From the NCBI GenBank assembly GCA_916610825.1, contig OU744453.1:4357845-4421844 (forward strand): DNA of 64,000 bases. Reading direction: 5' to 3'. A program made the position numbers and the translations under genes. This DNA is from Haliclystus octoradiatus. Lineage: Eukaryota > Cnidaria > Staurozoa > Stauromedusae > Haliclystidae. Below, piece after piece: positions 1 to 64,000 of the stretch. Numbering within the stretch: the first letter of the stretch is position 1; each line of letters opens with the position of its first letter. The notes under the pieces are model-generated. The model had not been told where the DNA came from. It saw only the letters and a program-made list of their open reading frames with translations, and ran no database searches.

Positions 1-912
1 TGTTGAATCGCGAGCAAAATATCAAGATAACGTTGAGTATAGTGAAAGGAAGTCATCAACCCAGTTAGTTCCTGGTAGGGAAATCTATGATTGGCCAGTT
101 TTTATTTATTTTTAGATCTAAATGTGAGTAAAATTCCCCTCCGAGGCATTTTCCTACAGTGAACTGGCATTATCCTTCGTACTCGCCATTGTTTTAGCCA
201 TGTCGTCACGGCAATTCACACATCTCCGCGATGCAAGAAATGATATTCACACTCGGTGTTGTTTGTTGTTGTTTTTGAGATTACCTTTTCCATGTTAAAG
301 ATCATAATAAATTTACAGAATTTATACTTTTCAGTATAGAGACTCAATATGAAATATTTTAATAATAAGCCGTTTTGATATTTTACATAAAATCTACCCG
401 TCCATGCTTTTGTAAATAGTTTAACTTAAATTCTGTATAGCATGCTATGGACAATGTTTATGTAGAATAATAAAACATTTGAATATTTTATAACTGTATA
501 TCAAAGTTTTCAAGCTGACATATCAAACCTAGAACGAAAAATAAGCTGGGTAATTGACCATTTCTTTAACAACGCCACAATGACCTACGCTTTTAAAGTA
601 AACAGTCAATAATATGTAACCACTCGGAATAAACCCAACACGAGTGTATAATTATGTTAAATGATTTATTTCTTTTGAATTGCGATACTTTCCTAACTCT
701 TTCAAATAATCTAAGCATGCATATAAATTTAAAACAAATATTTCCACCTTCTTGTTCATAACAATAACAGATGACGCCATTTTGTATTACCAACATGTGA
801 GAGACTTAGAGCAATCGCACGCGTTATTTTTCAAGACATGCGCAATGTAAAGTGGCCCCATTATAGGCACTACGGGCAGGATTCCCAGTGTTGTTGGAGA
901 TGCCTGAGGAGG
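1..912. other. Intronic or upstream DNA with no recognised feature
   Basis: This is presumably part of the NPHP4 intron that ends at 5886. It is AT-rich, has no long open frame on either strand and no repeat structure that I can see. The last four bases (909-912, GAGG) are the left copy of the target duplication of the Gypsy element that follows. Confidence 0.5.
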
Positions 913-1131
913 TGTAGTATTCATAATAATTAGCATAATTAGTTATTAGTCTCTTTTGTATGTAACCTCGTAATCGTGTAGTATAAATAGCTTTGTAATC
1001 ATTTAGTTTAGATAGAGTGTTATTCAAGCAGTGTTATATGCTGTATGTTATTAATTATATCTTTGACTTTATACAATTGACTACTTATTGTTGTTACCAT
1101 TCTCTGGCTAGAGTTAATACAGAACTCTACA
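913..1131 (+). repeat. 5' LTR of Gypsy element 1
   Basis: A 219-bp LTR with TG...CA ends. A TATAAATA box at about 981-988 is a candidate core promoter. It is identical by eye to 5152-5370. Confidence 0.93.
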
Positions 1132-1170
1132 TTGGCGCAGTGGATAGGATTTTTTTTCATATTTGTGAGA

Positions 1171-4100
1171 ATGGCTACTTTTCGTGGTCGATTGCCACCC
1201 GAATTTGACCCTGGACAACGTAACGCTTATGACCGCTTTACAAAATGGAAGGCAACATTTTCAAATTATATGCTTGCAACAGACCTTGATGAAAAGTCAG
1301 AAGAAAAGAAACTGGCTATATTATACAACGTGGCTGGAGATGATTTCAGAAGATTTGCTAAAAAAAATTGTCAATTTGGATTTCAACTGGTTGAAAACTC
1401 GACAAACGTGCTTGCCGAAATTGAACGAATATTGAAACCTCAAAGACGGAACCTGGAATATCGGTGTCGATTGTTAGATTTGAAACAAACACATGATGAA
1501 ACAATACATGAATTTCTACAGCAATTACGAGCATTGTATCAGGAATCTGGTTATATTGACAGAAATCTCACAGGTGAACTATTAATTCGGGATCTACTGA
1601 TTAGAGGCATTAAAAACGACGACGCGAAACGCCTCGTTTTACAACAAGATATTGATAATTTAGAAATTGATCAATGTATGCGTTTAATATCTACTTTCGA
1701 AACAGTAAGCGATACCGTTTTAACGCCATCTACATCCGATACAAACGCAGTCATAGATGATTGTAAATATTGCGGTAAAAATCATGTAAGAGGTAAATGT
1801 CCTGCATATCGTAAAACGTGTTCAAAATGTGGTCGATTAAATCATTTCAGTTCTGTTTGTCTATCAAAATCAAAAGTGTCGTCACACTCGCGTGATAGAT
1901 TTGATAACCGTGATGCATCTACATCAAGTAAAAATAAATATGATAATAAGAAATCTGATAAACGTAATAGCAAGTCGAAATCTAAATCCCGCTCAGAAAG
2001 AGCGGCAGCAATAGTTTATTCCGATTCTGATTCGTCTGACACGCCTTCAGATAGTTCTTTTGCCGTCCATTCTAACACTCCCGGCAAGAGGGCATATGTT
2101 GATTTATGGGCGTTTGATAAAAAAATAACGTTTCTTATCGATCCTGGCAGTACGTCTACTATGATACCGTTTAATATTTTAAAATATGCCAAGGATCTTA
2201 CGCAACCAACTGATAAATTTGTAAAACCATGGAATAGCAAAGCTATTCGTATTACCGCCGAGGGCACCGTTGGTTTATCCGCTTCACCAAATCATAGCCC
2301 GCTCAAAATTACAGCGAAATGTACTGATAATATGACGTGTCCATTACTTAGTTATTCTGATTATTTAAATTTAGGTGGTCAGCCGTTGACTTTACCAAAA
2401 GAATATTTTGTACAAATTAATGAGACTACATTGTTAGGAAGTATTGGCACGGCTACACTACAAATAAAACCTAATGCTCAACCTGCTGTACAGGGCGCTC
2501 GAAAGCTACCTTTCAGGTTACATGAATCCGTTTCAAATGAGCTTGATCGTTTAGAAAATTTAGGAATAATCGAGCGTATATTAAAGCCTAGTAAATGGTT
2601 ATCGCCAATTGTTGTAGCTAAGAGAAAAAATAATAAAATTCGAATTTGTGGCGATTTTCGTAAATTAAATGAATCTATACAACGTGAACGGTTTGTTATT
2701 CCAACCGCTGATTCATTTTTTGCTAAACTAAACGGAGCAAAGCTCTTTTCTATTCTCGATTTAGAAAGCGGTTTTCATCAATTAAAATTAGATGAATCAT
2801 CTTCGGATTTGACAACAATAGCTACACACCGTGGTAATTATCGGTATTTACGCTTACCGTTCGGTGTTAGTTCGGCACCGGAAATATTTCAAAGAACAAT
2901 GACCGATCATTTGTCTGATCTTAATGGTTGTATGGTGTATATAGACGATATATTGGTATATGGTAAGGACAAAGCTGAACACGATTTAAATTTATCTGCT
3001 GTTAAAGAACGTCTCAATTCTATTGGTGCAAAGTTGAATAAAAGTAAATGTAAGTTTGCACAACGTGAGCTATTATATCTAGGACATACAATTTCAGACG
3101 AGGGTATTTCACCAGATCAACAGAAGATTGTAGAAGCATTATCACTTTCTGCACCTACTACAATTGCTGAAGCCCGTAGAGTGTTAGGGATGTTGAATTA
3201 TTTACAGAAATTTCTTCCCAATCTCTCAACTAATGTGAAATCTATCAGAGACATCATCAAAGGACAGTTTGATAATGAAGCAGTAAACAGTGCCTGGAAA
3301 CATGTTAAGGTGGCACTCGCAGAAGCAGCTAAAACTACATTTTCATTTTACGATTGTAACGCTCGTACAGCTATTTTGTGTGACGCAAGTCCTTATGGCT
3401 TAGGCGCTGTACTTATGCAGTTTATTAACAACAATTGGACTCCGGTGTTAACAGCTAGTCGTTCGTTAACATCTACTGAGCAGAAATACTCACAAATGGA
3501 ACGCGAGTTGTTAGCTATAGTCTTTGGCGCAACACGTTTCCGGCAATTTATATTAGGGGGAACAGTTGAATTTTGGACAGACCATAAGCCCCTAGAATCA
3601 ATATGGTTGAAACCATTTGAAGCAATTCCACCTCGCCTTCAACGTATGATGTTACGATTGCAACAATATGGATCAAATATTATTTATAAACCGGCGAAAG
3701 AAAATATGAATACTTTGCCTGATACGTTATCACGTTCACCATCTATTAAGAACACTCCTGAGCTGAGTGTTAATGATTATAGCGAAATTTGTTCGATAGC
3801 TATTGACGATTTTGAACACTTTTTAGATCCTAATTTTGTTACATTAAGAGACGTAGAGCTAGAAACAGCTGCTAGTAATGCCCTGACACGTGTCATCGAA
3901 GCAATAGAATATAATAATTGGTCTAGTATTCCGGAAGTTTTAGAACCATATTTTAAAGAACGTTTTAATTTATCTGTTTTGCAGAAGCCACGAGTACTCA
4001 TGCGTGGTACTCAAGTAGTTATTCCGTCTAGTTTACGTGAACGTTTAATCAAACTAGCACATGATAGTCATCTTGGACTTAAAACAACACTGTCTCAACT

Positions 4101-5007
4101 TTCATCTGTCTGGTGGCCTGGTCTTTCTGCAGAGGTAAAGTCTACAATAGCTTCCTGTGAGACATGCAGAGAAGTTTCTCAACGATGGCCTGAGTTGGAA
4201 TTGAAGCCATCAGAAGTTCTACCACCCTGGCATACTTTGGCGACGGACATTTTCCATGTTGATGGTAAGCCATATTTATCTGTCGTTGATTACGGTTCAC
4301 GTTATCCTGAAGTGTTTCCACTAAAACATGAGAAAACACCTGAAGTAATTGATGCATTAGAAGCTATATTTTGTCGCCATGGACCTTGTCTTGAACTAAT
4401 GTCAGACAATGGATCCCAATTCACCTCAAAAAAGTTCAAACGATTTTGCAAAAGTTGGGGTGTGGTGTTACGTAATTCACCTCCCCGTTACCCTCGTTCT
4501 AATGGAATGGTAGAACGATTTCATAGGACATTTAAATATCGTTGGACAAGAACAGATGACCTTACACGAACACAGCGTTTACGTCATGTGCTATTTACAA
4601 TAAGATCCACAGTACATCGTATGATTGGTACATCTCCTCTACATGCTCTAATGGGACGTAAACCTGTTACACCAATTCCTGCGGTGTCATCAAACAAACC
4701 TGTCAATGTAAATCATCAAATTAAAGCTAAAGCAGCTATGAAACTATTTCATGATCAACAAAAACTTGTATCAAATTTACCAACTCCAAATGAAGGAGAA
4801 AGAGTAATATTACGTGATGGAGGAGGAGATATAATTCGTGGTAATGTTATATCGTCGTCACCTCGTCGTACTACCGTTGAAACAGAATCTGGTGGAACAT
4901 TAGTTCGCGCTCGTTCTCACGTGAGAACAACATCTCGTTTAACTCGGTCAGGTCGCATAAGTAAACCACCTGTAAGATTTGACCCGTCTAATCCAGACAC
5001 TCATTAA
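1171..5007 (+). CDS. Gag-pol polyprotein of Gypsy element 1 (1278 aa, single frame)
   Basis: This is the replication polyprotein of a Ty3/Gypsy retrotransposon. I start at the first ATG, 1171 (MATFRGRLPPEFDP). The frame is open upstream to the LTR edge but has no earlier ATG. Order: Gag; two CCHC zinc knuckles from about residue 198; aspartic protease with D324 in a D-P-G-S motif, where D-T/S-G is usual; reverse transcriptase with YIDD (D592, D593); RNase H with D738 in CDASPYGLGAVL; integrase with an HHCC-like region and a catalytic triad D1026, D1079, E1115 (35 residues between the last two). There is no env, no frameshift and no internal stop. The D-P-G protease may be a lineage trait or may lower activity. 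Confidence 0.95.
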   Translation: MATFRGRLPPEFDPGQRNAYDRFTKWKATFSNYMLATDLDEKSEEKKLAILYNVAGDDFRRFAKKNCQFGFQLVENSTNVLAEIERILKPQRRNLEYRCRLLDLKQTHDETIHEFLQQLRALYQESGYIDRNLTGELLIRDLLIRGIKNDDAKRLVLQQDIDNLEIDQCMRLISTFETVSDTVLTPSTSDTNAVIDDCKYCGKNHVRGKCPAYRKTCSKCGRLNHFSSVCLSKSKVSSHSRDRFDNRDASTSSKNKYDNKKSDKRNSKSKSKSRSERAAAIVYSDSDSSDTPSDSSFAVHSNTPGKRAYVDLWAFDKKITFLIDPGSTSTMIPFNILKYAKDLTQPTDKFVKPWNSKAIRITAEGTVGLSASPNHSPLKITAKCTDNMTCPLLSYSDYLNLGGQPLTLPKEYFVQINETTLLGSIGTATLQIKPNAQPAVQGARKLPFRLHESVSNELDRLENLGIIERILKPSKWLSPIVVAKRKNNKIRICGDFRKLNESIQRERFVIPTADSFFAKLNGAKLFSILDLESGFHQLKLDESSSDLTTIATHRGNYRYLRLPFGVSSAPEIFQRTMTDHLSDLNGCMVYIDDILVYGKDKAEHDLNLSAVKERLNSIGAKLNKSKCKFAQRELLYLGHTISDEGISPDQQKIVEALSLSAPTTIAEARRVLGMLNYLQKFLPNLSTNVKSIRDIIKGQFDNEAVNSAWKHVKVALAEAAKTTFSFYDCNARTAILCDASPYGLGAVLMQFINNNWTPVLTASRSLTSTEQKYSQMERELLAIVFGATRFRQFILGGTVEFWTDHKPLESIWLKPFEAIPPRLQRMMLRLQQYGSNIIYKPAKENMNTLPDTLSRSPSIKNTPELSVNDYSEICSIAIDDFEHFLDPNFVTLRDVELETAASNALTRVIEAIEYNNWSSIPEVLEPYFKERFNLSVLQKPRVLMRGTQVVIPSSLRERLIKLAHDSHLGLKTTLSQLSSVWWPGLSAEVKSTIASCETCREVSQRWPELELKPSEVLPPWHTLATDIFHVDGKPYLSVVDYGSRYPEVFPLKHEKTPEVIDALEAIFCRHGPCLELMSDNGSQFTSKKFKRFCKSWGVVLRNSPPRYPRSNGMVERFHRTFKYRWTRTDDLTRTQRLRHVLFTIRSTVHRMIGTSPLHALMGRKPVTPIPAVSSNKPVNVNHQIKAKAAMKLFHDQQKLVSNLPTPNEGERVILRDGGGDIIRGNVISSSPRRTTVETESGGTLVRARSHVRTTSRLTRSGRISKPPVRFDPSNPDTH

Positions 5008-5151
5008 AGGGATTCGTATTTATTAAAAGCGATTCTATTAAATCGGATTTTACGATTAATCATCAATTATCAATTCAACTTATTACTATTTAATTCTAAC
5101 TATTCAATTATCGTTTATTCGTTTTTAATATTCTTTAGAAGAAATAGCGAG

Positions 5152-5370
5152 TGTAGTATTCATAATAATTAGCATAATTAGTTATTAGTCTCTTTTGTAT
5201 GTAACCTCGTAATCGTGTAGTATAAATAGCTTTGTAATCATTTAGTTTAGATAGAGTGTTATTCAAGCAGTGTTATATGCTGTATGTTATTAATTATATC
5301 TTTGACTTTATACAATTGACTACTTATTGTTGTTACCATTCTCTGGCTAGAGTTAATACAGAACTCTACA
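5152..5370 (+). repeat. 3' LTR of Gypsy element 1
   Basis: A 219-bp direct repeat of 913-1131, followed at once by the target duplication GAGG. Confidence 0.93.
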
Positions 5371-5463
5371 GAGGCTTCTTTATTAACAGAAACCTGGTTG
5401 TGTTTGAAAATTTCTTTACCCTGTTTATTGAACGCATTAGATCATATCCAAACGTTTATTGAT

Positions 5464-5822
5464 GAGGATTAGCTCAGATGGCAGAGCAACCAAACTTCAG
5501 ATTAGATAATATCTGATTGACTGTGGTTCAAATCCCCTGAAGGTCAATTCAGCCTTGACTTTTTCTAAAAAAAAAACATCAAATGAGTACCATCGAATAA
5601 TGGCGGATGGAATGGTCCAACGGGAATTGCATTGTTAGTAGCTGCGGCGCATTGTTGCGTATTGACAATCGAGACCAATCTGCCATGAAATCTTTTGAAA
5701 TTGATCTGCAGTGGCGCGGCTGAGATCATAAAGAGCTTGTATTGTCATTGGTCTCAGCAATAAATGCCACTCCTCTAGAAATAGAGGGGTGGTACGGGTG
5801 CCTTCTGTAAGGCGATATCATC
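5464..5822 (+). mobile_element. tRNA-derived SINE, family 1, copy 1
   Basis: The head resembles a tRNA: an A-box-like GATTAGCTCAGATGGCAG and a B-box-like GGTTCAAATCCCC. The body is about 290 bp. It shares its full length with 8726-9085 and 60365-60725. The body ends in a small stem (CTCCTCTAGAAATAGAGGGG) and then GGGTGCCTTC. It lies 90 bp right of the Gypsy LTR. The head cannot fold as a functional tRNA. Confidence 0.8.
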
Positions 5823-5886
5823 TCAATGACTTACTTTGTTATTTTGATTTATTCATCTAATAAATAAATTAATAATTGTATTATAG

Positions 5887-8800
5887 CATCTCCTTCGTCA
5901 AGGTAAATCAGCAATACAAGTTGCACATGAACTGGATGTTATTTCAGTTGTTTATAATGAAGAGAACATAGCTGTTGCTGGAGAATGGGTAAGTAAATAT
6001 GGGCAAATGAGGGAGTGTTCAGCAAGGCAATTGGCCTATGTAAAGGCTCGTCAGGACCCAGTCCCTGGAATCTCTATATTTTGCCTTAGAGTAATTACAC
6101 GAGATGTAGTGTCATTGATATAATTCAATTACAGATTCGGCTGTACTCATTATTGTTCATGTAAAGTCACAGCTGAGCTGACCTTACGGCAGGCACTCTA
6201 GAGGGTTATACTGTCACTGACATGAAATTAAAATTTCAAAATTATCATTCTGATAACTCTTCTATTAATATTGATCTTACCTTAGGCTCATCAAAATGGT
6301 GTCATCGCTAATAACAGTGAAGTTTCATTAAAAGGAAAGTTATTTCTTCGTATGGCAAATGTTGGTTCTCGTCATGAGGGAAATCCAAATATTCAAGGTG
6401 TGTCTTCTATTACAATGTAGCCTGCGATGCAGACAGAATACTTGTATTTGTCCGTCGGTGAAATAGTTAACGAAATCGCTTACTAATTGTTCTTTCATCT
6501 CAACTACTTTCAAACCTGCTATAACGGTCACCTCTATAAAGCAACCGCCTGTCTATAGTGGTCATTCTTGCAATGTCAAAAATAGTATTTTTTACTATTG
6601 AATCAACCCTTTGCATATTGGCTACTTTCTATACTATAATTACATGAAATTGTTCAATCTTTGGGCAGATTTCAGTCTTATAGACTGTAAAATTTGTCTT
6701 TATTGAAATTCAGTCAGAAATTATCCTTATACTCTAAATTTCAGTCTATTTTTAGTCTTTTTCCAACATTTGTATTTTCGTATCTGAATTATGAATTTTG
6801 TTATGACTTTCTTGATGTGGTGAATAAATTGTTTGATTGTGTTAGGTTTACTTCCTGAATTAAAAACAACTGTTGTCCTTCCGTCTAATTCTCTGCGCAA
6901 CACAGACAAAACATCATCAGGTAAATTAGCAAACCATTGCAAATAATTTACTGAGTTCATGAACTGTTCATAAGCCTCATCAATACAATCGATGAACTTT
7001 TTGGACTTGGTGAACTGTTAATGAACACCTTTAGAAACATATTGGGCAATTTGATGTTCATGAACTTTTTTTCGCAGAGGATGGCACTCTTTTTATGAGC
7101 AGTTCATGAGAACGTGTGCCTGTTCAAGATAATTAACCACTAATGAATTGCTCTTTAATTCATGAACCGTTTGTTTCATGAATTGGTTCATGAACTATTT
7201 GTAAGCCGTCCAGTAAATGTACCTGATCAAGTTGTACTATTCATTAGCTCATAAACTATTTTCGCAGAGAGTAGGAAATGAACAATGCATGAAGTTTCCC
7301 ATGATGTTCATAAAGGTTTTCAGGCAGAGAAATGGACTATCAGGGTTTATGAACAATTTTTGCAATTACAATGAACTGACAACATTGTTCATTTTTATAA
7401 CTTTTATTTGAGGGGTTATTCTCATAGAAATATTGTAAAACGTTTTACTTATCTTTCAGAGAAAAGTTATAATTTTGAGTTAAATTATTTCCTCTTCTTC
7501 CTTCTAAATTCGGTGCTAGTGGCAGGGACACCGGACCAGCGGGGCAACTGCCCCTCCTACCCTTGGGAAAGGAGGGCGATTAGGGGCAAGAATCACCCTA
7601 AAAATACCCTTCGATACAGCCTGCTCCCTGCCCTGAGTTGCTTCCCTGGCTAGCAGTTCGCGTTATCAAACCTTAAAGGACATTTCTTTTTTCTTTTTTT
7701 GTAGTAATGAAACCACCAAAGACAGTCAGAGCAAAATTAATGACAGAGAAAGACAGTGATCTAGCAACTGTGTTATTCACAAGAAAATCTCAAACGATAA
7801 CAATGGATGCTACAACTGGAAAAGAATTAGATGTCGTCAAACAGAGGTACTTGATTTAAGTTCAATAAACGTGTGCTGTAAATTATCTTGCTACAGTGAA
7901 ACCTGTATATAACAACCAGCTATGATAGATAGATAAATTGACAACTGCATATTCTTGTGTGAACACTATAGACAGATGGCCGCTATAACAGGTTATGAAT
8001 GTATTTGTTGTGTTTATTTTATTGGTTTTAATTGTTCCTATAATCCAAGTTTAGTTCTAAACAAAGTACAGTCAAAGCTGGTATAACGGTCACCTCTATA
8101 CTACAGCCACCTGTCTATAGTGGTCACTCTTTTAATGTCTAAAGTAGCATTTTCTATTGAATCAAACCTGAATTTATCTACCACTCTTAGCTGGCTGTTA
8201 TATAACGGTTTCACTATATACCATTTGTATTTGATTGGATCGACTTCTAAATAAAAAAATGATGATAACTCATATTTTGCTTTAACTAATTACTCTTGTT
8301 GGACTATTGTGCCACGATAATCATGATTAGGCCTACATTGCCAGTTGTTTCTGATAAACGGAAGACAGAAAGTAAATTTTGAGAAATGGATATTTGAAAA
8401 AATGAAAATTTCAAATCTTGACAAACAGAAATTCAAAGTTAAATGCGCCGTAATGTCTAATTTCTGATCACAACAAGTAAGCAAGATATGACTTTTTTAT
8501 GAGTCAACCCTATTAAAATAAGTTTTGATTACCTAGATACGTGCAAGAAAATTCACTCTGAATTTAATTAACTGTTAACTGTTCATGAACTTTAAATGGC
8601 ACTTGCAAAAATATCCCCCAATTTTTCTTCCTTGATTTTTTGTCTTAAATACCGTATGTTCATCAATCAATGTGTCATCTTCCAACCAAGTGGTTTGTAA
8701 ATAGTAGCATATCATCAGAATTAGGGAGGATTAGCTCAGATGGCAGAGCAACCGAACATCAGCCCGGGTCATATCTGATCGACTGTGGTTCAAATCCCCC

Positions 8801-11800
8801 TAAGGTCAACTCAGCCTTAACTTTACTTAAAACATCAACTGAGTACCATCTGAAGATGGCGGATGGAATGGTCCGGAGAGAATTGCATTGTGAGTAGCTG
8901 CGGCGCATCGTTGCACATTGACAATCAGACCTATCTGCCATGAAATCTCTTGAGATTGATCTGCAGTGTTGTGGCTGAGATCAACAAAGAGCGTTCAAAA
9001 TCATTGCTCTTAGCAAAAAAAGCCAGTCCTCTAGAAATAGAACAGTGGTACTGGTGCTTTCGGTAGGGCAACACCGTCTACATCACTTTACTTTTTTATC
9101 ATCAGATCTGCTGATATTTAAACCAGGTTATAGCAGCAGTTGTTTTTTTCTATTTCCAGTTTATCATTGTTGAAGCGAACAAATGAGATCTTTTCTTTTT
9201 TCTTTAACTTTCTCGTGTGGCTCCTGGCTGCAAACTATCAATAGGAGGGCTTTCTCTACTCAATTGCAATAGCCACGGCTAAGCTTCATTGAATCAAAGA
9301 AAATCTCAATTATAGCGAAATTTAAGGATAATATTCAATCTCTGCAGATCACTCAGCCATGCAGGTAACCCATTGCTAGGTGTATATACTATTTACAATG
9401 TTTTTGTTCTCGTTTATAGAAAGATCAAGAGAATGGAAGAGTTTCGAAAGCAACTTGGATCTGCAAATATAAAGTCTGCATTTACGGTAAAAATTAAGTT
9501 ATTATGCAAAAGCCATAGATAACAAACACTTTTTGTGTTTATATTCAAACTCACTTAGCATGTTATCATTTATTATTATTATGTCTCATTGTGCACCCGC
9601 GTGTTTGTAGCAGAGTAAATAACTCTGAGAAACATTTATTTTCTATTTGTTAAATGCATGCAAATGGAAGGACACATGATCATCCTCCTAGCCGAATCAT
9701 CCGGCTCTTTGTTATTATGCGTTGTGTTTAAAAGGGTGAACCGACATGAAAACTGCTTTAGGGTAGGAGGATCATCCTTCTGTCAAGGGCGGATGATCCT
9801 CCTACCTGAAAGATGTTTTTATGTCGTGTCGCCCTTGTAAACATTTCCAGGAGGATGATCCTGGCTTCCAGTACAACTTTTTGTCGGACCCAAACCTTAA
9901 ATGTCCATATTAGGATAAATCGAAACAGGAAATGACGTAAAGTTGAATTTAAATTCAGACAATACGCGTGCGTGAAAAGCTGTTCCGCCCCCCGACATGA
10001 GGCGCCTTCGTTTGTAAACACAAATAATTTTCTCTGTCACTTAGAAGGAACATCCTTCTAGAAGGATGATCCTCCTCCTTGTAAACAGGGCCTAACACAC
10101 ATAGGCTGTAGGGCCGTAGTGCAGTTGTTAGGGCGTCGGACTTCTGTCCGCATGGTCTTGGGTTCAATCCCTGGCAGAAGCACTATTGGCTGGCGTCAGG
10201 AAGGGCATCCAGTCATTGAACTCACACATGCTCTAACAGGAATAACCAACTGACTAACCACCCTTTTGATAAAAAGCTACTAGCTTACCCGTTTTATGGC
10301 TGAATGAGTGATAAATGAAAATACAAAAAATACATCAAATATATCTAGCTGAAGAAAGCAACATGTATTCAATACCCAACAAGTTGGAAAACGATGTCAA
10401 ATTGACGATAAAACCCAGACAGCAGCTAGCAAGCTAAGCAGTTAATGATATCCCCACATTATATTATTCTATTTTTTCAGACCAAAGTTCTTTCTTGCAT
10501 CCTGTTGCCTAACTCCTCTGGAAAAAGTTAATGAAAGTGAAATTATGCAACTGTTCATAAACGTTTCACGAACTTTTTTAGGAACATTTTAAGAATGTTA
10601 ATGAAAAGTCGGCAACTCTGCGTTCATGGACTCAGGCTCATATATTGACCATGAACTGTTTTTCAACTCTTGAATTTATTCACGCATACTATGGCGATCT
10701 TACTTCAATTCAGCTTCACTAAAGCCTTAGGATTTATTGTAATATTTATCATTGCTATGTCAAATAAAACTATGTTTAAATATTTCAGCTTCAAAAAGAA
10801 GAAAAGGTCCAGAGAATAAGAGATTTAAAAACAATCCAATTCTACAGGTTGGTCAGGCGTTATCCAAATTACAATAACTATAACAATAAGCAATAACAAT
10901 AAAGTCAGCCTTTCTTGGATCAACTCATAAAACGAGGTTTGACACTGTTGACGCGTTTTCTGTTGCCATTAGTTATCACCTTTATGTTTAGTCGTATTGT
11001 CTAGTATTTCAATAGTTATAATTTGTGCTTTGTATTATGTGGAACTTCTTCCTGTGTAACATGATTTTGGTGTTACTGTTATTTATTATCTTTTTTGTAT
11101 AACATAAGTATTGAAGGTGGTATAAATTAGTTCATGTCAACGGCTAGCCAGATGAGTTTTGTCGCCTCCTAAATTGATTTGTTCAAAGGAATTTGATATA
11201 CAGTCCTCTTAATATCGCCTTCGTTCAAGTTCTTCCTTTAGATAGCATTTTAGTACATTTAGTTATCACAGGAACCGTTCACATTTTACAGGAACCGTTT
11301 ACATCACAACGAATTGCAATTCAATTACATCTCTCACTTGTCCCTAGGTCAGTTAGGAACCCGTTAGAGATTAGGGTGCAATCGATTGATAACAAGCCGG
11401 GCAGGCTTAATAGTGTGCAGTGTATTGTTCGATACAATGAGGGTTTCCGGGACTAAGGGAACTGGAAGGTTAACCAAACTTCAGAGGAAGACGGAAAAAA
11501 GATCTATTATTTTCTTGTTTGCAAGATATACTGTGGTTTTTACTTTACTTTATAAAAATAATCCCTGAACCAAAAAGCTGACAATGATGTTTCATGACGT
11601 GAACCCAGGATAATGAGGGAAACAAATATAATAAATAATAATAATAAACAAATATTACAGTCCCGAAAGGAAAATATCTTACTGGACCCTGTTGTAACCA
11701 CGTTTTTATTGTAATTTGTTATTATTATTATTTCAATAAAAAAGTCAGTTGGTAACAATAACGGATTCATTATTATTGTTATTGTTATTGTTGTTGTTAT

Positions 11801-14800
11801 TCCATCTGCTTCGAATTGAATTTTTTAACCCAATTCCTCTTTTCTTAATCTTTCTTCACTTGAAGATTTTGAACATTATTCTACGGTTATAAGAAATGTA
11901 TAAACAAATTTGACTGTTTAGTTCATGTAATGTTTGCCAGTAGTGAACTCAAGCCAACATTAAATGTTCATGGCGATTCAATTACAGCTAGAACATTTTA
12001 GATTTTCAATATTTCATTGTAAATAGTTCTATAGTTACTGTTTTCATAGTTTTATTTTTAGATTTCCCCTTAGATTTTATTGTTATTGCTGTTTATAATT
12101 TGTTATTTTTGTTATTCTTTAATTTGTTGTTATTAGAAATAAATGTAAACATGAAGGGATTGTATCTGTACTTGAAGAATCCATTTCAGCTCATCATCAT
12201 TTATCAACAACTCTTGGAATGGCAGAATTCTTTGAATATGCACTTACTAATCCGTTACCAAGTGATCAAACGATTGCAATTCATTTTGAAGATAAAGATT
12301 TATCGTAAGTCTTGTTGATACTTTCCCTGCGAAAAACAGTTTAGGAGTTTATAAACAGTTCTTGAACAGTTCATGAATGTTCAATTTTTTAACTTTTCAG
12401 GGCTTAACGCTGAATATGTATCTCTGTAAGTTTGTCAGAAATTCATGACAAGTAAAGATTACGTGGTTTTCCCTTACTTTTTGTGAGCCATTTGCCATTT
12501 ATAAAAACTGAACCCTGCAAAGAAACAGTCCATTGGTTCATGAACGTTGAATGACTCAATTTCCATGAACGGCATTGTCTTTTGTTCGATCACTGGCAAG
12601 ATCCGTTATTTGTTGGCGTCAGCCATTAAAACTCACACATGCTTGAAAAACACTAACAAACTATCCAACCACCTGAGTGAAAAAAAGCTAATAGGCTACC
12701 CGGTTTGTTGATAAATGATAAATGCCAAAAAATAATTGTATTTGCTATATTGTTGTTTCTAGTGTCATAACAAGCAGAGATGAATGGATGTATTTCAAAG
12801 ATTTGACAAACACAAGAACTCGTTAGTTGTTCATTCATATTTACTATGTTTTTTATCTCAGTGTCATTGTATTTGATTAATTGGCATCAGATTTCATAAG
12901 GTCCTACGTTCTTGAATAGTTCATTGGAGGCTCATTTTTAAATGGTTATAGCTAGAACAGGGAGTAACTCATTACTCAAGGACATCCTATATCAAAAACG
13001 AGACGCAACGCTAGATCATGGTGGATTGCAATTTGATCACTTGTTTACTCGTTCCTAGGTTCGTTAGGAACCCTTTAGACGATATGGTAAAAAATGATGT
13101 GGATAACCTTGTCGAGTTTAAATACGTTTTTGTTTCGAATACTTTCTGGGTTTTTAATTATTGTAAATTCTGCATTGTTTCTCGTTCTGGATTTTATTAA
13201 ACGTAGTTTCTATGTTTCCGAATTTATATGAAAATCCAGATAATGAAAATTTGTGTTTGTCTTCTTCTTATCAAGTTGGTATATTTGATCTCTATACTTT
13301 AGCATTGGAAGAAAATATGATTCATACGACGGAATCTACAATGGAAATATTTCTGAAAGGTTTTGAAACCTTACATGTTCCATTCAGATATCAAACATTT
13401 ACAATTTCATCATCGACTGAACAGAAAGATGTGGTAAGAATATATACTGACTGACGCAATGTTACTGTATTATCATCTTGATGCCCCTCTTGCCATTATA
13501 CAGTGGTATCTTAGTGACAGAATGTCTACATACAGTGTGGGAGAGCGAAGTTCTATTCTTCGACGTAGCACATCCAAATATACAAGCATTTGCCTCTGTT
13601 TTATCAAGGCTGATCATCGAAGTATCCATATTTTAACAGAAGCTGGACTGGAGTGAATTTTTTGCCAGTCAGGAGTCAAAGCAAGAGTCTAAAATGCAGT
13701 CGTGGTAAATTTCTTAAAGTATTTCAAAGTTGAAAATTGACCAGATATTTTTACTAGTTGGAAATTGGTTACGTATTTCAGACTATGAAAATGTTGTACC
13801 TTCTTATGTTTGCTTAGTTTGTTGATAAATTAATATATTCCAGACTTTTCACAGGAGTTTGTCAGAAATATTTTGGAGCCAGAGTCGGAGTTGGACTCTA
13901 TTTTTCTTACATTTCTGGAGCCGGACTCGGAGTCAAACGCTTCTATTTTCGGATTCAAAGTCTAAAAATGCGACTCTGTACACCTCTGCTACTTACTGTA
14001 GAACGGTTTTCCTGTTATGATTTTCTCAAACTCCAACTAAAGATCCGAAATATATACAACCTAGATTTACAGTAATAGGAGATACCAAGCAGATATCCCA
14101 AATTGATATTTTTCCTATACAGCATACCCTAGTATGCTACTCTGGGTCCTGAGTTTTATGATTTACAAATTGTTTGTATATCTGCTTTAAATGATTTGGC
14201 TAGGTATCTCAGCATCCATTAACTACCGTTGGTAAACGAAATCCTCTACTTAACAGAACTGACAAAAATTCAACAAAGCGCATTAAGGTAAGCCTCTATT
14301 ATGCTACGTATGTTTTGTAATGATGTGGCTGGTGGCCTAACTCATCAAGGAGACTTCACTTAAAACGTCTTCTTCTAGCCTTTGTCCAGTAATTCTCTCC
14401 CCTAACATTATGAAATCTGCTTCAAGGATGCAACTGAAACAGCATAGGATTGTTTTTGTTTTGATGTTCAAACAATCTGATAATTTCAAAATGTTGACAC
14501 AAAAACCTTGTACAACATTTTGTACTGAATTCAAGTAAATTTTTGTTCGCCCACTACAGTCAGAGTCATCTATTTACAAGGGTTGTGACACTATTTCATG
14601 TGCCGCTCTCGGCTCCCATTGGACAGAGGCAAGTCATATAATTTTATGGATACCATTTTTGTTCCGTCAAACCCAGGCTTGCGAAATTTGAACAGAAGTT
14701 GCGAAAATGATATCATGATTAATATTATTATTATTATTGGTCTTAGTCTGCTTCGATCTTCTTCATCGAGTCAAAGTCTTAGTAAAGTGAAGTCCTAGTC

Positions 14801-17673
14801 TTAGTCCAAGTAGATCCAAGTCTTTTTGGATCTTCTTCATTGAGTCCAGCTCTTAGTCTTAGTCCAAGTAGGTCCAAAATATTTTCATCATTGCTTTAAT
14901 CTTCCCTCAATGTTTAACATTCCGCAATTTCCATCTTAATCTGATATCTAAAGATTTGCCAATATTGTTCTCATTTTAGGTTTCTTTCTTATCACGTGAA
15001 CAACAACCCATTGCATTTCTTAAAATCGATGTTGATGTTTTACCACATGGCATTGATCAAACATTCCGTTTCTATCAAGCAGAACAATCATTTTTAAAAA
15101 GAACAATTCGATTACCACCATGGCATACACTAACAGGTATTAATTAAAACTTTTGAAATTATGTAAAACATTTATACAAGGTGATTGAGATATATATTCA
15201 AACCCTTTGAAAGACAATCAGTTATGACATTAATAAAGGTTGGAAGCAATTAGGAAACAATTAGCTGCTTGACTTGCGAAAAAAAGTAATGACTCAATGA
15301 ACTGTTATTCACCATTTTTACTCGGTTTGTGAAAAATGCATGAAAATTTCATTAAAGTTTATGAATAGTTCATGAAAAATTCATGAAAGGTTCTTGAATA
15401 TTTAGATAGATAATATATTTCAATCATTGAAACAAAGCAAATTAAAATACAGGAAAAAATTTACATGGATATATGTGTAGCTACAATGATTGAGGTCACC
15501 CCTTAAGAAATGCAGCTTGTTTATCGGAGGACTCGTTATTTTCAGGAATTTTTGTTTAACGGAAACAGCAATAACTTACGGGAATTTGATGATTTTTTTT
15601 TTATGAACTGATCATGTTAATGAAAACTAGGCAATTTAACGTCCACGAGACCACAAAGTTTTTTGGAAAGGAATACTTGAGAAACTTTTTGACTTTGACA
15701 ATTTTTGTAAAAATTCAGTTTGATGTTTAATCGGCCACAACCTTGATTACTAACGTCAACACAATCTTGTAATTTGTATACATATTCCTAATGCAATTGA
15801 ATAAACTTTCGATCCTAATAAGCCTCTTGGATGTTTGGACTTTTCGTTGATCTAAACAGGTTCATGGATTGGTTCATAAACAGTTCATGAACTGGGAAAA
15901 CAATTCCGTAAATGCTGTTTCATTTACCGATTCATAAACGTGTAATTGCCCAAATGTTCATGAACTGTGCATGAACGGAGAATTACCAAAATGTTCGTGA
16001 ACTGTTGATGAAATAATTCACAAAGTGTTCATTTGGACAACTTCAATTTCATGTACATCTCATGAACTCTGTTCGTAAATTTTTCACAGTGGGAGCCGGG
16101 AAAGTATGATAACTCATTAAAATTATCTATAAATCTTGCATCTTTTCTCTGAAAACAGACATAAATAATGGTAGACATGAAATTGTCAAGGAACATTGAA
16201 GAGGCTTATTTTCAAATGGAGAAATGGTAATGTGTTATATGATTCAACTTAAATAGAATGTAATGTTTCTTTTTTATGTAGATTCTAATTTAATTGGTGG
16301 CAATCGTCCGTCGACTGTTACCGCACGATGCTCAGATGATCACGTGATTTGTGAAATACAACAAACAGTAAGTACAATGTAGCCCCAATAGTATCACTAT
16401 CCTGGTTCAGTCAATAATCGTGGTTGTAGTGCCAGGAGTGAAATGGTTGAGTTGGGTAGAAACTGACTCTGAAACATTAATGAGTTACACTGTAGTAATA
16501 AGGTTACAATGCCTTCTGCGTTACTGTTAGTTAGGATTGGCTAAATGTTCTCATGAAAAATTGACTACAGCCCAACCAGCTATCTAATCACTACCCTGAG
16601 TGACCACTCTTGCAGACTTGCTTATTAAAGAACTAACCCCAAGTTACCTTTCTTTGTATCAAATTAGCTAGATAACGTTTACAAGATAGTGTTAACATCA
16701 TGGCTAGATTCCAGCTACCCGTGCAGTGAAGCTATTAAAACCCGTGTTAAAAGGACTGTTCTATCGCATATTTACAGTCTATTTTCCTCATTTATACTTC
16801 CATGTCTGTACAAGGAAACTTTTAATTAGAACATTAATTGTTTGTTTTTAAGGTTTCAGATGAACCTCAAGATGTGTACATCAAATGTCCATGTGGAGCA
16901 TCTCCTTCGTTAAAACGTGTTTATGTTTTAATTTACAAGTAAGTTAGTACTACACGAATCAGATGCTTCATGTATTACATTGCATTTATTTTGATTGTAA
17001 AAGAAATGCTCATTGTAATTGAAGGTGGATGTTTATAAATGTTACTGCTGTTCAGTCCTTCGTATCCTTACAAAACAAGCTTTTATAGCTCATGTGATTG
17101 TATCTAAGCAATATTATAATTTACAAAGTAAATGAAAATTACACACACACGCGTAATGCAAATTTTAAAAATTAAGTAATTTAAAAAACCCTAAAATTTC
17201 ATGTTTTTTCGACCAAAACAATAAACTGCGTGCATACTCAAAACAAAACTTCTCTAAAGTGTCTCTAAAGTGCACGCAGGCTACCAAAACAAATGAAAAC
17301 TTCAAAAATATCGAAAATCTTCTATAACGGTACCGTAAAACTTCGCAAGAATCCGGAAAAGACACCCCTTAAAGTGGCACGCCCCGTATAACCGATGTTT
17401 GGATGTCCCCTGGTTCTTGATGGCATATGAAAAAGTAATCTGCGGAGACTGGCGAGACTCCAATTAGTATGCTGTTCAGTAACAATTGCTTTTTTCACAG
17501 GATTTGACATTCATGTGTATATTACAACTATGCACAGTCTTTACTGTCAATGATGTGCCACTCATAATCGGATTATAAGCGTTCTCATCCTGATTTTGTC
17601 TTTTTAAAATCAGTGATAGATTTTCAACTAAACCATGTCTTGTTTGGCAAATTCTTGTCGCATCGTTACAAAG
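5887..17673 (+). CDS. NPHP4: NPHP4 exon cluster 1 (13 exons, central region)
   Basis: This cluster encodes the stretch from HLLRQGKSAIQVAHEL to WQILVASLQR. The first four or five exons are lysine and arginine rich (KIKRMEEFRKQLG, LQKEEKVQRIRDLKTIQFYR) and probably helical. From 12137 the protein becomes a series of beta-rich segments. The short exon 12763-12821 (VITSRDEWMYFKDL) matches the vertebrate block VIVDSQEWRDFK. Exon 13207-13433 is open well beyond its conserved end; its start was chosen because the acceptor at 13205-13206 is the one that continues the split codon from 12821. Introns here are 0.24-1.6 kb and carry SINE, MITE and TTCATGAA repeats. Confidence 0.9.
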
Positions 17674-20600
17674 GTAAACTCTAAGCTAAATCTCTAAACT
17701 GTTACTATCTAACTACTCTTTGTGTTAATTTGTTGGACTTAGTGCATTACAAAACTATTGATACAGAATAATGTGCCAACTCATAGTCGGTCTAGCAAAG
17801 ATGAATTATGGGTTATACAAAAATATTATAATCACGGCCGTAACTACATCATCTGATTGGGGAGATCTTGTCAATTTTACCCTATGAATTTACGAAATGT
17901 TCTTTTTGCCCGAAAAGGAGCTTCAGCACAGTACTGCTTGAATTAGGAGTCAAAAATTCTTATTGAGGGTGGGTGTCAAGCACCCCCACACACCCCTGGT
18001 ATCTACAACGGTGATTATATTATACATGTTTATTGTTTAATCATAGCAAGGATCCGACAAAAGTCCAAGATACTGGAGCAAGTTGAAAGAATAAATTCCA
18101 ATTTATTGGTCAAACCTTGATAAAAATTCAGAAGAAATAACATGAATGAAAACGTTTAAAATGCTCTATAATTTCACAAAAGGGCTTAAAGCTTTAAAAA
18201 GTTTCTTGAAAAGCGAGGTCAGCCTGGTCATTTATGCCGGGCTGAAAGTTGGATGAGATATATTTTATCATATAAACAGACCATCTTACCATCAACCTGG
18301 CTAGCCCGAGTCAAAAGGTTTCGAACCCCCTGCAGAACTTACTCGCTCCCCGGCGGTAATTATGACTGGCTTTTAAGATAATATTTCTTTACAATATCAA
18401 CTTATGTATTGTTTAATATCATCAATTAATGCCCCCTCCCCCCCCCCCCCAAAAAAAAAAAAGGAGTCAAAGACTACACATTCATAATTGTTACTAATAG
18501 TTTCATGCTTACGCAATCATCAGACAAATAAACTAATTAATGAAAAACATACAGTTCCGCCTATATCGATTTACAAACCTACAGTTATTGTTTAACAGAA
18601 CAAAGGATTTTGATGCTAGAAATAAATTGCATTGTTGTTATTTCCTATTATCGCTTGGTTAGTTATCATCTGCATAAATAAATTAGAAAATATATATAAT
18701 GTTTTCACGGATTTATAATTAGTTAGGTAAAATTTATTCTCATGTCTACATTTGGAAATGAGTTCAGACTTTTTTATTCAATAGATCATCTTTAGTGCAA
18801 ATGATGTGGTACTTTTCAATTAGGCATAGATGGCATTTTTTTGATTTATTGCTGTATGCTTTCGCTTTAGCTAGGCAGGTCCATTCAATTTTGTAGTTTT
18901 CTTTCCTATCTTTTAGTCTCCAGATGTATTTCGAAAGTTGTGTGCTGTTAATATATTTTCTGTGTTTGAATGACATCATATGGTGAGTGTATCTTTGTTT
19001 GAAGGTTCCCTCCGTCAAACCGATGTAATTTTGACCTTCCTGATCTTCTGTCGTAGTAACTTTTGCCTTGTAAACGAGGCTTTCTGTGAGGCATTCATTG
19101 TTAAATGGGCAAGGCCGTTTTACCCTACAGTTGCATTGTTTAGTACAAGCCTGCTGATTTTTATTTTCTCTGTTAATTATTTCGTTGTTATGGTTGGTTA
19201 TAATGGTCTTGTCATGTCAATTTCAACCTACAAAATGGCACCTTTCAACCATATCGGAAACCTAACGACGACCCACTATACATCAACATTAAGTCTAACC
19301 ATCCACCAACAATCCTAAAACACATACCTATCGCCATTAATCAAAGAATATCTGATTTGTCATCCAACAACACCATTTTCGAAAATACTAAAATCAGCTA
19401 TGAGAACGCCCTTATTGAAAGTGGCCACGACACTAATTTTGCCTATCAACCAAGACACGAACGACCAATTACCAGCAACACTCGAAACGGGCGCAGAAAT
19501 ATCACATGGTTTAATCCGCCCTATAATAAAAGTGTCAGAGCAAACATCGGCCGAACATTTCTAAAGCCCGGTTTCCACTTGACGAAAAATTCGCTGCAGC
19601 GAAAATTTCGCGGCTAAAAAGCCAAGTACGCATGCGCTGTGTGACGTTGCACACAATTTTGGACCACGCAGGTTTCGCTGCAACTTTCGCTGAAGCGAAA
19701 AAAGTAGTTGGAATTGATCCTACTTTTTTGCGATTCGCTGCAGCGAAAAGTGAATCAAACCAATGCAAATCATCTGAAAATGATCTTGTCATGACATTTT
19801 CAGCAAACAAGATGGCGGGATGAAATTTGTAGCCTGTATTGCTTTGTTGCCTGAAATTTGTAGCCTGTATTTTGTCAATTGTGAATCCAGTCACCAAATA
19901 ACGCAAACAAACACATGGTTTTCTCATGTGAGTATCGTTCTTTTCAAATTTTAGACCAATCATTACATAAAATTGTTCAAATGTCGAATGACATATTTTC
20001 GAAGAGAACGGTAAAAATATTCGATGTCGTAGATCTTCATTTCCTTTACGAGTAAATGAAACTCTCCTTTCTCTTTCCTCTCTTCAAATAATTTCCGGAT
20101 CCAGAATGGTTTACTGTATTTTCTTGCATAAACGTCTTCTCTACGTCTTCTGAGCAGAAACATTTGAATGATTTGTAGTCGTGCAAGCAATACAGCTTCC
20201 AAAATCCATCATGGTACCAGTCAATTTGGAAGCTGTATTGCTTGCACGACTACAAATTATTCAAATGTTTCTGCTCAGAAGACGTAGAGTTTATGCAAGA
20301 AAATACAGTAAACCATTCTGGGTCCGGAAATTATTTGGAGAGGAAAGAGAAAGGAGAGTTTCATTTACTCGTAAAGGAAATGAAGCTCTACGACATCGAA
20401 TATTTTTACCGTTCTCTTCGAAAATATGTCATTCGACATTTGAACAATTTTATGTAATGATTGGTCTAAAAATTGAAAAGAACGATACTTACATGAGAAA
20501 ACCATGTGTTTGTTTGCGTTATTTGGTGACTGGAGAATGGAGATTCACAATTGACAAAATACAGGCTACAAATTTCAGGCAACAAAGCAATACAGGCTAC

Positions 20601-21771
20601 AAATTTCATCCCGCCATCTTGTTTGCTGAAAATGTCATGACGACATCATTTTCAGATGATTTGCATTGGCTTGATTCATTTTTCGCTGCAGCGAATCGCA
20701 AAAAAGTAGGATCAGTTTCAACTACTTCTTTCGCTTCAGCGAAATTTGCAGCGAAACTTGCGTGGTCCAAACTCGTGTTCAACGTCACACAACGCATGCG
20801 TACTCGGCATTTTAGCCGCGAAATTTTCGCTGCAGCGAATTTTTCGTCAAGTGGAAACCGGGCTTAAACCTTATTAAAAAACACTTTCCAAAGTCGAACG
20901 AGTTAAGCAAAATATTCAACGCCAACACTATTAAAGTTAGATACAGCTGCACCTCAAACATGAAGACCATTATAACCAACCATAACAACGAAATAATTAA
21001 CAGAGAAAATAAAAATCAACAGGCTTGTACTAAACAATGCAACTGTAGGGTAAAACGGCCTTACCCATTTAACAATGAATGCCTCACAGAAAGCCTCGTT
21101 TACAAGGCAAAAGTTACTACGACAGAAGATCAGGAAGGTCAAAATTACATCGGTTTGACGGAGGGAACCTTCAAACAAAGATACACTCAGCATATGATGT
21201 CATTCAAACACAGAAAATATATTAACAGCACACAACTTTCGAAATACATTTGGAGACTAAAAGATAGGAAAGAAAACTACAAAATTGAATGGACCTGCCT
21301 AGCTAAAGCGAAAGCATACAGCAATAAATCAAAAAAATGCCATCTATGGCTAATTGAAAAGTATCACATCATTTGCACTAAAGATGATCTATTGAATAAA
21401 AAGTCTGAACTCATTTCCAAATGTAGACATAAAAATAAATTTTACCTAACTAATTATAAATCTGTGAAAACATAATATATATTTTCTAATTTATTTATGC
21501 AGATGATAACTAACCAAGCGATAATAGGAAATAACAACAATGCAATTTATTTCTAGCATCAAAATCCTTTGTTCTGTTAAACAATAACTGTAGGTTTGTA
21601 AATCGATATAGGCGGAACTGTATGTTTTTCATTAATTAGTTTATTTGTCTGATGATTGCGTAAGCATGAAACTATTAGTAACAATTATGAATGTGTAGTC
21701 TTTGACTCCTTTTATTATCTTTAGCTCTGTCAAATGATATCGAGCACTGTTTTTTGCTATAAGATGATATC

Positions 21772-21841
<70 letters not shown>

Positions 21842-24800
21842 TGCAAAAAATATATATATATATATTCTGCAACTACTGAATTAATTTACATTTTAATCTG
21901 AAAACAAATTTACAAGCCTACGATAATATTTTGTTTTCCTCAGATAATATTATTTTACAGGTACAATAATTGACTGAATTGCCATCAAGGGCCTTGAAAT
22001 GTTGTTGTTGCTGCTATTTATAGGATTGATTTAAGCATGACTATTGGTCAATCAAATAAAGTGTCGGTTCTTTTACGTGGGAAACAATCATCTCGTATGG
22101 TTCAATGTTATTCATCAAATCCTAATATATTGCAGGTATATATAATAATAATATATTAGGGAAAAAATAATTATAGGAGTGCACATACGTATATGAAAAT
22201 AATCAATATTTGGTAAAACAGAGCAATATATTATAAGAGACAAAGATGAAGAAAAAGCCTTTTTTCGTAGAAGATTTTTCAGGTATTTACAATATAATAT
22301 ATAGATAGAATAATCTTCCGGCAGATGAGATAGCTGTGCTCAGAACATATTTTTTAATTACTGACGTCTTTGACTCAGCCATCATCGCTACATTACAAGA
22401 AGTTAAGATAATTAAATCTTTCTAATTGGACATGAACAGTAATTTTTACTCAAACCAAGCAAAATAATCTTATACAAGAATTAAAAATATCAAAATTATA
22501 AGAATTATAGTATAGTATAAAGATATGATTATCTTTCGAGAGATGAACTCCTCCTAGACTACGGCTGTGAATGATTCCAAACTATATTATCCGGCTAAAC
22601 TCAAGCTTAAACTAACTCGAAACGCTTTTCGTTTGGCTTAGTTCTGAGTATTACGATCCGAGAAAGTGAATTTAGAACGATTAATGTTCTGGAAAATTAT
22701 TCTAAAAATCTTGCGTTCAATTAAGGAGCCGCGCGAGAACGCAAGAGATTCTAAAAACTTGAACAAATTTATGTTAAAACCTGTCCAAGGCAGCAGTTCG
22801 AATCACCTGATAATTTAATTTTACGGTTAGCTGTATATCTATACTACAAGAACATGCTATTCCTTTTACCGTAGATCGCTCTGTATCAACAAAATATTCA
22901 TTTCTGAAACGACTAGATTTACGAAATAATCACGACTTTTTCAGTTTCGATGTCATTATAATTTGTAGCGACAAATAAAGCACACGATATATCTGCAACG
23001 GTTTCGATTTATTCTTAAATCATCTTCAGGCAAGCAAAAGAGAGAGAGAGCACAAATGAGTATTAGTATATCACGTTTTGTTTGCGAAAATATTAATGTC
23101 CAAAAAATTGCATTTTTAATTGAAATTTAATGTTGCGTTATAGTAGCATGTATATATTATCAGGGAACATTACACAGAATAATCAATCAAATATTTGCTA
23201 CGTAATTCCCGTGGACTGCATGCAACCTTTCTGGAGTGAAGCGTCTAAAAGGCCCCAAACGCAGGCCGAATGCTGGTACCATAATTTCTTCAATAATGTG
23301 TTCTCTTTGGCTCAGTCACCATCGCTCTTAAAATTGTCAGGCCGACAGGTAAAATGTATATACATGTTTCCCTATAAGCTCACTTGAATTGCTAATCAAC
23401 TACAGTTTAACCCACTTAAGCGCAAGTCAGGATTGCCAATAATTTCCATTGCATTTATCTGTATTTGCAATTATATCAATTGTTTAAGAAGGTATTGATG
23501 ACAAAATAGTTTATCATGAACGAACTATCAATTATGATTTTTTAATCATGATTATTTCTGTTTAATCGGATTGATTAATATCTTGTGTTTTAGATTTTGC
23601 CTGCTGATCAATTCATGCTGATGGGTAATTCAGTTCAAGAAGTGAAATTGATTACTAATCCTTCCATTAAAAGTAATACTAATATTTTTGTCAATGTTGT
23701 TGGTATCCTTTTCAATTCAATCCGATAATTGGATCTATCTTCAAAACTAGATAATCTTATAGTAACATGATAAGACCACCTCCATTCTCCACTATAAATC
23801 GCATATGATTATAGATCGTTAAGGAACCAAACTCCGAGGGGTTACTTCTGTAATTTTTTGAGGGGTGTGCTATTACAACTTATTTACATTACAATATTGA
23901 TATACTTCCTGTAAACATAATCGTGTCATTTATAGTTTTAGTTTAGATTCTAATATACTGTTCTGTGATCAACAACGTTTATTCTCTCGTCTCAAGTTCT
24001 AGCTTATTCACATAATACTACATGGCGCTGCGATTATTCGAACTTTGGGATTGTTATTGTTGATTTGTTATTTATACCTTCGTCTTCGTTTGGTATATTT
24101 ATTGGTTCATATTTTTCATTCATCTTACTGTTCGTGTTGTTTACATTATGCCAATGGAGACACGTCAGAATGAAAAAGCTTCCACAAGCACTGCTGGTGA
24201 TGAAGAATTCTCTGATAATTCTGATTCTCATGATCCAATAATACCTTTGGCATCTTCTATTAATCTACCTTCAGGAGATATTCCGCCATGGTTTAACGCC
24301 ATTTTACAGCAACAACAACAAGCTTTTACCGCCGCTCTGCAATCCGTCGCTAAAGCAACTTCAAAACACAGAAATAACGAATCTCACTCGGGTTCAGCCA
24401 AAAGAATGGACATACCAACATTAAAAAGTCCTTCGAAGATAACTATTGCCGATTTTCGTGATTGGGAAGAACGATTTTCAGGTTACGCTGCTGCGACACG
24501 TTTGTCAACAGACTGCAATCTCGCTGCTCGAAGAGGCATACTAAGATCTGCAATTCACGACGATTGGTCAAAGTTGTGGACAGCCAAAGTAATCTTGGTC
24601 AACGATATCGATGATACAGACGCAATAATAGACAAATTTAGTCATTATCTTCGAGATAAACGAAATCCACTGCTTGATCGAAAAGAATTTCACAACAGGG
24701 ACCAACTTCCTGATGAGACGATAGATCAATACTACGCCGTTCTACGCACGCTTGATGAAAGCTGTGGGTTTTCCCCTGAGTTAACATGCGAAACATGTCA

Positions 24801-27800
24801 CGCAGACACAGGAATATCACAAAACATGCGGGACGAAAGACTGCGGGACCGTCTAATATGTGGCCTCCGCGATGTTGACACGCAACAAAAAGTCCTGGCA
24901 GAAAAATTTTCTACGCTTACATTAAAGAAAACATTAGACATTTGTACATCTCACGAGGCAAGTAAGACAACACAAGACAAGTTAGCAACCTCTTCAACAA
25001 TTAATGTCTCAGCAATCAAAAGCAAGAAGCCTTACAAGAAATCAGAAAAATCAAATACTGGTCGTCAAGACAACAACAGCTCTAATGAACATACACCTAA
25101 ATGTTATTTTTGTGGCAAGCAAAAGCATTCAAGAGCCGAATGCCCAGCAAAAGAAGCTATATGTGGATTTTGTGACAAGTTAGGACACTATCAATCAGTT
25201 TGCAAAGCAAAAAAAAGATCATCACATCAACCAAATACTAACCATGTATATCTTAATGCATTGTCAAATACAACTGATACAATCAAGCTACTAACTACAC
25301 ATGAACATGGACCCTCATACCTTCATTGGCTACCTGACACTGGTGCTGCATGTGACGTCCTAAGTGTTCAACATTTAAAGGCATTAAACTGTGACCTTTT
25401 ATTAAAGTTGAAGCCAGCTACTGATCAACTATTTACAGCTAATTCAACACCTCTATCAACACTTGGTCGCTGTTCTCTGACAATCAAACTTAACAACAAT
25501 CAATACACTGCTGACATTCATGTGGTGGACGCTGTCAATGCACCATTACTAAGCAAAAAAGGATGCATTGCGTTGGGCCTTATTCCTGAAAACTGGCCAG
25601 ACTTATCAGCAGCTACTCCTGTCAACACTGTGTCTCTATTGGCAAGCACTGACCAAGAAGCTCATCACATCAATCTACCAACACAGCAATCTTCCAACGA
25701 TGACGCCACACAACTTATAAAGGAATTCTCTTCTGTTTTCACTGACACAGGACCACTACGGAAAATGGATGGCCCTGCAATGAAGATAGAGCTGACCGAA
25801 GACGCCACACCTACTCGCCAATACAAAGCGTATAATATACCGTTTAAGTGGCAGAAATTGGTACAAGCACAACTAGATTCGATGATCACAAAGGACATCA
25901 TAGAAAAAGTTCCTTTGAACGAATCACCACAATGGATTCACCCTATGGTTGTCGTTCCAAAGAAGAACTCTACAGAGCCAAGAATCACAGTTGATCTCAC
26001 ATCACTAAATCGGTTTGTCAAAAGACCTGGTTATCCATCACGCACACCACGAGATCTGATCGCCAACATCCCGCCTGGAATGAAATACTTCACTACCTTG
26101 GACGCCCGTCATGGCTACTGGCAAGTACCTCTGGCTACTGAATCAAGACCGCTCACTACATTCATCACACCCTGGGGCTGTTACCGCTTTAGAAGGAATG
26201 TCATGGGTCTTATCAGCGCTGGCGATGAGCACAACCGACGTGGAGATGAAGCATTGGCTGGCATTGACAACCTACAGAAAGTGGTGGAAGACGTCATCAT
26301 CTACGACAAAGACTATGACACACACATCAAACGAGTCAAAGACGTCTTAAAGAGATGCTCTGATAATGGTATCACCTTGAATAAAAAGAAATTTCATTTT
26401 GCTCAATCATCTGCTGAATGGTGTGGGTATGTTATTACTTCAACTGGTTACACGTTAAATCCTCGCCTGGTTACTGCATTGACAGAATTTCCACAACCAA
26501 CATCATTGACGCAACTACGCTCTTTCCTTGGTCTGGTACAACAGTTTGAATCATTTTCATCTGAAATTTCACAACTGGCAACACCACTACGAGCTCTACT
26601 GTCACCTTCAACATCTTTCTATTGGAATCAACTCCACCAAGATGCATTCAAAGGCCTCATCAATGAACTAACTAGTCCACGCATCCTTGCTCATTTCAAT
26701 CCACAAGCTCAACTCCGACTTGAAACAGATGCTGCACAATCTAAAGGACTTGGCTATGCTCTATGGTCCGAACAAGATGACAAAACTTGGCGCCTCCTAC
26801 AATGTGGTTCACGCTTTGTCACTGATGCAGAGTCCCGCTACTCTGCTACTGAAATTGAATTGGCCGCAGTCGTTTGGGCAACCCAGAAGTGCAAAATGTT
26901 TTTACATGGGTCATCATTTAACCTAATTGTCGACCACAAGCCACTAATATCCATCCTCAATGACAAGCGTCTGCACCAAATTCCAAGTGCAAGAATCATT
27001 CGCCTCAAAGAAAAGTTATCATCATTTTCATTCACTGCTATCTGGCGTGCTGGTACAAGTCACACCGTCGTCGATTGCTTCTCACGACATCCAGTTGATC
27101 AACCAAGTCCAGACGATGTCAACATTGATACAGATGCTGATTCAAGCTTCCAAGTAAATCACATCCAAACTCGTCTTCAATCAACTGATGCTACCAACTT
27201 TCCACCAGACGCAACTCTCAACAAAGTCAAATCTGCAGGTGAAAATGACGCAGTACATCTCAAGCTAGCTGACCTGATCATTAATGGCTTCCCACAACAG
27301 AAGGAAAAACTGGACATCAGCATTCACCCCTATTGGTCACTACGTCACGATCTGTCACTCTTGGAATCATCAATCATCCTCTACCAAGATCGCATTCTTA
27401 TCCCAAAATCTCTTCGATCGACTATGCTGAATGAACTCCACACATCTCATCTTGGTCTAACTCGAACTCTTGCACGAGCTCGACAATGTATTTTTTGGCC
27501 AAATATGACCAACGAAGTCACAAATCGAATTCGGTCATGCGAAGAATGTGCCCAAAGACTGTCATCCAACTCACATGAGCCACTTATTCAAGACACACCA
27601 CCAACTCGTCCTGGTGAAGCGATTGCAACAGACATTTTCTCACACCATGGCCACGAATTCCTTGTCATCACCGATAAGTACTCTGGTTGGCCTCACGTTG
27701 TACACTGTGGCAAGAGCACCGATACAGACACCGTCGTCGATATTCTATCCAGCTGGTTCTGTAGCATGGGTGTCCCTATTCGCTTAACGTCTGATGGTGG

Positions 27801-30800
27801 ACCGCAGTTTTCAAGTCATGCATTTTCAGCATTCTGCAAAGATTGGGGCATAATTCACGACCCGTCGTCACCATACCATCATCAAGCCAACGGACATGCA
27901 GAAGCTGCTGTCAAAGCTATGGAAAATATTGTCGCCAAAGTAACAACAAATGGACACCTCAACACAGAAGCCTTCTACAAAGCTCTATTGGAATACCGTA
28001 ATACACCAAGAAGTGATGGTATCAGTCCAGCCCAGCGTTTATTTGGCAAACCTCTTCGGTCACGAATCCCAATTCATCCATCGCAATTCACTGATGACAT
28101 CAAGCAACTAATTATTATTGCAGACAAGAAAGCAAGCACGCTAAAAGAAAAAGCAAAACAACAACATGACCTTCATGCTCGCCGCCTTGATCCATTCATT
28201 CCTGGTGATATTGTCCGCATCCAAAATCAGAATACCAAACATTGGGATCGCATTGGAGAAATTGTCTCTATTGATCCTCGAGGACGCAGCTATCGCCTAA
28301 AAACCGAATCTGGTCGACTCTACTGGCGCAACCGCCGTCAACTCCGCCGGTACTATGGTCCATCAACATCAACTACAGCTGCTGCTTCAACCACCCCAGA
28401 GGAGGAAGAACCATCAACAAATACATCTAGTGCATCATTACATTCACCACCTAGACGCAGCACTAGAAAGAAAAACAAAACTAATAAACTAAATTTATAA
28501 TCAATATTCATTACATGTATATTTCTATAATCTCCCAGAAAGGGCATGTGCTATTACAACTTATTTACATTACAATATTGATATACTTCCTGTAAACATA
28601 ATCGTGTCATTTATAGTTTTAGTTTAGATTCTAATATACTGTTCTGTGATCAACAACGTTTATTCTCTCGTCTCAAGTTCTAGCTTATTCACATAATACT
28701 ACAAGGGGGGTGTTCTATTTTCAAAAAATTTCAAAGAGAGAGGAAAGCTGTGAAAATCTCACAGAAAATGAGAATGAAGACCCTAACTTTCATGTTTTTA
28801 CGAGCACAACAGAGGAAATTGACACCGTAAAATTTCGCAAGAATCTAGAAAAGGAACCATTTAAAAATGGCATGTCTCCGTACAGCCGATGTATAGAAGT
28901 CCCCCTCGGGACTAAACTGAGTTTTGGAGATTTAATAGTAAGATTCAACGTAAGCATTTAATGCTTGCTTTTTTATTTGGAAAACCTAATAAATATATCT
29001 GGTAAAATTAAAAGATGTATGTATTTTAAATACAGCTACGTAAATTCATAAGATTCACCCGAAATTTTGGTTTAATATTCGACTAAAAAACTGAAGCTAT
29101 TTAATTAACTTCGGCGATGGCCTAAACAAACGTTTTTTGGTCATCCCTAGTTAAATTTTTACAATCAATTAATAGGTCGGTTTACATAAATATTTTTTTA
29201 TTTCCATATTCCTCATTTAAATTAACACACAAACGTTATCAAATTTTTAGGCTATACGTAAGTGAACATCTATTTTCTAATAAATTTTCCTGTGCTTGCC
29301 AGTAATTGTTAATATTGTTATTTTTTACAAATATATTAAATCAAAATCAAAAATTTCAACATATTATCAATCATACTCAAAGGAATTTATAATGTCTATA
29401 TATATATAACACTTCCAAAGCTAAAATTGATATGAATACAATCAAACCTGTTATAACGGTCACCTCTATACAGCATCCACCTGTGTATAGTGGTCACTCT
29501 TACAATGTCTAAAATAGTATTTTCTATTGAATCAAGCCTGTATATAAAGGCCACCTGTCTATAGTGGTCAATTTATCTACCTCTCGTAGCTGGCTGTTAT
29601 ATACAGGTTTCACTGTACTAGGTTTAAAATGTAAAAATTGAATGCGTTAGAAATTAACGCAATTCGTCATTCATTATCAAATGCAATCTATATTACAGTT
29701 TATAATTACGTGTCATTTATCATTTGTCCTTAACTGGTATTTCCCCCAAGATACTGAATTTCGTCAGTTAGTTAAATCGTGGCTTGTTTGCATAACATGT
29801 AAATTACCAATAATTTCAAAGACATTTGAAGTTTCATTACAAGTTGGTGGAGGAAAAGGCTCTAGCAAGGTGAATAGTTTAAATTACAAATTATGAGCTT
29901 TACGTGGTGTTCAATAGAATCCAATGATTGTGAAAGACCTTTTTAGATGAGGGTGTCCTATAATGCTCTGGGCCAACGACGGCTACTTTTGCGCAAAAAA
30001 TCTGTTTTTTTCTGACGTATGTTTTTCGTGTTCTGAAGCAGTCTTTTCAAGAGCGGCTAAAGGGACCGACTTTCACAAGACTTTTCTAGAAAAACTCAGA
30101 CTGACCTTAAACAGAAACCATGTAATGACCGCAACATCGAAAGAGTTCGATACATTTCGAACGAAATGGTTCGAAAAGGATAACGAAGACGTTCAATAAC
30201 AAAAATCCGTGAAAAGACTTTGAAAATGTTTGATGGCCATCAAACACAATGCGACAAATAAAATACACGATGCAACACGTCAGACAAAATCGAAAGAGTA
30301 GCTAAACGACAAGGACTTTCGAAGGATTTAAAAGTCGCGCAAATGTTGCCGTAGTTTGCCCAGGCCTTTAAGGTCACTCCCAAATACTTTTTCAAAACTA
30401 TTGGCTACTTACAGCAGGCTAGTACTGTTTAAGGGACACATACTCAAAAATGGAGGGGTCTGGACCCCCGGCTCCTGATGCCAAATGCTCCTAGTAGATT
30501 TCTCTATACAGTATTTTATTTACAGATTATGAGTCATGAGTGTTTAACACATTTCAAACCACATGTGTACAGGAAAAAACATAAATCAAACTCCGACTCC
30601 GGTAGGGAGTATCCATATTTTTGCAGCAGTCGGAATGGAGTTAATTGCTTGTCAGAAATTAGTCGGAGCCAGAGTCTAGTATGAAATCTTTGTAATAAAC
30701 ATTGGATGGTTGAAATTTGTTAGGGACATTCCAGCATATAGATTGTATTTGGCTATGTATTTTTAATTATGTTAATTTGATGAGAAAACGGGTTGATAGA

Positions 30801-33800
30801 GTTAATTCATGTTTGGAATTTTACATGAGTCTGTCTGAAATATTTTAGAGTCCAGTTTTTACATTTTTGGAACTAGGCTCTGAGTCAAATTCTTAAAGAC
30901 TTCTAATGCTTCTATTGGGTCTGAAATTTTGACTTCTTACAGCTCTGTTTCCCACGTTCGTGTTTCGAAGACTTCTTATCTTATTATTTTCTTTTTTGTG
31001 TAGAAAATTGGATTTACTAATCCATATCCTGCTCAAAAGTCCTTTCATCTTACATCCAATCGACAAGATTTGCTACAATTCAAAGAAGACACACTTCTGG
31101 TATGAATTATAACATTAATACTATGATATGCATGACTTATTCCTTTATAATTTTATATCAGAAATGTAGAAAAAAAAGGAGAAAAACAAATAACATCGAT
31201 ATCGGCTAATTTGATTCAAGGAGCAGCATTGACCGGCGGTCGCTACGAGCTTAACTTGAATTAAGCTTAGCGTAGATTCAACGGTAAACAGAATATTCAA
31301 CAGGCTGCATGGAGTCATGCGCAGTAGCACCCTGTCCCGTCTGATATTTTGGCCACATCTGAATTAAATCTGAATCTCGCACGATTGACTGTACTTCGGT
31401 TTATTTGTATTTCAAACTCAACTTGACTTTGAGATTTCTGATGGCGGCCAGAAAATGGCGGTCTTGTCCAAATGTAATGAGATTAAAGTTTCAAAATAAC
31501 AGCTTTTGACAATAGTCATCGTCATATAATATAATTTGTGTGGATACAAAGTTCTTATCCTGGTCATCGTAGAATTCCAGTACAGTTGATGTAATATTTA
31601 TCAATTATTTCCACGTCTACGTTGTTACTTATCAACGAACAGTCTAACAGAGACAGAGTACACGGTGTATTTTTAAATAGCTAATATTGAATATTGGACA
31701 GGGTAAGGGAAGATATTTGAAAAATTAACATGAAGTATGGTGTAATCTAACTCAGCTTTGAATAGTAAGATATGATAATATCAATATAACATCAAAACAT
31801 GAATAGATTGTACACATAGAATCCGGCATAGAATAGGCTAGTCTATATTTGCTAAACTCATTGCTCGTAGACTAGCCTACCTTCAAATCATAGTCCATAA
31901 CCTACATTAATCAGAAAAGTAAGGGAAGGAGCTTACTCAATCAAGTAAGGGCTAAGGTACTAACTGATGATAGATAGGCTTAGTGATCCACTGTCTTTGA
32001 TCTGATATAGTATTTATTAAATTACAAAAAAGCTAACATTAATGAGCGACTATTATGGAAGAGCTTTTGGTCTCCACTACACACAAGCACACACCACAAC
32101 CTTGTATACAGTATCTCAATTCAGTTGAAAACTAATAATTATTGTTTTTAAAAACAACTTATCTGAAATAGTAAACAAACTTATCTATTCGTATTGTAGA
32201 CTTTGCAACACTGAGCCAGAGTAAATGTTTGTAATATTGTTTAAAATCATAGAAATGTAGGCTACTTGCAGAACAAAATCCTCTGATAAAGTGTTCCACC
32301 GTGGATATAGCACAGCTAATAAATGGATTCTTAACCACTTGCAGAAACAGGATAATTGTGGCATTTGCTTTGTCATAATCCTTTACACCTTGCCTATAAT
32401 AATTATTAATTAATATGTATCAACATGTGTGTATATGCATCAATATGAGATACTTACACAACAAATAACTAATGGACAATCTACAAGATTATAGGCTAAG
32501 CTAATTTTTGATTTATAAAGGGTAGGCCCCTAGGCTACAAAGTTGAAAGAGACGGCATTCTGAGGTGATCAGTCAAGATAATTAAAATTTAAGCAACATT
32601 GGTAATCTTCATCAGGATGTCTCGTGATATTAAACTACCTCCTAGAAAATTATGTTAGACATACGGGAGGCTGAGAGCTCGACTGTACGCGGACATATGT
32701 TTTGTAGATTAAGCCTAATAATCGGCAAAGAGAAATGTTAACATTTCAATAGCAAATATGCCCCTAACATGCCTTGGCAGAAATCATGAAACAATAGAGG
32801 GATGGTTTATATTTCGTGTAGGGCCTACTTCTGTGTGTGTACTCTTTTACTAAAAATATCATACATTTATGAAAATTGATGTTCTTAAGGCAAATATCAA
32901 AACAATGAGTTGAAGTTTAGAAATAGATACAGTTGAAATCTGTGTATAGCAGCCAGCTATGAGAGATAGATAAATTGATCAATGTAGACTGGTAGCTCAA
33001 TAGTAGAGTGCATGTAGTCCCTGTGGGAGACCAGGGTTTGATTCCTCATCGCCTCACACAATGTATTTTATCTATACGTACCAGTAACTTTCATGTAATA
33101 GAGCTAATAGTAATTTCAATTAGTTGATTATAAATTTGACTGCTGTTCAGACATTCATTCCCATGCAAACGAGCTTGAAGCTTATGTGGTTAAATTTAAA
33201 TTGTAAACTGCGAAGTGAAACAAAATTATCCCATCACACCATTAGATGCAGGTGGCCTTTATATGCAGGGTTGATTAGATAGAAAATACTATTTCAGGCA
33301 TACCAAGAGTGACCACTGTAGACGGGTGGCTGCTGTATAGAGGTGACCACTATGAATTCTGGCAAAGGGGCATGTGGCCATTGTTTTCAAATTAATTTTA
33401 ATAAGACTAGGCGTTTGGCGTGGTCCTGGAATACTGTAGCAGAAAAAGCTACATGGGTGCAACCCTGGGCAGCACAATGCTGTACCAAAACCTTTGAAGC
33501 CATTGTTACTCCAGTCTTGTAGCTAATCTGTCTCCCCTACTACCTTCTTTTAAGTCACTTCAGAATCAATCAAATGCGTTTCTAATTTTGTACTGATTTT
33601 GTTGGAAACTCTCCTCTTACACCCCCTCTGAGTTTTGAATCTCTCTCTTGTCACGTGGGTATTTTCAGTGTGCATTGTTCAAGGTAGTCAAATTAGCCCT
33701 ATTCACAAATATATTCATAAACAGGATAACAATAATTATGGAGCAATTTCTCTTTGCCTGTATTGTCGAAATTAATTGAATTCATTTAACAACTATCAAT

Positions 33801-36800
33801 TTACCAATCATGAATTAGAAAACGTTCCTGCACAACAGTAGTAAGTTTCACTTGATGTTTACATCTAGAAACAAGAAAGATTTTGTTTGATGCCTTTGTT
33901 TTCCATCATTTCGAATACTGTGCTGACGTCTGGGAGAACCAACAGTATGCAAAAACACCTTGATTGCCTACATAATCTACTGAACAAGGATACATGGCAT
34001 TGGTGTCCTTTATATTATCGATTATTAGAAATAAAGTATACGCTAAGTAAAGCTCGTGCTCAAGAATGTTTAAAGAACGTGCCTATTTAGCCTGCGCTAG
34101 TGCAAGTTTCCCCGTCTGTTTTGATCCTCTCACAAGGCCCATGGCTGCCACCTAGTCTGCTGCTCTTTGGTTAATCCGTAAAAGTATACGCAAAATGCAG
34201 GCTGTGATAACAGTTCTTGAACTTTAAATGGACCAACAAATATTCATGAATTGTTCATGAAAAACAGGTCATTTAACCAGCTATAGCTACGTTCAGCCCA
34301 AACTATCAAGGCTGTAAAAATTGTCAGTAAGAATTGAAAGCAGCACAAAAATAAGTGTATAGTATGAAGATCAGTATGTATAGTACTGCACTTTGAAAAG
34401 TTGAAACGGCTCAACACAACAGTTATTCTAATGTTTCTTGAAAGGCCTATTCAAATCGAAAAACTACATTTAAAATAACTTCTCAGAAAAGTGACTATTG
34501 CCCAGAATTTGTAAAACAGCCTTGTATTTAGGGTTCATGAATAGTTATGGACTCAACAAATTTTTCGTAGGGGAATATGCCTACTTATTTGCGTAGCACC
34601 AACCAAAGATAAATCTATGTGAACATCATATGATAATAATTAATGAAATATTTTGTAATAATAAAATGAAATAAAATTTAAAAGAAACTTTCTTAAAAGC
34701 ATCAGGACCAAATTTCTGAGTAATGAAGAATCATACCCTTTGGCCTCTATAATATAAACTTTGTAATAGAATCTACATTAATCATACTATCACAGAGTCA
34801 TATCTGACAGGTATAATTTAAGTGAACAACCTTCAACCTTTTTGGCTGTGTTTAAAATCAAACCCACAACGACAGTAAAACTAAAGTGACAATATTGTCA
34901 ATTACGAATAAGAAAATATAATAATTAAAGAATTTGACCATTCCAAAAGTACATATATATGTTAGTTATGAATAACAAATTTAACCTCTGAAAGTTTAGA
35001 GCCTCATTTATTTTGCACCTGCGTATTAAAGATGTGTGAATCCAATCAGATTGGATTGCATCCAGGTAGTATTCCAGATGATTTTGGATTTTGAAACTTG
35101 TAAGAGTATTTGTACTTTGTAGCGATTAATCAATGTGTTCTAGTTTCCTCTCAACTGACTGCTTCTTGTACATATAGTGACATTCATGTTCCACTCTCTA
35201 GTATTCCACTCTCTAGTACATCAATTACACGTTTGATGTGAAATGAATTATACAATTTCTTCAAGGAAATGATCAAGATTATTGATTCATTGTACGTATT
35301 GTATCATCATTTTGATGTGCTGTATGTGACTGTCTCATGTCAGCACCCTATATAATTCCTGTAATCTATCTATGTTGTCTATGTGTAGATTGAATAATAA
35401 ATGAGATACAGTTTAGCCTTCATTGTGCTCACTATCCATTTGGTCTCGAATATCAATTAGTTGTTGTTATAGCAAAGCCAGCTATACGACATACAGTGAT
35501 AGTACGTCACATTTATTCATGCTGGTATTTATTATTGCTGTGTGGTAGTTTTGTATTTTATCACAGTAGTAGTAACTTAGTGTCTAACGCAGAATATCCA
35601 GCATCAAGTTAAAAGACATCTGATTAAAGCGCCTGAGACTGTATCAAGCAATCATCCATAAATCTATACATTAAAAACTTGGATTAGTTTACATTAATTA
35701 CAAATTATTTGCTTCGAATCGGATTATATTTATAATTAGCATATTGCTTCAAATCGGATTGGAATCGGATCATTACAACATTCATACCCGTAATCAATTT
35801 TGTGTAAATTCGATCTGATGCACACTTCAATGCGTATGGTCTTGCTTCAAGATGGCATGAACATATATACTGGCTCTTGCTATCATTGAACTATACTACA
35901 GTTACGCCTACTTGTAGTTTTTAAAATTGAAATAAATTGATTAAAAGCCTATCGTTCATTCATGCATTTTTGAATATTTACATTGTTTTATGGAATTCAG
36001 ATAATTGATATTTTCTGAATTGATTAATACTGCACGCTGTTAGTTTTGAAGCTTCAATATAATTGTTTATGGTATGACGACTTTCAGCGCAATACACTGC
36101 AACTGACTTGTTTCAGTCAAAACTCTGTGGCTTGGTAGAGATTTTATCGATAAGAAGTACTATATTAACATATCATATCATAACTAACATTTTGAAATAT
36201 ATTGAATGTTTGAGAATTATAAAGATTTAAAAAATCAATTTCTTATTCAATGAATTGATTAAAATTAATGCTGATAAATACATGTATATATGATAATCAT
36301 ATCATAGACAATGGATCATTAAGCCTCACTATCATCAATTATTACCGCAGTTGATTGAGTGAGCTCCTTCCCTTACTTTCCTGATTAATGTAGGTTATAG
36401 ACTATGATTTGAAGGTCTATGAGCAATGACTTCAGCAAATATAGACTAGCCTATTCTATGCCGGATTCTATGTTTACAATCTATTCATGTTTTGATGTTA
36501 TATTGATATTATCATATCTTACTATTCAAAGCTGAGTTAGATTACACCATACTTCATGTTAATTTTTCAAATATCTTCCCTTACCCTGTCCAATATTCAA
36601 TATTAGCTATTTAAAAATACACCGTGTACTCTGTCTCTGTTAGACTGTTCGTTGATAAGTAACAACGTAGACGTGCAAATAATTGATAAATGTTACATCA
36701 ACTGTACTGGAATTCTACGATGACCAGGATAAGAACTTTGTATCCACACAAATTATATTATATGACGATGACTATTGTCAAAAGCTGTTATTTTGAAACT

Positions 36801-39800
36801 TTAATCTCATTACATTCGGACAAGACCGCCCTTTTCTGGCCGCCGTTGAGTTTGAAATACAAATCAAACCGAAGTACAGTCAATCGTGCGAGATTCAGAT
36901 TTAATTCAGATGTGGCCAAAATATCAGACGGGACAGGATGCTACTGCGCATGACTCCATGCAGCCTGTTGAATATTCTGTTTACCAGATTCAACGATCAA
37001 TGTCAGTCAATGGCTTCGGCACTGCTTCGAGTTTCAAGTTTCAGCATCACCATGGTTTCAGGCACAGAAACCATAGAAATGACAAACACGCACATGTCTC
37101 TAAGCGCGTAGAGCCTACCGGTCAATTTTGTCCCTTTAACTTCACAATTGAGCTAATGACTTTAAGTAGACCTTTTCTGAGTACCTTTGTTGTGCTTCTG
37201 CCAGAGATTAAACCCAAGATCCTGCAGATCGAGGTCCAACACCATATATTTAATATTGAAAATATCCCGCAAAATATTTATCAAATGACTGAGCCGTTGT
37301 AAAAATAGCTTGTAACTACGGTGGCCCAGAGGTGCAAAACACACACACACAATCTCGCAACACACACACAATCTCACAACACGCACATACAATCTCACAA
37401 CACGCACACTAAACCCACAACACGCACAGACAGCCCACACGCACAGAAAGCCCACAACAAACAAGCAATCTCATAACGCGCACAGAAAACACACAACAGG
37501 CACAGAAAACCCACAACACGCACCCAATCTCACAACACGCACATGAGGTTACGCAAATACCTAGCAGATACCCAAATTCCCTTACGTCATAGCCTCATTC
37601 CATCAGCGAGGCGCTTCATAGGTAGTACAAATATAAAATAAATCTGCATTTATATAGCTTCAAATTACATGATCTTGACTTTTTACCGCAAACAGTAGAA
37701 TTTGGGCTTTGCGGTCAGAATAAAAAAATTAAATTCTAATTAATCACAGTTCTATTCTACAAATTGATGCACAGGGTTTGTTTTTATTACTATGCCAGTT
37801 GATATATCCTTAGGTTATCTCTCTTACTTTATTATGCATCATATCATTGCTAATTAAATTATTAGACTGTTCTTATGGAAATGGACGAAGAAGGATTTAT
37901 AAGGTATTATTTTCACAAAGGCTACGAGTACAATGTAATATTGCGTTATTTGAAAAAATTCCATGACATTAAGATATCACATCGAACATTGCTTACTCGA
38001 TTAAGAGAGTACGGTTTACGTCGCCGTGAAAGGGATTTCAATGTGAATCATGTTCGGCACTGCATCCAAGAGGAACTTGATGGACCAGGCTGCTTACTTG
38101 GCTACAGATCGATGTGGAAAAAACTGCAATCCAAATATGATCTGAATATTCCTAGGTCTATAGTTCAAACCCTATTACGTGAAATGGACCCTGAAGGCAG
38201 CGGGCTACGTCAAAGACATCGGCTCAGAAGACGGAAGTATGTGAGTGAAGGACCCAATTATTGCTGGCATGCAGATGGATACGACAAGCTTAAGCCGTTT
38301 GGCTTCCCAATCCATGGTTGCATTGACGGATTTAGCCGACGAATTATATGGCTCAAGGTCACCAGATCAAATAATGATCCTTACATTATAAATACTTTTT
38401 TCCTTGAGAGCATTCGCAACGCTGGAGGGTGCCCAAATCTGCTACGCACTGACCGGGGAACCGAAAACGGCATCATGGCGACAAGCCAATGCTATTTGAG
38501 GCGACGTGGCGTGAATCTTAATGCATCCTTAAAATCGCATCGTTATGGTTCTTCCCATACGAATCAGCGTATTGAAGGTTGGTGGTCTTTTTTGAAGAAA
38601 TCATGGTCATGTTGGTGGATCAACTTTTTCAAAGATATGATAGCAGAAGGACATCTCGATACAAGTGATGAATATCAAACAGAGTGCGTATGGTTCTCAT
38701 TTAATAAGATTCTTCAGAAGGAGTTGAATGAAATCAAGGATAGCTGGAACAACCATTATATAAGAAAATCAAGACATCAAACTATGTATGGTGTTCCAGA
38801 CCAGCTCTATTTCTTGCCTGAGAATGTTAACCGAAGAGATTGCAAACATGATTTTGACCCAGAAGATATAAACGATGCCGAAAACGAAACAAAAAATGGT
38901 CTCCCAACTAATCCTGATCTGGACATGTATCAAGATTATTTCAGTGAAACAGTATCTATCTTGGGGGAAGCAGAAGGAATCACATGGAAAGGAGGATTGC
39001 ACATTTTTAATAGACTTATGTCTGTTCCCCAATGCTAGGCAAAATGTTTTTCAGTACTTCTTATCACTGTATGGACCTGTATGTAGATGCGCATCTCAGT
39101 TCTACTCCCAAATAACAAGCGTATCTTGTTAAATATCAATATTACTTGTACAAATAGATTCAGTATTAACAATTATACTTATGATTTATTCTGTCAGCTT
39201 TCTTAAAAAAATGTAATAAATGTTATAGCGAAATTGCAAAAGTTTGATTACGTAGGTAAAATGATTGTATGTGGACACACCTGGCGGAGTCGGAGTTCGA
39301 CTCCTGTTGACCTGTTTCTGTTAAATATGTGCGAAACCGACCAGCTTGATAGTATGGTATATCATGAAAGATTTCAAGTGAAAGAAAAATCTGGCCGTGC
39401 GTGTAACTGTATCAAGCAAGCGTCGATAGATTTATAAGTCACTGTGTTAAATTATAGAAATTTTAGTTTCGGATCACACCGGATAATGTTTCTGATTATT
39501 GCTTCGGATCGGGTCGGATTGGGATCACTATCGCATTCGTACCCGTTTTCGATTTTTTGTAAATCCGATCCGACGCACACCTTTGGTTCTTGTACACTGT
39601 CACACTGCAACCTGCCCTTTCCAAATGTGCTTTCATCAGGCCTGCTTGCTAATTTTCAAACTCGCTGTGATGCGATGCCACTCCTCATGGACTCACCTCA
39701 ATTTGTATGTATATTAATAGTACAGTCATTATAAAAAATGCAACAGAAGCATTTTTCATCAATTCTAGGGTCAAATTTTATGCTTAACAACATATCCAAA

Positions 39801-42800
39801 ATGTTCCGAAATCGGAGTAGGCAAAATGCCTTAATTTTGCAATTTGATTTATGGCATTCCCAGTAGAAACATGAAAGCGAGGCTGTCCTTTTTTAGTGTA
39901 ATCATGTGATTTAATTTGAGAGAAAAATATCAGGAATAGTAGCCTTGCATCATTTAGCACATATAATGTGCTTAAAATTTCTTTACTGTCACCATGTATC
40001 AAATTACCAAAACGAGGCTATATATGAAGATTAAACAAATCGACATAGAAAAACTAGAAAAACATATACAAAGTAAGTGAAAAATGTTATTCATTATATT
40101 TTAACATTCCACTAGCAGTATAGATCATGTAAATACTTTATTTATCTTATTTAGAAAATTTAATTAGGTAATATACATTGTTCACAATGAACAATTTTAG
40201 GCAAATGCATGGGGATATCATAGTCGCAATTATTTTTGACAGAAATTGACCATTACGATTTGATGATAGGCCTGAAGAAAAACAGCAGAAAATGATATCC
40301 AATAGAAATGTTAAATTAAATTAAACTAACGAACTAATACCTTTTACTTCTTGACAGGAAATCAATTAACTTTGTATATAGACTACAGTTATCCAGTCGT
40401 TTATGTTACTAATTTAGCCATGGAATGAAAATTGAACATGGAACTTCACCCAAAGGTTATGCCCAAAATGTTGACTATATCCTATACACATATACAATCA
40501 AACCTGCTATATAACAGCCATCTCTATACAGCGACCACCTGTCTAAAGTGGTCACTCTTGCAATGTCTTGAAATAGTATTTTCTATTAAATCAAAGATTG
40601 ATGAGCTTGGCTGTAGTTTTGGTGATTTCCTCTTTTTCAGTCCTTGGTTTCTCTGAGCAGACAAAGGAAGCTCGTATGGAGAAAATGGTCCATAGTCAAT
40701 GAACTCGTATGAATAGTCCATGAACAGTTCATGAACATTGTTATTGAATGCTCCCGACTTTTCATTTATTATAAATTATACAATTTATAAATTAATTCAG
40801 CAGCTCATGAACTGCTTATAAATTGTTCATGAAACTTTGCCATTTAACATTTATGAACTATTTTTCCACAGAAGATTTTTATACAACAGATTTGATACAT
40901 CCCCTGCAAAATGTTCAGGAGTTCAAAAGCTTAGAACAATTCATGAACTATTCAAAAACAGCTCATGAACCTTCACGGACAGTTCATAAACAATCCATGA
41001 AAACTTTGGACCATTTAACGTTCATGAACTGTTCATGGACTGTTCATTAACTCCTGAACTGTTTTTCGCAGGGATATTATGAAGAGCTGCCAAACACATA
41101 TTGTGAACCCTACAGTTTTACTCACTTGTATTCGAAGTTTCGAAAATATGTTAACCATTATTGATTAAAATGAATGGAGAGCTAATGGTCGGGGAAATTT
41201 GCAAATTTCAAAAGTGGCACAAATTATTTGCTTTATACAAGTTTCCTTTATCTGCTCAGACGAACCAAAAACTAGAAAAAGAGTAACTCACTAAAACTGC
41301 AGCCAAGCTCATCAATCTTCGATTCAATAGAAAATACTATTTCAGAACATTGCAAGAGTGACCACTTCAGACAGGTGGTCGCTGTATTGGGACGGCTGTT
41401 ATAACAGGTCCGATTGTATATGTATATAGTATATAGTTAACATTTTGGGCATAACCTTTAGATGAAGTTCCTGTGTTCAATTTTCATTCCATGGTTAAAT
41501 TAGTAACATAAACGAGTGGGTAACTGCAGTCTATACACGAAGTTGCATTGATTTCCTGTCGATGATTAATGAAGGTATTAGTTCTTTAGTTTAATTTAAT
41601 TTGACGTTTCTATTGCATATCTTATTCTGCTGTTTTTCTGCAGGCCTATCATCAAATCGTAATAGTCAATTTCTGTCAAAAATAATGGCGACCATGAACA
41701 TTCCTAGGCATTTGCCTGAGATTGTTCGTTGTGAACAATGTATATTACCTGGTTGTATTTTCTAAATAAGATAAATTAAGTATTTACATGATCTATACTG
41801 CTAGTAGAATGTTAAAATATAATGAATAACATTTTTCACTTACTGTATATATCTTTTTCTAGTTTTCCTATGTCGATTTGTTTAATCTTCATACATAGCC
41901 TCGTTTTTATAATTTGATACATAGTGACAGTAAAGAAATTTTAAGCACATTTTATGAGCTAAATGATGCAGGGCTATAATGTCTGATGGTATTCCTTCAA
42001 ATTAAATCACATGATTGCACTAAAAACTGGACAGCCTCGCTTTTATGTTTCTACTGGAATTGCCATAAATCAAATTGCGAAATTAAGGCATTTTGCCTAC
42101 TCCGATTTCGGAACATTTTGGATATGTTGTTGAGCATAAAATTTGACCCTGAAAAATGCTTCTGTTGCAATTTGTGTGAGGTTAAGGCTTATATTGGCTT
42201 AAAATGACTGTACTATAAAGTAATAGTTTCGAATTTCAGAGAATGACTCAGAACAAATAACAAACAGCATGTTTCTAAAATTTAACTTGAACTATAAGAA
42301 TGTAGCACATAATTTTCGTATGCCTTGAAATAACAAGTGAATAAAATAAAAAAATAATAATAGGTTCTATAGAGATGTAACTAATTAAACGATTGATTCT
42401 ATAGCCCAATAAGCAGAATATTAAAAATGATAGTGCTTCAATAAAATGTGATTATCGACTTGCACGCAATACAGAAATGACTTATGATTTCGCATTACAT
42501 TTTGTCGATCGATCCTATATTTTCCCGAATCCTGGTGAATTCAACATGCAGAAGGTAAAGTCACGCTCGAATGTAATATAATTGATTAGATTGTCATCCA
42601 CTGGTATATTTAAGATATTTGCGCAGGTGTTGGTGCTCATCTTTCTTTTCACACTCAAACCATGTTGAAATTGCACTGTGGGTCGAGGAGTAAATCCAAT
42701 TGCAGGAATGTCCTGCGCCCCAGTGACAAACTGTAGCACATCTTTCAAAGTTATAATAACCTCTTCTTCATTTAACTTTGACTTTACTCTTCCTTTTTCG

Positions 42801-45800
42801 ACGTTCTCGAGATACTGATTGAAATTAAACATCAATTTTACTTCCTGCGCATATCTGTTGCTTCCTTTTAAGTTATATTGGGGCTGAAATAGTTCATCCA
42901 GACTTTCAGCTGTTAAATCTCCCGATATTTGGAATAGTTTTCGGCAAATTTCAGGGTTCTCACGAATGAAGTCTAGAACATTACACGTTTTCAGTCCTTC
43001 AACGAATTGATTAATTTCAGTAATGGATGACAAGAGAATATAATGTAGACACATGCATCGGAAGAATTCATCTTTGTCAGTCAACGTCACAATTGGTTTC
43101 GAATATCCTGCTTCAAGTCTAAAATCACACTCGAAAGAGGCTATTTTTTTGAATTCTTTTTCATTTGTAATGATGTCCAGGCCTTCTAGAAACTCTCTGA
43201 CCTCTCTATTTGGGATTTCACTTATGCACGGTTCGATCTTTTCTATTTCTCCGTACAGAAGATACTCTACAATAGAATCCGAAAAGCATTTCGGGCCAGG
43301 AGATCCTTGTAAAATACCCATAGCTGTCAATTGCCCAAATGCTAAGAATTGCTTACTCTGTAAGTGAGAAATGTTATGTCTGAACACACCATTTTCTGAC
43401 AAGAGGTTTCTTCTAGCATCAGCTTGAACAAGGCAAAAAAACTCCCTTGAAGGTCCCCCCTGGTCTACAGCAGGCTCGCCAACAAACTGGACCTTAATTG
43501 GATGGTTCATTTCATCAAGACGACTTAATTTCAAGAGGGAGTCTTCCCAGACAGCGTTTCGTCTTACCTTGAAACGCTGAAATCCTTCATTAGTGTTCAA
43601 TTGTTTTCCCCTCAAATACAATAACTTTTCTTGTAAGACACTATCCGAAGAAAATGTTGATTGATCGTCATCCTCAGGTTGAAAATCATGGTCACTGTCA
43701 AATTGTATATGGTCATCAATATTATCACTCAGTAGAGCGGCGTATACATTCTGGTTAGAATGGTTGTCAGCATTAATGAGAATGTTGCTTGCCTCTTCTA
43801 GTGTTCCAGTACAAGTAACAGCATCCAATATCTCCTGCTCATTACTATTTGGAAATATTTCAGTAAGAAGTTTGACTGAATTTTCACTGGTAATGGGAGT
43901 GGTGCAAGTTGTAAGTGGTAATGGGAGTGGCTCAGTTGCGGCAAAGACATCACTGTTGGTGCTAGTACTAGCAATGGGACTCCGTTGATCATAACAGTCT
44001 GGTCGTACTAGCGTTTGTTGAGGCGAGCTGTCCGTAGTAACAATTGGACTTGCATTTGAAGTAGATGCAAACATTTCGAAATCAGCAAGCATCTCCTTAT
44101 ACTGCTTCAGGACCGCTCTTTCTATCAGAAAAAATGTTATTCTGTTATAATTTTTCCCGACGTCATCTTTATAAATGTTTAACTGAAATATCTTCGTTGG
44201 TTGTCCGGGCAAAGTTAATATCTCCGAGCCATCAGGATAGAGAAGGGTATATGGCACATTAGGCAAAAATAACTGGTCATGAGCAACATGCTTCTTGATC
44301 CCCATAGTCAAAATTTCAATCTTTTTGGCTGTCGGTGGGACACGCACGACCATAGTTTTGCCTTTTATTGATTTTAAATCATTTCCACTAATTTTCATCC
44401 GTCCAATATTTATGACCACCTCATTTGTTATAATTTTCTTTTTTTTTGAAGCTATTGTAATAGTGGATTGTCTATCCAAAGATACGCTTCTCCTGTAATC
44501 CTCAAAACTCGGCAACTTTAATGACGAAGGCAAAACATTTATATTACTCTCAGTAGCTCTCTCAGTTTCTCTCCGAACTGAACTGCCACAATTATGACAG
44601 AATTTACATCCATCTACTCTTAAATCTGAATTGCAATTTAAACACTTCATCTTTGACACTTTGATAATAGCTGCACCAGAAAAGAAATTATTAATAAGGT
44701 AGAGAAAAATATAGAATATTACAATATCAAGATTAAATCAGAAGCAAAACCGTGCAGTACATCACTTTTGGAGTTAACTATACACTAAAGATTTTCAAGT
44801 TTTAGGTTGGTCCAAGGTCAAATTACTAGCATTTGCGGTTACAATTGACGATCAAGTAATTTGAAGCCAACAAAAGGATATCTATCAATCACGATATTCT
44901 TTAGACGGTATTTTTGTGTGCGTATTGTGGGCTTTCTGTGCGCGTTGTGAGATCGCGTGCGTGTTGTGAGACCATGTCCCTGTTGTGTGTTTTCTGTGCG
45001 CGTTGTGGGCTTTCTGTGCGTGTTGTGGGGTAAACAGAAAATTCAACAGGCTGCATGGAGTCATGCGCAGTAGCATCCTGTCCCGTCTGATATTTTGGCC
45101 ACATCTGAATTAAATCTGAATCTCGCACGATTGACTGTACTGCGGTTTGATTTGTATTTCAAACTCAACTTGACTTTGAGATTTCTGATGGCTGCCAGAA
45201 AAATAGCGGTCTTGTCCGAAAGTAATGAGATTAAAGTTTCAAAATAACAGCTTTTGACAATAGTCATCGTCATATAATATAATTTGTGTGGATACAAAGT
45301 TCTTATCCTGGTCATCGTAGAATTCCAGTACAGTTGATGTAATATTTATCAATTATTTCCACGTCTACGTTGTTACTTATCAACGAACAGTCTAACAGAG
45401 ACAGAGTACACGGTGTATTTTTAAATAGCTAATATTGAATATTGGACAGGGTAAGGGAAGATATTTGAAAAATTAACATAAAGCATGGTGTAATCTAATT
45501 CAGCTTTGAATAGTAAGATATGATAATATCAATATAACATCAAAACATGAATAGATTGTACGCATAGAATAGGCTAGTCTATATTTTCTAAAGTCATTGA
45601 TCATAGACTAGCCTACCTTCAAATCATAGTCTATAACCTACATTAATCAGGAAAGTAAGGAAAGGAGCTCACTCAATCAGCTGCGGTAATAATTGATGAT
45701 AGTGAGGCTTAGTGATCCACTGTCTATGATATGATTATCATATATACATGTATTTATCAGCTTTAATTTTAATCAATTCATTGAATAAGAAATTGATTTT

Positions 45801-48800
45801 TTAAATCTTAATAATTCTCAAACACTCAATATATGTCAAAATGTTAGTTATGATATGATATGTTAATATAGTACTTCTCATCGATAAAATCTCTACCAAG
45901 CCACAGAGTTTTGAGTGAAACAAGTCAGTTGCAGTGTATTGCGCTGAAAGTCGTCATACCATAAACAATTATATTGAAGCTTCAAAACTAACAGCGTGCA
46001 GTATTAATCAATTCAGAAAATATCAATTATCTGAATTCCATAAAACAATGTAAATATTTAAAAATGCATGAATGAACGATAGGCTTTTAATCAATTTATT
46101 TCAATTTTAAAAACTACAAGTAGGCGTAACTGTAGTACTAGTATAGTTCAATGATAGCAAGAGCCAGTATATATGTTCATGTCATCTTGAAGCAAGACCA
46201 TACGCATTGAAGTGTGCATCAGATCGAATTTACACAAAATTGATTACGGGTATGAATGTTGTAATGATCCGATTCCAATCCGATTTGAAGAAATATGCCA
46301 ATTATAAATATAATCCGATTCGAAGCAAATAATTTGTAATTAATGTAAACTAATCCAAGTTTTTAATGTATAAATTTATGGGTGATTGCTTGATACAGTC
46401 TCACGCGCTTTAATCAGATATCTTTTAACTTGATGCTGGATATTCTGCGTTAGACACTTAGTTACTACTACTGTGATAAAATACAAAACTACCACACAGC
46501 AATAATAAATACCAGCATGAATAAATGTGACGTACTATCACTGTATGTCGTATAGCTGGCTTTGCTATAACAACAACTAATTGATATTCGAGACCCAATG
46601 GATAGTGAGCACAATGAAGGCTAAACTGTATCTAATTTATTATTCAATCTACACATAGACAACATAGATAGATTACAGGAATTATATAGGGTGCTGACAT
46701 GAGACAGTCACATACAGCACATCAAAATGATAATACAATACGTACAATGAATCAATAATCTTGATCATTTCCTTGAAGAAATTGTATAATTCATTTCACA
46801 TCAAACGTGTAATTGATGTACTAGAGAGTGGAATACTAGAGAGTGGAACATGAATGTCGCTATATGTACAAGAAGCGGTCAGTTGAGAGGAAACTAGAAC
46901 ACATTGATTAATCGCTACAAAGTACAAATACTCTTCCAAGTTTCAAAATCCAAAATCATCTGGAATCAATAAATACAAATTTTACCCAATCCAAAGACCT
47001 AAAATATCACTACCTGGATGCGATCCAATCTGATTGGATTTGCACATCTTTAATACGCAGGTGAAAAATAAATGAGGCTCAAAACTTTCAGAGGTTAAAT
47101 TTGTTATTCACAACTAACATATATATGTACTTTTGGAATGGTCAAATTCTTTAATTATTATATTTTCTTATTCGTAATTGACAATATTGTCACTTTAGTT
47201 TAACTTTCGTTGTGGGTTTGATTTTAAACACAGCCAAAAAGGTTGAAGGTTGTTCACTTAAATTATACCTGTCAGATATGACTCTGTGATAGTATGATTA
47301 ATGTAGGTTCTATTACAAAGTTTATATTATAGAGCGTATGATTTCTTCATTACTCAGAAATTTGGTCCTGGTGCTTTTAAGAACGTTTCTTTTAAATTTT
47401 ATTTCATTTTATTATTACAAAATATTTCATTAATTATTATCATATGATTTTCACATAGATATATCTTTGGTTGGTGCTACGCAAATAAGTAGGCCTATTC
47501 CCCTACGAAAAATTTGTTGAGTTCATGAACTATTCATGAACCTTAAATACAAGCCTGTTTTACACATTCTGGGCAGTAGTCACTTTTCTGAGAAGTTATT
47601 TTAAATGTAGTTTTTCAATTTGAATAGGCCTTTCAAGAAACATTAGAATAACTGTTGCGTTGAGTCGTTTCAACTTTTCAAAGTGCAGTACTATACATAC
47701 TGATCTTCATACTATACACTTATTTTTGTGCTGCTTTCAATTCTTCTTACTGACAATTTTTACAGCCTTGATAGTTTGGGCTGAACGTAGCTATATCTGG
47801 TTAAATGGCCTGTTTTTCATGAACAATTCATGAATATTTGTTGGTCCATTTAAAGTTCAAGAACTGTTATCACAGCCTGCATTTTGCGTATACTTTTACG
47901 GATTAACCAAAGACCAGCAGACTAGGTGGCAGCCATGGGCCTTGTGAGAGGATCAAAACAGACGGGAAAACTTGCACTAGCGCAAGTTAAATAGGCACGT
48001 TCTTTAAACATTCTTGAGCACGAGCTTTACTTAGCGTATACTTTAATTCTAATCATCGATAATATAAATGACACCAATGCCATGTATCCTTGTTCAGTAG
48101 ATTATGTAGGCAATCAAGGTGTTTTTGCATACTGTTGGTTCTCCCAGACGTCAGCACAGTTTCGAAATGATGGAAAACAAAGGCATCAAACAAAATCTTT
48201 CTTGTTTCTAGATGTAAACATCAAGTGAAACTTACTACTGTTGTGCAGGAACGTTTTCTAATTCATGATTGGTAAATTGATAGTTGTTATATGAGATCAA
48301 TTAATTTCGACAATACAGGCAAAGAGAAATTGCTCCATAATTATTGTTATCCTGTTTATGAATATATTTGTGAATAGGGCTAATTTGACTACCTTGAACA
48401 ACACACACTGAAAATACCCACGTGACAAGAGAGAGATTCAATACTCAGAGGGGGTGTAAGAGGAGAGTTTCAGACAAAATCGGTACAAAATTAGAAATGC
48501 ATTTGATTGATTCTGAAATGACTTAAAAGAAGGTAGCAGTGGAGACAGATTATCTACAAGACTCGAGTAACAATGGCTTCAAAGGTTTTGGTACAGCATT
48601 GTGCTGCCCAGGGTTGCACCCATGTAGCTTTTTCTGCTACAGTATTCCAGGACCACGCCAAACGCCTAGTCTTATTAAAATTAATTTGAAAACAATGGCC
48701 ACATATGCTCCTTTGCCAGAATTCATAGTGGTCACCTCTATGCAGCAGCCAACCGTCTACAGTGGTCACTCTTGGTATGCCTGAAATAGTATTTTCTATC

Positions 48801-51170
48801 TAATCAACCCTGCATATAAAGGCCACCTAAATATAATGGTTAGATGGGATAATTTTGTTTCACTTCGCAGTTTACAATTTAAATTTAACCACATAAGCTT
48901 CAAGCTTGTTTGCATGGGAATGAATGTCTGAACAGCAGTCAAATTTATAATCAACTAATTGAATGAGCTCTATTACATGAAAGTTACTGGTGCGTATAGA
49001 AAAAAATACATTTTGTGAGGCGATGAGGAATCAAACCCCGGTCTCCCACAGGGACTACATGCACTCTACTATTGAGCTACCAGTCTACATTGATCAATTT
49101 ATCTACCTCTCATAGCTGGCTGCTATACACAGATTTCAACTGTATCTAGCCTATTTCTAAACTTCAACTCATTATTTTGATATTTGCTTGAAGAACATCA
49201 ATTTTCATAAATGTATGATGATATGTTTGGTAAAATAGTACACACACAGAAGTAGGCCCTACACGAAATATAAACCATCCCTCTATTGTTTCATGATTTC
49301 TGCCAAGGCATGTTAGGGGCATATTTGCTATTGAAAAGTTAACATTTCTCTTTGCTGATTACTAGGCTTAATCTACAAAACATATGTCCGCGTACAGTCG
49401 AGCTCTGAGCCTCCCGTATGTCTAGCATAATTTTCTAGGAGGTAGTTTAATATCACGAGACATCCTGATGAAGATTACCGATGTTGCTTAAATTTTAATT
49501 ATCTTGACTGATCACCTCAGAATGCTGTCTCTTTCAACTTTGTAGGGGCCTACCCTTTATAAATCAAAAATTAGCTTAGCCTATAATCTTGTAGATTGTC
49601 CATTAGTTATTTGTTATGTAAGTATCTCATATTGATGCACATACACACATGTTGATACATATTAATTAATAATTATTATAGTCAAGGTGTAAAGGATTAT
49701 GACAAAGTAATCGTCCCAAATGCCACAATTGTCCTGTTTCTGCAAGTGGTTAAGAATCCATTTATTAGCTGTGCTATATCCACGGTGGAACACTTTATCA
49801 GAGGATTTTGTTCTGCAAGTAGCCTACATTTCTATGATTTTAAACAATATTACAAACATTTACTCTGGCTCAGTGTTGCAAAGTCTACAATACAAATAGA
49901 TAAGTTTGTTTACTATTTCAGATAAGTTGTTTTTAAAAACAATAACTATTAGTTTTCAACTGAATTGAGATACTGTGTGTAGTGGAGACCAAAAGCTCTT
50001 CCATAATAGTCGCTCATTAATGTTAGCTTTTTTGTAATTTAATTAATAAATATTATATCAGATCAAAGACAGTGGATCACTAAGCCTATCTATCATCAGT
50101 TAGTACCTTGGCCCTTATTTGATTGAGTGAGCTCCTTCCCCTACTTTTCTGATTAATGTAGGTTATAGACTATGATTTGAAGGTAGGCTAGTCTACGACT
50201 TTTCTACGAGCAATGACTTAAGAAAATATAGACTAGCCTATTCTATGTGTACAATTTATTCATGTTTTGATGTTATATTGATATTATCAAATCTTACTAT
50301 TCAAAGCTGAGTTACATTACACCATATTTCATGTTAATTTTTCAAATATCTTCCCTTACCCTGTCCAATATTCAATATTAGCTATTTAAAAATACACCGT
50401 GTACTCTGTCTCTGTTAGACTGTTCGTTGATAAGTAACAACGTAGACGTGGACATAATTGATAAATGTTACATCAACTGTACTGGATTTTTACGATGACC
50501 ATGATAAGAACTTTGTATCCACACAAATTATATTATATGACGATGACTATTGTCGAAAGCTGTTATTTTGAAATTTAATCTCATTACATTCGGACAAGAC
50601 CGCCATTTTCTGGCCGCCATCAGAAATCTCAAAGTCAAGTTGAGTTTTCTAGTCGGTATACCGGGTTACGAACCATTGAAAGAAAGAGCCAGAATTTCTC
50701 TTTACTTGCTCTTTGCTAGCAGTAGCCCTAAATACCAGCTTTTGTAGAAGAATCCAATGCATTGAATACATGCTGTTTAACATTATATTCGCGATCACGG
50801 ACTATCAACCACTTAAAAAATGAAAATAAAAGTTTTTTGAGCCAGATGTAAACATGGTCTTCCCCGGAGGCCGGAGTTAAGCAAACTGAGGCGTGTAACA
50901 AAAACTTCAATTACATCCCCCGTTAAAACCTTACCCATCCCGGGGTTGAGACGGCCGGACTATCGATTGGCTAGTGAATAAATACTTGTTAATTAAAACA
51001 ATATGATTGTATTTTTATTATAGTTGGGAAGTGGAGAAAGTCATAATGTTGGTCTTCGGTTTTTACCGCAAGATCAGTCCGGAACCGTCAATATACTCGT
51101 ATTTATAAATGATAAAGATGGTAAAAACGAAGAAACATTCTGTATCAAAGCTCTGTATAAAATAAGCTAA
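5887..51170 (+). CDS. NPHP4: Nephrocystin-4 (NPHP4), C-terminal 663 residues, 18 exons; 5' half outside the window
   Basis: NPHP4 is a scaffold of the ciliary transition zone that works with NPHP1 and RPGRIP1L. Exons: 5887-5988, 6286-6397, 7705-7846, 9420-9486, 10789-10847, 12137-12304, 12763-12821, 13207-13433, 14204-14287, 14980-15136, 16282-16367, 16853-16938, 17614-17673, 22024-22135, 23594-23702, 29751-29869, 31004-31099, 51024-51170. They total 1992 nt and every junction keeps phase with GT-AG borders. Recognition rests on collinear similarity to the remembered vertebrate C-terminal half: GMAEFFEYALTNP, a VPFRYQTF block, IRLPPWHTL, KSWLVCITCKLPIISKTFEV, FTNPYPAQKSFHL and the final VFINDKDGKNEETFCIKALY. 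Human NPHP4 is about 1426 residues, so roughly 760 N-terminal residues are missing on the left. Exon limits are my reading; the exact starts at 13207 and 5887 are slightly less certain. Confidence 0.93.
6398..7704 (+). other. NPHP4 intron with MITE fragment and TTCATGAA repeat tract
   Basis: 6515-6640 is a partial copy of the CAGTGAAACCTG MITE family (the block AACGGTCACCTCTATA followed by CTGTCTATAGTGGTCA). From 6955 to about 7400 the sequence is packed with TTCATGAAC-type units. 7505-7660 is a GC-richer block without a recognised gene. I see no coding exon here. Confidence 0.5.
6955..7400. repeat. TTCATGAA-rich dispersed repeat tract
   Basis: The 8-bp palindrome TTCATGAA and variants (GTTCATGAACTG, GAACTGTTCATAA) recur many times, spaced 10-40 bp apart. 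Similar tracts lie at about 10545-10680, 12335-12560, 15295-16085, 40680-41075 and 47515-47870. The units are degenerate and not in strict tandem register. CTGCGAAAAA-like words (often TTTTCGCAG) sit beside several tracts and may mark an element end. Confidence 0.6.
7894..8216. mobile_element. TA-flanked MITE with CAGTGAAACC ends
   Basis: The 323-bp element starts CAGTGAAACCTGTATATAAC and ends TTATATAACGGTTTCACTA, an inverted match with one end mismatch. TA dinucleotides on both sides fit a Tc1/mariner-type target duplication. Related copies lie at 29439-29615, 6515-6640 (partial), inside the 39723-42210 palindrome and inside both 5.6-kb arms. No coding capacity. Confidence 0.7.
8726..9085 (+). 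mobile_element. tRNA-derived SINE, family 1, copy 2
   Basis: The same head and body as 5464-5822 and 60365-60725: GATTAGCTCAGATGGCAGAG, a B-box-like GTTCAAATCCC, the TGGCGGATGGAATGGTCC block, and an end in GGTGCTTTCGGTAGGGC. It lies in the intron between NPHP4 exons 7846 and 9420. Confidence 0.8.
9658..10095. repeat. Palindrome-rich repeat with GGATGATCC motifs
   Basis: AGGAGGATGATCC and its complement occur at least five times (near 9676, 9768, 9790, 9851 and 10062). The right edge carries TTGTAAACAGGGCCT, which resembles the end of some hAT- or Harbinger-like MITEs. I could not define a matching left end, so the element limits are uncertain. Confidence 0.45.
10104..10330 (+). mobile_element. 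tRNA-derived SINE, family 2, copy 1
   Basis: The tRNA-like head has an A-box region GTAGTGCAGTTGTTAGGGCG and a B-box GGGTTCAATCCC. It is followed by the block TGGCGTCAGGAAGGGCATCC and a tail ending near GATAAATGAAAATAC. Relatives lie at 12600-12730 (headless), 58430-58640 and 61703-61830. The shared GGGCATCC block recalls the central domain of some invertebrate SINEs; I cannot assign a named superfamily. Confidence 0.75.
12335..12730. repeat. TTCATGAA tract followed by headless SINE family 2 fragment
   Basis: 12340-12560 carries GTTCATGAATG and TTCATGAACG units. 12600-12730 matches the body and tail of SINE family 2 (TTGGCGTCAGCC, ACTCACACATGCTTG, CTACCCGGTTTGTTGATAAA) without the tRNA head. 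Confidence 0.5.
13434..14979 (+). other. Two NPHP4 introns with GAGTC and TCTTAGTC simple repeats
   Basis: 13860-13980 repeats GGAGTCGGAGT-like words on both strands. Similar sequence lies at 30590-30680, 30840-30910 and 39285-39310. 14735-14880 repeats TCTTAGTCTTAGTCC with AAGTAGATCCAAG spacers. No exon besides 14204-14287 is visible. Confidence 0.5.
15137..16281 (+). other. NPHP4 intron dominated by TTCATGAA units
   Basis: From 15295 to 16085 the sequence carries many GTTCATGAAC units, often next to AAAATGTTC or ACTGTTCATGAA. It has no open frame worth reporting. This is the second-longest TTCATGAA tract in the window. Confidence 0.5.
16939..17613 (+). other. NPHP4 intron with relic of an unknown dispersed ORF
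   Basis: Positions 17325-17405 match 28825-28910 closely (the word AAACTTCGCAAGAATCCGGA against AAATTTCGCAAGAATCTAGA, then ACCGATGTTTGGATGTCCCC against GCCGATGTATAGAAGTCCCC). The copy here is broken by stops. It is probably a fragment of an unidentified mobile element. Confidence 0.4.
18432..18462. repeat. Poly-C / poly-A junction
   Basis: A run of C (broken by one T) turns directly into a run of A, just outside the inverted Penelope-like tail. Such runs are prone to assembly and length errors. Confidence 0.8.
18459..19212 (-). mobile_element. Inverted 3' fragment of a Penelope-like element
   Basis: About 750 bp that mirror 20955-21712, on the opposite strand. The fragment includes a shorter copy of the GIY-YIG reading frame (MTEGTFKQRYTHHMMSFKHR...). 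It ends where the sense copy begins. Penelope-like insertions often carry such a partial copy next to the main copy (a pseudo-LTR). It is not intact as a gene. Confidence 0.8.
19565..20864. mobile_element. 1300-bp foldback MITE (PIF/Harbinger-like)
   Basis: Starts AGCCCGGTTTCCACTTGACG and ends with its exact complement. It is flanked by the 3-bp duplication TAA (19562-19564 and 20865-20867), as for Harbinger elements. The two arms of about 640 bp are nearly perfect inverted copies around about 20212 with a loop of some 25 bp. The 14-bp palindrome TTCGCTGCAGCGAA or close variants recur near both ends. Open frames in the arms are mirror artefacts. No transposase gene. Confidence 0.85.
20960..21475 (+). 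pseudogene. GIY-YIG endonuclease domain of the truncated Penelope-like element
   Basis: 171 residues remain open. A Cys-rich linker (CTKQCNCRVKRPYPFNNEC) is followed by a GIY-YIG nuclease core (VYKAKVTTTEDQ...NYIGLTEGTFKQRYTQH) and a C-terminal SKCRHKNKFYL motif common in Penelope-like proteins. In intact elements this domain nicks the target for reverse transcription. Here it is cut off from the RT by the truncation and the MITE. Confidence 0.85.
21786..21865. repeat. (TA)n microsatellite
   Basis: About 55 bp of pure TA, then TTCTGCAAAAAA, then a second short TA run. It lies just right of the Penelope-like tail. Confidence 0.9.
22024..31099 (+). CDS. NPHP4: NPHP4 exon cluster 2 (4 exons, C-terminal beta-rich region)
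   Basis: Exon 22024-22135 encodes IDLSMTIGQSNKVSVLLRGK. Exon 23594-23702 encodes ILPADQFMLMGNSVQEVKLI. Exon 29751-29869 encodes the best-conserved block (WLVCITCKLPIISKTFEVSL). Exon 31004-31099 encodes KIGFTNPYPAQKSFHLTSN. The split codon G|AT joins 23702 to 29751 across a 6-kb intron that carries a full Gypsy element in the sense orientation. The coding sequence on both sides is intact, so the insertion is tolerated if it is spliced out. Confidence 0.9.
22136..23593 (+). other. NPHP4 intron without recognised feature
   Basis: AT-rich. An 85-codon open stretch at 23130-23387 has no family I know and is not preferred as coding. 22970-23050 (ACGGTTTCGATTTATTC...TCATCTTCAGGC) resembles the noncoding ends of Penelope-like elements, on the minus strand, but this is weak. 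Confidence 0.4.
23866..24022 (+). repeat. 5' LTR of Gypsy element 2
   Basis: 157 bp, unusually short. It is identical by eye to 28547-28703, TG...CA bounded, with AGGGG to its left. Confidence 0.93.
24148..28500 (+). CDS. Gag-pol polyprotein of Gypsy element 2 (1450 aa, single frame)
   Basis: Order: Gag with a glutamine run (residues about 53-58); two zinc knuckles (CYFCGKQKHSRAEC and CGFCDKLGHYQSVC) from about residue 317; protease D397-T-G; reverse transcriptase; RNase H (LETDAAQSKGLGYAL, VDHKPL); integrase with HHCC region and catalytic D1162, D1216, E1252 (35-residue spacing). It ends in a basic, Ser/Thr-rich tail. The RT catalytic box reads V-V-E-D-V (E714, D715) where Y/F-x-D-D is usual, so the first catalytic aspartate appears as glutamate. 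Everything else looks intact, so this could be a tolerated lineage variant or a dead enzyme. No env. Confidence 0.95.
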   Translation: MPMETRQNEKASTSTAGDEEFSDNSDSHDPIIPLASSINLPSGDIPPWFNAILQQQQQAFTAALQSVAKATSKHRNNESHSGSAKRMDIPTLKSPSKITIADFRDWEERFSGYAAATRLSTDCNLAARRGILRSAIHDDWSKLWTAKVILVNDIDDTDAIIDKFSHYLRDKRNPLLDRKEFHNRDQLPDETIDQYYAVLRTLDESCGFSPELTCETCHADTGISQNMRDERLRDRLICGLRDVDTQQKVLAEKFSTLTLKKTLDICTSHEASKTTQDKLATSSTINVSAIKSKKPYKKSEKSNTGRQDNNSSNEHTPKCYFCGKQKHSRAECPAKEAICGFCDKLGHYQSVCKAKKRSSHQPNTNHVYLNALSNTTDTIKLLTTHEHGPSYLHWLPDTGAACDVLSVQHLKALNCDLLLKLKPATDQLFTANSTPLSTLGRCSLTIKLNNNQYTADIHVVDAVNAPLLSKKGCIALGLIPENWPDLSAATPVNTVSLLASTDQEAHHINLPTQQSSNDDATQLIKEFSSVFTDTGPLRKMDGPAMKIELTEDATPTRQYKAYNIPFKWQKLVQAQLDSMITKDIIEKVPLNESPQWIHPMVVVPKKNSTEPRITVDLTSLNRFVKRPGYPSRTPRDLIANIPPGMKYFTTLDARHGYWQVPLATESRPLTTFITPWGCYRFRRNVMGLISAGDEHNRRGDEALAGIDNLQKVVEDVIIYDKDYDTHIKRVKDVLKRCSDNGITLNKKKFHFAQSSAEWCGYVITSTGYTLNPRLVTALTEFPQPTSLTQLRSFLGLVQQFESFSSEISQLATPLRALLSPSTSFYWNQLHQDAFKGLINELTSPRILAHFNPQAQLRLETDAAQSKGLGYALWSEQDDKTWRLLQCGSRFVTDAESRYSATEIELAAVVWATQKCKMFLHGSSFNLIVDHKPLISILNDKRLHQIPSARIIRLKEKLSSFSFTAIWRAGTSHTVVDCFSRHPVDQPSPDDVNIDTDADSSFQVNHIQTRLQSTDATNFPPDATLNKVKSAGENDAVHLKLADLIINGFPQQKEKLDISIHPYWSLRHDLSLLESSIILYQDRILIPKSLRSTMLNELHTSHLGLTRTLARARQCIFWPNMTNEVTNRIRSCEECAQRLSSNSHEPLIQDTPPTRPGEAIATDIFSHHGHEFLVITDKYSGWPHVVHCGKSTDTDTVVDILSSWFCSMGVPIRLTSDGGPQFSSHAFSAFCKDWGIIHDPSSPYHHQANGHAEAAVKAMENIVAKVTTNGHLNTEAFYKALLEYRNTPRSDGISPAQRLFGKPLRSRIPIHPSQFTDDIKQLIIIADKKASTLKEKAKQQHDLHARRLDPFIPGDIVRIQNQNTKHWDRIGEIVSIDPRGRSYRLKTESGRLYWRNRRQLRRYYGPSTSTTAAASTTPEEEEPSTNTSSASLHSPPRRSTRKKNKTNKLNL
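28547..28703 (+). repeat. 3' LTR of Gypsy element 2
   Basis: 157-bp direct repeat of the left LTR, followed by the target duplication AGGGG (28704-28708). Confidence 0.93.
28710..28961 (+). pseudogene. Open relic of an unidentified dispersed ORF (83 codons)
   Basis: The frame (FQKISKREESCENL..., TVKFRKNLEKEPFKNG, MSPYSRCIEVPLGTKLSFGD) has plausible codon use and is shared in degraded form at 17325-17405. It sits directly beside the Gypsy insertion, which may have cut it. I know no family for it. It is likely a fragment of a mobile-element protein and not an NPHP4 exon, since the NPHP4 phases join without it. Confidence 0.35.
28962..29750 (+). other. Intron remainder with a short MITE copy
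   Basis: 29439-29615 is a 177-bp copy of the TA-flanked MITE family (CAATCAAACCTGTTATAACG ... TATATACAGGTTTCACTG, with TA on both sides). The rest is AT-rich and blank. Confidence 0.55.
29963..30199 (+). other. Unassigned open frame, 78 codons
   Basis: Encodes a Lys/Phe-rich peptide (KGTDFHKTFLEKLRLTLNRN, EFDTFRTKWFEKDNEDV). It lies within the NPHP4 intron 29870-31003 and is not needed for that gene's frame. No family recognised. It may be a mobile-element remnant. Confidence 0.25.
31274..36994. mobile_element. 5703-bp long-TIR DNA transposon with 9-bp target duplication (Mutator-like, non-autonomous)
   Basis: The element itself is 31283-36985. It starts GGTAAACAGAATATTCAACA and ends with the complement. 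The terminal inverted repeats are about 700 bp (31283-32005 and 36301-36985). The 9-bp word AGATTCAAC flanks both ends (31274-31282 and 36986-36994). Long TIRs with a 9-bp duplication are typical of Mutator-like elements. The interior holds no intact gene: a tRNA-like SINE head near 32987, MITE pieces, a LINE scrap near 33880-33990 (FHHFEYCADVW-like) and TTCATGAA units. Confidence 0.8.
32987..33057 (+). repeat. tRNA-like SINE head inside the left long-TIR transposon
   Basis: Carries an A-box-like TGGTAGCTCAATAGTAGAG and a B-box-like GGTTTGATTCC, about 35 bp apart. It interrupts a MITE copy. The mirror copy in the right arm is near 49020-49090. Not a functional tRNA. Confidence 0.5.
36995..37337. 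other. Spacer between the left transposon and the core element
   Basis: This is the sequence into which the left transposon inserted, judged by the target duplication at its edge. It has no counterpart on the right side, where the second copy abuts the minisatellite directly. No gene seen. Confidence 0.4.
37338..37543. repeat. Left minisatellite array of the core element
   Basis: Tandem units based on CACAACACGCAC alternating with AATCTCA or AGAAAACC words. It begins with an AC run (AACACACACACACAC). It matches the complement of 44915-45028. Confidence 0.8.
37875..39038 (+). CDS. Integrase-type DDE transposase, 387 aa, intronless
   Basis: Residues 1-110 look like helix-turn-helix DNA-binding segments (ILRYLKKFHDIKISHRTLLT, YRSMWKKLQSKYDLNIPRSI). 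The basic stretch LRQRHRLRRRKY leads into an RNase H-like integrase core with D134 (CWHADGYDKLK), D193 (LRTDRGTENG) and E234 (NQRIEGWWSFLKKSW). This matches the metazoan multi-copy 'integrase core' proteins related to IS3 and retroviral integrases. E234 is 40 residues after D193. There is no stop, frameshift or intron, so it may be active. It should cut and join the element's ends in the nucleus. Its neighbour is the convergent HECT gene. Confidence 0.85.
   Translation: MEMDEEGFIRYYFHKGYEYNVILRYLKKFHDIKISHRTLLTRLREYGLRRRERDFNVNHVRHCIQEELDGPGCLLGYRSMWKKLQSKYDLNIPRSIVQTLLREMDPEGSGLRQRHRLRRRKYVSEGPNYCWHADGYDKLKPFGFPIHGCIDGFSRRIIWLKVTRSNNDPYIINTFFLESIRNAGGCPNLLRTDRGTENGIMATSQCYLRRRGVNLNASLKSHRYGSSHTNQRIEGWWSFLKKSWSCWWINFFKDMIAEGHLDTSDEYQTECVWFSFNKILQKELNEIKDSWNNHYIRKSRHQTMYGVPDQLYFLPENVNRRDCKHDFDPEDINDAENETKNGLPTNPDLDMYQDYFSETVSILGEAEGITWKGGLHIFNRLMSVPQC
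39039..39722 (+). other. 3' flank of the transposase gene
   Basis: Non-coding. 39285-39310 carries the GGAGTCGGAGTTCGACTCC repeat. 39470-39600 carries a CGGATC/GGATCGGGTCGG-type repeat, also seen near 35700-35830, 46240-46330 and 63585-63660. No clear AATAAA signal directly after the stop. Confidence 0.45.
39723..42210. mobile_element. 2488-bp TA-flanked palindromic element
   Basis: Ends CAGTCATT...AATGACTG with TA on both sides (39721-39722 and 42211-42212), a Tc1/mariner-type signature. The arms of about 940 bp (39723 to about 40660, and about 41280 to 42210) are inverted copies. Each contains a piece of the CAATCAAACCTG MITE. The loop (40680-41075) is a dense TTCATGAA tract. No gene. It sits between the 3' ends of the two convergent genes. 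Confidence 0.75.
40680..41075. repeat. TTCATGAA tract in the palindrome loop
   Basis: Many GTTCATGAAC, CTGTTCATGGAC and GTTCATAAAC units, ending in TTTTTCGCAGGG. It is the same family as the tracts at 6955-7400 and 15295-16085. Confidence 0.65.
42515..44650 (-). CDS. HECT E3 ubiquitin ligase with N-terminal zinc ribbon and CUE-like segment, 711 aa, intronless
   Basis: I start at the ATG whose first base is 44650 (MKCLNCNSDL); upstream in frame is only GTG. Residues 3-21 form a four-cysteine zinc ribbon (C3, C6, C18, C21). Residues about 258-295 (LLTEIFPNSNEQEILDAVTC, then LEEASNILI) resemble a ubiquitin-binding CUE domain. From about residue 357 a HECT domain runs to the end: VQFVGEPAVDQGGPSREFF in the N-lobe, and the catalytic Cys C676 in MSTNTCANILNIP (codon 42625-42623) in the C-lobe, closing with NSPGFGKI. 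It would transfer ubiquitin from E2 to substrates. The substrate is unknown. Animal genomes carry many intronless HECT genes of this kind, often auto-named G2E3-like. Confidence 0.88.
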   Translation of the reverse strand: MKCLNCNSDLRVDGCKFCHNCGSSVRRETERATESNINVLPSSLKLPSFEDYRRSVSLDRQSTITIASKKKKIITNEVVINIGRMKISGNDLKSIKGKTMVVRVPPTAKKIEILTMGIKKHVAHDQLFLPNVPYTLLYPDGSEILTLPGQPTKIFQLNIYKDDVGKNYNRITFFLIERAVLKQYKEMLADFEMFASTSNASPIVTTDSSPQQTLVRPDCYDQRSPIASTSTNSDVFAATEPLPLPLTTCTTPITSENSVKLLTEIFPNSNEQEILDAVTCTGTLEEASNILINADNHSNQNVYAALLSDNIDDHIQFDSDHDFQPEDDDQSTFSSDSVLQEKLLYLRGKQLNTNEGFQRFKVRRNAVWEDSLLKLSRLDEMNHPIKVQFVGEPAVDQGGPSREFFCLVQADARRNLLSENGVFRHNISHLQSKQFLAFGQLTAMGILQGSPGPKCFSDSIVEYLLYGEIEKIEPCISEIPNREVREFLEGLDIITNEKEFKKIASFECDFRLEAGYSKPIVTLTDKDEFFRCMCLHYILLSSITEINQFVEGLKTCNVLDFIRENPEICRKLFQISGDLTAESLDELFQPQYNLKGSNRYAQEVKLMFNFNQYLENVEKGRVKSKLNEEEVIITLKDVLQFVTGAQDIPAIGFTPRPTVQFQHGLSVKRKMSTNTCANILNIPVDDNLINYITFERDFTFCMLNSPGFGKI
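44915..45028. repeat. Right minisatellite array of the core element
   Basis: GTGCGTGTTGTGGGCTTTCT-type units, the complement of the left array. It ends exactly where GGTAAACAG, the terminus of the right long-TIR copy, begins. Confidence 0.8.
45029..50647. mobile_element. Second, inverted and truncated copy of the long-TIR transposon
   Basis: Starts GGTAAACAG at 45029 and mirrors the left copy base for base with small indels. For example, 48590-48720 is the complement of about 33360-33490 with only a few differences. The match stops at 50647, about 131 bp short of the expected terminus (compare 31283-31413), so one end and any target duplication are lost. A tRNA-like SINE head lies near 49020-49090. 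Confidence 0.8.
51024..51170 (+). CDS. NPHP4: NPHP4 terminal coding exon with stop codon
   Basis: The exon follows a TTATAG acceptor, begins LGSGESHNVGLRFLPQDQSG and ends ALYKIS then TAA. It matches the end of vertebrate NPHP4, which closes with a similar ND-x-D-x-x-NEE-x-FC-x-K motif. It lies 19.9 kb from the previous exon, across the nested transposon block. An ATTAAA at 51471-51476 is a possible polyadenylation signal; I saw no nearer AATAAA. Confidence 0.92.
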   Translation: MGSGESHNVGLRFLPQDQSGTVNILVFINDKDGKNEETFCIKALYKIS

Positions 51171-52985
51171 CCGTAATTCTACAATCGAGATTATTCTGTA
51201 TAAATGAATCCGGATTATCCGAAGTTTTGATGTAGATCATCTTTTTCCGATCTGATTATGTTCCGAACGGAATTGTCACTCTCGTGGACGTCTTTACATT
51301 ACGGTTACTTTTCGTATTATACGAGATAGCTCTACGATTCCCCTCAGCAGTGAATTTATTATTGTATATAATCATAAGCATTTGACAGATGATGTTAAAC
51401 TTCACATATTACTAGAAGTGTAGTTCACCTATACGTGTATATAGTATATACTTATTATAGTTAGATGTACATTAAAACTACACACAAGTCGACAAGATAT
51501 CTCATTTTATTCAATGGTTGATAGTCGGTGTGACTCCCAAATTGCATTCTTGATGCAAGATGTCACGAATTATACATTCTAGGCAATGTTGAGAAATTGA
51601 GAGTATCATTCTGGCAAAACCTGCAATTTGGGAGTGCTAGCAAGATTTTCGAAATGGCAAGCACTCGTAAAAAAAGTAGTGAAATATCCCCCTATCGAGA
51701 AAAGTAGTTTGTTCTCTAAATATTGTCTTTAAATAGCACAGGCATATTCAGGGGGTTTACATCCCTTATCTGCAAATCCTGGTGCCAATATTCGGCTCTA
51801 TGTGTCTGTGGTATTATCCCTCATTCTTTGACATCTTGATATCCCCTTGTCCATGCGCTTAGTAGTACACCTTTTAATCGCGAGCATACACTGCCCCAGG
51901 GTCAACTCCAAATGACAGCAAAGGGGGCTATAGTCCCTTTTCGAGGATTCGCAGCTCCTTTGTCAGGGGAGAACATTTTGACTGTCGAGGAAATTTTTGA
52001 CACTTTTTCAAGCATTTTCCTAATGTTTTCTATAAAAAGCCCCCTGGTTGGGGGAGTTGACCCCGTCATCAGAGAAACTCTGGTGGGACGTGCCATTTTT
52101 GTGGTATACTTTTCCTAGCGCGTCTTGAGTATTTGAATTCTAGAATTATATCATGAGTGCTTGGTTTGGTTTCTATACTCATATTTTGCTAGAAAGCAAA
52201 TGAAAACCAATCAGCAACATCATAGGCTACATAGCCCATAAACGGCGACAAAATTAAAATCATTGATCTGTTTGCAAGAGTTTTAAATATTTTTATTTCC
52301 CAATTTTCAAATACTAAAACAGAAAGTGATCGAAATAGAAGAAAACTTGATTCTTTCAAATCACGACTAAACGTGCACACATAATTGAGACTAGAGAAAA
52401 GCGTAACCAAACACGACCTCTATATACATTGCTGCAGGCTTTTTATATAGAGTTTCTCACTACACGTTAATTGCGTGTATATTTTCAACAGAGGTAGATA
52501 GTGCCTGTTATATATTTGATTTATATTTAATAAGTATAGCAAATAATCTTATTTTCCATTGTTTACAGTTTTCAATCTGATTATTCTCCGTTACGGTAAG
52601 TTGGTCATTCATGCCATTCATAAACATTTTTTTCAAGTTGACGTGCGTCGAAACGTAGCCATGCGCAGACTGAAATTATCAAAGAAAAGCAGCACGTGCT
52701 GGTGATCGGCGTTTTCAATTGTTTGTTTGATTTTGACCGCGTGCGAACTTCAAATAAGATTTAAATCATGCTAAATTATTCCACTTATAGGCCAATCGGC
52801 ATTCAGGAAATCTTCCCGCTGATATTGTTTTAACCAATCAGCGTTGAACCACGGCGCGGAAAAGAAATTGACAAACCACGATGTGTTTTCTTCGTTCGTC
52901 GTTTTTCGCCGCGTTCAACTCAAAAGTACTAACACAACAACAATTTTACTGACTAAAATTAATCTAACTCTTACAAAATTCAAAA
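51171..52985. other. Intergenic region between NPHP4 and the repeat-protein gene
   Basis: Holds the presumed NPHP4 3' UTR (to about 51500). 51600-52120 has short open stretches on both strands that I do not trust. Promoter-like elements lie near 52790-52870. No gene seen. Confidence 0.5.
52791..52864 (+). promoter_or_regulatory. Candidate promoter elements of the repeat-protein gene
   Basis: Two CCAAT boxes (GCCAATCGGC at 52791-52800 and ACCAATCAGC at 52833-52842) lie 42 bp apart. They are followed by GGCGCGGAAA (about 52853), which fits an E2F-type site on the minus strand. All lie 120-195 bp upstream of the start codon, a usual position for a TATA-less promoter. Motif-based inference only. 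Confidence 0.4.
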
Positions 52986-54020
52986 ATGTCTGAAGAAATT
53001 GCAACTTTAAAGAGAGATTCAACAATGGCTGTTACAGCAGAAGTAAGTGTTGTATTTTTCATTATTATCAGGGTGTTCAATTTCAAATAAAGTTATTTAT
53101 TTGTTCTTGGCGGGAAAACTTCAATATCGTAGAGAAAGCGAAAGCTGCTCAATTTCACACGGCTATTTTTTCTGTATTTTAAAAAGGAAGGCGAAAAGTT
53201 TTTAGAAGAACAAGGTGGTGTTGATGAAGATGCTAAAACTCGTGGACAACAGAAAAAATTAGACGAAATTGAAAATGAAAACGGTGAAGAAACATTAAAG
53301 CGCGCCACAACAATGGATACAACTGCGAAGGTAGGTTTTGTACATTACCTGTTATTTGAACAATACTTTCTTTATAATTCCCTTCGTTATTTCTCAACAA
53401 GATTTGATTTAATGTGTAGGAGGGAGCAGAAATATTACAAGGAGCTGAACTTGGCAAAACAAGAGCTGAGACTGAACAGAAAAACGAGGGAGAGGTATGA
53501 AAATGCTTGATAATATCCCATTCATATAACTTTGATAACCTTTGCCGCTTGCTTGTATTAGGCTGAATCGTTGTACACTTAATAAACTTTTGATTCACTG
53601 TTTCATTCCTCATTAGAACACGTTTAAACAATATCTCACATTCATAACGGCTGTTTATACCTCTTGTTCTTTTACATTTCCTGTCATTTATTGAACGCCT
53701 GTGTTTATTTATTGCAGGAAGAAAATGGCACTGCTGATAACGACGAAAAAACAGAAGAAAAACAGCCTAACGGTAACTCAGAAGATCACACTGAAGAAGC
53801 TACATTAAAACGAAAAGGAACTATGGCAGTTACTGCTGAGGTAAAAACAAAAGGCTCTCTTTAAAATATTTTGTTTACCGCCAAAACAAAAATCTTTAAA
53901 ATTGTTTACCACGTTTTTTTTGTCTTTTCAAATTTGAAGGAAGGAGAAGAGTTTCTCAAACGACAGAAATTAAAAGAAGTGGAAGTTGAAGAGGACAGCA
54001 AAAAAGAAGTCGAAGTCTGA
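52986..54020 (+). CDS. Charged modular repeat protein, 159 aa, five phase-0 exons; family not recognised
   Basis: Exons: 52986-53042 (57 nt), 53187-53330 (144), 53420-53494 (75), 53718-53840 (123), 53940-54020 (81). All are GT-AG bounded, phase 0 and multiples of three. The protein is very rich in Glu and Lys and likely disordered. A module LKR-x-x-T-M-x-x-T-A-E/K ends exons 1 (LKRDSTMAVTAE), 2 (LKRATTMDTTAK) and 4 (LKRKGTMAVTAE). Exons 2, 3 and 5 open with EGEKFL, EGAEIL and EGEEFL. KR-x-S/T fits basophilic kinases such as PKA. No signal peptide or membrane segment. It resembles acidic thymosin- or phosphoprotein-like modules only in style; I assign no function. Confidence 0.8.
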
Positions 54021-54673
54021 AGTAAAAGAGACAGAAAACTGCGATAACAATCTTCAAGGAAAAACGATCAACTTGTCGTTTTGTGTCGTCGCCATGGTAA
54101 CATTCCGCCTTGGCTATTGTAACTAATGGCGACAAAGTCGGTGGATCAGACACATATTTTAAAGTTCCATATTCTCAAGCACAATTATACATAATTATAA
54201 CCATTCCATCGTTGTATTTCGCAAAATATATCGTTATTTCATAATGTAGAAATTAGACTTTGAAAAAATGATATAATGTAATTAGTTTCTACATTAATAT
54301 TTCGATGAAACGTTTACGCACGCTAAATCATGGGGATTTCACGTTTGTGAAACTGTTCTTTCGAATTTATCTGATAAAAATCTCAAAATTATTTGGTTTT
54401 TGTTGATGTTTTTGTTATCTACTTTCGATCAAACTATACGCATCAGGTTTAGTCGCTCTGTGTGTGGACCTTGGGAAGTCATTTATTCATAACAAAAGTA
54501 ATGTCGAGCCTCAAAAATGAAAAACTTGATAGACATCGGAAAATGTTCTAGTTTACGAGATGTTTATTTGTTGATATTTAAAATCAAAAACGCTAATTGA
54601 TATATGTCTGCAGAGAGTGTTATATTGTATAATAATAATTGACTTTTCTCACAAAAACAAGAACGAAAAATTT

Positions 54674-54764
54674 TCCGTCGAACCGGAGTCGAACCAGTGA
54701 CCTAAGGATATCTGTGAATTAACACCACTACAGTCCTCCGCTCTACCAACTGAGCTATCGACGG
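54674..54764 (-). tRNA. tRNA-Tyr (GTA) with 18-nt intron
   Basis: On the minus strand, exon 1 is 54764-54728, the intron 54727-54710 and exon 2 54709-54674. The 7-bp acceptor stem CCGTCGA/TCGACGG, A-box TAGCTCAGTTGGTAGAG, anticodon loop CTGTAG (GTA), B-box GGTTCGACTCC and discriminator A closely match animal tRNA-Tyr. The intron follows the base 3' to the anticodon, the standard site, and is expected in tRNA-Tyr genes. The two exons total 73 nt. Confidence 0.95.
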
Positions 54765-56247
54765 CTATATCTCCCAGGCGAAAAACGTATATTTATACCA
54801 CTGTCATATAAAAAGACTGGGTTAGAGGTACATGAGTTCTATATGTAGATGTAGAGAGAGCATAAATGAACGAAAACCGTCCTTAGTCAATAAATTGATA
54901 AAATTTAGACGAAAACCAAAAATTGGGAAAATTTTTACAATTACCAAACCTGCACTATTTTTCTGATTGCTTGGTATCTGCTTAAGCTCTTCGAATTGAT
55001 TGTAGTTCAAAAATAGAAACTTTCAGGATTTTTGTCCCAAAACTGTATGGGCCTGTATGAGACATTGACTGACATTCTAAAAACTTTCATCATCATCATC
55101 ATTTAAAGAGATAAACCTTCAAGCCTAGACAGGCTTTTTTATCTATTCAAGGATTTAGGAAATGTTTAGTATGTACACCTTTTACTTGGTTCACTCAAAT
55201 TAGAGACAGTTTCTAACACCAGGGTTACATCAACATGTTCTTGGAACCCTTATCTATTAAAGGACAATTCAAAGAATCGAAAGGGTACAGAGTGTGGTAT
55301 TTTGACTAGGCGTAACTATATATAATTCCCGTCAATCAATGTGTTCTATAATTATATGTTAATTGTCGTACGATCACAGTTATTGCTACATAACTTAACA
55401 TGTTTGAGATTAGATCCAACTTTACTCTGAATTGAGAATGTTGTCATTGATGTGTGGTTATAAATAATCCTGTTATTTTGTCTGTTATACGACACAGAGA
55501 AGATTCACAAGATTTGTATGTAATAGCACAAGCTTGGCTTTCAATTATAATGATCGATTAAAGCTTCTAAACCTCGAATCGCTAGAGCTAAGACGGTTAA
55601 AGTTAGATTTAATTATGATCATGTTATGATGTATAGAATAACGCACAATTTAGTTGATTTATCTCTTTTCCTCTCTTAATTTATTGTAAATTAATCGCAA
55701 ATAAATATTCAATGCGTGGTCATTCACAACGACTTTATTCCATGCAAACGTGCAGGTTAAGCAGTACAATTAACGTATTTAGTCAGAGAGTGATATACCT
55801 TGGCACTGCAAAGTTTCAAGAAATCCATCGTGGAGATGCCGGGACTTGTCGGGATATTGTAAAATATTTTCTCAACTATTGTATAATCATCAACTTTCCT
55901 TTAATATCATTTTTATGTTAATCTTACTTTTGTTATTGTATTATAGGCTGTATGTAAGTGAAATTATTTGTGAATTTAATCCCCTGTATTTGCCTGTTAT
56001 ATTTTATATGACGAATCATAAGCTGGCACCAGGATGAAATCAAATCAAATCAAATATTTAAAAATTACTCATCAGACAAAAATGTATCCAGTACTGTATA
56101 TAGATAATGTTGTGACTTGAAATACTATAAAAATATACAATTCTTAAAAAATAAGCCTTTCTTATTTATTTATATATACATGCGATAATCTTTTTTTTTA
56201 GATAATAAATTACATTTAATAATAAAAATAAATCTTATACCGTATCT
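54765..56247. other. Intergenic region with LINE remnant
   Basis: 54765-55535 is blank apart from a CATCATCATCAT run near 55090. The LINE remnant at 55540-56062 fills most of the rest. 56163-56172 (complement TAAATAAATA) offers a polyadenylation signal for the receptor gene on the minus strand. Confidence 0.5.
55540..56062 (+). mobile_element. 3' tail of a CR1/Jockey-like LINE, degenerate
   Basis: Broken frames read YNDRLKLLNLESLELRRLKL, then MRGHSQRLYSMQTCRLSSTI and FSQRVI. These match the end of many non-LTR reverse transcriptases (ERL-x-LL-x-LE-x-RR, TRGHS, FF-x-RVI). It ends in a short tandem tail AATCAAATCAAATCAAAT, typical of these LINEs. It is 5'-truncated and carries stops and a frameshift. 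Confidence 0.7.
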
Positions 56248-59200
56248 TTACTGATTTGGAATATCTAGTGTAGCTGGCCGTGATAAATCTACAAGTTCTT
56301 TAGTTAAATCATTAATAATATCAAGACCCGTTTGCATATCTGGCATACTGTAACGTTTTGAATAAGGACGGTTGTGATGTGATATTAATGGGTTACAATG
56401 ACTGGATGATCTTGCACGCCGTGACGAACGACTTTGTTCTGATGTTGTTACGCCTTCAAAATAAATATCAGAGTTATGATTGGTCAAATACAGTAATACT
56501 TTAGTCGAAGTAGAAAATAGGAACATTTTCGAAGAATTTCTCTTTCTATTGACAACGTATATATGCATTACATATTTTTCACAGCTGTTTTTTGAAAAAA
56601 TTCACATTTTGTAGTCTGTAGCCTGCCGCAGACTCACTGTGAAATGTAAAGTTGGCTAAGGTGACCTGGTTAATTTGATGACTAGATGACCTAGACGAGA
56701 CTAGACTAATAAACTAGATGACCTACTTAATTTTGACTAAAGGGCCTGGGACTAGTTCAGAGTCGCACTTCTTCATAATTTTTTAATGAGATTGGGTCTA
56801 AGTTAGCTACTGATTGATTCTAGATCATTTTCAGTCCCATTACATACCAATTGAAAAATGTCACTTTTTGAGTAAAAGATTTGATGACTATGTTTGGCTG
56901 CTATTTCTACTGTTGACTGGTTTAAGTCCTACTTTCTATATGCCGCATTTTGACGAGTTGTAAGTAAGAAAATAAGACTGACTTAGAAAATGTCAAAACC
57001 GTCACAGTGAAAAGTGAGCAAGCTACTACAGTTTTAGTGCCTTTAGTAGTACTTTCATTAGTTTTTACTTGTACAATGTTTAGTCAATTTTTGACCCCTC
57101 CTTGATTCCCTCCCTCCTTTTGTACTTTTCTAATGGGGATTTTGAGCACTTAATAAAGGGCTTTCAACTTTCACACAGTCCCAACCCCTCCATTTATCAG
57201 TGGTTGACTTGAGAATATTTCAGACATTATATTTCTATGTATAAACTGTATCAATAGTATCGTTTTAGTAACGACACCATCGTAAGAAGTGAGAGAATAG
57301 GTACAGAAGACCAGGGAGATGCGTTGCATCTCCGTTTTACTAGGTTTTGAATTTTGACTGGTGATTTGACGGCTTATAAGCAACAGACAATATCAAAATC
57401 TTCATTTTGAGAAATGACATCTGACAAAATAGTTTACCAGTAATATACAATTAACAGCAAAATATTTTACCTTTAATAATATGATTCCTTTCTGTACCAA
57501 ATTCATCCTGATTGCAATTCGAATCCTCTTGACGATTCATTTCAAACACGGGAGTATCGCCCAATCGGCTATCCCCGATAGATTTATTGCACCCTGTACA
57601 CGATTTACGTGCCAGTTCATTACTTTTTGACCGCCTGTTATAGTTAGTATCCTCTTTCAAGTGGTGAGAAAATGACAACCATCTCCGTGGTTTATTCTGA
57701 TGAATATAGTCTCTATCTTGATGACATGATTTTCTCCTTGATAAAAATTGGATAGAACGATGTTTTCTTTTTGGGTCAGCTTTTGAACATCGCCCTTTTG
57801 CTCGAGTAAATAAAACCCCACTTGTCCTTTGAGAATCGCAATCACATGATTGGTCGGGGGCTGTAAATAAAAGGGAAATTAACATTGAATATTATTTATC
57901 TCTTAAAATTCAAAGAAAAGAAAAGAAAAACGTTGCTAGAGATGATTATTTCATGATTTTACATTAGACTTTTTCATTCGCAAATATAGATTAAATGTCA
58001 ATTAAACCTTTACCAATACATCATATTTGATTTGAAGAAAGGATATCGATCGTAGTTCCGGGGGGTAACTTCTTCCATAACTTCCATACTTTTGGTATAC
58101 GTCGGGGACGGTTTAGATGTTGGAACGTTTTCTTTCTCAATATTCAGAAAAAATGTTAGGCTATGCTTTACCAGGAATATGTTTGAGGTATACATTTGAA
58201 CCTAAGGCCAATTGTTGTCTTTTACACTATTTTCTTAACTTCTTTTTGCTAATTCACATTCGAAAAACGTCAAAAACCTGCTGCAGTGACCAAAGTTATA
58301 GCACCTGGTTAAAAGACCATGCTTGTATTTGATACGCCATGCATTTTACAAAGCACACCTGGGCCTTATGTTATAGTCATTTAGACTTTTCAATGACCAT
58401 ATGCCTGAGTGAGTTCGTGCAGCATCAGTGTAGTGGGTATAGGGTTAGGGCTTTTGAACCTCGGACTGCAGAGTCTTGGGTTCAATCCCTGGCAGATGCA
58501 CTATTGGTTGGCGTCAGGAAGAGCATCCGGCCATAAAATGTACAAAACCCTAAAAACAGCGATCTGAATTTAGCCAGCCGATGAAATAAAGCTTCAAGCT
58601 TACCCGGTTTTGTAGATAAATGCGTAATACATAAAAAAAGTTTAGACGCAAGTCCAACTATATAAATACGATGCGAAAGAAAAATAATACAGGAGAGCCC
58701 CGTTAGATTATAAAAAGGTATATAAATCTTGAAAAATATAATTTATAATAAGGAAAGATAGACTCAATGTGTTTGTGTATCAACTTTTCAGAAATTGTAC
58801 TTCAATGCCATTATCACTAAAAATTAATAAAATAGGTTTATACTGAATGTTATTTATATTAAATTTAACACCCTTTTAAACTAATTTTATTTTTTCTTCT
58901 TGATAAATTGATAATTGCATTATTTAGGAGTATAATATTCGAAGCATTAAACACAAACAAACCCATATTTTCTCAAATCTTTCCTTATTTGAAAAATGTT
59001 TTAAAAAGTGAGACTTTTAAGAAAGAAAAAGATAATAATTGGATAAAACAATAAATATTTTTGTGAGTAATCTTCGTAAAATATTAGTATATCGCTGTTA
59101 AAGGATGTCTACATTTTTAATATCACGCTTAGTTTATTAGTGCATATCAAAGCTATATAAAATACAATAGATTATATGTGCAAATCATACACGCGATTTC

Positions 59201-61626
59201 AATTATATACTGTATTCACTACGTTTTCAATCTGATGATTTTTCAGACTCAAATTGAATCTTTATTAAAATCCTTTTAATGATGATATGGTCCCTGGGGA
59301 GTACCTGGGGAACTAGACATCAGACAGAACAAGCCATCGTGTATGTTTCTTTTTTCAACGAGGGGTATCAACCCACGCACACACCGTAATATAGGAGAAC
59401 TATGCCAGGGGCAAAATAGGTCTAGTCTAAAGCACTGCAATATAAGACCCACTTAAGTGTAATTCGGATGTGAAATTCCCGCAATCTGTCTTTGAAACCA
59501 ATGTATAAAGCATCATCAAGGCTGTATATAGCAAACCGCTAAATTCTTCGTGAGTCTCGTTATGAAATTATAGCAAGAACAATGTCAGCTTATCATTCAC
59601 AAAGCACATTGTCTACATACAGATATAAACCCACCTGCGTGATCTGTTTCTAAAGGCAACAACAGCTGCTTGGTTTGAAGTTCTTTGTCAATACCAGAAT
59701 CATCCGAATTATCAGTACTACTATCAGAGTCAACACAAGTGGCGTCATTATCTGATGGTTTACTATTTTCTTGAACCTCGTAGTTGGATGATGATTCTTG
59801 TACTGTAAAAAGAGGATGAGCTCGAACAGAATCAATTGGCGATGGTTGAAGACTATACCGACCATGTACAGCATTTGATATATCTGATGAACCACGGACT
59901 GGAAATTCTGCATAATAATTTTCACTTTGACCGCCAACTCCAGAATCTGTATGGGAAAAACTTGCTTCAGTTGAATAACCATGAGTTCTTGATGGACTGT
60001 AGGAACTTTTTGATTTGGGAAACATTCCACGGGCAGTTGACGAACGACGTCGGGGACTCCAAGGATCTATAATTGAAATTTGCGATATGAGATTTCTTTT
60101 AAACTTACAATGATAACATTTTACCCTGACATTTTACAGTCTTCGATTAATCAAGCTACAGACATCCAAACTCCTGAGGTCAGTATCCGACAAAAGGTTT
60201 CGTTCTCCGCAATCTCAAACAATATTTAAACATTTTCTTCTGAATTCTTTCTCGAGGTTGGATCATTATACCATAAAATTATCAATTTTCTTGTGAATTT
60301 GCTCTAGCCCTCTGGGATCTAGGCTCTCAGGACCCCCACTTTTCTCGGATTAGGGCGGATCAAGGGCGGATTAGCTCAGATGGCAGAGCAACCGAACTTC
60401 AGATCGGATCATATCTGATCGACTGTGGTTCGAATCCCCCTAAGGTCAACTCAGCTTTGACTATATCTGAAACATCAAATGAGTACCATCTGAGGATGGC
60501 GGATGGAATGGTCCAGAGGGAATTGCATTGTGAGTAGCTGCGGCGCATCGTTGCGCATTGACAATCGAGACCTATCTGCCATGAAATCTGTTGAAATTGA
60601 TCTGCAGTGTCGCGGCTGAGATCAACAAAGAGCGTTTAAAATCATTGCTCTCAGCGAAAAAAGCCACTCATCTAGAAATAGAGGAGTGGTACGGGTGCCT
60701 TCGGTAGGGCGACACCGTCTACATTACTACATTTTTACTTTTCTCGGACCATGTCTGAGGTCACCATGTCGAATGATTTATACAGCTCGGTCAACAGGTA
60801 ACAATTATTTAAAACGGCAGGTTTGTAAAACTCTCAGATTCCCTGTAAATTGGAAAGTAAGAAGAACGGTAGATTATTTTACTGTCCTACCAAGTTTGAA
60901 GTTTCCAATTTACATCTTTAAAGAGAGTCTGATAGTAGGCTAGTTTCTTCGGGCAACTTCAAAAATGCATATAAAATTGTTCATAAAATGCACTAAATTC
61001 TTGTACCTGTTACAAATCCAATTTACAGTTCATAAATTACAAGTATTCTTAGAAATTTGAGACAATGCAGATCAGAGGTAAAGTCGGAGCCCTCTTGATA
61101 AATATGTGCTTCGTGTTTTCGTCCCCTTCTCTGAATTCGCGAAATTATAGGAAAGCAAAATAGTCAAAGACCATGAAATGTTTAGTAAATCACTGTTGGT
61201 GAGCTCATACCTCCCGAATAAAATTAATTTAGACTATTTTAGATATATTTAGCATATTTTATAAAAACTTTGATGTGAATTTCAAGTTGCCTGGAGAAAC
61301 GTTTCTCAAGTTTGTATTAATTTAGCCAGTTATGTTATAATGTATTTCATTTCAATTTCTAAACATCATTTCAATAATAAACTCTTGCAAAATATTACAA
61401 GATAAAAAAATCATTACTTACCAAATACATCGCTACTTGGTTCTGGTAATCCAGTATAAGATAATAATTTCTTAATATAGAATAACGCACCACGTCGATA
61501 CGGTTTACATAGTAGGGCACATGCAATAGGATTTAACATTGAATTTACCACCGCCACTCGTATTGCGAATAAATCAACTTTTTTATGTGGCGTTGAAATA
61601 CCCAATTGACTTATAAGAACAACAGA
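56248..61626 (-). CDS. Prostanoid-receptor-like GPCR, last four exons (TM7 to C-terminus, 410 residues)
   Basis: Exons in transcript order: 61422-61626, 59635-60066, 57471-57860, 56248-56453 (stop 56250-56248). Phases 1, 1, 1 all match. The first exon begins just after TM6 and encodes TM7: DLFAIRVAVVNSMLNPIACA, then helix 8 (KPYRRGALFYIKK). The pattern D-L-x-A-I-R-x-A-x-x-N-x-x-L-D/N-P matches prostaglandin EP receptors, whose TM7 Arg binds the ligand carboxylate. An intron at the end of TM6 is also a prostanoid-receptor hallmark. The remaining three exons give a very long cytoplasmic tail, rich in Ser, Arg and Asp, with RRRSS-type kinase sites. The usual D/NPxxY reads NPIAC. The TM1-6 exon is not in the window. 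Confidence 0.72.
56454..57470 (-). other. Intron 3 of the receptor gene
   Basis: No repeat family or open frame that I can support. 56640-56760 repeats GACTAGATGACCTA-like words loosely. Confidence 0.4.
57861..59634 (-). other. Intron 2 of the receptor gene, with SINE family 2
   Basis: The SINE lies at 58430-58640 on the plus strand. 58680-59280 is AT-rich and blank. No extra exon is needed to keep the receptor frame. Confidence 0.45.
58430..58640 (+). mobile_element. tRNA-derived SINE, family 2, copy 2
   Basis: Head AGTGGGTATAGGGTTAGGGC with B-box GGGTTCAATCCC. Body TTGGCGTCAGGAAGAGCATC. Tail TTACCCGGTTTTGTAGATAA. Matches 10104-10330. Confidence 0.72.
60067..61421 (-). other. Intron 1 of the receptor gene (of those visible)
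   Basis: Carries SINE family 1 (60365-60725) on the opposite strand. 60726-61421 is blank. Confidence 0.45.
60365..60725 (+). mobile_element. tRNA-derived SINE, family 1, copy 3
   Basis: The best-preserved copy: head GATTAGCTCAGATGGCAGAG, B-box GGTTCGAATCCCC, body with TGGCGGATGGAATGGTCC, ending GTGCCTTCGGTAGGGCGACA. It lies in the receptor intron between 61422 and 60066. Confidence 0.82.
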
Positions 61627-61702
61627 CTGGAAAATAGAAAATCAGATACATGAATTAGTTTTTTGTTGTAGAAGATATAAAATAATGTAACCATGATATG
61701 TG

Positions 61703-61830
61703 GGGCCTTAGTCTGAGTGATCAGGGCGTTGGACATCAACCACAGGGTATTGGGTTCGATCCATGGCAGAAGCGCTATTGGTTGGCGCTATAGGAAGGGC
61801 ATCATCCTTACAGGACCTGGTCCACCCTAT
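61703..61830 (+). mobile_element. tRNA-derived SINE, family 2, copy 3 (3' truncated)
   Basis: Head GGGGCCTTAGTCTGAGTGAT, B-box GGGTTCGATCC, then TTGGCGCTATAGGAAGGGCA. The family tail is missing. The following sequence to about 62140 is unrelated. Confidence 0.65.
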
Positions 61831-62228
61831 AGCATGCGTGCTGTGATGGTTGCACCTTCGCCACTCTCACGGTTTAACTGTCCGGAACAGTCGCCACACT
61901 TTCCGCGTTTTAAATAAGTGCAAAAACAAAACCGATTGTCTGATTTATGAAATGCTTGCAATCAGGTGGATCAAGCCAACACTCAACACGCAATCGGATT
62001 CTATAAAATCCCGGTTGTTTGTTTAATTTCCGTGCAATTGTATTTGATAATTTCTTTTGTAAACTCAAACTCTATATATTTGTAATTTTTTAATTTGTAT
62101 TTATTTATCTGATGATGCCATGAAGATATGATATGGCGAAACGTTATGAAATCCCGTGTTTTTTATCGCTGTCATTTGTTACAAATTATAGGTTTCGGAA
62201 ACATATAATGGGGCAGGCTAGGCCTGAA

Positions 62229-62352
62229 GCGTGCATGTATGTATGTAGCCTCACTCCATCACGGCCCTCATTTCCGCACGGCGCTCCAGTGAGCCACTGT
62301 AGCGCCGCGCGGAAATGAGGGCCGTGATGGAGTGAGGCTAGCGTGCATGTAT
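62229..62352. mobile_element. GC-rich hairpin MITE with 12-bp direct repeats
   Basis: Two 40-nt arms (62246-62285 and 62301-62340) pair with a single mismatch around a 15-nt loop. The arm starts TAGCCTCACTCCATCACGGC. The 12-bp word GCGTGCATGTAT lies at 62229-62240 and 62341-62352. The left one is separated from the hairpin by five bases. The block is strikingly GC-rich for this window. Confidence 0.6.
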
Positions 62353-62744
62353 TATATCCTAGTCTTTGTAAACGTACTTCCGTTAAATCTGTATATGTCG
62401 CCTGTCAATATGTAAATCACACTCTTCATCTTCAACCATCATCGAGATCGAGTAAGGTTGGTCCTGAGATCAACCATCATCGAGATCCTGTCATAGAGGC
62501 TCTGTCATTATTGTTACACGCGTATCAAAGTCATCCTCTCCCTGACAATGGCCAACCTCCATCAACATTACATCAAATAAATAAACTAGATTATCAATAT
62601 CAGTTATGTAGTAACTCATTGTATGTTACAGGCCCAGCCATCACACACATGACTAAAAACAGCAAGAAATTAACTAACCAATCACCCCGGTATAGAAATG
62701 AAAGCTTGAGAATGAAAAATGAAACAGAAAGGGGTCAACTGTGA
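62343..62744 (+). other. Unassigned open frame, up to 133 codons; possible exon
   Basis: The frame reads naturally (DPVIEALSLLLHAYQSHPLP, NKLDYQYQLCSNSLYVTGPA, then a Lys/Asn/Arg-rich end and TGA). It could be a terminal exon with an acceptor at ATATCCTAG (62355-62363). A 17-bp word CAACCATCATCGAGATC is duplicated inside it about 30 bp apart. No family recognised, and the start is arbitrary because it overlaps the direct repeat of the hairpin. Confidence 0.3.
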
Positions 62745-64000
62745 AGTATTCGGTAGCCTCTTTAAGATTTAGCCTCCGTTCACAAACAAATCAATATTTG
62801 ATTTATGCTGTCATTGAATGAATCAAAAAGTCAAAATTTCTCCATCGCAGTTATCAGAATTTCTTTACAGATGCATTTCATTCGAATTTCCAAGTAGCAC
62901 TATAGTAACAATTAGCTACTGCAGGCAATCAATCGATATCACGTCCGGGCCGTGTCCGATCAGGCTCCACATAAGGCGTAGAACAACCAACGAATATAAG
63001 CTTTACTGTATATAACAACCAATTAAAAGGTGGCATTCACACTGATAATACTGCATTAACGATGCAGTCTTAATGAATACGTAATTACCTTTGCTTCATG
63101 GTTGGAGGGCCTATGGAGAGGCCATATCCAGCCATATTGATTTACTTAATGCAGCAACAAGTTCACAAGAAAATTAATCAAAATTTCGTCTGTCATAACG
63201 GAATTCAATTGCAAATGACATAGATCGCATCATCAGAACAAATCACAAGTATGTCCAGTCTTTCATCCTAAAATGATGGCATTGTGATTTCAACTTCACA
63301 GCTTTAATTCCCCTTAGACAACAGAAGGCAGGATAGAGGCTCAATCAAGCTAGATTTTATCTTCTTCTTTGGAGCTCCAATAGAGTAACAGCTGTCGGCT
63401 CCCATTATTCATTAATTCACACTAATTTACTCGCATCGCGTGTAACTGGGCACTAGTTACTTCAAAGCTCAAACATTATTGAACGGTTTGAAGAATTGAG
63501 AATTCCGCAGGTTCTATCATTTAATTTTATCTTGAAGTGCAACATCTGTAACTTGACTTGTATTTAGCAATCAAGTGTCGCAGTTTAGCCTGCGAATCCG
63601 ATTGGATCAGATCAGAACTGATGAAAATTATGTCGGATTAAATGGTGCCTGCATGCAGACAGATGTTTTCTTCGTATAGTATATTAAACTATACGGAGGA
63701 AATTTATATAATCATGCGTGATAGTTAAGCTATCGTGCTTAACTGCATCAAATATGAATAACGCACTTTGAAATATCAATATTTGCTTCGTGTGTTAAGT
63801 TTAAATGATACATTAACTTACTGTTTCTAATTACGTTGTGAATCAAGAAGTTCTGCACGACATAACTAAAATACGTGTCAAACATCAGGAAAATTATTAG
63901 TCTGCTTTTGTGTTATTGGGGTGGGATTTCTCGTAGATCTCAATGTTTCAACAAGCAGGGCCGCCGAGAAGTTGGTTGCTCCATAATTGTACCGGGACAA
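62745..64000. other. Right end of the window, no recognised gene
   Basis: If the receptor gene continues upstream, this is its intron. 63585-63660 carries a GATTGGATCAGATC-type repeat shared with 35700-35830 and 46240-46330. Nothing else seen. Confidence 0.4.

What the first reader, a model, noticed from the sequence alone, without database searches (positions are those of the whole stretch)
37338..45028. A transposon that carries its own HECT ubiquitin ligase
The sequence shows an intact DDE transposase and an intact HECT E3 ligase, both intronless and convergent, between inverted copies of one minisatellite. I infer that they form one mobile unit. A mobile E3 ligase could degrade a host silencing factor or control transposase levels. 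I recall that intronless HECT genes are multi-copy in many animals, but I do not know a described element with this layout and ends.
Basis: partly seen in the sequence, partly recalled or inferred. Interest (0 to 1): 0.78.

Follow-up and report, generated by a model that had tools for sequence, protein, structure and literature searches.

The report
Jellyfish transposon carrying a ubiquitin ligase
A stalked jellyfish carries a DNA transposon with two genes, one for the enzyme that moves it and one for a ubiquitin-tagging enzyme (an E3 ligase), and both genes sit inside one set of transposon ends at several places in the genome, so the ligase is mobile cargo rather than a mere neighbour.

Summary
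An intronless DDE transposase (37875-39038 +) and an intronless HECT ligase (42515-44650 -) converge between inverted minisatellites, and they are one mobile element. The host assembly (metrics match Haliclystus octoradiatus) holds four copies with both genes at the same spacing; three have both ends (TACGG..CCGTA) and perfect 6-bp target duplications. The minisatellites are subterminal; the true TIR lies outside them. The window copy has lost its right TIR where another repeat lies. Ends and duplications fit the IS3EU superfamily. A second, diverged family in the same genome (transposase ~45%, HECT ~24% identical) is a 19-kb element, 6.6 kb of it a nested retrotransposon, with the ligase gene in both long arms; it has left many shortened derivatives. 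A third relic pairs a distant transposase with HECT. The ligase keeps its catalytic cysteine; dN/dS is about 0.3 against a relic. It looks like a selected accessory gene. Its target is unknown; I favour countering host silencing, with control of the transposition complex close behind. No open-access paper found joins IS3EU and HECT; Repbase could not be checked.

The parts
37317..45028 (+). window copy of the IS3EU-like HECT transposon (family 1), right end lost
   Evidence: the parts fetched from three complete copies align at 98.1-99.5% nucleotide identity (37312-40522 and 41017-45029); left TIR at 37317
37317..37356 (+). left terminal inverted repeat TACGGTGGCCCAGAGGTGCAAAA...; right partner missing in this copy
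   Evidence: exact TIR of 40 bp measured in the C8 copy; boundary compared in five copies
37338..37543 (+). left subterminal tandem array (~20-bp unit, CACAACACGCAC)
37875..39038 (+). DDE transposase, 387 aa, no intron; D134, D193, E234 (spacings 58 and 40)
   Evidence: PF24764 E 2e-30; residues, in columns invariant in the 14 aligned sequences, window included
39763..42153 (.). imperfect palindrome between the two genes (arms 39763-40686 and 41226-42153, 89%)
   Evidence: the arms also match in loci of the other copies
42515..44650 (-). HECT E3 ligase, 711 aa, no intron: N-terminal zinc ribbon, conserved ~100-aa domain, CUE-like region, HECT domain with catalytic Cys676
   Evidence: in this member the zinc ribbon is weak (E 0.05) and CUE was not called; CUE was called in 7 of 11 aligned members at E up to 0.1
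44913..45028 (-). right subterminal tandem array, inverted relative to the left one, cut short
45029..50647 (-). not part of the element: repeat (terminus GGTAAACAG) lying where the right TIR should be
31283..36985 (+). not part of the element: complete copy of the same repeat, with 9-bp duplication AGATTCAAC at 31274-31282 and 36986-36994

Best explanation
It is a two-gene DNA transposon of the IS3EU kind, about 7.8 kb when complete. Shown: TIRs (TACGG..CCGTA), inverted subterminal arrays, 6-bp target duplications, a DDE transposase, and a convergent HECT E3 ligase inside the same ends in all four full-length copies found; and a second IS3EU-like family in the same genome with a homologous ligase. 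Inferred: the transposase binds the terminal arrays and TIRs and moves the whole unit; the ligase is a standing accessory gene that raises the element's success by ubiquitinating a protein that limits it. I think the likeliest target is a host silencing or repair factor (about 0.4), next the element's own transposase or post-transposition complex (about 0.3). The stated confidence is for the identity of the element and for the ligase being a selected accessory gene, not for the target.
Against: No single family-1 copy now has both ends and both frames open: the window copy lacks the right TIR; C2:22.76 Mb has a stop in HECT; C8:15.67 Mb has a stop in the transposase; C2:35.59 Mb has a stop in the transposase and a frame break in HECT. 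Four HECT relics (C8:8.93, C7:10.79, C1:37.37, C11:11.68 Mb) have no transposase hit nearby. For 30 of 62 rva_4 loci no HECT was found. HECT-bearing transposases do not form one group in the tree. dN/dS among copies rests on few changes. Pfam HECT does not reach the family-2 relative P0018. No comparison with Repbase IS3EU transposases was possible. Nothing here shows ligase activity or a target.
Confidence: 0.85

Rival explanations
1. The ligase acts on the element itself: it tags the transposase, limiting its level or marking the stable post-integration complex for removal by a host unfoldase, as ClpX does for phage Mu transposase (recalled).
For: HECT members have a CUE-like, ubiquitin-binding region and an N-terminal zinc ribbon; some relatives of the transposase carry a zinc ribbon of the same Pfam family PF13240, which would suit a shared docking site.
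Against: The zinc ribbon is a generic domain; the window and C11 transposases gave no zinc-ribbon match. No interaction data.
Confidence: 0.3
2. HECT is a captured passenger of no use to the element.
For: Two of four copies have a broken HECT frame, and for 30 of 62 rva_4 loci no HECT was found.
Against: dN/dS about 0.3 to a relic; catalytic cysteine kept in relatives at 42-53% identity; homologous or similar ligases beside at least two, probably three, transposase lineages in one genome. The transposase frame is broken in two of four copies too.
Confidence: 0.1
3. Two unrelated genes or elements that merely lie side by side between stray minisatellites.
For: The window is rich in nested repeats, and this copy's right end is disrupted.
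Against: Same layout in four places, three with both TIRs and duplications that enclose both genes.
Confidence: 0.01
4. The ~5.6-kb inverted arms make the real unit: one ~19-kb composite moved by the arms.
For: The arms are about 95% identical and inverted around the gene pair.
Against: The left arm has its own complete ends and 9-bp duplication. The ~1-kb flanks outside the TIRs of the other three complete copies do not match the arms. Of six 3.5-4-kb pieces fetched farther out, five have no window match; the sixth (L037) matches a dispersed 90-144-bp repeat, two places of which lie in the arms.
Confidence: 0.02

Closest known systems
IS3EU superfamily (Repbase; PMC10045372, abstract and passages read)
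   Same: TA..TA termini, usually 6-bp duplications, DDE transposase without an HHCC motif
   Different: HECT and ubiquitin have 0 occurrences in the main text of that paper
Fungal TET+ IS3EU elements (PMC12730594, passages read)
   Same: TAYGG..CCRTA termini, 6-bp duplications, accessory genes, a second gene in opposite orientation to the transposase
   Different: accessory genes are an alpha-kinase and a TET/JBP dioxygenase, not a ubiquitin ligase (HECT 0 occurrences); fungal hosts
GingerRoot (as described in PMC10045372)
   Same: 6-bp duplications, mostly TA..TA ends; not separated from IS3EU there
   Different: characterised from a clubmoss; no accessory ligase in the passages read
KolobokP (PMC9587614, title and start of abstract in a search listing only)
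   Same: animal DNA transposon with a second enzyme gene
   Different: other transposase superfamily; a homing endonuclease, not a ligase
Cellular HECT E3 ligases (NEDD4, E6AP, SMURF, UBR5)
   Same: HECT fold and catalytic cysteine
   Different: 13-19% identity in the structural alignments; another N-terminal half; here without introns and mobile in family 1

Membership tests
IS3EU | TA..TA termini (TAYGG..CCRTA in fungal members) | tested here: met
   TACGG..CCGTA in family 1 and family 2; definition from passages of PMC10045372 and PMC12730594
IS3EU | 6-bp target site duplications | tested here: met
   6 of 6 elements with both ends examined
IS3EU | no HHCC motif before the catalytic core | tested here: met
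   read in the translation: no CxxC pair before D134
IS3EU | transposase groups with known IS3EU transposases | not tested
   no Repbase sequences at hand; only the PF24764 rva_4 / PF00665 rve class is shown
HECT E3 ligase | HECT domain above the curated cut-off | tested here: met
   34.3 bits against 23.9; fold match
HECT E3 ligase | catalytic cysteine in the C lobe | tested here: met
   NTCANIL, Cys676 from the ATG; aligned with E6AP TCFNVL
HECT E3 ligase | ubiquitin transfer activity | not testable with these tools
   needs an assay
HECT E3 ligase (family-2 gene) | HECT domain above the curated cut-off | tested here: inconclusive
   the C11 gene itself was not scanned; its relative P0018 gave no Pfam hit but matches the HECT-protein profile A1, E 5e-49
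Polinton/Maverick | 15-20 kb with DNA polymerase B and capsid genes (recalled) | tested here: not met
   only two frames of 150 aa or more in the element

The most novel reading that the evidence does not exclude
A branch of IS3EU transposons in cnidarians has kept a ubiquitin ligase as a standard counter-defence or self-control gene since before its transposase lineages split, and in one family doubled the dose by placing the ligase gene in both terminal arms. That would be a transposon that uses the host ubiquitin system through its own E3.
Probability: 0.4. Interest if true: 0.85.

Novelty: new variant of a known kind. Interest (0 to 1): 0.63.

Why it matters
Transposons are usually silenced from outside; few are known to carry enzymes that act on host regulation (fungal TET/JBP elements are one proposed case, PMC12730594). 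An element with its own E3 ligase gives a direct handle on whether transposons use protein degradation to escape silencing or to control their own transposase. It may also help to explain multi-copy HECT genes in some animal sequence sets: clusters of its relatives here hold up to 43 member sequences. The predictions can be tested with existing public assemblies and RNA-seq.

Tried and rejected
Arms as part of the element: rejected, since the left arm has its own 9-bp duplication. Viral collection: transposase and HECT alignments confirmed no relative in viral contigs; the genome-contig scan did not complete. Transposase fold: the model was poor (mean pLDDT 63, under 50 around much of the catalytic core), and its Foldseek matches (best E 0.65) are not used. 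The conserved ~100-aa N-terminal domain of the ligase (residues 80-180, pLDDT blocks 81-92) was not folded or searched alone, so its fold is left open. Tree of 23 transposases: HECT-bearing rows fall in three places, but several rows have long branches and support is uneven. No ends were found for the third pair at C7; the flanks of the inverted repeats at the HECT-less C5:18.21-Mb locus gave no duplication that I could see. Absence of HECT at rva_4 loci is weakly tested: the genome scan with Pfam HECT did not report even the four family-1 HECT genes or the C11 gene; only L046, L048 and L049 were read over 8-10 kb, with no HECT-profile match below E 1. Literature: IS3EU+HECT 0 papers; HECT domain+DNA transposon+ubiquitin ligase+terminal inverted repeats 0; HECT+transposase+target site duplication 0. 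Four looser searches gave 9, 1, 129 and 20 papers, of which 9, 1, 25 and 15 were listed; I saw titles and abstract starts only, opened none of them for this, and noted nothing that joins a transposon with a HECT gene. Only open-access papers were searched. That Repbase IS3EU entries already note a HECT gene cannot be excluded.
Full report
What is in the window. Between 37317 and 45028 lie two open frames of 150 aa or more and no others of that length. The first, 37875-39038 on the plus strand, encodes a 387-aa DDE transposase of the PF24764 (rva_4) integrase class, with D134, D193 and E234 in columns invariant across 14 aligned sequences, the window's included. The second, 42515-44650 on the minus strand, encodes a 711-aa HECT E3 ligase. 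Its catalytic cysteine aligns with that of E6AP and its predicted model, of modest confidence overall (pLDDT 65, pTM 0.38), matches solved HECT domains. Before the HECT domain the family has a zinc ribbon, a conserved domain of about 100 aa and a CUE-like region. At E up to 0.1 Pfam calls CUE in 7 of 11 aligned members and zinc ribbon in 7 of 11, and the family profile matches the SMARCAD1 CUE domain (E 4e-05). For the window protein itself the zinc ribbon scores only E 0.05 and CUE was not called. The genes converge across an imperfect palindrome (39763-42153).

Where it lives. The window lies in a genome of 261,861,806 bases in 33 contigs. This matches the Haliclystus octoradiatus assembly: 262 Mb, 33 scaffolds, nine chromosomes, N50 29 Mb, longest 40 Mb (PMC9975415, abstract and passages). 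The mitochondrial order, cox1 opposite to cox2 and the genes after it (genes other than cox1 named by eye), fits a medusozoan (recalled). The name is thus an inference from metrics, not read from the record.

It is one mobile element. A protein search of the host genome gave four full-length, near-identical transposases (98-100%), and a HECT search gave near-identical HECT genes beside each of the four, convergent and at the same spacing. Comparing the copies showed the true ends, TACGGTGGCCCAGAGGTGCAAAA..., outside the minisatellites. The exact TIR is 40 bp in the C8 copy. A genome scan for the 22-base terminus with up to 3 mismatches gave 28 hits against 0 for the reversed control. Complete copies: C2:22759676-22767461 (duplication ATTTAG), C8:15672169-15679968 (GTTAAT), C2:35586957-35594740 (TTTACC), and an internally deleted copy C2:32198326-32199784 of 1459 bp (GAATTT). 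So the minisatellites are inverted subterminal arrays, which I infer to be transposase-binding arrays.

State of the copies. The window copy has both frames open but its right TIR is gone: at 45029 another repeat begins. C2:22.76 Mb has an open transposase and a stop in HECT; C8:15.67 Mb a stop in the transposase and an open HECT; C2:35.59 Mb a stop in the transposase and a frame break in HECT. None of the four is whole in every respect. Identities of 99.0-99.7% to the window in the two genes indicate recent spread.

The arms. The left one is complete, with GGTAAACAG..CTGTTTACC ends and a 9-bp duplication AGATTCAAC, so it is a separate insertion. The ~1-kb flanks outside the TIRs of the three complete copies do not match the arms: five have no window match and one matches a dispersed ~350-bp repeat elsewhere in the window. 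Of six pieces fetched farther out, five have no window match; L037 matches a dispersed 90-144-bp repeat, two places of which lie in the arms.

A second family. At C11:3813906-3833055 lies a 19,150-bp element with termini TACGGTGGCCCACAACTGCC and duplication AAATAG. It holds an open 392-aa transposase, 44-45% identical to the window's. On either side, in inverted arms about 98% identical over most of their length and 93% in two parts, lies a HECT-like gene split over several frames, presumably exons, 22-24% identical to the window's in its HECT part. A nested LTR retrotransposon of 6.6 kb with identical 583-bp LTRs interrupts the right arm within the ligase gene. The terminus has 84 hits in the genome, control 0; 17 of these lie in one tandem array on C11. 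From the hits I paired 27 sets of opposed ends by eye, median 5.5 kb. One such derivative, C7:14872406-14877675, has duplication GGTAAG. In 9 of 9 held loci of this type (L011-L018, L020) the ligase profile gave weak matches, best E 6e-06 to 2.4e-05, so I read them as shrunken descendants that once held the ligase. Pfam HECT does not reach the family-2 relative P0018; kinship rests on the profile of family-1 relatives (E 5e-49; 94% of the query covered) and on tblastn.

A third pair. At C7:12772631-12775836 a distant transposase relic converges with a HECT frame (PF00632 E 7e-12) of other N-terminal make-up. No ends were found.

How general. Of 62 distinct rva_4 transposase loci (hits merged within 4 kb), 5 are family 1 (4 with HECT, 1 internally deleted), 23 lie inside family-2 end pairs, 3 more are at or next to family-2 ends (one of them two elements merged), 1 is the C7 pair, and for 30 no HECT was found. 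That last figure is soft. The Pfam HECT scan of the genome did not report the four family-1 HECT genes or the C11 gene, so its silence means little; only three of the 30 (L046, L048, L049) were read over 8-10 kb, with no HECT-profile match below E 1. Four HECT relics have no transposase hit nearby. A 23-row tree puts HECT-bearing transposases in three places, the C7 relic beside a transposase without HECT. Either the ligase was gained early and lost often, or it moved between lineages; the tree cannot decide.

Selection. By a simple Nei-Gojobori count, HECT against the C8:8.93-Mb relic gives dN 0.086, dS 0.291, ratio 0.30 over 416 codons; among the four copies the six HECT ratios are 0.11-0.53 and the six transposase ratios 0.17-0.89, on few changes. 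The ten relatives aligned are 42-53% identical to the window protein, with the cysteine kept; clusters of relatives hold up to 43 members. Among the 120 transposase relatives listed (of 2890), those with species names are from Dendronephthya, Xenia and Oculina. Linkage of the two genes in those species could not be checked here.

Mechanism. Shown: ends, duplications, gene content, recurrence, conservation of catalytic residues. Inferred: movement by the element's own transposase; ligase activity; benefit to the element. Fungal IS3EU elements carry TET/JBP and alpha-kinase genes, and that paper proposes escape from silencing for the TET/JBP genes (PMC12730594, passages). By analogy I favour a host silencing or repair factor as target (about 0.4), then the transposase or its end complex (0.3), a role not listed here (0.2) and no role (0.1).

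Novelty. Termini, duplications and the lack of HHCC place it with IS3EU; no comparison with Repbase proteins was possible. No paper found joins IS3EU with HECT, within the open-access library only. I call it a new variant of a known kind.

Noticed in passing
31283-36985 and 45029-50647: Two inverted ~5.6-kb copies of an element without frames of 150 aa, with ~0.7-kb inverted ends (GGTAAACAG..CTGTTTACC); the left has a 9-bp duplication. Duplication length and ends suggest a Mutator-like non-autonomous element (recalled).
   Followed up: partly
912-5370 and 23866-28703: Two LTR retrotransposons with long open polyprotein frames and identical direct repeats at their ends (220 and 157 bp), so probably recent insertions.
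   Followed up: no
18459-21713: Inverted repeats 98% alike around a long palindrome (19564-20865, 94% to its own reverse complement); a foldback-like element.
   Followed up: no
39763-42153: Imperfect palindrome between the two convergent genes, its arms also matched in the other copies; could give hairpin RNA, or be a trace of an inverted duplication like that of family 2.
   Followed up: partly
G000:C11:8165740-8166355: Tandem array, about 37-bp spacing, of the family-2 terminal sequence (17 hits): a small satellite apparently made from a transposon end.
   Followed up: no
G000:C5:12357055 (L046) and G000:C7:8384739: Two open 520-aa rva_4 transposase frames; no HECT seen in the 8 kb read around the first; the second was not read.
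   Followed up: partly
P0073, P0082, P0090, P0093, P0105: Some relatives of the transposase carry a zinc ribbon (PF13240) of the kind seen at the start of the ligase; the window and C11 transposases do not.
   Followed up: no
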